From assembly GCF_003236305.1 (NCBI RefSeq), contig NZ_POTX01000036.1, positions 1 through 34,209 on the forward strand: a DNA stretch of 34,209 bases, in the 5' to 3' direction. Under the pieces are notes generated by a model that saw nothing but the letters and a program-made list of their open reading frames with translations, had not been told where the DNA came from and searched no databases. Made by a program: the position numbers and the translations under genes. Positions 1 to 34,209 of the stretch are shown here, one piece after another. The stretch is from Micromonospora endophytica (GTDB lineage: Bacteria > Actinomycetota > Actinomycetes > Mycobacteriales > Micromonosporaceae). Positions within the stretch are counted from its first letter, which is position 1. Every line of letters starts with the position of its first letter.

Positions 1-2
1 AC

Positions 3-866
<864 letters not shown>

Positions 867-881
<15 letters not shown>

Positions 882-957
882 TCTGGTCTATGGCGCCGCA
901 CTGCTAATGCGGTTGGGGTCTTAAAGCCCCTCCCGGGTTCGAATCCCGGAGTCTCCG
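867..957 (+). tRNA. tRNA-Ser(GCU)
   Basis: The acceptor stem GGAGACT (867-873) pairs with AGTCTCC (950-956), with G957 as discriminator. The anticodon arm is CCGCA-CTGCTAA-TGCGG, giving anticodon GCT, which reads AGC/AGU serine codons. A long variable arm (TTGGGGTCTTAAAGCCCC) confirms a class II serine tRNA. The T-arm is CCGGG-TTCGAAT-CCCGG. CCA is not encoded. Confidence 0.97.
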
Positions 958-975
958 CGCGAAAGGTCATCTGCG

Positions 976-1001
976 GCCGCGTCCTCTGGGCGCGGCTTTT
1001 T
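976..1001 (+). terminator. Rho-independent terminator after tRNA-Ser
   Basis: GCCGCG (976-981) pairs with CGCGGC (991-996) around a 9-base loop, followed directly by TTTTT. It lies 19 bases after tRNA-Ser. On the opposite strand it is just downstream of the sortase-like gene. Confidence 0.8.
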
Positions 1002-1022
1002 GTTCGCCCTGGTCGCAGGCCC

Positions 1023-1730
1023 TCAGAGTCGCTGGGCGAGACTGAATCCGGTACCCGAAGCCCCGGTGCAGGTCTGGAGCACCAGGTCGAAGCGGCCCAT
1101 CCAGGATGGGACCGGGCCACCCTTGCGTGCGTGCCACCTGTTGTCGACCACCCGGTACCGCCCGGCACACGGGCCGGTCGTGACGTGGACGATCGTGCCC
1201 TGCGCCAGGTCGTCGATCCAGTCCCACCCCGCGTAGTCGTGCCCGGCGAGCAGGCAGGTGGGCCTGGTCATCCAGGTCACCAACCTCTTCCTGTCGATGG
1301 TCGCCTGGGAGCCGAGCGCGGTGACCGGAGCGAGCCGGACGACCTCCGGTTGCGCCGCCGGTCTGTTCTTCGGCTTCCGGGCCGGCCTGGACGTCGTCGG
1401 CGCGGGCTTCTCCGGCGCGGGCTTCGCGGTCGGGTCGGGCGTACCGGCGTTCGGGCGGTCCGGTTCGGGGGTGCGGGTGGTCGGGCGTGCCGGCGCGGGC
1501 GTAACCGATGGCGTGGGAGCGACCGTCAGGCCGGGTGTCGGCCCTGGACGGGCCTGCCACAGCGGCTCCGGCACCGCCGGAGTGAAGAAGGGCTGGCTCA
1601 CCGGTGGCAGATCGCTCTCCGCCCAGCCGGCGCTCGGCGGTTCGACCGGGTGTGTTGTCGCGGCGGCCGAGGCCGAGATGGCAAGGGTCACGACGCTCAG
1701 CGCGCCGCCCAACCGGATGGACCTTTTCAT
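1023..1730 (-). CDS. Secreted protein with a sortase-like C-terminal domain
   Basis: The ATG at 1730 is chosen because AGAGGAG lies about 10 bases upstream and the product then opens with a clean signal peptide (MKRSIRLGG, hydrophobic core, Ala-rich cleavage region). A Pro/Thr-rich linker of about 100 residues follows. The last ~100 residues read like a sortase barrel: LAGHDYAGWDWIDDL carries the His position, GTIVHV is the following strand and LVLQTC is the TLxTC cysteine. The essential sortase Arg normally follows the Cys on the next strand; here that segment is TGFSLAQRL, with Arg only at the extreme end. The protein may be a sortase relative with altered or lost transpeptidase activity. 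No sorting substrate is visible nearby. It ends convergent with the tRNA-Ser terminator. Confidence 0.7.
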   Translation of the reverse strand: MKRSIRLGGALSVVTLAISASAAATTHPVEPPSAGWAESDLPPVSQPFFTPAVPEPLWQARPGPTPGLTVAPTPSVTPAPARPTTRTPEPDRPNAGTPDPTAKPAPEKPAPTTSRPARKPKNRPAAQPEVVRLAPVTALGSQATIDRKRLVTWMTRPTCLLAGHDYAGWDWIDDLAQGTIVHVTTGPCAGRYRVVDNRWHARKGGPVPSWMGRFDLVLQTCTGASGTGFSLAQRL

Positions 1731-2009
1731 GATTTTTCGACTCCTCTGGGAGGCAGAGGCCGATAGTGCGCTTTGCCCGATTGTCGAGACCTGACCCCGA
1801 GCCACCAAGGCGACGCGCCGGGCCGGTCCTCACCGGCATGGGGTCCACGCTGGCCTCGATGTGCCCCGCCCCGATGGTTAACCCCGTTGCGCGACTCCGT
1901 CACTCGTCGGGTAACGTAGATCGGCGAAGGCAGGCGATCTGGGACGAGTCGACCGGCGGATCCCGAAGTCTGCACGCGAAGGCCAGGTGTGTAAACTGGC
2001 CGAGCACCA

Positions 2010-2082
2010 GCGCCCGTAGCTCAACGGATAGAGCATCTGACTACGGATCAGAAGGTTAGGGGTTCGAGTCCCTTCGGGCGCG
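2010..2082 (+). tRNA. tRNA-Arg(ACG), integration target
   Basis: The acceptor GCGCCCG (2010-2016) pairs with CGGGCGC (2075-2081), with G2082 as discriminator. The anticodon arm TCTGA-CTACGGA-TCAGA gives ACG, which reads CGN arginine codons through inosine. The T-arm is AGGGG-TTCGAGT-CCCTT. A -10-like TAAACT lies at 1992-1997, but no good -35 is seen. The 3' part of the gene doubles as an attachment site, and the gene stays intact because the element supplies no change here. No terminator follows; a strong one lies past the second att copy. Confidence 0.97.
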
Positions 2083-2083
2083 C
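2034..2083 (+). repeat. Left attachment site (att) within tRNA-Arg
   Basis: These 50 bases, from the anticodon arm to one base past the tRNA, are identical to 5448-5497. A direct repeat of a tRNA 3' end bounding accessory DNA is the standard footprint of tyrosine-integrase integration. The decamer CGCAAGATCA overlaps the right end of this copy (2081-2090) and the left end of the other copy (5440-5449). Confidence 0.92.
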
Positions 2084-2399
2084 AAGATCAAGAGGGGTCT
2101 GACCTGCTGGAATGGCAGGCAGGCTCCTTACTTGTTTCGTCCCTTGTAGACGGTTGGGTGCTCGGTGGGTGCTCGTGCGACGAGCGTGCCTCACGTCCTG
2201 CTCCGTCCGGTGCCGTACCACTCTGTACGGGGACGTTTAGGCGGCGAAGCTTCCCGTTGGCTGCAGAGTCCGAATGTTGGGACGGCCGACTCATCGCGTA
2301 GTGGATGCTCGCCTGGCCGTCTTGAGGTCAGTTGCGGTGGCTTCGCTCTGCGTCGATTGGCTCTCGCGTCTGTGGCGCGGTGGTGGAGGTCGGGGTGTC
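2084..2399. other. Gene-free left end of the tRNA-Arg islet
   Basis: I see no convincing gene here. The stretch holds one copy of the motif TGCTCGGTGGGTGCTCG (2159-2175), 76 bases from the attachment site. This is the kind of place where integrase arm-type sites or excision control would be expected. A GGAGG at 2385-2389 is the ribosome-binding site of the next gene. Confidence 0.5.
2159..2175 (+). promoter_or_regulatory. Candidate integrase arm-type site, copy 1
   Basis: TGCTCGGTGGGTGCTCG is a tandem pair of a TGGGTGCTCG-like decamer. The same 17-base consensus occurs at 5262-5278, at 5629-5645 (inverted) and at 13727-13743. Three of the four copies lie within about 200 bases of an attachment copy. 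The function is inferred from position only. Confidence 0.4.
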
Positions 2400-3740
2400 G
2401 TGATCGATCCGCAGCAGGTCCAAGAGGCGAAGCGCACGCTCGGTGCGAAGCTTGCGGAACGGCGTAATTTGCGTGGCCTGACTCAGGCTGATCTGGCTGC
2501 GCGGGTGCACAGCACTCGGAGCACCGTCGCCGGGGTTGAGCGTGGCGACCAGGTTGTTGATCGGGTCTTCTGGCAGCGGTGCGAGACGTTGCTGGGTGCT
2601 GGTGGTGAGTTGCTTGCCGGGTACGACGAGTACCGGCGACTCAAGCAGCGGCATGATGAGGAGAAGGTCGATGCCGGGCAACGTGCGCGGTGGGGCGAGG
2701 CGGACAGAGACGCTCGTGAGACCAGGGTCATTGCGTCGGCGGCGACGGTCAGGCACGGTGGCGTGATGATGACCGCCGAGTGGTACCGGAGGTTCGCAGT
2801 CCGTGAGGCGCGGGGGCACTCGCCCACGTACGAGGCGTTGGCCTTGGCGGTCAGTGCTGATGAGCACTTGGTGAAGCTGTTGGATCAGTTGCCGCAGGAG
2901 AAGCGGCAGCCGAATCTGCTGTTCGCTGCTGCGCAGTACCTCGGCGCGCCCGTGGCCACGCCGGACGCCTTCAGTGCCTGGGCGGTGCAGGACTGGCCCG
3001 AACTATCCGGCACGATGCGCAGTCGTCGGACACAGACCAACGAACCGACCCGCTGCGCCACTATGCTGCCGATCCTGGCGCAGTTGCCGCAGCCTTTGGC
3101 GCTGCTGGAGGTCGGTGCATCTGCCGGGTTGTGCCTGTACCCGGACGCCTACCAATACCAGTACGGCGACGGCCCGATAGTGCTCGGGCCCGCAGACAGC
3201 CAAGTACGGCTGAGCTGTGCGATCAGCGGTAACGTGCCGATACCAGAGTCGATGCCCGCCGTGGTGTGGCGTGCCGGCTTGGACCTCAACCCGCTCGACG
3301 TTGCCAGCGACGACGACGTGCGCTGGCTGGACGCGCTGATCTGGCCAGAGCAGCAGGAGCGCCGCGACCGGCTACACGCGGCAGTTCGCATCGCCCGCGC
3401 GGACCCGCCCCACTTGGTCACCGGAGATCTACTCGCCGACCTGCCGGCCCTGGTCGCGCAAGCACCGGCTGACGCCACGCTGGTCATCTTTCACAGCGCG
3501 GTGCTGACCTACGTCCCGCCGGAAACCCGAACCGCTTTCACCGACCTCGTGCGTGGCCTTCCCTGCCGCTGGATCTCCAACGAAGGCACGGGCGTGCTGC
3601 CCGAGCTTGCCTCAGCCGTCAAGCTCGACCCCGACGGCCCAGCGATGTTCCTCCTCGCTCTGGACGGCCAGCCTCTCGGGCTTGCCAGCCCCCACGGTCA
3701 GGAGGTCCGGTGGCTCACGACGCATGGAGCGTCCGTTTGA
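2400..3740 (+). CDS. XRE-type HTH domain fused to a DUF2332 domain
   Basis: The GTG at 2400 is preferred over an ATG at 2274 because GGAGG (2385-2389) sits 10 bases before it, giving 446 residues. Residues ~18-48 form an XRE helix-turn-helix (LTQADLAARVHSTRSTVAG). A linker of ~70 residues follows. From about residue 125 the protein matches DUF2332: TAEWYRRFAVREARGHSPTY, a conserved NEPTRC segment and EVGASAGLCLYPD. The last resembles a Rossmann motif I of SAM-dependent methyltransferases, as seen in this uncharacterised family. Stand-alone DUF2332 proteins typically begin near the internal MTAEWYRR, so the HTH looks like an added sensor or DNA-binding module. It is the main intact cargo gene of the islet. 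Its role is unknown; a regulator or defence-linked modifier is speculative. Confidence 0.8.
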   Translation: MIDPQQVQEAKRTLGAKLAERRNLRGLTQADLAARVHSTRSTVAGVERGDQVVDRVFWQRCETLLGAGGELLAGYDEYRRLKQRHDEEKVDAGQRARWGEADRDARETRVIASAATVRHGGVMMTAEWYRRFAVREARGHSPTYEALALAVSADEHLVKLLDQLPQEKRQPNLLFAAAQYLGAPVATPDAFSAWAVQDWPELSGTMRSRRTQTNEPTRCATMLPILAQLPQPLALLEVGASAGLCLYPDAYQYQYGDGPIVLGPADSQVRLSCAISGNVPIPESMPAVVWRAGLDLNPLDVASDDDVRWLDALIWPEQQERRDRLHAAVRIARADPPHLVTGDLLADLPALVAQAPADATLVIFHSAVLTYVPPETRTAFTDLVRGLPCRWISNEGTGVLPELASAVKLDPDGPAMFLLALDGQPLGLASPHGQEVRWLTTHGASV

Positions 3741-4100
3741 GGAACTCTCAACGGGCACCCCGACCGTCGACCTCCGGACGCCGCCGACCGGCACTCTGAC
3801 ACGTTTTACGTTGGTTGACGATGTCCAGGCTGCACGGCTCCGCTGTGCTTCGGACGTGCCGTGTCTTGTCTACTCAGCTCCGCTTCCTTCTGTAGGGACC
3901 GATCTCTCACTTATGGCCTGGTGTGAATGCCACGTGAACTGGTCAAACGTGCGGGAAGCGGGGCGCGGACAACTGTTCCGGCGCCGAAGCGGTGTCCTGA
4001 CCCGCAGCGTCAGCAGGCGCGGCAGGCGGACGTTCTCGACCCGCAATCGGTCCAACTCCCGGCGCAGCCGGTCGAGTTCGCCGTCTATCGCCACGTCCAT
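3741..4100 (-). pseudogene. Coiled-coil N-terminal stub of a lost larger gene
   Basis: A reading frame from ATG 4100 begins MDVAIDGELDRLRREL and continues as a short Leu/Arg heptad coiled coil (to about residue 32). It then degenerates into Arg-rich, unstructured sequence and stops near 3870. The alternative frame after the coiled coil reads AGQDTASAPEQLSAP, a more protein-like continuation, which suggests a frameshift near 4000. Similar short coiled coils open large helicase or primase-like proteins that follow nucleotidyltransferase genes, but that parallel is from memory and uncertain. It starts 14 bases after the nucleotidyltransferase stop, so it was probably co-transcribed. I see nothing in 3741-3869. 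Confidence 0.35.
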
Positions 4101-4114
4101 GGAACTCACGGATA

Positions 4115-4770
4115 CTACTTCTCGCCGGTGAGCAGCACCTCGCGCCATTGCGCGAAGCGCTCGCGCATCGCGGCGATGTACGGGGGATCGACGCCATAGG
4201 CGGCGAAGCGGCGGTCTGGATATCGGTGGAGCATCGCGAACAGATCGGCCAGGATCCGTCGATTGAAGCCGGCGTCGGCCTGCTCGGCGAGTTCGAGCAC
4301 CTGCTCTCGCGGGTGTACCGGCCTGTCTGAATGGCGGCGTCGACGTCGAGGAAGTCCCGCGGCTCGGCGCGGGTGAACAGGGCAGACACCTTGCCGGTGA
4401 CGACGTCGTCGATGTGCAGGACGGGGCCGATGTCCATCGTTACGGGCGGGCGGGCGCGCCAGTTCGCGGCAAGTTCGACCTTGTACGGTCGATCCGGTGT
4501 GGCGGGATCGGTGACGGCGAGCCGAGCGAAGGTCTCGAACCGTTGCGTGACCTCGACCGCATAGCCGTCGGTTCGGTAGGCGTCGACGACGGCGTCCACG
4601 GCTACGGCGAAGTCGTCTCGGCGCTCCCATGCGGTGAACAGGTCCACGTCCTCGCTGGGTCGGTCCAGAATCCCGTGGGCTTGTACGGCGTAGCCGCCGG
4701 CCAATGCGAAGCCGTACCGGCCAGCCACGCGGAGTCCGATCTCCGCCAGCCGGAGGTGAACCGGATCCAC
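4115..4770 (-). pseudogene. AbiEii/AbiGii-type nucleotidyltransferase, frameshifted
   Basis: The GTG at 4770 lies 2 bases after the upstream stop codon, implying translational coupling. The N-terminal part reads YGFALAGGYAVQAHGILDR, then SEDVDLFT, the G-G-x(n)-D-x-D core of DNA-polymerase-beta-type nucleotidyltransferases of the AbiEii toxin class. TRAEPRDFLDVDAAI follows. At 4304-4309 (CTCTCG, GAGAG on the coding strand) two extra bases shift the frame. The second frame continues perfectly as QVLELAEQADAGFNRRILAD and ends in VLLTGEK with TAG at 4115. Both halves are otherwise intact, so the lesion looks recent, or is a sequencing error. Family members act as toxins by adding nucleotides to RNA, but no AbiEi antitoxin is recognisable; the small gene upstream occupies the partner position. 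Confidence 0.75.
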
Positions 4771-4772
4771 CC

Positions 4773-5126
4773 TCAGCCGGCCAGCGCCCGGGGTGGCGCG
4801 GCCAGCTCGGGGAAGCGGGCCTGCCACAGCGCCCGCAGCCGAGCGGGGAGCCACAGGTCCGGCCAGAGTCGGCGTAGCGTGTCGCCGTCGAGCCACTGAC
4901 GTAGGTCGGCCACGGTGGCGGCCTGGTTCAGCACCGTCTGGTACATCACCTGGAGATCTCCGGGGTCGTCCAGGTGATACGTGGCGTCGCCCGACCAGTC
5001 GAGACGTCGGTCGAGCGTCACCACGCCGCTGACCGGACCACGCAGGTTGGCCAGACTCGCGGGTACGACGTAGTGTCGCTGGTCCGCGTACCCCGAACCA
5101 GCAGGCGCGCCACCTGCCTTCACCAT
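4773..5126 (-). CDS. Small hypothetical protein paired with the nucleotidyltransferase
   Basis: The ATG at 5126 has an excellent ribosome-binding site, AGGAGG, 7 bases upstream. The 117-residue product has no signal peptide or membrane span. It contains YVVPASLANLRGPVSGVVTL, LDWSGDATYHLDDPGDL and a Trp/Leu/Arg-rich C-terminus (WLDGDTLRRLWPDLWLPARL). I do not recognise a family. Its stop lies 2 bases before the nucleotidyltransferase start, so the two form a bicistronic unit as in toxin-antitoxin or AbiE-like pairs. An antitoxin or companion role is therefore plausible but inferred from position only. Confidence 0.7.
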   Translation of the reverse strand: MVKAGGAPAGSGYADQRHYVVPASLANLRGPVSGVVTLDRRLDWSGDATYHLDDPGDLQVMYQTVLNQAATVADLRQWLDGDTLRRLWPDLWLPARLRALWQARFPELAAPPRALAG

Positions 5127-5261
5127 CGCTCCACCTCCTGACCCGATCGTACGGTGGGGCTCGCACGTGTCGGTGCAGACCCGTACGAACGGATGGACGA
5201 TTTTGTCGATGGTGGTCCGGTCGTTGCTGCCCGGCGCTGCGTCGGTCCGCCTTGCGGCGGT

Positions 5262-5302
5262 TGCTCGGTGGGTGCTCGGACGTCGGCGAACTGACACGGA
5301 CG
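5262..5302 (+). repeat. 41-bp repeat shared with 13727-13767
   Basis: Thirty-seven of 41 positions match 13727-13767. It begins with the 17-base motif TGCTCGGTGGGTGCTCG (5262-5278). In the plus-strand frame both copies read GCSDVGELTRT, and three of the four differences are synonymous third-codon changes. This suggests the copies descend from one coding segment, or from a mobile-element end. Confidence 0.75.
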
Positions 5303-5447
5303 TTCCGGGACCGGGATGGGTACCGGCCTGTCTGCCGGAGGCGTCAGGGATCCGTTTTGGTCGATTTAGAACCGGACCTGCGGGGACGCGGCGGGATCGT
5401 TTCGGACTCGTCCGGATGCAACTGGACTCCGCCGCCCTTCGCAAGAT

Positions 5448-5497
5448 CATCTGACTACGGATCAGAAGGTTAGGGGTTCGAGTCCCTTCGGGCGCGC
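5448..5497 (+). repeat. Right attachment site (att), 3' half of tRNA-Arg duplicated
   Basis: This is an exact 50-base copy of 2034-2083. No tRNA 5' half precedes it, so it is a scar rather than a gene. It marks the right edge of the 3.4 kb islet and is followed by a strong terminator. Confidence 0.92.
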
Positions 5498-5503
5498 CAC
5501 TTG

Positions 5504-5539
5504 AACAGGGAATATAGCCAGCCAGCTATATTCCCTGTT
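5504..5539 (+). terminator. Terminator displaced from tRNA-Arg by the islet
   Basis: AACAGGGAATATAGC (5504-5518) pairs perfectly with GCTATATTCCCTGTT (5525-5539) around a 6-base loop, followed by TT. It starts 7 bases after the tRNA-derived repeat, where a tRNA terminator belongs. Before insertion it would have ended the tRNA-Arg transcript. Confidence 0.88.
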
Positions 5540-5628
5540 TTCGTTTGGGTTGCGTGTGGGTCACGGTCGTGACCCACGTTTGCGCAGCTCAGGGGGCGTT
5601 TTCCCGGTTCGAGCGACCTCTCGACGGC

Positions 5629-5645
5629 CGAGCACCCACGGAGCA
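5629..5645 (-). promoter_or_regulatory. Candidate integrase arm-type site, inverted copy
   Basis: The minus strand reads TGCTCCGTGGGTGCTCG, the same 17-base motif as at 2159, 5262 and 13727. It lies between the att copy and the 3' end of the integrase remnant. Confidence 0.4.
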
Positions 5646-5755
5646 CCCACGGTTCCATTGACCGGGGACGCCAAGAAGGCATTGTGCTTGTTTCCCCAGG
5701 TAGCGGCCCTACCCTGTGGCGCACCGGCAGCGCCGCTGCGGCCCGGCGCATCTGA

Positions 5756-6590
5756 TTACCCGTCCGATGCTCTGGCGTGGGGCTTCCTGCCGGGATGCTC
5801 GTCGGGCCGGGTCGCCTTCCTGGCGACCTTACGCGCGGCCGGCGGCAGGACGGTGGTGTAGATGTCGGCGGTGACGCGGATGTTGGCATGTCCGAGCTGG
5901 TGTTGAATGGTCTTGATGTCCGCGTTCGCGGAATGCGCGAGCGACGCGGCGCCGTGTCGCAGGTCGTGCAAGCGGATGGGGGGAAGTCCGGCGCGGTCGA
6001 CCAGGAGGCGCAGGCGTTGAGTGAGGTAGCCGGGATGCAGCGGCAGTCCGTCCGGGCTGGTGAACACGTATCCGCTGTCGTGGCACACCATGCCCGCGCC
6101 GAGGCGTCTGGCCCGACGTTGCTGCTGCCGTTCGCGTTGTTGCCGCAGCACCTGGACGGTGTGCTTGTCGAGCGCGACCTGGCGACGGCTGGCCGCCGAC
6201 TTCGGTGGGCCTTCGTGTACGTCGTAGCCGGCCGTTGTGCGCTGCCGGACCACCGACAACTGGCCCTCGTGTAGGTCGATGTCGACCCATCGGAGCCCGG
6301 CGGCCTCGCCGCGTCGCAGTCCGCGCAGCGCGATCAGCCACCACAGGGCGTAGAGGGTGTCGCCGCGGACGTAGTCGAGGAAGCTGGCGAGCTGCGCGGC
6401 CGTCCACACCGCGATCACCGGACGCTCACCGGTGGCCTTCCACTCGGCGACACGGGCTTCGGTCCACACCTCGGGCTGGGGACGCTCCCGAGGGGGTAGT
6501 TCCATCCCCCGGGCCGGGTTGTCGGTGATCAGCCGTTCGCGCTGCGCGCGACCGAGAGCGGCTACCCAGATTGCCGACCGGAATACATCG
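5756..6590 (-). pseudogene. Tyrosine integrase, catalytic domain only
   Basis: The C-terminal catalytic domain is intact: GLRRGEAAGLRW (first Arg), HDLRHGAASLA (HxxR), LGHANIRVTADIYTTVL (second His/Gly and the nucleophile Tyr), and a basic tail ending before 5756. Upstream, homology fades after RSAIWVAALGRAQ at about 6590. The arm-binding and core-binding N-terminal domains (roughly 160 residues in this family) are absent. The frame merely continues to 6829 antisense to a monooxygenase remnant. It is therefore a truncated, presumably inactive gene. Its 3' end faces the att copy at 5448-5497, the usual integrase-att arrangement, but it lies outside the 3.4 kb islet. It probably belongs to a second element inserted next to the first. 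Confidence 0.85.
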
Positions 6591-6599
6591 AGGCCTACG

Positions 6600-6913
6600 A
6601 GGAACGAGTTTCCACCCTCGACCTGACCGACGCCGGTTTCACTCTCCTCGCCGGGCCGGATGCCGGATGGGCACCCGAGGAGAACACGTCCACCGATCCA
6701 ACCGTCTCTTCCGTGCCACTCACCATCTACCGGATCGGCGCCGGAGCGCTTCCGTACCAGGACGGATCGTTCACCCGGGCCTACGGCATCGACGCCGACG
6801 GCGGGATCCTCGTCCGACCGGACGGACATATCGCCTGGCGCACGCCCGGCGTCCCTCTCCGGCCGCTACGCGACATCCTTCACACCTTGACCATGGGCGC
6901 CGAACAACCGTAA
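6600..6913 (+). pseudogene. C-terminal remnant of a FAD-dependent aromatic monooxygenase
   Basis: The plus frame reads STLDLTDAGFTLLAGPDAGW, then LTIYRIGAG, YGIDADGGILVRPDGHIAW and ends in TAA at 6911-6913. This is the typical thioredoxin-like C-terminal domain of PheA/TetX/RdmE-type flavin hydroxylases. The FAD-binding GxGxxG and substrate domains (about 400 residues) are missing. The left edge abuts the truncated integrase at about 6590, so a single deletion or recombination probably removed both N-termini. Confidence 0.8.
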
Positions 6914-7065
6914 TGGACACCGTTCGAATCCGCTGCCCGGCAAGATCCTTGACTCCCCCTCCTGCAGTTCCTTTCACAGAGTTCGCAGGCCTTCCGGCCG
7001 GGATGACCGGTTCCGAGTCGCCGGCCGTCGCGATGATCTCCCGTCCGATCGCGGAACTATCGCCG

Positions 7066-7086
7066 GTTCGGTGACGACTACCGAAC
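7066..7086. promoter_or_regulatory. Inverted repeat upstream of the AraC-type regulator
   Basis: GTTCGGT (7066-7072) and ACCGAAC (7080-7086) form a perfect 7-base dyad with a 7-base spacer, 30 bases before the regulator start. It is a possible operator, perhaps autoregulatory. Function is inferred from position. Confidence 0.4.
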
Positions 7087-7116
7087 TGACAGAGCCGGCC
7101 GATCCGAAGGAGGCTC

Positions 7117-8136
7117 ATGCGTACCCAGTCGGTGCTTGTCGTCCTGTTCGACGGGGTGCAGCCGCTCGACGTGGCGGGGCCGGTCGACGTCTTCTCGGTG
7201 GCGGACCGCTTCGTCGGGAGCGCGGGCCGGCCGCCGTACGTTGTCCGGACGGCTTCCGTCGGGGGCGGGGCGGTGCGTGCGGCCGGCGGCCTTCGGCTGG
7301 TGCCCGACTTTGACCTGGCCGAGGTCGATGGCGCCGACCTTCTGCTGGTGCCGGGTGGGCCGGGTGTCGAGAATGTCGATGATCGTCTGGTCTCGTGGCT
7401 GCGCGATCGCGCGCCCGGCGTGAACCGGGTGATGTCGGTCTGCACGGGGGCCTATCTGCTGGCTCTGGCCGGTCTGCTGGACGGCCGCCGGGCGACGACG
7501 CACTGGGAGGCCTGCCCCTACCTTGCGCGGAGGTTTCCCGAGGTCGAGGTCGATCCGAACCCCATCTTCGTACGGGACGGCTCGATCTCGACCTCGGCCG
7601 GCGTGACTGCGGGCGTGGACCTGGCGATCGAACTGGTCGAGGAGGACTTCGGCCGGTCGGTGGCTCACGAGATCGCCCGACTGCTGGTCGTCTACGTGCG
7701 CCGGCCGGGCCACCAGGCCCAGGTCAGCGTGCAGCTCACGACTCAGATTGCGCGGTCCGAACCGCTCAGCGAGGTCCAGTACTGGGCGGCCGCTAACCTG
7801 TCCGCCGACCTCTCCGTCCCCGCGATGGCGCAGCGGGCCGGACTTTCGCCCCGGCAGTTCGCACGCGTCTTCACCGAGCAGGTCGGCATGACCCCGGGCC
7901 GCTACGTCGACCTCGTCCGGCTGGAAGCGGCGCAGCGCATGCTGACCGATACCCAGGACGGCGTGCTCGGCATCGCGCGCCGTTGTGGATATGGATCGCC
8001 GGAGGCGATGCGCCGGGCCTTCATGCGGGAACTCGACGTCTCGCCGACCGAATATCGTCGCGGCGTCTCGGATGCATCGGTGGTTGCCGGCCAAGTCCGG
8101 CGGCCGATGGCAGATTTGTTGCCCAACATGACATAG
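7117..8136 (+). CDS. GlxA/FtrA-type transcription regulator (DJ-1/PfpI domain plus AraC HTH)
   Basis: The ATG at 7117 follows GAAGGAGG by 5 bases; the product has 339 residues. Residues ~5-190 are a DJ-1/PfpI (glutamine-amidotransferase-like) domain: FDGVQPLDVAGPVDVF, LLLVPGGPG and the nucleophile elbow SVCTGAYLL with Cys109, followed by LLDGRRATTHW. Residues ~225-325 are an AraC double HTH (MAQRAGLSPRQFARVFTEQ, IARRCGYGSPEAMRRAFMRE). In this family the DJ-1 domain usually senses a ligand and the HTH binds DNA. It is co-directional with, and about 105 bases upstream of, the ABC uptake operon, which it probably controls. The operon's last gene carries a related DJ-1 domain, hinting that both recognise the same molecule. 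Confidence 0.92.
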   Translation: MRTQSVLVVLFDGVQPLDVAGPVDVFSVADRFVGSAGRPPYVVRTASVGGGAVRAAGGLRLVPDFDLAEVDGADLLLVPGGPGVENVDDRLVSWLRDRAPGVNRVMSVCTGAYLLALAGLLDGRRATTHWEACPYLARRFPEVEVDPNPIFVRDGSISTSAGVTAGVDLAIELVEEDFGRSVAHEIARLLVVYVRRPGHQAQVSVQLTTQIARSEPLSEVQYWAAANLSADLSVPAMAQRAGLSPRQFARVFTEQVGMTPGRYVDLVRLEAAQRMLTDTQDGVLGIARRCGYGSPEAMRRAFMRELDVSPTEYRRGVSDASVVAGQVRRPMADLLPNMT

Positions 8137-8223
8137 GCGCGCTCGCGGACGGGCTATAGGCTGCCTTCAAATGGCGAACTACATTGGAAGTAAGACCTTT
8201 CTACCTCGCGGTGGAACGGCGTT

Positions 8224-8237
8224 AGGCTTGCGAGCCT
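8224..8237. promoter_or_regulatory. Inverted repeat just before the binding-protein gene
   Basis: AGGCT-TGCG-AGCCT is a perfect dyad ending 4 bases before the ATG at 8242. The extended context TTAGGCTTGCGAGCCT loosely resembles an IdeR/DmdR iron box half (TTAGGTTAG), but the match is partial. It could be a metal-dependent operator or a translation-blocking hairpin. Confidence 0.35.
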
Positions 8238-8241
8238 CTCG

Positions 8242-9348
8242 ATGGCAAGAATTGGTGTGCCGGTGAATCCTTCAAGGAATTCCTACTTTCTCCGTACGAC
8301 GTTGGCAGTCGGCGTCGTCGTGGCGCTCGGCGCCTGTTCCGGGACGAAGGTGGCCGATGCGCCGGTGGCATCTGCCGGCGCTTCCGCAGCGGCCGGGCCG
8401 CGGACGACGTATCCGTTGACGATCGACAACTGTGGCCGCACGGTCACCTTCACCCAGGCGCCGCGCCGGGTCGTGCTGCTCAACGGCGCGTCCGTGGCAG
8501 AGGTCGAGTCGATGATCGCGCTCGGTGTGCAGGGCGCGATCGTGGCGAACAGCCAGACGTACGGCGTCTCGGACGATCCGACCATGGTTGCGCGGATCAA
8601 GGCCATCCCCACCGGCGGGGTGAAGCTGAACAAGAACTTCGAGGTGCCCCGTGAGCAGGTGCTGGCCCAGTCGCCGGACCTGGTGATCTCGACGTGGGCC
8701 GGCGGGTTCGACGACAAGATCGGCTCGATTACCCGGGACGAGCTGGGCAAGACCGGCATCAACAGCTTCGTGACGCCGTCCAACTGCGCCAACGGCGCGA
8801 CCTCACCGCGCCCAGAGGACACGCAGACGTACGCCAAGCGGTCGGTTGAGTCGTCGTTCGATCTGCTGACCCAGCTCGGGTTGATCTTCGACGTCCAGGG
8901 GCGGGCGGCGCAGGTCGTGCAGGAGGCGCGCGCCGCGCTGGCCGCGCTCCCGTCCCCGGCGACCGAGCGCAAGCGGGTCCTGGCCGCCTACCCGAGCATG
9001 GGGTCGGCAATGGGGCTCGCGGTCCCGGCGGTGTTCGGTGGCGGGATCTTCGACGACATCATCACCCGGGCCGGCGGTGTCAACGCGTTCGGCGGCCTGA
9101 GCGACCAGCAGCTCGGCGCGATCAACGTCGAGGCCCTGGCCGCGGCGAACGTGGACGTGCTGGTGATCGGGCTCTATCAGCCGGACGACGATGCCGAGAA
9201 GTTCGCCGAACAGTTGTTCGCGCAGTTCCCGCAATGGCCGGCGTCGAAGACGAAGACGTACACCTCCGTGTCCGACAGCTTCTATCTCGGGCCGTTGAAC
9301 GCGATCGCGGTCAAGCGGATCAGCGATGGCGTCCGCGCCGCCGGTTGA
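8242..9348 (+). CDS. FecB/BtuF-type ABC substrate-binding lipoprotein
   Basis: Product of 368 residues. The N-terminus has a basic start, a hydrophobic core and lipobox LGAC, so Cys is lipidated and the protein is anchored outside the membrane. The mature part has the class III binding-protein layout: NCGRTVTFTQAPRRVVLLN, then VPREQVLAQSPDLVIST, a long connecting helix, VNVEALAAANVDVLVIG-type second lobe (actual INVEALAAANVDVLVIG) and a short C-terminus. Such proteins bind iron-siderophores, heme, cobalamin or other metal chelates; the sequence alone does not show which. The ATG at 8242 has no clear ribosome-binding site, and GTGs at 8257 or 8263 are possible starts. The stop overlaps the permease start by 23 bases. 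Confidence 0.92.
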   Translation: MARIGVPVNPSRNSYFLRTTLAVGVVVALGACSGTKVADAPVASAGASAAAGPRTTYPLTIDNCGRTVTFTQAPRRVVLLNGASVAEVESMIALGVQGAIVANSQTYGVSDDPTMVARIKAIPTGGVKLNKNFEVPREQVLAQSPDLVISTWAGGFDDKIGSITRDELGKTGINSFVTPSNCANGATSPRPEDTQTYAKRSVESSFDLLTQLGLIFDVQGRAAQVVQEARAALAALPSPATERKRVLAAYPSMGSAMGLAVPAVFGGGIFDDIITRAGGVNAFGGLSDQQLGAINVEALAAANVDVLVIGLYQPDDDAEKFAEQLFAQFPQWPASKTKTYTSVSDSFYLGPLNAIAVKRISDGVRAAG

Positions 9349-10414
9349 GCGGATCCGGCGGACCGGTCCGGCGGCGGTCCGCGCCCACCTCATTCCCGAT
9401 CGCGCCTTCCCGTTGTTGATTGTGCTCCTGGCCGGCGCGGTCGCGCTGACCGCGGCCGTCGCGATCGCCGTTGGCACGGTGTCGGTTCCGCTCGCCGACG
9501 TGGCTGCGGTGACCTGGGCTCATCTCACGCCCGGGGATACCGAGCGCAGCCTGCTGTACGACCAGATCGTGTGGGATTTCCGGGTGCCGCGGGTGCTGCT
9601 GGCCGGGGTGGCCGGTGCGGGCTTGAGCATCGCCGGAGTCTGTCTGCAGGCGTTGGTGCGTAATCCGCTAGCCGATCCCTATCTGCTCGGTATCTCCTCA
9701 GGTGCCTCGGTCGGTGCGGTTGTCGCGCTGACCCTCGCGCCCGCGGTGATCGCCGGGCTGGGGGTCGCCGGTGCGGCGTTCGCCGGGGCGCTGGCCAGTG
9801 TGGCGCTGGTTGTGGGCCTGGCTCAGCGGGCCGGCCGGGTCGCGCCCGGGCGGTTGATCCTGGCCGGTGTGGCAGTCGGATACCTGGGCTCGGCCGTGAC
9901 CAGCTACATCCAGTTGGAGGCCAACCCGAGCGAGCTGCGGGGAATCATGTTCTGGTTGCTCGGCTCGGTGGCCACGGCATCCTGGAGCGATCTGCTGGCA
10001 CCGGCCGTCGCCCTGGCGTGCTGCCTGCTGTGGCTGCTGGTTGACGGGCGCCGGCTCAACGCGTTGACGATGGGCGAGACGTCGGCCGCCGGGCTGGGGA
10101 TCGACGTCAACCGACTGCGGCTCGGGCTGCTCGCCGCGGCGTCGCTGCTGACCGCGACGATCGTCAGCGTCGCCGGCGGAATCGGCTTCGTCGGGCTGCT
10201 GGTGCCGCACGCGGTCCGTCTGCTGGTCGGCCCGGACCATCGACGGGTGGTGCCGGTGTCGCTGCTACTCGGGGCGGTGTTCCTGATCATGGTAGACCTG
10301 CTGTCGCGGACCCTGGACCGACCGAACGAGATGCCGATCGGCATCTTCACCGCAGCCATCGGCGCGCCATTCTTTCTCTGGCTGCTGCGCAGACAGTCCG
10401 GAGCGGTCCGGTGA
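9326..10414 (+). CDS. FecCD/BtuC-type ABC permease
   Basis: Product of 362 residues with about ten hydrophobic segments. Family signatures are visible: FRVPRVLLAGVAGAGLSIAG, ALVRNPLADPYLLGISSGAS, the LGSV/GE coupling region (LTMGETSAAGLGI) and GFVGLLVPHAVRLLVGPDHR near the C-terminus. It forms the membrane channel that takes substrate from the lipoprotein at 8242. It starts inside the end of that gene, and its stop overlaps the ATPase start (GTGA), so the three proteins are translationally coupled. Confidence 0.94.
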   Translation: MASAPPVERIRRTGPAAVRAHLIPDRAFPLLIVLLAGAVALTAAVAIAVGTVSVPLADVAAVTWAHLTPGDTERSLLYDQIVWDFRVPRVLLAGVAGAGLSIAGVCLQALVRNPLADPYLLGISSGASVGAVVALTLAPAVIAGLGVAGAAFAGALASVALVVGLAQRAGRVAPGRLILAGVAVGYLGSAVTSYIQLEANPSELRGIMFWLLGSVATASWSDLLAPAVALACCLLWLLVDGRRLNALTMGETSAAGLGIDVNRLRLGLLAAASLLTATIVSVAGGIGFVGLLVPHAVRLLVGPDHRRVVPVSLLLGAVFLIMVDLLSRTLDRPNEMPIGIFTAAIGAPFFLWLLRRQSGAVR

Positions 10415-11232
10415 GGGTCACCGCGACAGGCGTCTCGGTGAGCATCGACGGCGCACCGATCCTGGACGAGGTCTCGCTGACCGCCGCGCCCGGCTGCATA
10501 ACCGGACTGGTCGGGCCGAACGGGTCGGGCAAGAGCACCTTGCTGCGCTGCCTCTACCGGATCATCCGTCCGCAGCAAGGTGCGGTGCTCATCGGCGATG
10601 ACGACGTCTGGCAGGTCCCCGCACGCCGGGCCGGACAGTTGCGGGCGGTCATGGCGCAGGATCAAGAACTGGACAACGACTACAGCGTCCGCGACATCGT
10701 CGCCATGGGCCGGATCCCGCATCAGCGGCTGCTCGAGCGGGAGAGTTCCGCCGACCGCGCCATCGTGGACGAGGCGCTGGCCCGCATCGGCATCGAGTGG
10801 GCGCAGGACCGGCGGTTCGCCACGCTGTCCGGTGGCGAGCGCCAACGTGTCCTGCTTGCCCGCGCGCTGGCCCAGGACGCACCGGTCCTGCTGCTCGACG
10901 AGCCGACCAACCACCTGGACGTCGGCGCCCAGCTGGAACTGCTCGACCTGATCCGCGAGCTTCGACTCACCACCGTGGCCGCTCTGCACGACCTCGACCA
11001 CGCGGTCGCGTACTGCGACGCCGTCGCTCTGCTGGATCAGGGCCGCATCGTCGCGGCCGGCGAACCCGTCGCCGTGCTCACCCCGGAACGACTGGCCGAG
11101 GTCTTCGGCGTACGCGCGGCAATGACCACCCACTCACTCACCGGCCGGCCGCACCTGGTGTTCGCCACAGGTACGTCACGGCCCAGTTCTGAAAGGTACG
11201 CTCACAGTGAGCACGCCAACCGCGCCCAATGA
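10411..11232 (+). CDS. FecE/BtuD-type ABC transporter ATPase
   Basis: Product of 273 residues. Walker A is GPNGSGKST (residues 35-43), the signature is LSGGERQR (139-146), Walker B is VLLLDEPTNHLD (159-170) and the H-loop is ALHDLDHA (about 190). All catalytic positions are intact, so it should power the 9326 permease. The start GTG overlaps the permease stop, and the C-terminus overlaps the next gene by 26 bases. The final ~20 residues are hydrophilic and appear to be an extension generated by that overlap. Confidence 0.95.
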   Translation: MRVTATGVSVSIDGAPILDEVSLTAAPGCITGLVGPNGSGKSTLLRCLYRIIRPQQGAVLIGDDDVWQVPARRAGQLRAVMAQDQELDNDYSVRDIVAMGRIPHQRLLERESSADRAIVDEALARIGIEWAQDRRFATLSGGERQRVLLARALAQDAPVLLLDEPTNHLDVGAQLELLDLIRELRLTTVAALHDLDHAVAYCDAVALLDQGRIVAAGEPVAVLTPERLAEVFGVRAAMTTHSLTGRPHLVFATGTSRPSSERYAHSEHANRAQ

Positions 11233-12061
11233 GCCCGTCCCCGATGCCCGGATCACCGCACCGCTCGACACTCCTACGACCGGCACCATAACCGTCGCTT
11301 TCCTGATCTCGCCCCAAGCGGAACTCGTCGACTTCGCCGGGCCCTGGGGCGTGTTCGAATACGTCCAACTCGACGGCGGGCACAATCCGTTCACGCTCTA
11401 CACGGTGGCGGCCACGACCGAACCCGTCCGCATCTCCGGCGGCATGGTCCTGGTACCCGGTCACGACGTCGAAAGCGCTCCCACACCGGACATCGTGGTC
11501 GTCCCGGCCATGGACATGGCGAAGATCGCCCCCGAAGCGCTGGACTGGCTGCGGCGGGTCCACCGCCACACCGCCGTGACCATGTCTATCTGCAACGGAT
11601 CCTATGTGCTCGGACAGGCCGGCCTCCTCGACGGCAAGACCGCGACGGCCCACCACGCCGGCTACAACGCCCTTCGCGCCTTGTTCCCCGCCGTCGCCGT
11701 CATCCGCGGGGTCCGCTTCGTCGAGGACGGAAAGATCGCCACCGCCGGCGGACTCACCTCCGGCACCGACCTCGCGCTGCGCATCGTCGAGCGCTACTTC
11801 GGGCGAGACGTCGCCCGCCGAACCGCCACCTACCTCGAATATCAGGGCACTGGCTGGATGCACCCCGACAGCAACGGGCAGTTCGCCGACCACGCGGCGA
11901 GCTCATTGGGACATCCGGTGTGCCCGGTCTGCGAGATGCCTGTATCACCCGATACCGCGCTCACCCTCGATCACGGCGGGAATACCTGGTATTTCTGTAG
12001 CACGTGGTGCCAGGAGCAGTTCCAAGCCGCGCCGGAACGGCTCAGCGGCAAGTCTCACTGA
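11207..12061 (+). CDS. DJ-1/PfpI domain fused to a YHS metal-binding domain
   Basis: The GTG at 11207 follows GAAAGG by about 10 bases and lies inside the ATPase gene; the product has 284 residues. Residues ~27-215 are a DJ-1/PfpI domain: LVDFAGPWGVFEYV, DIVVVPAMD and the nucleophile elbow MSICNGSYVL with Cys129. It is closest in style to isonitrile hydratase/GlxA N-domains. Residues ~237-280 are a YHS domain: CPVCEMPVSP, then WYFCSTWCQEQF, with Cys239, Cys242, Cys264 and Cys268 as likely metal ligands. There is no signal peptide, so it acts in the cytoplasm. Placement at the end of an uptake operon suggests it handles the imported ligand, perhaps releasing or accepting metal. The chemistry is unknown. 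I do not know a named family with this fusion. Confidence 0.88.
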   Translation: MSTPTAPNEPVPDARITAPLDTPTTGTITVAFLISPQAELVDFAGPWGVFEYVQLDGGHNPFTLYTVAATTEPVRISGGMVLVPGHDVESAPTPDIVVVPAMDMAKIAPEALDWLRRVHRHTAVTMSICNGSYVLGQAGLLDGKTATAHHAGYNALRALFPAVAVIRGVRFVEDGKIATAGGLTSGTDLALRIVERYFGRDVARRTATYLEYQGTGWMHPDSNGQFADHAASSLGHPVCPVCEMPVSPDTALTLDHGGNTWYFCSTWCQEQFQAAPERLSGKSH

Positions 12062-12247
12062 CAGAATCTCGCTGCCTCCCGCAACCAAGCCAGACGCGAA
12101 GCGGACCGTGAGCGTAGCCGAACAGACCTGCAAGCCGTCGCCACCGTGTTCGCCACCATGACGGGCCAGCCACACCCTCCGTTCGGAAACTCGGTCACGG
12201 GCCTTGAAACCAGCTAACCAACTCTCCATCAGATCCAGCGCTTGACA
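12062..12247 (+). mobile_element. Solo end of an IS element related to the one at 34083
   Basis: Bases 12206-12247 (read on the minus strand from 12247) match the IS terminus beginning at 34083 at about 36 of 42 positions. Shared blocks are TGTCAAGC, TGATGGA and AGTTGGTTAGCTGGTTT. As at 34 kb, a frame ends in Thr-Ser-stop exactly at the AACCAGCTAACC block. Upstream (12062-12205) a frame reads RNQARREADRERSRTDLQAV, which does not look like a transposase. Only the terminal ~40 bases are securely IS-derived. The rest is unexplained. Confidence 0.6.
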
Positions 12248-12336
12248 GACCGCGGCGGCCGGGGTCAGCGAGGCGAGCACGCCGGGTTGCAGGCGTAGGT
12301 GATGCGGCGATGGTTACCGCCGGAGCGAAGATCCTG

Positions 12337-12978
12337 TCAGGCGGTCCTGCGCAAGGCGATCACATTGTCGGTCACCTCGGCCGTCTGACCGCCGGGGCCG
12401 GTGGCCGTCCGAACGCGGGCTTCGCAGCAGAGCACCTGCCAGGACGCGGGATCGAGGGCCAGACCGGCCAAGGTCTCCTCCGGGGTGGGAATCGTGGCCC
12501 CCTGGTTCCAGGACCACGGGGCCACCGAACCATGGTCGACGATCAGCAGCATGCCGCCTCGGTTCACCTGTTCGCCGAGTTCCCGCAGGATGCGGGCCCT
12601 GGGGAACTCGAAGAGGCTCTGCAGGTAATGGGCACTCACCAGGTCCCATCTGCCCGAGGGCAACGAATCCACCAGGTCGTGCCGTTCGGTACGGATCCTG
12701 TCACTTAGCCGCTCCTGGGCGGCGCGCTCGTTCACCCGTTGCAGGGCGGCATCGGCGATGTCGACCGCGGTGACCTGCCAGCCGCGTTGGGCGAACCACA
12801 GACTGTCACCGCCCTGACCGCATCCCAGGTCGAGGGCGGCGCCCGGCGAAAGGTCGCCGACCATGGCGGCAAGGACCGGGTTGACGCGTAGCTCCCACGG
12901 CGAGGCGGCGACCTGCTGGTGCAGGCTCTCCCAGAACTCGGCCGGTGTTGCCGCGTCCGGAGGTTCCATGTACTTCAT
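12337..12978 (-). CDS. Class I SAM-dependent methyltransferase (TehB/UbiE-like)
   Basis: The ATG at 12978 is chosen because GAGGA lies 9 bases upstream; the product has 213 residues. Motif I is ALDLGCGQGGDSLWFAQRGW (residues 48-67), followed by the acidic VTAVDIADAAL loop, HDLVDSLPSGRWDLVSAHYL (motif II region) and RGGMLLIVDHG (motif III). The opening TPAEFWESLHQQ with an early Trp resembles the tellurite-resistance/thiol methyltransferase group. Substrate cannot be told. It is monocistronic and divergent from the frameshifted gene at 13.2 kb. Confidence 0.88.
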   Translation of the reverse strand: MKYMEPPDAATPAEFWESLHQQVAASPWELRVNPVLAAMVGDLSPGAALDLGCGQGGDSLWFAQRGWQVTAVDIADAALQRVNERAAQERLSDRIRTERHDLVDSLPSGRWDLVSAHYLQSLFEFPRARILRELGEQVNRGGMLLIVDHGSVAPWSWNQGATIPTPEETLAGLALDPASWQVLCCEARVRTATGPGGQTAEVTDNVIALRRTA

Positions 12979-13200
12979 ACGCTCACGTCCTCGCGATCGA
13001 TCGGGCTCCACTGGGAGGGTGCCCCCTGTTTCACGGTGCCGGCAAGGAAACTTGCCGGACCGGCAAACGACGTCCGGCGGGACAACGACGGTTCAGGCGC
13101 ACAGGTCCGGCGTGATAGGTGGTCTGCACGATTCCACCGCATCATCACCATGATCGTAAGCCAATAGAGGGGCTCACCTTGGCTCCGACACAGTGGGCTC

Positions 13201-13640
13201 ATGCCCACCCTCGCCGACCGCGTGCGAGTCCTGCGAACCGCGACGCGTCCGCTGGACGACGACGAAACGCGCCGCGCGCATTGGGGTCACCGGGCAGGCG
13301 GTCAACCAGACCTGCCGGCGGCTCGAAGCCCAGGGTCTACTCCGACGCCATCTCGGACCGAACAACCAGATCCTCAACCAGCTCATCGATGAGGAACACC
13401 GACCTGAATCCACGACGACCGGACCCGGCCCCACCCACGCCGCCCGCCATGGGAAGCCCCGCTCAGCGAGGATCAGGTCAAAGCCATCGTTCGGGACCTA
13501 CTGGGCGCCCGCGGGCTGGACATACAGGTGCGCTGGGCCACGATCGAGGCACGGACATCGTCGCCAGACACCGCCTTGATGCCAGACCGGCCGGTCCCAC
13601 CCCGTACCGGGTTCAGCGCGAACCCGCCCGCGCCGTCGTG
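13201..13640 (+). pseudogene. HTH plus PD-(D/E)XK-like nuclease gene, multiple frameshifts
   Basis: Pieces of one protein lie in successive frames. MPTLADRVRVLRTATRPLDD starts at ATG 13201. A shift near 13265 leads into ARIGVTGQAVNQTCRRLEAQ, a winged HTH. Another shift near 13450 gives PLSEDQVKAIVRDLLGARGL, and a further one near 13540 gives HDRGTDIVARHRLDARPAG. The order HTH, linker, DxxGTDIVA recalls actinobacterial HTH-nuclease proteins of the Mrr/VRR style, where a GxDIEA strand precedes IEAKG; that last motif is missing here. At least three shifts and no nuclease core mean it is dead. The family assignment is from memory and moderate. Confidence 0.6.
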
Positions 13641-13726
13641 GGCGGCGACCCCGTAGCGGCACCCCCTCCGCACGATTGCCGACCATCGCGATCGTCCGGC
13701 GATCGGGGCGCTGGCGATGATGCGGA

Positions 13727-13767
13727 TGCTCCGTGGGTGCTCGGATGTCGGGGAACTCACACGGACG
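13727..13767 (+). repeat. 41-bp repeat shared with 5262-5302
   Basis: This matches 5262-5302 at 37 of 41 positions and includes the 17-base motif TGCTCCGTGGGTGCTCG (13727-13743). It sits exactly between two pseudogenes, so it probably marks a recombination junction or element end. Confidence 0.75.
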
Positions 13768-13775
13768 CACCTGGA

Positions 13776-14038
13776 CGTAGCCGGATTCGGGGCTTCCCTC
13801 GCGTCACTACCGGCCAGGCCAACGCCGGCAAGCCCGTGGCCGACCCGGCGCTCCTACTGCCCGGCGATCTCATCCTCATCCCCGCAGCGAAGGCACCACG
13901 AACAACCCGCGCCACGTCGGCATGTACCTCGGCCAAGAACTCATCATCCAAGGTCCGAAAACCGGCGACGTTGTCAAGACCACTCGGCTGGGCAGTTGGA
14001 TCAACCAGATCGCAGCGATCCGTCGGATCGTTTCCTAG
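13776..14038 (+). pseudogene. NlpC/P60 (C40) peptidase fragment, frameshifted
   Basis: The first frame reads GFPRVTTGQANAGKPVADPA then LLPGDLILIP. The second, after loss of one base near 13882, reads SEGTTNNPRHVGMYLGQELI, then QGPKTGDVVKTTRLG and WINQIAAIRRIVS with TAG at 14036-14038. This is the second half of an NlpC/P60 domain, with the catalytic His in HVGMYLG. The catalytic Cys half (DCSG) is absent and is replaced at the left by the 41-bp repeat. Such peptidases open cell walls during conjugation or phage entry, which fits a mobile-element origin. Confidence 0.82.
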
Positions 14039-14125
14039 ATGTCGTCGCAGCGGGTACTCGTGGGCAGATGCTCCGGGCTGCCGCCCGCTCGCGTCACCGC
14101 CCCTGCGGTGCGGAACAATGCCCTC

Positions 14126-14932
14126 ATGACCGAGGACCGGGAGTTCCCCTCAAACTCCAAACTGGACACCACGGTTCCACACTCGGCGCGGATCTGGAAC
14201 TACTGGCTCGGCGGCAAGGACAACTTCGCGGTCGACCGGGCCGCCGGCGATGAGGTGATCGCACACATCCCGGATATCCCCATCGGGGCCAAGTCCGAGC
14301 GCGCGTTCCTCAAGCGCGTGGTCAGGTTCCTCGTCGAGGATGCCGGCATCCGTCAGTTCCTCGACGTCGGCACCGGGCTCCCCTCGGCGGACAACACCCA
14401 CGAGGTCGCGCAGTCCCTCGACCCGCGCTGCCGGGTGGTCTACATCGACAACGATCCGCTCGTCATGACGCACGCACGTGCACTCCTGACCAGCACCCCG
14501 CAAGGCAGCTGCGACTACGTCGAAGCCGATCTGCGGCAGCCGGACACGATCCTCGCCTCCGCGCGACAGACGCTCGACTTCTCGCAGCCGATCGGGCTCA
14601 TGCTCCTCGGCGTCGTCAACCATCTCATGGACGACGACGTGGCGTACGGCGCCGTCGCGCAGCTCGTCCAGGCGATGCCCATCGGTAGCTACCTGGTGCT
14701 CACCCACTCCACCGCCGAAATCCACGGCGAGCCGATGCTGCGCGTGATGCGAGAAACCACCGAGCGCGGCGGCACGCCAATCCGCGCCAGGACGAAGAGA
14801 GAACTCGAACGCTTCTTCGACGGGTTGGATCTGCTGGAGCCCGGCGTCGTCACATGCTCGCGCTGGCGCCCCAATCCAGAGTCCGACGAGCCGGAGGTCT
14901 ACCTGTTCGGCGGCGTCGCCCGCATCGGCTGA
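14126..14932 (+). CDS. DUF574/Methyltransf_19-type SAM-dependent methyltransferase
   Basis: The ATG at 14126 gives 268 residues, the usual family length. No ribosome-binding site is obvious, so leaderless or weak initiation is possible. Family hallmarks are PHSARIWNYWLGGKDNFAVD (residues 18-37), SERAFLKRVVRFLVEDAGIR, FLDVGTGLPSADNTHEVAQ (78-96, SAM-binding motif I), VVYIDNDPLVMTHARALL and the acidic DYVEADLRQPD. This family is greatly expanded in streptomycetes and relatives, and its substrates are unknown. It stands alone after the pseudogene strip and is convergent with the next gene. Confidence 0.93.
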   Translation: MTEDREFPSNSKLDTTVPHSARIWNYWLGGKDNFAVDRAAGDEVIAHIPDIPIGAKSERAFLKRVVRFLVEDAGIRQFLDVGTGLPSADNTHEVAQSLDPRCRVVYIDNDPLVMTHARALLTSTPQGSCDYVEADLRQPDTILASARQTLDFSQPIGLMLLGVVNHLMDDDVAYGAVAQLVQAMPIGSYLVLTHSTAEIHGEPMLRVMRETTERGGTPIRARTKRELERFFDGLDLLEPGVVTCSRWRPNPESDEPEVYLFGGVARIG

Positions 14933-15014
14933 GCTGAACCCCTCAAGCCCATTCAAGAGGTGATGAGGTCGGCCACGCCGTAGTGTCTCCACCACGTCGG
15001 GCTGCGCCTGCGAA

Positions 15015-15030
15015 CGTGTCCGGCGACACG
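15015..15030. terminator. Weak hairpin between convergent genes
   Basis: CGTGTC-CGGC-GACACG forms a perfect 6-bp stem with a tetraloop between the DUF574-type gene (+) and the PmtA-like gene (-). No T-run follows. It could end transcription in both directions. Confidence 0.35.
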
Positions 15031-15047
15031 GGTGGAAGAGCCAGGGA

Positions 15048-15668
15048 TCATCCCGAGTTGCCGGCGAGTTCGCGCGGGACGGCCGGCGGGACGGCTGGGA
15101 GGGGGCGCCGGCAGAAGTAGACCAGGGCGGGCGGCACGTTGGCCCAGACCGTCCGGCTCACCACCACCTCCTCGAACCGTGACCGCAGCGACCGCAGCAG
15201 CCGCTGGGCCGGCGGGGCCCAGCGGGCGTGCACGTAGGCGAAGGTGGTGAACACTCCGCCCGGTTTCAGCACCGCGACCACTTCGGACAGCACGTCGCGC
15301 TGCAGCTTCTCGTCGAATGCGGCCCAGGGCAGGCCGCTGACCACCACGTCGACCCGGCCGACGTCTCGCTGCGCGAGCACCTGCCGCAGCATCGCAGCGT
15401 CGGCGACCGCGACGTCGACCGTCGGGTGCCGCGCGGCAAGCTGATCGGCGAACCGCGGGTTGAGTTCGACGGCGATGTGTCGCCCGGCCCCGGCGAGCCG
15501 CCGTTGGATCGGCCCGGTGAACGCGCCGGTGCCCGGGCCCAGTTCCAGGATGACGGGGGAGCCCGTGCCGGGCACCGTCGCCGTGGCCACTTCCGCCAGG
15601 GCCGGGCCGCTGGGCAGCACCGCCCCCACGGTCAGCGGCGCGCGCAGGAACTCAAGGAAGAATGACAC
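15048..15668 (-). CDS. PmtA/KsgA-like methyltransferase
   Basis: The GTG at 15668 follows AGAGGA by about 12 bases; the product has 206 residues. It opens with FFLEFLRAPLTVGAVLPSGP, typical of phospholipid N-methyltransferase-like proteins that share the rRNA-dimethylase fold. Motif I is ILELGPGTGAFT (residues 40-51), then HIAVELNPRFADQL, ADAAMLRQVL and the catalytic-region SGLPWAAFDE, which takes the place of the NLPY/NIPY motif. PmtA enzymes methylate phosphatidylethanolamine; substrate here is inferred from family only. It is convergent with the DUF574-type gene. Confidence 0.88.
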   Translation of the reverse strand: MSFFLEFLRAPLTVGAVLPSGPALAEVATATVPGTGSPVILELGPGTGAFTGPIQRRLAGAGRHIAVELNPRFADQLAARHPTVDVAVADAAMLRQVLAQRDVGRVDVVVSGLPWAAFDEKLQRDVLSEVVAVLKPGGVFTTFAYVHARWAPPAQRLLRSLRSRFEEVVVSRTVWANVPPALVYFCRRPLPAVPPAVPRELAGNSG

Positions 15669-15859
15669 GCTTGCTGGTTCCTCTCACAGGTGGCTTCCAT
15701 AGAAGACGGAGAGCCGCTCAACGGCGACGCCGCCGCCGCACGACCACCCACCAAGGGCTGCGGTGCGAGAGGGCTGCTGGTGATGCCCCAGCCCCGAGCG
15801 ACGCGACCGACCATCGCAGCCACCGGGTGGCGGTGTCGCCGCAGGCCATGACGGCTGCT

Positions 15860-16177
15860 GGGTTTGGCGTTGGCTCGGAATTCGGCCACGGTGAGGTCGG
15901 TGCGGGTGGTGGAGATGCCGGCGTTGTTGATGAGCAGGTCGAGTCGGCCCGCCTCGGCATCGATCCGCTCTGCGGCCGAGGCGATCGACGCGGGGTCAGT
16001 CACGTCGAGATGGAGCGCGGTGGCACCGCCGCCGATCTCGGCGGCGGCCTTCTCACCGCGGGCGAGGTCGCGCGATCCGACGAACACGGTGACGCCGTGG
16101 GCGGTCAATTCGCGGGCGACCTGCCTTCCGATGCCCTGGTTGGCTCCGGTGACCAGAGCGATGCGTTGTGTGGGCAC
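15860..16177 (-). pseudogene. Short-chain dehydrogenase, C-terminally truncated
   Basis: The GTG at 16177 has a strong AAGGAGGG 5-6 bases upstream, so the start is well defined. The product shows TGANQGIGRQVA (NADP-binding TGxxxGxG), GSRDLARGEKAA, LHLDVTDPAS and LLINNAGIS, all intact. Homology ends at about 15865 after TVAEFRANAK. The YxxxK active site and the rest of the fold are missing; what follows in frame is Arg/Trp-rich noise. About half the usual 240 residues remain. I see no continuation in other frames between 15669 and 15860. The lesion looks like a deletion, and the good ribosome-binding site suggests it is recent. Confidence 0.8.
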
Positions 16178-16433
16178 GATGCCCCTCCTTCGTTGCGGGC
16201 GATCGATGGTCCGGTCCGTCGCCCTCACCGAGACTCGTGCACTGCGTGGAGAGCAGCCAGGGCCTAGCGATCCGTGGTTCCGGCCAGCGAGATGCTGCGG
16301 CCGACCCCGTTGACGGGGCGCCGAAGGGCACGACTGTGGTCCCAACCTCGGATCGACAGACCCTGGCTGCCATATCCCTGCGCGGTCAGGGTGATGGAGC
16401 ACGCCCCGTTCGACGTCTATCCGGGGAGAATCG
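16178..16433. other. Divergent intergenic region before the aldehyde oxidoreductase operon
   Basis: No gene is seen. It holds the upstream signals of both the truncated dehydrogenase (-) and the oxidoreductase operon (+). A small perfect hairpin CCCCG-TTGA-CGGGG lies near 16303-16316. GGGGAG 5 bases before 16434 is the ribosome-binding site of the iron-sulfur subunit. Confidence 0.45.
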
Positions 16434-17054
16434 ATGAATCCAAACGACGACGATGGCCAGGGCCGATCGGGCGTGGCCCGCCGGAGCGTTCTGGGTGGCG
16501 GTGCCGCCGCCGCGTTGGCGATACCGCTGCTGCAAGGCGGGGCACCGGCCGCGCAGGCCGCACCGGTAGCCGAGGCGGCGAGCGTCGAACTTGTGACCGT
16601 CAAAGTCAAGGTCAACGGCAAGCCGGTCACGGTACGGGTGGACCCGCGCGTCACGCTGCTCGACACCCTGCGGGAAGAGCTGGAACTCACCGGTACGAAG
16701 AAGGGCTGTGACCGTGGCCAGTGTGGTGCCTGCACCGTGCATGTCGACGGTCGGCGGGTGCTGTCCTGCCTGACGCTCGTGGCCACTGTCGACGAGCGCG
16801 AGGTCACCACGATCGAGGGTCTGGCCCGGGGCGATGTGCTGCACCCGATGCAGCAGGCGTTCATCGAGCGCGACGGTCTCCAGTGCGGCTTCTGCACGCC
16901 GGGGCAGATCATGTCGGCGGTCGGCATGGTCCAGGAGGGCCCTGCCCGCACCGACGACGAGATCCGCGAGCGCATGTCGGGCAACATCTGTCGATGCAGT
17001 TGTTATCCGTTCATCGTGGACGCGATCCGTGACGCGCAGAAGGTGATGCGCTGA
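16434..17054 (+). CDS. paoA: Tat-exported aldehyde oxidoreductase, 2Fe-2S subunit (PaoA-like)
   Basis: ATG 16434 follows GGGGAG by 5 bases; the product has 206 residues. A twin-arginine signal (RRSVLGGG, Arg16-Arg17) precedes an Ala-rich hydrophobic core. The plant-type 2Fe-2S domain uses Cys92, Cys97, Cys100 and Cys112 (KKGCDRGQCGACTVHVDGRR). The second, helical cluster domain uses Cys151, Cys154, Cys186 and Cys188 (QCGFCTPGQ; NICRCSCYP). This matches E. coli PaoA/YagT rather than cytoplasmic xanthine dehydrogenase, which lacks a Tat signal. The subunit passes electrons from molybdenum to FAD and probably carries the whole folded complex out through Tat. First gene of a four-gene operon; its stop overlaps the next start. 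Confidence 0.93.
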   Translation: MNPNDDDGQGRSGVARRSVLGGGAAAALAIPLLQGGAPAAQAAPVAEAASVELVTVKVKVNGKPVTVRVDPRVTLLDTLREELELTGTKKGCDRGQCGACTVHVDGRRVLSCLTLVATVDEREVTTIEGLARGDVLHPMQQAFIERDGLQCGFCTPGQIMSAVGMVQEGPARTDDEIRERMSGNICRCSCYPFIVDAIRDAQKVMR

Positions 17055-18031
17055 TGCGGGCCTACACGTTCACCCAGCCGCGCGGCGTCCGCGAGGCCCT
17101 CGCGGACGCCGGCACCGACACGGCCTTCCTGGCCGGCGGTACGACCCTCGTGGACCTGATGAAGCTCGATGTGGTGACGCCGGCCCGGGTCGTGGACATC
17201 AACCGGCTTCCGCTGCGCGGCATCACGCTCGACCGCGACGGGCTGCACATCGGGGCACTCGAACGGATGAGCGATGTCGCCGCCGACCGCAACGTGCGTC
17301 GGGACTATCCGATGATCGCTCAGGCGTTGGAGCTGAGCGCGTCCGCCCAGCTTCGCAACATGGCGAGCATCGGCGGGAACCTGTTGCAGCGCACCCGGTG
17401 CGGCTACTTCCGTGACGTCACCACCCCCTGCAACAAGCGGGAGCCCGGCAGCGGCTGCTCGGCGCTGACCGGGATCAACCGTACGCACGCGATCCTCGGC
17501 ACCAGCGACGCGTGCGTGGCGACGCACCCCAGCGATCTGGCCGTCGCGCTGGTGGCACTCGGCACCGACGTGCATCTGGTCAGCGGCCAGGGCACTCGTA
17601 CGGTGCCACTCGACACGTTCTACACCCTGCCCGGCAGCACACCCCACCTTGAGAACGTGCTGCGACCGGGCGAGCTGATCGCCGGCATCACGGTCCCCCG
17701 CTCGATGTGGGCGGCGAACTCGGTCTACCTCAAGATCCGCGACCGGCAGTCGTACGAGTTCGCCCTCACCTCGGCAGCTGTCGCCGTCGAGTGGCGCGGC
17801 CGCACCATCAGGCAGGCCCGGATCGCCGCCGGCGGAGTCGGCACCAAGCCCTGGCGACTGCCGGCGGTCGAGAGCGCCCTGGCCGGTCAGCCGGCCACCG
17901 CCGATGTCTTCGAGGCGGCGGTAAGCGCCGCCGCGGACGGTGCCCGGCCGCTGTCGCACAACGGTTTCAAGCCCGCGCTGCTGCGACGCACGCTGGTCCG
18001 GGCCCTCACCGTCCTGGCGGAGAGCCGATGA
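17054..18031 (+). CDS. paoB: Aldehyde oxidoreductase FAD subunit with 4Fe-4S segment (PaoB-like)
   Basis: Product of 325 residues. FAD-binding motifs are FLAGGTTLVDLMK (residues 25-37) and SIGGNLLQRTRC (105-116). The following insertion carries four cysteines, Cys116, Cys126, Cys135 and Cys154 (CGYFRD; PCNKREPGSGCSA; SDACVATHPSD). In E. coli PaoB an equivalent segment binds an extra 4Fe-4S cluster, so the same is expected here. It has no signal of its own and should be exported with the PaoA-like subunit. The start overlaps the previous stop as TGATG. A 19-codon frame starting at 18028 (ATGA with its own stop) may couple translation to the next gene. Confidence 0.93.
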   Translation: MRAYTFTQPRGVREALADAGTDTAFLAGGTTLVDLMKLDVVTPARVVDINRLPLRGITLDRDGLHIGALERMSDVAADRNVRRDYPMIAQALELSASAQLRNMASIGGNLLQRTRCGYFRDVTTPCNKREPGSGCSALTGINRTHAILGTSDACVATHPSDLAVALVALGTDVHLVSGQGTRTVPLDTFYTLPGSTPHLENVLRPGELIAGITVPRSMWAANSVYLKIRDRQSYEFALTSAAVAVEWRGRTIRQARIAAGGVGTKPWRLPAVESALAGQPATADVFEAAVSAAADGARPLSHNGFKPALLRRTLVRALTVLAESR

Positions 18032-18079
18032 ACGGCGAGCCCGAGGCCGTGACCGCACTGGCACGCAGCGGCGGCGCTC

Positions 18080-19291
18080 ATGCTTGAGCTCGCCACCGAA
18101 CTCCTCGAACGGGTCCGCAGCCGGACACCTTTCGTGACCGCCACCGTCACCCGCGTGGAGGGCAGCGCACCGCGCCAGCCCGGCGCGTCGCTTGTCGTCG
18201 ACGCGGACGGCGCGGTGCTGGGCAACGTTTCCGGCGGCTGCGTCGACTCCGCCGTCTATCAGGCGTGTCAGGAGATGCTGCTGGGGGAGCGCGGCCCGAG
18301 AACCCTGCGGTTCGGCTACACCGACGACGACGCGATCGGCGTCGGCCTCACCTGTGGCGGGACGATCGAGCTGTTCCTGCGTCATCACGATCCGGGTGCC
18401 GAACCCGGCCTGGAAGCGGCGTACGTCGACGCCGCCCAGGACGAGCCGGTCGCCGTCGCCACCGTCGTACGCGGCCCGGACACCCACCTCGGACGGGTGA
18501 TCGTGGTGCGTCCCGAGCGTCATCTCGAGGGAACCCTCGGCGACGAACGGCTCGATGAGGTGGCTGCCGTACACGCGACCGGCGTCCTGCACGCCGGGAC
18601 GAGCGGCACTGTGGACATCGGGGTGGCCGACGGCTACTGCCGGCAGCCGATGACCCTGCTTGTCGAGTGCAACACCCCGGCACCACGGATGCTCATCTTC
18701 GGGGCGATCGACCATGCCGCGGCGCTGGCCCGGCTGGGTGCCTTCCTCGACTACCGGGTGACGGTCTGCGATGCGCGGGCCACGTTCGCCACACCGGACA
18801 GATTCCGGTACGCCGACGAGGTCGTCGTCGACTGGCCGCACCGCTACCTGGCAGCCCAGCGCCTCGACGGCAACACCGTCATCTGCGTACTCACCCACGA
18901 TCCGAAGGTCGACGTACCGCTGCTCACCGCCGCCCTGCGGCTGCCGGTCAGTTACGTGGGGGCGATGGGGTCACGGCGTACCCATGAGCAGCGGCTGGTG
19001 CGGCTGCGCGAGGCCGGCCTGACCGACCGGGAACTCAGCCGGCTGCACTCGCCGATCGGGCTCGACCTCGGCGCCCGTACCCCGCAGGAGACGGCGTTGT
19101 CGATCGCGGCGGAGATCGTCTCGCACCGGCACGGCGGTTCCGGGGTGCCGCTGCGCACCGGGGTACCCATCCACCGTCGCGCCGTGGCGTCGTCGGCTTC
19201 CTTCCCGCCGGCCTGGACGGCGGAACACCTCGCTCAGGGCGTCGGCATCACCCGGCCTCGGTCCTCTTCTCGTAGTCAGGAGTCACGATGA
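18080..19291 (+). CDS. XdhC/PaoD-type molybdenum cofactor maturation factor
   Basis: Product of 403 residues. The N-terminal XdhC domain shows VEGSAPRQPGASLVV and LGNVSGGCVDSAVYQ, the conserved SAPR and GGCV blocks. The C-terminal XdhC Rossmann domain shows RMLIFGAIDHAAALARLG, YADEVVVDWPHRYL, VCVLTHDPKVD-type (actual ICVLTHDPKVDVPLL) and SYVGAMGSRRTHEQR. Such proteins bind molybdenum cofactor, help its sulfuration and insert it into the large subunit; they remain in the cytoplasm. A Ser/Arg-rich tail of ~50 residues is additional. Its position between FAD and molybdenum subunits differs from E. coli, where paoD comes last. Its stop overlaps the next start. Confidence 0.92.
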   Translation: MLELATELLERVRSRTPFVTATVTRVEGSAPRQPGASLVVDADGAVLGNVSGGCVDSAVYQACQEMLLGERGPRTLRFGYTDDDAIGVGLTCGGTIELFLRHHDPGAEPGLEAAYVDAAQDEPVAVATVVRGPDTHLGRVIVVRPERHLEGTLGDERLDEVAAVHATGVLHAGTSGTVDIGVADGYCRQPMTLLVECNTPAPRMLIFGAIDHAAALARLGAFLDYRVTVCDARATFATPDRFRYADEVVVDWPHRYLAAQRLDGNTVICVLTHDPKVDVPLLTAALRLPVSYVGAMGSRRTHEQRLVRLREAGLTDRELSRLHSPIGLDLGARTPQETALSIAAEIVSHRHGGSGVPLRTGVPIHRRAVASSASFPPAWTAEHLAQGVGITRPRSSSRSQESR

Positions 19292-21501
19292 CCGTCTCCC
19301 CACTCGGCCGCGACATCGACCGCGTCGACGGCCGGGCGAAGGCCACCGGCACCGCCCGGTACTCGGCCGACTACCCGGCCGCGAACCTGGCGCACGCCTA
19401 TCTGGTCACCAGCACCATCGCGCGGGGCACGATCTCCGCGATGGACACCACCGCGGCGCAGAACGCACCAGGCGTCATCCGGGTCTACAGCCCGTTCAAC
19501 AAACTCGGGCTGCGGCCGGTGCCCGGCGCCGGGGAGAACTACGCACCCCTGGAGGACACCCAGATCCGGTTCCGGGGACAGATCATCGCCATGGTGGTCG
19601 CCGAGCGGCTCGAGCAGGCGCGGGACGCCGCCCGGCTGGTCCACACGACCTACGACGAGCAGACGCCGCGGTTGTCCCTCGCCGACGAGCCTCGCGTGCC
19701 GGCTACCGGGCCGCCCGGCGTACCCGCGCCGAGCGCCACCGTCCTCGCCCCGGGTGTCCCCTCGATCGAGGCGGCGCTCGCCGCGAGCGACGTCGTCGTG
19801 GAGGCCTCCTTCCATCAGCCGATGCAGCATCCCGCCGCGATGGAACTTCATTCCGTCCTCGCCGAGTGGAACAGCGACCAGACCCAGCTGATTCTGTACA
19901 GCGGCGCGCAACTGCCCCACACCTCCGCCATGGTGGCCGCCGGGCGGCTCGGCGTCGCGCCGACGGCGGTGCGGCTGATCGCCCCGTACGTGGGCGGTGG
20001 TTTCGGCAGCCGGGTCTTTCCGTGGTACGACGCCGCCCTGGCCGCGGCCGCGGCCCGCCAACTGAACCGCCCGGTCAAGCTGGTCCTGTCCCGGGAACAG
20101 GTGTTCACGGTGGTCGGCCATCGCAGTGCGGTCAACCAGACCATCAAACTGGGTGCCTCCCGCGACGGGGTCCTCAACGCGGTCAGTCACGTCAGCGACG
20201 CCGCGGTGCCGTTCGTCGGCTACCGGTGGATGCAGCCGGCCGTGGACGTCTCGGCTGTGCTGTACAAGACCCCGAACGTGGCGTTCGACCAGCGGCACGT
20301 CATGCTCGACGTACCTCCGGCCTGCGCCATGCGGGCACCCAACGAGGCTCCCGGAGCCTTCGCGCTGGAGACCGCGATGGATGAACTCGCCGTCGCCACC
20401 GGCCTCGACCCGGTCGAGTTGCGGCTGCGTAACTACGCCACCACCGTGCCCGGGACGGACCGGCGGTGGTCGAGCAAGCATCTCGACGACTGCTATCGCA
20501 TCGGTGCCCAACGCTTCGGCTGGTCGGCCCGCCGCGCCAGGCCCGGCAGCCGGGTCGACGGGCAGTGGCTGGTCGGGATGGGGATGGCCAGCGCCATCTA
20601 CCCGGGCGGCCGCAGGCCGGAACCCATTCAGGCCCGGGTCCAGTTGCGTGATGACGGCACCGCCCTGGTCTCCTCGGCGACCGCGGACACGGGCACGGGC
20701 GCGACCACCCTGCTGGCCATCACCGGAGCCCACGGGCTGGGCATCCCGCTGCGCCGGGTGAGATCCGAAGCCGGTGACACCGCGCTCCCGCAGGGCGCGC
20801 CGTCCGTGGGATCGACCGCCGCGGCCAGTACCGTGCCGGCCGTCGAAGCCGCCGTCGAAGGGGCGGTCGCCGCACTCATCCAGGAAGCGGTCAGCAATCC
20901 ACTGTCACCCTGGCACGGTGCGAACAGCGAGGAACTGACGTACGAGAAGGGTCAACTGCGGGGTAGGGGCCAGTCGATGCCCTTCGGCCGCCTGCTCACC
21001 ACGATCGACCGTCGGAACGTCGAGGCCACCGCGACGGCCCAGCCCGGCCCGGAAGCGGGAGAGTACAAGTTCCACAGCTTCGGCGCGCACTTCTGCGAGG
21101 TCAGAGTCAACCGGTACACCGGTGAACCCCGCATCACCCGCTTCACCACTGTGGTGGACGCCGGCCGGATCGTGAACGCCCAGGCCGCCCGGAGTCAGCT
21201 CGTCGGAGGCGTCATCTTCGGCATCGGGCACGCGTTGCTGGAGGACGACCCGCTCGAACTCGACACCGGGCGGGTGGCCGCCGGCAACATGGCCGACTAC
21301 ATGGTCCCGGTGAACGCCGACATTCCCGCCATCGACGTCCACTTTCTCGACCGTCCCGATCCCGTCATCAACAGCCTTGGCGCTCGGGGTCTCGGCGAGC
21401 TCGGCACCGTCGGCTCCGCAGCCGCTGTCGGCAACGCCATCTTCAACGCCACCGGCAAGCGGATCCGCAGCCTCCCCATCACCCTCGACAAACTGCTGTG
21501 A
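19288..21501 (+). CDS. paoC: Aldehyde oxidoreductase molybdopterin subunit (PaoC-like)
   Basis: Product of 737 residues, the PaoC length and about the same as the isolated xanthine-dehydrogenase-type domain. It opens GRDIDRVDGRAKATGTARYS, the usual start of the family. Cofactor-contact regions include GGGFGSRVFPW (about residues 236-246), MRAPNEAPGAFALE (about 347-360) and TADTGTGATT. The catalytic Glu is in GARGLGELGTVGSAAAVGNA (about residue 702). No signal peptide is present, consistent with piggy-back Tat export on the small subunit. It should oxidise aldehydes to acids with water and pass electrons inward; the physiological aldehyde is unknown. Last gene of the operon; a strong terminator follows. 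Confidence 0.94.
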   Translation: MTVSPLGRDIDRVDGRAKATGTARYSADYPAANLAHAYLVTSTIARGTISAMDTTAAQNAPGVIRVYSPFNKLGLRPVPGAGENYAPLEDTQIRFRGQIIAMVVAERLEQARDAARLVHTTYDEQTPRLSLADEPRVPATGPPGVPAPSATVLAPGVPSIEAALAASDVVVEASFHQPMQHPAAMELHSVLAEWNSDQTQLILYSGAQLPHTSAMVAAGRLGVAPTAVRLIAPYVGGGFGSRVFPWYDAALAAAAARQLNRPVKLVLSREQVFTVVGHRSAVNQTIKLGASRDGVLNAVSHVSDAAVPFVGYRWMQPAVDVSAVLYKTPNVAFDQRHVMLDVPPACAMRAPNEAPGAFALETAMDELAVATGLDPVELRLRNYATTVPGTDRRWSSKHLDDCYRIGAQRFGWSARRARPGSRVDGQWLVGMGMASAIYPGGRRPEPIQARVQLRDDGTALVSSATADTGTGATTLLAITGAHGLGIPLRRVRSEAGDTALPQGAPSVGSTAAASTVPAVEAAVEGAVAALIQEAVSNPLSPWHGANSEELTYEKGQLRGRGQSMPFGRLLTTIDRRNVEATATAQPGPEAGEYKFHSFGAHFCEVRVNRYTGEPRITRFTTVVDAGRIVNAQAARSQLVGGVIFGIGHALLEDDPLELDTGRVAAGNMADYMVPVNADIPAIDVHFLDRPDPVINSLGARGLGELGTVGSAAAVGNAIFNATGKRIRSLPITLDKLL

Positions 21502-21520
21502 GCTCCGTGACGATCTCGGC

Positions 21521-21564
21521 GGATGCCCGGTGACCTGGAGGAGTTTCCTGGCCACCGGGCATCC
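21521..21564. terminator. Bidirectional terminator after the oxidoreductase operon
   Basis: GGATGCCCGGTG (21521-21532) pairs perfectly with CACCGGGCATCC (21553-21564). It lies between the oxidoreductase operon (+) and a convergent small gene (-), so it can serve both. Confidence 0.8.
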
Positions 21565-21575
21565 GTCGGATGGCG

Positions 21576-21797
21576 CTACTTGGTGCCGGTGAGGGCGACC
21601 AGGGCGCTGGCGGTGCGGAAGTACGGGTTGCGGCCGAGGTCGCCGACGGTGGTGATGTTGAAGGCGTCCTTGAGCAGCTTGGCGTCGCCGTCGCTGACCC
21701 CGGCGAGGGCGGATACCGGGGCGTCGACGATCTCGGTGAGGGTCTTGTCCTGGTAGGCCTTGTCGACCAGCTTGGTGAGGTCGGCGGTGACGGGCAT
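21576..21797 (-). CDS. Small helix-hairpin-helix-like protein
   Basis: The ATG at 21797 has AAAGGAG 6 bases upstream; the product has 73 residues. The central ALAGVSDGDAKLLKDAFNIT then TVGDLGRN is the pattern of a helix-hairpin-helix of the DUF4332/SAM-like sort (L-x-G-V-S-x-x-x-A-x-x-L). The N-terminus ADLTKLVDKAYQDKTLTEIV and C-terminus ALVALTGTK are amphipathic. It has no signal peptide or transmembrane segment. DNA or protein binding is plausible from the fold, but nothing in the context shows its job. Confidence 0.85.
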   Translation of the reverse strand: MPVTADLTKLVDKAYQDKTLTEIVDAPVSALAGVSDGDAKLLKDAFNITTVGDLGRNPYFRTASALVALTGTK

Positions 21798-22276
21798 GCA
21801 CACTCCTTTGAAATCCCGATCGGGCGATCCGACCGGTTGCGGACAAACCTGCCGAATTAGATCATGCCTGTGCTGTTGGATCCCACTGTGGATCTGCGGT
21901 GGTTTATGCCTCTTGGTCGCCGCCATCGTCGTCACCCGCAACGAGATCAACAGCGTCCATAATGGATGCCATCGCGCCCGGGAAACTACCAACGCCACCT
22001 GAGAAGTAGCTGAGAGCATCCGAATCATTACTCTCGAGTGGTGCTGTGTGGGTGTCGAGTCCGGCTGGAGTGCGGCCGCCACCCCCACCGCACGCGCACG
22101 GGCCGCTGATGCTCTCGCCTTCAGGTGCAGGCGGGAGCTCTCACCGCGCGGTGTTCCCCAGGTGCGGCGTGGCGGCGAGCACACAGCAACATTTCAGGAT
22201 GCCTGCCTAGCCTGGCCGGCATGTCCCGCGATGGTGAGCCTCCCAGTACCGACCAGCCTGAGGTCCGAGAGGTGGC
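21798..22276. other. Gene-poor divergent intergenic region
   Basis: No convincing gene is visible in these 479 bases. The stretch around 21855-22030 is noticeably poorer in GC than its surroundings, as expected for promoters or foreign DNA. It must hold promoters for the small helix-hairpin-helix gene (-) and for the CNNM pair (+). Confidence 0.45.
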
Positions 22277-23653
22277 GTGCCGGTGACCGAGTGGCTGCTG
22301 CTGGCCGTCGCGGTCCTGCTGATCGCGGCGAACGCACTGTTCGTGGCCGCGGAATTCGCCTTCGTGACGGTCGATCGGGCGACGGTCGAGCGCCGGGCGC
22401 AAGACGGCGATCGCCGCTCCGCTGGACTATTGGCAGGGTTACGGACCTTGTCCACCCAGCTGTCCGGGGCCCAGCTGGGCATCACTGTCACCAGTCTGAT
22501 CGTCGGGTTCCTGGCCGAGCCGTCCCTGGCCACGCTGCTGCGCGGCCCGCTCGGGCTCACCGGCCTCTCCGACTCCGCGGTGACCACCATGTCGCTGGCG
22601 CTGGCGCTGGCGCTGGCGACGGGCTTCCAGATGGTCTTCGGTGAACTCGTTCCGAAGAACTGGGCGATCTCCGAGCCGCTGCGCGTAGGCCGCGCCGTCG
22701 CCGGGGCGCAGCGCGGCTTCACCACCGCCGCCGGCCCGCTGATCCGTTTCCTCAACGGCACCGCCAACCGGATCCTTCGCCTGATGGGCATCGAACCGAC
22801 CGAGGAACTGGCCTCGGCGCGGTCCCCGCAGGAACTGGCCTCGCTAGTCAGCCGATCCGGCCAGGAGGGCACCCTCGACGCGCGGACCGCGGAACTTGTC
22901 GCGCGTTCGATCGACTTCGGCGAGCGTACGGCGGCCGATGTGATGACCCCGCGTACCCGCGTGCGGTTCGTCGCCGCCGACGCGCCCGCAGCGGAGGTCC
23001 TGGCCCTCGCCGCCGGCACCGGGCACGCCCGATTCCCGGTCACCGGCACCGGCGTGGACGACGTCGTCGGCGCGGTGCACTTCAAGCACGCCCTGGCCGT
23101 GCCCGCCGTAGAGCGGTCCACGCAGTCGGTCCGGACGATCATGTCCGGTCTGCCGGAGGTGCCGGAGACCATGCCGCTGGATCCACTGCTGGCTGTCCTG
23201 CGCGAGCAGGGACTGCAGATGGCGGTCGTCGTTGACGAGTACGGCGGCACTGCTGGCATCGTCACGCTGGAGGATCTCGTCGAGGAGATCGTCGGTGAGA
23301 TCGCCGACGAGCAGGACGCCCCGCATCGCCGCCACCACCGCGCCGCCGACGGCACGTGGACCCTGTCCGGCCTGCTGCGCCCCGACGAGGCGTCCCGGCT
23401 GATCGGCCTCGACCTGCCGGAGGCGCGGGACACCGACACCCTCGGCGGGCTCGTGACCGAGCACCTCGGCCGCTTCCCGCAGGTCGGCGACACCATCACC
23501 CTGCCCGTCGCCGACCGGAACCAATCCGACCCGGACGGTCTACCGACCCCCACCCATGCCGAACTCGCCGTCACCCGGCTCGACGGCCGCCGTGTCGACC
23601 GGCTCACCCTGCGCCGTACCGACAACCACCTGAGCGAGGAAGCCCGGTCATGA
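22277..23653 (+). CDS. CNNM/CorC-type membrane protein, long form
   Basis: The GTG at 22277 follows GAGAGG by about 5 bases; the product has 458 residues. An N-terminal DUF21/CNNM membrane domain (residues ~1-190) has an anchored first helix (LLLAVAVLLIAANALFVAAE), SGAQLGITVTSLIVGFLAEP and FGELVPKNWAI. A CBS pair follows (~205-340; DVMTPRTRVRF, VVVDEYGGTAGIVTLEDLVE). A C-terminal CorC_HlyC domain (~360-440; LSGLLRPDEASRLIGL) completes it. CNNM proteins export Mg2+ with Na+, gated by nucleotide at the CBS pair; family members also carry the old label haemolysin C. It overlaps the next gene as ATGA. Confidence 0.93.
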   Translation: MPVTEWLLLAVAVLLIAANALFVAAEFAFVTVDRATVERRAQDGDRRSAGLLAGLRTLSTQLSGAQLGITVTSLIVGFLAEPSLATLLRGPLGLTGLSDSAVTTMSLALALALATGFQMVFGELVPKNWAISEPLRVGRAVAGAQRGFTTAAGPLIRFLNGTANRILRLMGIEPTEELASARSPQELASLVSRSGQEGTLDARTAELVARSIDFGERTAADVMTPRTRVRFVAADAPAAEVLALAAGTGHARFPVTGTGVDDVVGAVHFKHALAVPAVERSTQSVRTIMSGLPEVPETMPLDPLLAVLREQGLQMAVVVDEYGGTAGIVTLEDLVEEIVGEIADEQDAPHRRHHRAADGTWTLSGLLRPDEASRLIGLDLPEARDTDTLGGLVTEHLGRFPQVGDTITLPVADRNQSDPDGLPTPTHAELAVTRLDGRRVDRLTLRRTDNHLSEEARS

Positions 23654-24714
23654 GCGACCTCACCGCGATCCTGCTGGCCGTGGCGCTGCTGGCCGGCAAC
23701 GCCTTCTTCGTCGGGGCGGAGTTCGCCCTGATCTCCGCCCGCCGTACACAGATCGAACCGCGCGTCGCGGCCGGCTCGTCCATCGCCCGGATCACCCTAC
23801 GGGCGATGGAGAACGTCTCCCTGATGATGGCGGGCGCGCAACTCGGCATCACCGTCTGCTCCCTCGGCCTCGGCGCGATCGGTGAACCCGCTGTGGCGCA
23901 CCTGCTGGAGAAGCCCTTCGCCGCCGTCGACGTACCCGAGGCGCTGCTGCATCCCATCGCGTTCACCATCGCCCTGGCAGTCGTGGTGTTCCTGCACATG
24001 GTGCTCGGCGAGATGGTGCCCAAGAACATCGCCCTCGCCGGCCCTGAACGCTCCGCCCTGATCCTGGGGCCGGTGCTCTACGGAATCGTCACCGTCCTGC
24101 GTCCGCTGATCTGGCTGCTCAACCAGATCGCCAACGCCGTCCTGCGGCTGCTGCGCGTCACTCCGAAGGACGAGGTGGCCTCCACCTTCACCAACGAGGA
24201 GATCGCCGGGTTCATCGCCCAGTCCCGTCAGGAAGGGCTGATCGACCAGCAGGAACACGACCTGCTCACCGGCGCGCTGGCCTTCAACGATCAGACCGCC
24301 GCCACCGTCGCGCTCCCGCTGACCTCGCTCATCACCCTGCCCCGGGACACCACCGTCGCCGAGCTCGAACGCCAGTGCGCGGCAACCGGATTCTCCCGTT
24401 TCCCGCTCACCGACCCACAGGGCGAGCTCACCGGGTACGTCCATGTCAAGGACATCCTCGAGCTGCCAGCCGAACAGCACGACGAGCCGCTCGACCCGGG
24501 GCTGATCCGACCGCTCGCGACCCTCGACTCGACCAGGCCGCTGCGCGACGCGCTCACCGTCATGCAACACCGCGGCGCCCACCTCGCCACCGTCGTCGAC
24601 CTGTCCGGCCAACTCCTCGGCCTGGCCGCGCTCGAGGACATCGTCGAGAAGCTCGTCGGCGAGGTCCGCGACGCCACCCAACACACCACCGACCGCACAA
24701 TGGTTCCCTCATGA
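23650..24714 (+). CDS. CNNM/CorC-type membrane protein, short form
   Basis: The ATG at 23650 overlaps the stop of the previous gene, so both are co-translated; the product has 354 residues. It has the same DUF21 domain (LLAGNAFFVGAEFALISARR, MAGAQLGITVCSLGLGAIGE, VLGEMVPKNIALAGPERSAL) and a CBS pair, but lacks the CorC_HlyC domain and the usual DEYGGT sequence (here VVDLSGQLLGLAALEDIVEK). Adjacent long and short CNNM genes are common in actinobacteria, and the pair may form a hetero-oligomer. Confidence 0.93.
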   Translation: MSDLTAILLAVALLAGNAFFVGAEFALISARRTQIEPRVAAGSSIARITLRAMENVSLMMAGAQLGITVCSLGLGAIGEPAVAHLLEKPFAAVDVPEALLHPIAFTIALAVVVFLHMVLGEMVPKNIALAGPERSALILGPVLYGIVTVLRPLIWLLNQIANAVLRLLRVTPKDEVASTFTNEEIAGFIAQSRQEGLIDQQEHDLLTGALAFNDQTAATVALPLTSLITLPRDTTVAELERQCAATGFSRFPLTDPQGELTGYVHVKDILELPAEQHDEPLDPGLIRPLATLDSTRPLRDALTVMQHRGAHLATVVDLSGQLLGLAALEDIVEKLVGEVRDATQHTTDRTMVPS

Positions 24715-24904
24715 CCCGGCGTCCGTGGTAGCTGTTGCAGCTCGATCGGCTTGCTGTACTTCGTGTCCGGGCGCATCAGCAGTGTCAACCAGTGCAGGCT
24801 CGCTCGTGCAGCACACCGAGCAGCGCGGCCAGCCACACGACCTTACGGCTGGACCCGATCTGACCCGATCAACCCGAGATGAGCGGCAAGTGGTCTGCGA
24901 GGCG
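24715..24904. other. Convergent intergenic region with a possible membrane-protein scrap
   Basis: On the minus strand a short frame reads HWLTLLMRPDTKYSKPIELQ (about 24735-24795). It looks like part of a real protein, but no start or continuation is present and I do not recognise it. No hairpin terminator is obvious. Confidence 0.3.
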
Positions 24905-25582
24905 TCAGCCTTTGGCCTCGTAGACCAGAATGGCGACCTGAACCCGGTTCGTGCACCGCAGCTTGGCAAGGATGCGAGACACGTACGCCTTCACTGTGGT
25001 GACGCTCATGTACAGCGTGGCGCTGATCTCGGCGTTCGACCGGCCCTCACCGATGGCGTCTGCGACCTCGCGCTCGCGGTCGGTCAGCCGTGCCAACGCC
25101 GTGCGTGCCCGGCTCGCCCGATCGTCGGCGGACGGCGGTCCGGCGTCAGTGCCGGTTCGCACCACGTGGTCGATCAGCCGTGCGATGACCGGCGGGGAGA
25201 GCATCGACTCCCCCGCGGCGACTCGACGGACCGACTCGATGATCTCCAACGGCGGAGTGTCCTTCAGGAGGAATCCGACGGCGCCCGCCCGAAGTGCCCG
25301 CAGAATGTGCTCATCGGTGTCGAAGGTGGTGATCACGACGACGGCGGTAGGGCTCTCGGATGCCTGCAACGCCTCGGCTGCTGACAGGCCGTCCATCCCC
25401 GACATCCGGATGTCCATGAGAACCAGATCGGGTTTCAGGCGGCCGGTCGCCTCGATCGCCTGGGCGCCATCACTCGCTTCCCCGACCACCTCGATGTCAT
25501 CGCTGGCGCTGAGCACCAACGACAGTCCTACCCGCACCAGCGGGTCGTCGTCCACGATCAGCACCCGAATCACGTCTGCCAC
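24905..25582 (-). CDS. NarL/LuxR-type response regulator (system 1)
   Basis: The GTG at 25582 has GGAGG about 10 bases upstream; the product has 225 residues. The receiver domain has Asp11/Asp12, the phosphorylated Asp57 in LVLMDIRMSGMDG, Thr in VVVITTFDTD and Lys in FLLKDTPP. The LuxR HTH near the C-terminus is LTDREREVADAIGEGRSNAE then TVKAYVSRILAKL. Phosphorylation by the kinase at 25570 should trigger dimerisation and DNA binding. The start overlaps the end of that kinase gene. The divergently encoded ABC exporter is the obvious target. Confidence 0.95.
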   Translation of the reverse strand: MADVIRVLIVDDDPLVRVGLSLVLSASDDIEVVGEASDGAQAIEATGRLKPDLVLMDIRMSGMDGLSAAEALQASESPTAVVVITTFDTDEHILRALRAGAVGFLLKDTPPLEIIESVRRVAAGESMLSPPVIARLIDHVVRTGTDAGPPSADDRASRARTALARLTDREREVADAIGEGRSNAEISATLYMSVTTVKAYVSRILAKLRCTNRVQVAILVYEAKG

Positions 25583-26745
25583 GGCAGCCACACCTCCAGA
25601 CAGAACGACAGCCCTCCCGCCGGATTCTGTCGGATGCCGTGGTGCGATCGGCCGCCGGCGAGGCCCACCCGCTCGGCGAGTCCGACCAGACCGGTACCGG
25701 CGCCGGGAATGATCGTGGCTCCGTCGGCCAGCCGGTTGCACAGCTCCACGTGCAACTCGTCCTTGGGGGTCCGGGTCAGATGCAGGTGCACCTCGATGCC
25801 CGCTGCGTGCTTGCGTGCATTGGTCAGCCCCTCCTGTACCACCCGGTAAGCGGTACGGCTCATCGACGCGGACATCGCCCGGTCGGGCCGTTCGTCGGTG
25901 ACGGCGATCTTGGCGCCGGCTTCCCGGCACTCCGCTACCAGGGTGTCGAGGTCACCCAGGTCCGGCTGAGGACGCAGGCCTACCGGTCCACCGTCGACCG
26001 TCAGGCCGCCGCCGCGCAGTACACCCAGGATCTCCCGCAGGTCGTCGAGGGCTTGGTGCGCGGTGACCCGGATCGTCCCAGCCAGTTTCGACACGTCGGC
26101 TGCGGGCAGGTCGGCACGAATCTCCAAGGCTCCTGCGTGCAGGCTGACCAGCGAGATCCGATGCGCGAGGACATCGTGCATCTCCCGAGCAATGCGAACG
26201 CGTTCGACGGCTCGGATCTGCTCGGTGCGCAACTCCGCCTGGGCCTTGGCCCGCAGGGCCCGGTCACGCACCGCCGCGGCGGCGTCCCGCCGCGCCCGAA
26301 CGACGGTGCCCAGCATCGCCGCCATCATCAGCAGGAACGCGTGGAACGTGCTGATGGCCAGCGCGGACTGGTGCGGGTCCGGCCGGACCAGTAGGTACGG
26401 GATGTGCGCCACGAGATAGGTCGCCATGAACGCTGCGGTGACCCCCCACCGGCGGTACTCGGCCAGCGTGAACATGATGATCAGAAGCGAGCCGACGACC
26501 ATGTCGGTGAGCATCACCAGTGGAGCGAGTGCAAGAGCTACCCTGACCGGGTAACGCCGCCGCCACCACAGCATGGTCGACCCGATGACACCGGGCACCA
26601 GGGCCCAGAACAACGCCCGGCCGGTGACCTGACCGATGTCCTCGGCCTCACCGGCGAGCGCGACCGCGATGACCAACGCGGCGCTGACGCAGCAGACATC
26701 GGCAGCTATCTCGCGGGCTCTCCGCCGCCGCGGTTCGAAGGTCAT
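25570..26745 (-). CDS. NarX/DesK-type sensor histidine kinase (system 1)
   Basis: ATG 26745 is preferred; GTG 26751 is an alternative. The product of about 391 residues has a cytoplasmic basic start, about five hydrophobic helices (~15-150) and almost no extracytoplasmic loop, as in intramembrane-sensing kinases. A coiled helix leads to the HisKA_3 phosphoacceptor REMHDVLAHRISLVSLHA. The ATPase domain shows the N-box VVQEGLTNARKHA and G-box GTGLVGLAERVGLAGG. Lack of a large sensor domain suggests it senses membrane stress or works through the neighbouring transporter. Confidence 0.94.
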   Translation of the reverse strand: MTFEPRRRRAREIAADVCCVSAALVIAVALAGEAEDIGQVTGRALFWALVPGVIGSTMLWWRRRYPVRVALALAPLVMLTDMVVGSLLIIMFTLAEYRRWGVTAAFMATYLVAHIPYLLVRPDPHQSALAISTFHAFLLMMAAMLGTVVRARRDAAAAVRDRALRAKAQAELRTEQIRAVERVRIAREMHDVLAHRISLVSLHAGALEIRADLPAADVSKLAGTIRVTAHQALDDLREILGVLRGGGLTVDGGPVGLRPQPDLGDLDTLVAECREAGAKIAVTDERPDRAMSASMSRTAYRVVQEGLTNARKHAAGIEVHLHLTRTPKDELHVELCNRLADGATIIPGAGTGLVGLAERVGLAGGRSHHGIRQNPAGGLSFCLEVWLPWQT

Positions 26746-26979
26746 GAGCACCTGATCGGTGGCCAGCGTTGATCTTCACGCAGCAAGGTGGCCGGATGGA
26801 TCCAGCTCATGACCGCAGACTACCGACCGCAGGACGCCGGGGGCAGTCGACCAAAGTCGGGGACCTTCGGACAGGGACCGGATACTTTTGCCAGTCGAGG
26901 CAGGAGCTGCTTGGGGCCAGGATTGGATCGTCCGGCGTGCGACGACACGCCCTCAGATCGCCGAACCGGAGATCACCCC
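26746..26979. other. Divergent promoter region, kinase versus ABC exporter
   Basis: It separates system 1 (-) from the exporter (+) and must hold both promoters. A GGGGACC/GGGACC direct repeat spaced by about one helical turn near 26860-26880 may be a regulator site. GGAG before 26980 is the exporter's ribosome-binding site. Confidence 0.4.
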
Positions 26980-27792
26980 ATGACCGACACCACGGAGCGA
27001 ACGGCGCAACCGGTCCCCCCCGAACTCAGCGATCGGACGGTCGCGGTCCGAGCCGATGGCGTCACCAAACGGTACGGGCTGGGCGAGAACGCCGTGGTCG
27101 CGCTGGACGACGTGACCATCGACCTCACGCGGGGGGAATTCACCGCGATCATGGGCCCGTCCGGCTCGGGCAAGTCGACGCTGATGCACTGCCTGGCCGG
27201 CCTGGACACGGTCGACGCCGGACGGGTGTTCCTCGGCGGCGACGAGCTGACCCAGATGAACGACAAGCAGCTCACCCGGCTGAGGCGGGATCGGATCGGC
27301 TTCATCTTCCAGTCGTTCAACCTGATTCCCACGCTGTCGGCACTGGAGAACATCATATTGCCGATGAGCGTCGCCGGCCGGCAGCCGGACGCGGAGTGGC
27401 TGGACACCGTCATCGAGACGACCGGTCTACGCGAGCGACTCGAGCACAGGCCCAGTCAACTCTCCGGTGGACAGCAACAGCGGGTGGCGTGTGCCCGGGC
27501 TCTGGCCGGCCGGCCGGACGTCATCTTCGCCGACGAGCCGACCGGCAACCTGGATTCCCGCTCCGGCGGTGAGGTGCTGAAATTCCTGCGTGAATCGGTT
27601 CGCTCCGGTGGGCAGACAATCGTGATGGTCACCCACGACCCGGTGGCCGCCGGATACACCGACCACGTGGTGTTCCTCGCCGACGGGCGACTGATCGATC
27701 GCCTGCAGGAGCCGACCCGGGCGACCGTGCTGGAGCGGATGAAGGATCTGGACACCCGGGTGGCAGCGGTCGAGAAGGAGCCTCGCGCATGA
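26980..27792 (+). CDS. MacB/LolD-type ABC exporter ATPase
   Basis: The ATG at 26980 has GGAG 8 bases upstream; longer frames upstream lack a ribosome-binding site. The product has 270 residues: Walker A GPSGSGKST, Q-loop FIFQSFNLIPTLSALENI, signature LSGGQQQRVACARAL, Walker B VIFADEPTGNLDS and H-loop VTHDPVA. FNLIPTLSALEN and PTGNLDSRSG are typical of the LolD/MacB branch that works with FtsX-type permeases. The C-terminal extension is a short helix. Its stop overlaps the permease start (ATGA). It is likely regulated by the adjacent divergent two-component system. Confidence 0.95.
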   Translation: MTDTTERTAQPVPPELSDRTVAVRADGVTKRYGLGENAVVALDDVTIDLTRGEFTAIMGPSGSGKSTLMHCLAGLDTVDAGRVFLGGDELTQMNDKQLTRLRRDRIGFIFQSFNLIPTLSALENIILPMSVAGRQPDAEWLDTVIETTGLRERLEHRPSQLSGGQQQRVACARALAGRPDVIFADEPTGNLDSRSGGEVLKFLRESVRSGGQTIVMVTHDPVAAGYTDHVVFLADGRLIDRLQEPTRATVLERMKDLDTRVAAVEKEPRA

Positions 27793-30338
27793 TCGCCAAG
27801 CTGGCGGTGCGCAACCTGCTCGCCCACCGGGCCCGGTTCCTGTTCACCGCGATGGCTGTGACGCTCGGGGTGGCGTTCGTGTCGGGAACGATGATCTTTC
27901 GGGACACGGCGAGCCAGAGCTTCGGGCCGCTATTTGAGAGACGGGCACAGGCGGAGACGATCACCGTTCGTGGTGTGGAGACGATCACCGTTCGTGGTGT
28001 GGAGACGGTCTCCGGTGAAGGTGCACCGCCGCCGACCGTGCCTGCCGAGGTGCTCGCCACACTCGACCAGAAGGTAACCGACGCCGAGGTGTACGGTCAG
28101 ATCGAGGGCTATTCCGCGCTGGTGCGTGACGATGGCTCGATCGTCGGAGAGGACGTCAACGCCAACCTTGGCGGGGCGTTCACGCCACGTCCCGGTGCCA
28201 CCCTGACCCTGCTGAGTGGTCGGGAACCGGCCGGTGCGGACGAGATCGTGGTGGAGACCAGGACCGCGACCGAAGGCCAGGTCAAGGTCGGTGACTCGTA
28301 CACCGTGGTCGCCCAGCGCGATACCCGCAGGATGAAGGTCGTTGGCATCTTCGAGCTCCAGGACGATGACATCGGCCGGGTCGTGACGTACATCGGCTAC
28401 TCACCGGCGGTTGCCCACGACCTGCTCACCGGATCGGGTAACTACTCCGCGATCTTCCTCAACCCGCGTCAGGGCATCTCCCAACAGCAGGTCCTCGCGC
28501 AGGTCCGGCCGCTGCTGACGCCGCAGTACGAGGCGACGACACCGGACCAACAGGCTGAACAGTTCGAGGCGGAGCTCAAGGACCTCTTCGCACTGCTGAG
28601 CCGCTTCCTGCTGGCCTTCGCCGGAGTCTCAGTCGTGGTCAGTTCATTCATTATCTTCAACACATTCACGATGCTGATCGCGCAGCGCACGCGGGAGTTG
28701 GCGCTGCTGCGCGCCCTAGGGGCCGGGCGCGCCCAGGTGACCAGAGCCGTACTCGCCGAAGGGCTGGGTGTCGGACTGCTCGGTGCCACCCTGGGCCTGG
28801 TCGCCGGCGTGGGGGTGTCGTTCCTTCTGCGGTTGCTGTTCACTCAGTTCGCGGGCACCCAGCTGCCGATCCGCGCGCCGGTCGTCGCATCGGCGACGGT
28901 GTTCTGGTCGTACCTCGTGGGTGTGCTGGTAACGGTGGCGGCGGCGTACGTCCCGGCCCGGCGTGCGTCGCGGATCCCCCCGATGGCGGCGCTACGCGAC
29001 GACGTCGCGGAGGCGCGTCGAACCCGATTGGTCCGACTGGTCCTCGGGCTCACGGTGGCACTGTTCGGCGGTGCGGGACTGGCCGGTGGGATCGCGGACC
29101 GTGGTGCTGATGGGGCTGCGCTGGTGGTGATCAGCGGGGTGATCCTGCTGCTGGCCGCCGCAATGGTCAGCCCCTGCCTGGGGCGTCCGGTGATTCGCGT
29201 GCTCGGCTGGCCGATCGCGAGGCTGGCCGGCGCGGTGGGCCGAATGAGCCGGGAGAACGCCCGCCGTGACCCTCGCCGGTCGGCGGCGACGGCTTCCGCG
29301 CTGATGGTCGGGCTGGCCTTGGTGTCGGTGGCGACGGTGCTGGCCACCTCGATGAGTGCGTCCGCCGAGGCGGACATCGACCGGCAGTTCGGCGCCGACT
29401 ACACGATAGAGCCGCGTGGGCTGACCGGATTCAAGCGGGAGGTCGTCGAACAGGTGGCTGCGGTGCCAGGCGTCCGTACCGTCACGCCGTTGCAGATCGG
29501 CTCGCTGCAGGTTGGCCGTGAGGAGATGGCCGCCGTGGTCGCCGATGCCCGGGCCCTGTCGGTGCCGACCAACCTGACGATACTGGAGGGCTCCGCGACG
29601 CTGGGACCCGACGACATTCTGGTTCAGCGCTCGCTCGCCGAGTCAAAAGCCTGGCAGGTGGGCAGCACGGTGGCGGGCAAGTACCCGGACGGCAAGCCGG
29701 CCACCTTCCGCGTTGGTGGGATCTTCGCCGACAACAAGGTGGTGGGCCGCTCGATCATGATTCATCCTGACGGCTACACCAGCCACGCGCCTACCACGCT
29801 GATCCAGAAGGCATTCATCGACTTCGACGATGCGCGGGCCGCGACGGCGCTCGCCGGTGTGCGGGAAACGCTGCGGGCGTATCCGAACGTCGACCTCCAG
29901 GACCGGGAGGATGCCAAGGCCGCAGCCCGGCAGGGTATCGATCAGATCCTTGCAGTCGTGGTGGTGCTGCTCGTTCTCTCGATCGCGATCGCGGCCCTGG
30001 GGATCGTGAACACCCTTGGCCTGTCGGTCATCGAGCGGACTCGGGAGATCGGCCTGCTGCGGGCGGTAGGGATGGCGCGGTCGCAGGTCGCTGCCATGAT
30101 CAGATACGAGGCAGTCATGATTGCGCTGTTCGGTGCGGTCCTTGGCGTGGGGCTCGGCGCGGCTGTCGGATGGGCCCTCCAGCGGGCGATGGCCGACGAG
30201 GTGAGCACACTGGATGTTCCCGTCGGGCGCCTGGGCCTCTATCTGCTCGCGGCGATCGTCATTGCGGTCGTCGCCGCGCTGTGGCCCGCCCGTCGCGCAT
30301 CCAAAATGAACGTTCTCCAGGCTATCCACAATAGTTAG
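27789..30338 (+). CDS. FtsX/MacB-type ABC permease with two FtsX domains
   Basis: Product of 849 residues with a duplicated layout: TM helix, large extracytoplasmic region, three-helix FtsX block (SVVVSSFIIFNTFTMLIAQR, ELALLRALGAGRAQVTRAVL), then a second copy (SRENARRDPRRSAATASALM, large loop, IAALGIVNTLGLSVIERT, EIGLLRAVGMARSQVAAMI). These proteins move lipids, lipoproteins or peptides from the outer leaflet by a mechanical mechanism instead of transport through a pore. In the first extracytoplasmic region a 24-base unit is exactly duplicated. It is translationally coupled to the ATPase, and a very strong hairpin follows. Confidence 0.95.
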   Translation: MIAKLAVRNLLAHRARFLFTAMAVTLGVAFVSGTMIFRDTASQSFGPLFERRAQAETITVRGVETITVRGVETVSGEGAPPPTVPAEVLATLDQKVTDAEVYGQIEGYSALVRDDGSIVGEDVNANLGGAFTPRPGATLTLLSGREPAGADEIVVETRTATEGQVKVGDSYTVVAQRDTRRMKVVGIFELQDDDIGRVVTYIGYSPAVAHDLLTGSGNYSAIFLNPRQGISQQQVLAQVRPLLTPQYEATTPDQQAEQFEAELKDLFALLSRFLLAFAGVSVVVSSFIIFNTFTMLIAQRTRELALLRALGAGRAQVTRAVLAEGLGVGLLGATLGLVAGVGVSFLLRLLFTQFAGTQLPIRAPVVASATVFWSYLVGVLVTVAAAYVPARRASRIPPMAALRDDVAEARRTRLVRLVLGLTVALFGGAGLAGGIADRGADGAALVVISGVILLLAAAMVSPCLGRPVIRVLGWPIARLAGAVGRMSRENARRDPRRSAATASALMVGLALVSVATVLATSMSASAEADIDRQFGADYTIEPRGLTGFKREVVEQVAAVPGVRTVTPLQIGSLQVGREEMAAVVADARALSVPTNLTILEGSATLGPDDILVQRSLAESKAWQVGSTVAGKYPDGKPATFRVGGIFADNKVVGRSIMIHPDGYTSHAPTTLIQKAFIDFDDARAATALAGVRETLRAYPNVDLQDREDAKAAARQGIDQILAVVVVLLVLSIAIAALGIVNTLGLSVIERTREIGLLRAVGMARSQVAAMIRYEAVMIALFGAVLGVGLGAAVGWALQRAMADEVSTLDVPVGRLGLYLLAAIVIAVVAALWPARRASKMNVLQAIHNS
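27954..28001 (+). repeat. Perfect 24-bp tandem duplication in the permease gene
   Basis: Units 27954-27977 and 27978-28001 are identical and each encodes ETITVRGV. A diverged third start (ETVSGEG) follows. The duplication keeps frame and lies early in the first extracytoplasmic region. Confidence 0.95.
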
Positions 30339-30388
30339 GCCGAATGGAGCCGTGCGGTCAGCAGTCGTACCGCACGGCTCCATTCGGC
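30339..30388. terminator. Perfect 20-bp inverted repeat ending the exporter operon
   Basis: GCCGAATGGAGCCGTGCGGT (30339-30358) pairs perfectly with its complement at 30369-30388 around a 10-base loop. It begins directly after the permease stop codon. No T-run follows, as is common for actinobacterial terminators. Confidence 0.9.
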
Positions 30389-30771
30389 AAATTGGGTTGG
30401 CAGGCTGCTGCGGAATCCATGGAACCGATCAATTCGAGGTACGGCGTCAACTCACCCCGCGTGGGCGCTCTGCGTCGCCAACTCGCGTGCGTACGCAAGG
30501 ATCAGGGGATTTCCTGGAACAGATTCGCCGCCGGCTCCTGCACCAGGCGCGTATCGATGAGCCCCTCCAAGGCACGGCGAGTGTGATGGGACTCGGTCCC
30601 CGCCAGGATGATCGCGGTGGGAGGCTGAAGGTGCTGGTGGGCGCGCGTTTGCGATATTTCGGGCTGTCGTGAGGTGGGCAGGAAGGTTGAGGATGTCCTC
30701 GTCGGTGGCGAGGGAGTGCGGCGTGCCTCCAAGGGGCGGAGCGCCGGTGAACAGGCAGGGGCAGTTCCGTC
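30389..30771. other. Gene-poor stretch with unrecognised coding-like scrap
   Basis: No convincing gene is visible. On the minus strand a short frame includes ALEGLIDTRLVQEPAANLFQ, which looks protein-like, but I cannot assign it and see no start signal. It lies between the exporter terminator and the end of response regulator 2. Confidence 0.35.
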
Positions 30772-31419
30772 TCAGGTATTGGCTGCGTCGCGTACGAGTA
30801 AGGCGATCTGCACGCGGTTGCTCAAGCCAAGTTTGACCAGCGAGCGGCTGACATGCGCTTTGATCGTGGTTTCGGTGGTGTGGAGTTCGCGGGCGATCTC
30901 GGCGTTGCTGAGGCCGCGCGCCACGGCTTGGACGACGTCGTGTTCCCGAGGCGTGAGGACGCTCAGTCGCTGCCGGGCCGCTTGGTAGTCGGCCGTTTGC
31001 CGTCGAGCGAATGCGTCGATGAGCCGCCGAGTCACGGTGGGTGAGAGCATGGCGCTGCCGTCGGCCGCTGCCCGGGCTGCGGCGACGAGTTCTCGCGGGC
31101 CGGTGTCCTTGAGCAGGAACCCAGACGCGCCGTTGCGAAGGGCGGTGTGGACGTAGTCATCGAGGTCGAACGTGGTCAGCACGACGACTTTCGGCGGGTC
31201 CGGCGTAGCGGCGATGCGTCGCAGGGCGGTCAGGCCGTCCATGCGCGGCATCCGCACATCTAGGAAGACCAGATCGGGACGATGTTGCGAGATCGCGGCG
31301 AGCGCGTCCGCGCCGTCGCGGGCCTCGGCAACGACCGTGATGTCCTCGGCGCTGTTGAGAATCATGCGCAGACCGGTACGCACCAGTGGCTCGTCGTCGA
31401 CGATCAAGATGCGGATCAC
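30772..31419 (-). CDS. NarL/LuxR-type response regulator (system 2)
   Basis: The GTG at 31419 overlaps the kinase stop (GTGA), giving coupled translation; the product has 215 residues. Receiver: Asp8/Asp9, phosphorylated Asp54 in LVFLDVRMPRMDG, VVVLTTFDLD and FLLKDTGP. LuxR HTH: LTPREHDVVQAVARGLSNAE then TIKAHVSRSLVKLGL. It is clearly paralogous to regulator 1 at 24905, with the same domain order. It is the last gene of a three-gene minus-strand unit and is convergent with the exporter operon. Confidence 0.95.
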   Translation of the reverse strand: MIRILIVDDEPLVRTGLRMILNSAEDITVVAEARDGADALAAISQHRPDLVFLDVRMPRMDGLTALRRIAATPDPPKVVVLTTFDLDDYVHTALRNGASGFLLKDTGPRELVAAARAAADGSAMLSPTVTRRLIDAFARRQTADYQAARQRLSVLTPREHDVVQAVARGLSNAEIARELHTTETTIKAHVSRSLVKLGLSNRVQIALLVRDAANT

Positions 31420-32624
31420 GAGGGCATCCTCGCCCAGACGCTGAAGCCGCCAGTGGGAGCCGGCTGGGCGGAAAACTCGCCGCCCAGCAGCACGACGCGC
31501 TCACGCAGGCCGGTCAAGCCGAGCCCGCTGCCGGGCAGTGTGAGTCGCCGAAGCGAGCCAGCCGTGTTGTCGACCTGTATCTCCAGGGCGGTAGGCAGCC
31601 ACCGGACGGTAACCCGCGCTGTGCTGCCGTGTGTGTGTTTGCGGATGTTGGTCAATGCCTCCTGGATGATCCGGTACGCCGCGTGCTCTGTCATCGGGTG
31701 CAGCACGTAGGGCCTACCTTCGTCGTGGCGGTGCACGGGCAGGCCCGCTACCCGCGCTTGGTCGAGCAACCGGTCGACGTCGGTCAGCTTCGGCTGCGGG
31801 TCGGCAACCGGCGCGGCGACCCGGTAAGTGCGGTGGTCTCGCTCAGGTGACGAGGAAAGGACGCCGAGGACGTCACGCAGTTGTGACATGGCCTCGCTGC
31901 CGGTGTTCCGGATGAGTTCGGCCTGGGCCGCCGTCGCCGCGTCGGTAGCACTGATCTCCAACGCGCCGGCGTGCAGCACCATGAGTGAGACGTGGTGGGC
32001 GACAACGTCATGCATGTCGCGAGCGATACGTGCGCGTTCCTCAGCACGGGCCTGATCGGCTCTGGCGGCCTGCTCACGCTGGAGCTGACTGGCCCGCCCG
32101 CGCAGTTCGGCGACCACCTGCCGCCGCGCCGCGACCAGCAGCCCGATCATGAGCGGAAGCCACACAAGTACGACCACGCCGCCGCCGTCGGACGTCAGTG
32201 TCGTCGCGGCGGTCGGGATCAGCATCGTCCCGCTCGCGGCGACCGCATAGATCGCCAGGTCGCGGGGACGTCGATAGCTCGTGGCGGCGAGATAGGAGGC
32301 CAGCGCCACGAGCAGACCGGAGGATCGGAAGAACAGATCCAGGGTGGCGACTAGGTACAGCGGCCACAGGCGACGTGGGGCAAAGCGCGCCGCCGCGGCG
32401 GCGGACAGGCCGACAACCGTTGCCTGAATGGACGTCGGTATCCCGGTCAACCCTGCCAGTTCCTGTAGGTAGGGGCGCAGGCCGGCCGTGGTGGAGAGGA
32501 AAGGGCTGAGAAAGGCGACGGCGGTGAGAATGTAGGGGGACAGCCTGGCCCGTGTCGATTCCAGCCATGACCAGCTCCACGTGCCATCTTTCACCCGGGC
32601 CAGCGTACGTAGCGTCCAGACCAT
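31416..32624 (-). CDS. NarX/DesK-type sensor histidine kinase (system 2)
   Basis: The ATG at 32624 follows GGTGAG by a few bases; the product has 402 residues. Five or so hydrophobic segments in the N-terminal half have only short loops, then comes a coiled linker rich in Arg/Gln/Ala. The phosphoacceptor block is ARDMHDVVAHHVSLMVLHAG, the N-box IIQEALTNIRKHTHG and the G-box GSGLGLTGLRERVVLLGG. The start is 1 base after the stop of the membrane protein at 32626, which may supply the sensory input. Confidence 0.94.
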   Translation of the reverse strand: MVWTLRTLARVKDGTWSWSWLESTRARLSPYILTAVAFLSPFLSTTAGLRPYLQELAGLTGIPTSIQATVVGLSAAAAARFAPRRLWPLYLVATLDLFFRSSGLLVALASYLAATSYRRPRDLAIYAVAASGTMLIPTAATTLTSDGGGVVVLVWLPLMIGLLVAARRQVVAELRGRASQLQREQAARADQARAEERARIARDMHDVVAHHVSLMVLHAGALEISATDAATAAQAELIRNTGSEAMSQLRDVLGVLSSSPERDHRTYRVAAPVADPQPKLTDVDRLLDQARVAGLPVHRHDEGRPYVLHPMTEHAAYRIIQEALTNIRKHTHGSTARVTVRWLPTALEIQVDNTAGSLRRLTLPGSGLGLTGLRERVVLLGGEFSAQPAPTGGFSVWARMPS

Positions 32625-32625
32625 C

Positions 32626-33429
32626 TCACCAACTCAACCAACGCAGGTACCGCCCTCGCATACTGGCTGGCCGGTTTCCTTCCCGCATGTCTCGTGGCTG
32701 CTGCCCGCGGAGAATCTGGACACCGAGGGGAAGGCAGGCAAAACACAACGTGGCCGCGGACGGGCCTTCGAACACATCGCTGGACTTCAACACCCCGGCC
32801 CACAGCGTGGCCCAGTACACCAGCAGAAGACTGCGGCCCAACCCGAATGTCCCGGAGCGGTAGGCGCCGATTGCCAACAGTAATCCGCCCACGTACTGGC
32901 CAGCGGCGGCGATCACCGGGATGTTCCAGGGCCCGTAGGAGATGTCGACGTACTCGGTCATCACCGCATCGGTCGCGGCTGCGAGGCCCTGCACCTCAGT
33001 GAGTTGGAAGGCGGTGTAGTCGACGCCGGCGTGGTACAGCCGCGCGAACAGCCCGAGGATCAGCAGGACCCCGCCCCACTGCGCCAGGCGTGGTGACCGG
33101 GGCGCGACGATCTGGGCCAGGGTGGCAACAGCCGGCCACATCACGAGCCCTCCAGCGACGAACAAGGCATAGCCGGCGGTCACCAGCGCGGGCTCTGACG
33201 CGTATGCCGCCAGTTCCGCCGGCGCTGCGAACGGCTGCTCATCGAAGTGTTTCCGCAGCGCCGGACTGAACTCCGCCGCTGAACGCGCCCACCACCGCAA
33301 CGTCAAGCCGAGCGCCCACAGCGTCGGCCCGACGATCAATGCGACGCCGCCGATGACGTGCCCAGGAAACCATGGACCGCGCCCAGCCGGCATCAGCTCA
33401 TTCGGTTGATCCGCCGTTTCGATCTCCAC
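32626..33429 (-). CDS. Polytopic membrane protein of unknown function
   Basis: I place the start at GTG 33429; a TTG at 33471 or an ATG (MPAGRGPWFPG) at about 33393 are alternatives, and none has a clear ribosome-binding site. There are six or so hydrophobic helices, for example VIGGVALIVGPTLWALGLTL, GYALFVAGGLVMWPAVATLA, WGGVLLILGLFARLY and PVIAAAGQYVGGLLLAIGAY. The extracytoplasmic side may hold the Glu/Asp-bearing loops around residues 55-75 and 145-160. I do not recognise a family. Adjacency to kinase 2 (1-base gap) suggests a co-sensor or regulated target. Confidence 0.85.
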   Translation of the reverse strand: MEIETADQPNELMPAGRGPWFPGHVIGGVALIVGPTLWALGLTLRWWARSAAEFSPALRKHFDEQPFAAPAELAAYASEPALVTAGYALFVAGGLVMWPAVATLAQIVAPRSPRLAQWGGVLLILGLFARLYHAGVDYTAFQLTEVQGLAAATDAVMTEYVDISYGPWNIPVIAAAGQYVGGLLLAIGAYRSGTFGLGRSLLLVYWATLWAGVLKSSDVFEGPSAATLCFACLPLGVQILRGQQPRDMREGNRPASMRGRYLRWLSW

Positions 33430-33494
33430 CGGGCAACCGTAAGAACCACACACCGCGTCGCGCGTCGTCAATTGGAGACACCGCTGTGTAGCTT

Positions 33495-33525
33495 AAGTTA
33501 GGAGTCCGAGTTGCTTCGGACGCGC
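33495..33525 (+). repeat. Degenerate copy of the tRNA-Arg 3' end
   Basis: Twenty-five of 31 bases match tRNA-Arg positions 2053-2083. Intact blocks include GTTAGG, CGAGT and CTTCGG. The T-stem no longer pairs well, so it is not a functional tRNA. It is either a decayed attachment site in the same orientation as the other two, or a chance likeness. Confidence 0.5.
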
Positions 33526-33631
33526 GGGCTGGGCTTGGGACGGGCGACGAGACGGTGGTCGAGCACCAGGAGAGGATGCCAGCCACTCCGCAGTCCCCCG
33601 TGTGGGGCTGCAAGCCGGAAAGGCACCCGCA

Positions 33632-34082
33632 TTGGACGAGCAGCGGCTGACTTGCTGGGCGGAAGCGATCGAGGCGGCCGTCGAGCGTGCGTTGCGTGAC
33701 ATCGTGTCGAGGTATCCGTTCGAGCCGGACGAGCACACCGTGGGTCCGCCGGCCTCGGAGTCGGAGCTCGCCATGCTCCGGCAGCGGCTGCCGTGGATAC
33801 CCGACGACCTCCTCGCCGTCGCCAGATGGGTGGGGGAGGTCTCCTTGCCCGACATCGCAAACGGCTACTTTCTGTTCTCGCCTCGCTACATCCAGACCGT
33901 GCTGGACCACAACGACGGCATCCCGGACCGCATCGGCGAACCGTTCGACGAGGACGTCGATGTGGTCATCTTCGGGGCCGACGGCGGCGGTGCACGGTAC
34001 GCCATCGCCGTCGGTGACACCGGTGCCGTCTATCGACTGCGGGAATGCGGATACAAGCAGGGCACCTATTCCGGCTCCGCCG
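33632..34082 (+). pseudogene. SUKH/SMI1-KNR4-like gene interrupted by an IS element
   Basis: The TTG at 33632 has GGAAAGG 8 bases upstream; GTG 33602 is an alternative. The frame reads ELAMLRQRLPWIPDDLLAVA, then VSLPDIANGYFLFSPRYIQT, VVIFGADGGGARYAIAVGDT and AVYRLRECGYKQGTYSGSA. The FGADGGG...Y stretch and overall plan fit SUKH immunity or structural proteins, which in bacteria often protect against contact-dependent nuclease toxins. No toxin is visible here. Family-like sequence stops at 34082, exactly where an IS terminus begins; the frame then runs through the IS to the window end. Confidence 0.75.
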
Positions 34083-34209
34083 TGTCAAGCCCCGGGTTTG
34101 ATGGACAGTTGGTTAGCTGGTTTTCAGGGGTGCGGGGACCGGGTGGGTCATCGCGTGTAGGGCCTCGTGTTCGGCGGGTGGGATGTGTCCGAGTTCGCCG
34201 TGCAGCCGG
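34083..34209 (-). mobile_element. End of an IS3-family-like insertion sequence (continues past the window)
   Basis: The end starts TGTCAAGCCCCGGGTTTGAT, with the TG terminus usual for this family, and is about 86% identical over 42 bases to the solo end at 12206-12247. The minus strand just inside encodes a transposase C-terminus. The rest of the element lies beyond 34209. Confidence 0.8.
34113..34209 (-). CDS. IS3-type transposase, C-terminal fragment (5' part outside window)
   Basis: On the minus strand the frame reads RLHGELGHIPPAEHEA and ends in PAPLKTS with TAA at 34115-34113. RLHxxLGxxPPxExE is the hallmark C-terminus of the DDE-type OrfB transposases of IS3-family elements. The catalytic DDE residues would be upstream, beyond the window edge. 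It was inserted into the SUKH-like gene in the opposite orientation. Confidence 0.82.
   Translation of the reverse strand, partial: RLHGELGHIPPAEHEALHAMTHPVPAPLKTS

Follow-up and report, generated by a model that had tools for sequence, protein, structure and literature searches.

What does a FecBCD-type importer carry when its operon ends in a protein that joins a DJ-1/PfpI domain to a YHS domain, and when the regulator in front of it has a DJ-1/PfpI domain of its own? This question is raised by a locus of Micromonospora endophytica, which we analysed within a 34,209-nucleotide stretch of contig NZ_POTX01000036.1 (the window). Open reading frames and Pfam bore out the arrangement described in the initial annotation, a GlxA-type (DJ-1/PfpI-AraC) regulator upstream of four overlapping genes for a FecB-type lipoprotein, a FecCD permease, an ATPase and a DJ-1–YHS fusion:

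7117..8136, + strand: GlxA-type regulator, DJ-1/PfpI domain (residues 5-176) and AraC-type HTH, 339 aa (ORF, Pfam, alignment)
8242..9348, + strand: FecB-type substrate-binding lipoprotein, 368 aa (ORF, Pfam; LGAC lipobox by eye)
9326..10414, + strand: FecCD permease, 362 aa (ORF, Pfam)
10411..11232, + strand: FecE-type ATPase, 273 aa (ORF, Pfam, curated models)
11207..12061, + strand: DJ-1–YHS fusion without signal peptide, 284 aa, GTG start (ORF, Pfam, alignment, AlphaFold)
11291..11791, + strand: DJ-1/PfpI domain of the fusion, residues 29-195, with Asp42, Cys129 and His150
11924..12040, + strand: YHS domain of the fusion, residues 240-278 (Pfam), cysteines C239, C242, C264 and C268
12337..13011, - strand: SAM methyltransferase, convergent with the operon (Pfam, neighbourhood comparison)

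The lipoprotein and permease genes overlap by 23 bp, the permease and ATPase genes by 4 bp and the ATPase and fusion genes by 26 bp, and 105 bp separate the end of the regulator gene from the lipoprotein gene. An identical four-gene order was found at three Micromonospora loci and one Dactylosporangium locus; because this order is kept, the fusion is well modelled by AlphaFold (pLDDT 91.4) and the DJ-1–YHS architecture occurs in several phyla, the arrangement is more than chance. Three Micromonospora loci have a homologue of the methyltransferase directly upstream of the regulator, which makes the window's methyltransferase a probable accessory of the operon. A role for it in tellurite resistance was rejected, as it scored 46.5 bits against the TehB model TIGR00477 (cut-off 219.5) and 55.5 against NF008405 (cut-off 218). 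No known copper protein was found among the 18 window proteins scanned. An apparent second copy of the operon at the end of contig C117 of the same genome (G000) was likewise rejected: exactly 127 bases are common to it and window positions 11241-11367, and since such sharing resembles contigs of an assembly graph, the match was treated as an artefact.

Importer, fusion and regulator

The lipoprotein (Peripla_BP_2, 48.5 bits), permease (FecCD, 311) and ATPase (ABC_tran, 115) all exceeded curated Pfam cut-offs and together form a FecBCD-type importer, sharing their three components with the FecBCD/BtuFCD-type type II importers of siderophores, corrinoids and haem. The window's transporter differs from these in that no substrate-specific model was reached and in that its orthologues adjoin copper ATPases, as detailed below. 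An F420-0 transporter was rejected (TIGR03868, 87.1 vs 392.4 bits; TIGR03869, 299 vs 437.35; TIGR03873, 297.7 vs 372.4), as was a BtuCD corrinoid importer (BtuC, NF007081, 273.4 vs 461; ATPase, NF007082, 268.5 vs 537). Haem and ferric citrate were rejected as substrates on the basis of curated models, none of which reached its cut-off, and no iron- or zinc-specific curated model reached cut-off for this transporter.

The fusion belongs to the DJ-1/PfpI superfamily (PF01965, 57.6 bits against a cut-off of 26.6) and contains a YHS domain (PF04945, 37.5 against 30.3). Its closest solved relative in both fold and sequence is the isocyanide hydratase InhA of Pseudomonas fluorescens, a DJ-1 superfamily protein of ~28-31% identity that lacks a YHS domain. 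The InhA catalytic pair, Cys101 and Asp17, aligns with Cys129 in the nucleophile elbow of the fusion (codon 11591-11593; Cys in 67/67 aligned rows) and with Asp42 (Asp in 64/67). Because Asn130 replaces Thr102 of InhA, we call the fusion hydratase-like and do not assign it to the isocyanide hydratases; relatives have Thr at this position in 51/67 rows and Asn in 13/67. The YHS part modelled alone reached a pLDDT of 88.4, and with it Foldseek gave no match at E 0.001, the best being YHS regions of monooxygenases and L24e; in a second structure look with the whole fusion model, the matches were filled by DJ-1 folds and had no bearing on the YHS part. From its four cysteines, the YHS domain is a putative metal acceptor; we take the YHS-like folds among PDB matches to be mostly structural zinc sites.

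The regulator has the two domains of GlxA/FtrA-type DJ-1–AraC regulators (DJ-1_PfpI, 83.4 bits; HTH_18, 83.3; both over curated cut-offs), but differs from FtrA itself, scoring 244.6 bits against the equivalog NF006902 with its cut-off of 425. Its Asp18 and Cys109 occupy the isocyanide-hydratase catalytic positions, and the pair is kept in 25/26 regulator rows.

Relatives of the fusion

In public genomes, 61 fusion loci were found; the main set of 80 loci comprised the best of 94 relatives, and the two search patterns used cover close relatives. FecBCD genes lay beside the fusion in only 4/61, all actinobacterial and of one clade; the fusion thus occurs mostly without the transporter, an outcome that the initial annotation had named as counting against its interpretation, and the literal version, in which fusion, FecBCD and GlxA-type genes always go together, was rejected. 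Association with GlxA-type genes was found in part, with a regulator within 300 bp in 19/61 loci (many of these 19 fusions being close relatives of each other) but not in the remaining ones. Clustering of the loci by their neighbours placed ten in cluster 2.

Near-invariant positions in the alignment of relatives were the nucleophile Cys, one Asp and three of the YHS cysteines. The fourth YHS cysteine was present in 11/15 members of the window's clade but elsewhere in only 2/47, His (27) or Asp (17) taking its place. The location of the protein also proved to vary. A cytoplasmic fusion, as first suggested, fits the actinobacterial members and perhaps L093, but elsewhere does not, since a simple rule gave a signal-like N-terminus in 51/57 scorable fusions; the rule scored L104 as 'none' despite its start, MKRRQLL, and its 'lipobox' call for L080 came from a motif lying ahead of the Sec-like N-terminus. 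The accompanying tree, quickly built from 70 rows and supported by SH-aLRT values alone, excluded L081, L082, L130, L134, L139, L144 and five false YHS rows. For L093, a heavy-metal-associated domain suggested by visual inspection was rejected, being absent from the Pfam listing at E 0.1. In a plasmid tblastn search (1475 records), the top two among the 30 rows listed were stand-alone DJ-1/PfpI proteins on Acidisarcina plasmids, whose matches reach query residue 231 at most, ahead of the YHS domain.

Receptors and copper genes near the relatives

Outside the actinobacteria, 7/57 fusion loci adjoin a TonB-dependent receptor and/or copper proteins (CusF, SCO1, MbnP/MbnH), the receptor standing beside an exported fusion in 6/57. 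Neither a receptor nor the searched copper genes were found in 50/57, with 1.5 kb on both sides available in only 43/57. Because the copper and receptor search models came from a few positive-locus sequences, they may overlook weaker relatives; a low-scoring receptor match at L118 (33 bits) was left out of the count. The CusF base rate came from 20 genomes, the four positive ones included; the enrichments were noticed before counting, and related genomes are not independent.

Four receptors exceeded the cut-off of 223.5 for the TonB-dependent siderophore receptor model TIGR01783 (L083, 271.4; L086, 374.3; L112, 242.1; L115, 280.4), and a receptor fragment at L080 fell below it (63.4). At L083 the receptor, whose closest relatives of solved structure are the ferrioxamine and pyoverdine receptors, is preceded by genes for a sigma factor and a FecR-like protein; at L115 the fusion adjoins a receptor, MbnP and a di-haem protein of the MauG type. 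These sets resemble the methanobactin uptake genes MbnT, MbnI/R and MbnP/MbnH as outlined in PMC3621798, with the DJ-1–YHS protein as the difference, being extra at L083 and L115. PepSY_TM accompanies the receptor at L086, L112 and L115, as in the CrtA–PepSY_TM copper receptor operons of Bordetella (PMC12914433), but a DJ-1–YHS protein is not named in the accessible text on those operons.

Copper genes also lie near relatives of the importer. Among 20 fetched actinobacterial FecBCD orthologue loci without the fusion, the best by score among the matches listed, 9 had a curated copper P-type ATPase within 6 kb and 11 had none within that distance; ~0.1 would be expected on the assumption of an even spread, a figure computed once the pattern had been noticed. 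The flanks of L076-L079 contained no copper ATPase motif, and in genome G048 the nearest copper ATPase is ~15 kb from the lipoprotein gene. Other metal genes near FecBCD orthologues were ZnuA (zinc) at L188 and NicO (nickel) at L193. A sister operon, L172, has the same regulator and transporter and ends in a stand-alone isocyanide-hydratase-like DJ-1 protein in place of the fusion; L077 too has a stand-alone DJ-1 protein. For these neighbourhoods, 90 ORFs were picked by codon GC content and 84 scanned, the six omitted being regulator, DJ-1 or short frames.

Proposed import of a copper chelate and its alternatives

Because importer and fusion relatives repeatedly adjoin copper-handling genes, the gene set probably imports copper bound to a small molecule and dismantles the complex. 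The explanation as a whole, in which the fusion attacks the ligand and takes the copper, we give an even chance. The lipoprotein would capture the copper complex, and the permease and ATPase would carry it into the cytoplasm, where the fusion, translationally coupled to the transporter, would act on it. Its hydratase-like DJ-1 domain (Cys129 as nucleophile, Asp42 as acid/base) would modify the ligand and so release the metal, and the four-cysteine YHS domain would take up the freed Cu(I), while the regulator would sense complex or ligand through its own DJ-1 domain. Gram-negative relatives export the fusion, which would then work in the periplasm; in some of these genomes a TonB-dependent receptor accompanies it, with copper carriers alongside. 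The initial interpretation, import of a metal chelate, is thereby strengthened and narrowed to copper, since receptors and copper genes adjoin relatives of both fusion and importer, although fusion and FecBCD pair in just 4/61 loci; this copper link is drawn from gene neighbourhoods in relatives. Several findings weigh against the explanation: the 50/57 fusion loci and 11/20 transporter loci without such genes nearby, the zinc and nickel genes at L188 and L193, the lack of a known copper protein among the scanned window proteins, and Asn130 in the fusion. Moreover, copper P-type ATPases usually export the metal, so that their presence nearby speaks for homeostasis and not for import.

The chelate might instead hold iron or zinc, with the fusion helping to free the metal and the YHS domain serving as a structural or buffering zinc site. 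We consider this unlikely, even though the receptors pass a broad siderophore-receptor model, L083 has its sigma factor, FecR-like gene and ferrioxamine/pyoverdine-receptor kinship, ZnuA lies at L188 and PDB-matched YHS-like folds are presumably zinc sites for the most part; the copper ATPases at 9/20 transporter loci, CusF, SCO1 and MbnP/MbnH beside fusions, and a transporter that reaches no iron- or zinc-specific model argue against it. We judge it quite unlikely that the fusion, as a DJ-1 protein under a GlxA-type neighbour, has a general role in stress, repair or redox chemistry and came to lie beside FecBCD by accident in one actinobacterial lineage. The single FecBCD clade, the regulator within 300 bp in 19/61 loci and a P. 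aeruginosa family member, PfpI, described as a methylglyoxalase (PMC11987610) are consistent with such a role, but it fits poorly with the 26 bp ATPase overlap that the lineage preserves, another DJ-1 protein in the same place at L172, and receptors and copper genes beside fusions in other phyla.

The copper genes themselves could be read otherwise. FecBCD might carry another nutrient, such as a corrinoid, with the exporters as neighbours in shared metal islands; the permease does score 273 and 299 bits against the BtuC and F420-0 permease models, both under cut-off, and copper P-type (P1B) ATPases usually serve export. As this leaves the copper carriers beside exported, FecBCD-less fusions unexplained, we hold it to be very unlikely. 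Finally, the operon might take in or recapture an isonitrile antibiotic that the DJ-1 protein detoxifies by hydration. An isocyanide-hydratase-like stand-alone protein does occur in this or the sister operon, and isocyanide hydratases are thought to defend against isocyanide natural products (PMC10792529), but actively importing a poison would be an odd defence, and the YHS domain and the copper ATPases near fusion-less transporters would be unaccounted for, making this barely credible.

Returning to copper-chelate import, our most specific guess is that the ligand is an isonitrile-type copper chelator. Isonitriles bind Cu(I) tightly, and SF2768, an isonitrile chalkophore as are the mycobacterial diisonitriles, mediates copper uptake (PMC9600254); both points would suit a copper importer that includes a hydratase-like protein. 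The isonitrile synthase profile PF05141 had no match in the organism's own genome or in any of 14 control genomes. More speculatively, and with considerable doubt on our part, DJ-1–YHS proteins could be widespread, undescribed chalkophore-unloading enzymes inside whichever membrane the chelate crosses, the DJ-1 domain destroying an isonitrile-type ligand, the YHS domain catching Cu(I) and a regulator of the same fold sensing the ligand.

Bacterial uptake of copper complexes and the later release of the copper are described as poorly characterised (PMC12914433, PMC13038864). This work gives a concrete ABC importer clade with a fused protein that is a candidate for both ligand processing and metal acceptance, and that is directly testable. 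If true, the explanation would provide a physiological setting for isocyanide-hydratase-like DJ-1 proteins and for one group of GlxA-type regulators.

The operon and the spread of the fusion family

ORF and domain analysis bore out the positions and domains that the initial annotation had assigned to five genes, namely a GlxA-type DJ-1/AraC regulator, the FecB-type lipoprotein, FecCD permease and FecE-type ATPase of the transporter (FecBCD), and a DJ-1/PfpI-YHS fusion. The regulator ends 105 bp upstream of the lipoprotein gene, and the following frames overlap by 23 bp (lipoprotein/permease), 4 bp (permease/ATPase) and 26 bp (ATPase/fusion). In the 6.5 Mb draft genome G000 the window makes up contig C299, which includes:

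867-2083, tRNA genes, further upstream than the integrase
5756-6829 (-), phage-type integrase (PF00589), directly upstream of the regulator
7117-8136, GlxA-type regulator
11207-12061, fusion
17054-21501 (+), xanthine/CO dehydrogenase-family genes: FAD-binding subunit, XdhC-type protein and molybdopterin-binding subunit

Given the integrase and tRNA genes upstream, the operon may lie on a mobile island, in keeping with its patchy spread. The last 127 bases of a second contig of this genome, C117 (10825-10951 of the locus L014), exactly match window 11241-11367 within the fusion gene. An overlap in the assembly graph is the probable explanation, and it connects a quinone-oxidoreductase-like frame with the fusion.

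The C-terminal part of the fusion had matches in 27 of 397 genomes sampled from the window's order, mostly other YHS proteins, and among 30 fetched order-level loci a clear in-frame DJ-1 domain was present only in G000 and in G048, a genome of the same genus. The sole strong fusion match in the phylum sample was G000 itself (242 bits), the next reaching 36 bits. A family scan with one genome per species used a three-sequence alignment and two peptide patterns; since both patterns lie in the DJ-1 part, the scan was independent of the YHS part. It found 94 relatives, of which the best 80 were all examined: 61 carry DJ-1 plus YHS and 19 DJ-1 only. Their record and tree labels place these 80 in Verrucomicrobiota, Acidobacteriota, Pseudomonadota, Myxococcota, Planctomycetota, Actinomycetota and other groups. 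Residues were counted over 67 rows, comprising the window, the 61 fusions and five rows later read as false YHS. Within the DJ-1 domain, Cys129 and His150 were present in 67/67 and Asp42 in 64/67, and the YHS cysteines C239, C242 and C264 in 61, 62 and 60 of the 67, respectively. In the window's clade, counting the window itself and the truncated L081 and L082, which were assigned by similarity, 11 of 15 members have the fourth YHS cysteine (C268). Of the 47 others, 2 have it, and their usual residue is His (27) or Asp (17).

Export signals and genomic company of the fusion

Of the 57 fusions that could be scored by a simple rule, 51 begin with a signal-like N-terminus: 25 are of twin-arginine type, 22 are hydrophobic and 4 have a lipobox. 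A further four fusions are truncated. The six scored as lacking a signal were the four actinobacterial proteins, L093 and L104, the last of which appears twin-arginine by eye despite the rule's negative. The window's fusion has 27 in-frame residues ahead of its start, and these contain no signal; at L076 the frame opens five codons ahead of the start. The tree groups the window's fusion with the actinobacterial ones (SH-aLRT 99), and the Opitutus protein L080 joins them next (100). All of these fall inside a clade of 13 rows (98), the rest of which, L093 apart, are exported by the rule. Because the actinobacterial clade nests among rule-exported members, the cytoplasmic form looks derived.

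Besides the window, FecBCD was found at 4 of 61 fusion loci (L076-L079; L078 and G048:C11 were treated as the same genome). A GlxA-type regulator lies within 300 bp of the fusion in 19/61, and one of at least 150 bits occurs anywhere in the flanks of 22/61 fusions and 4/19 DJ-1-only loci; L076 has no regulator match within its 10 kb flanks. At L110, a LytS-type histidine kinase gene (8601-9854) is divergent from an exported fusion, where the GlxA regulator would be; related frames occur at L121, L122 and L125, the Pfam assignment being for L110 only.

TonB-dependent receptors adjoin the fusion at L083 and L086 (5 bp), L112 (105 bp) and L115 (157 bp downstream). At L080 the receptor is one gene away with a CusF gene between, and at L081 a receptor frame runs into a truncated fusion. 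The four complete receptors among these pass TIGR01783. Copper-type neighbours comprise three CusF proteins at L080, one of these with SCO1, CusF at L081, CusF with SCO1 at L111, and MbnP followed by a MauG-type di-haem protein with CusF at L115. PepSY_TM genes are present at L086, L112 and L115, and also 4 kb downstream at L077 and L078. Overall, a receptor, copper proteins or both accompany the fusion at 7 of 57 non-actinobacterial loci, and the remaining 50 show neither; at least 1.5 kb is present on both sides in 43 of the 57. Receptors numbered 0 to 62 per genome in the 13 genomes searched and were common in most, so single receptor neighbours are weak evidence. CusF was rare in the genomes searched, and in the L080 genome 3 of 5 CusF matches, and 3 of the 4 above cut-off, lie on the fusion's contig.

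Copper genes and DJ-1 proteins beside the transporter

The lipoprotein had matches at E up to 1e-20 in 33 of the 397 order-level genomes; in the class sample, 9 of 296 genomes matched at 1e-40. We fetched 20 transporter loci, taking the best 12 of 31 order-level matches (G000 and G048 excluded) and all 8 non-own class-level matches; the fusion was seen at none of the 20. E1-E2 ATPase (6) and CtaG (3) were among the commonest families of 84 scanned neighbours. Nine of the 20 loci, representing five genera, had a copper-translocating ATPase (TIGR01511 above cut-off) no more than 6 kb from the lipoprotein gene, at distances of 146 bp to 5.4 kb, compared to an expectation of about 0.095. Also found near transporter orthologues were ZnuA (L188), NicO (L193) and PepSY_TM (L191), and at L168 a gene (7996-8661) for LPMO_10, a copper enzyme family, is divergent from the fusion-less FecBCD orthologue. 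G048 has a copper ATPase roughly 15 kb away from its lipoprotein gene; in G000 the copper ATPases among the matches listed are all on contigs other than the window's.

L172 combines the regulator (537 bits) and three transporter genes with a stand-alone DJ-1 protein overlapping the ATPase frame, and in G408, from the window's genus, a lipoprotein/ATPase remnant sits beside a homologous stand-alone DJ-1 gene (L175 6546-8471). L192 has a divergent GlxA-type gene (255 bits) 1 kb away, and L194 a DJ-1 gene (94 bits). Fusion and stand-alone DJ-1 protein are both present at L077 and L078, the stand-alone protein of L077 matching isocyanide hydratase over its full length (168 bits). Downstream of the fusion in this Micromonospora locus come the isocyanide-hydratase-like protein (10836-11483) and a third DJ-1 protein (11597-12322), whose start is twin-arginine-like; neither was found in the window. 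One of the DJ-1-only relatives, L146, lies near a copper-type ATPase and an SCO1-like match (8577-16305), and two others, L141 and L155, have weak, distant receptor matches. Two plasmids of Acidisarcina polymorpha carry near-identical blocks (L074, L075) in which a GlxA regulator is transcribed divergently from the gene of a stand-alone DJ-1 protein that closely resembles the DJ-1 domain of the fusion.

A possible copper-chelate pathway

The transporter has copper genes nearby in organisms lacking the fusion, and so does the fusion in organisms lacking the transporter; for this reason copper is the favoured metal, ahead of iron or zinc. The DJ-1 partner stays the same in kind, as fusion, stand-alone protein or both, but may come with or without a YHS part. 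This pattern suggests a core role in ligand processing, to which metal acceptance was added. Isonitriles chelate Cu(I) (PMC9600254), and the fusion's nearest solved enzyme, isocyanide hydratase, hydrates isonitriles; by inference, an isonitrile ligand would unite both halves. Periplasmic fusions behind TonB receptors and cytoplasmic ones behind FecBCD would serve the same uptake step on different sides of a membrane.

Literature searches, whose scope excludes most subscription papers and which therefore do not prove novelty, returned no paper joining 'YHS domain' and 'DJ-1', and no title or abstract with this gene set for isonitrile hydratase with siderophore/TonB or for chalkophore with FecCD/copper importer.
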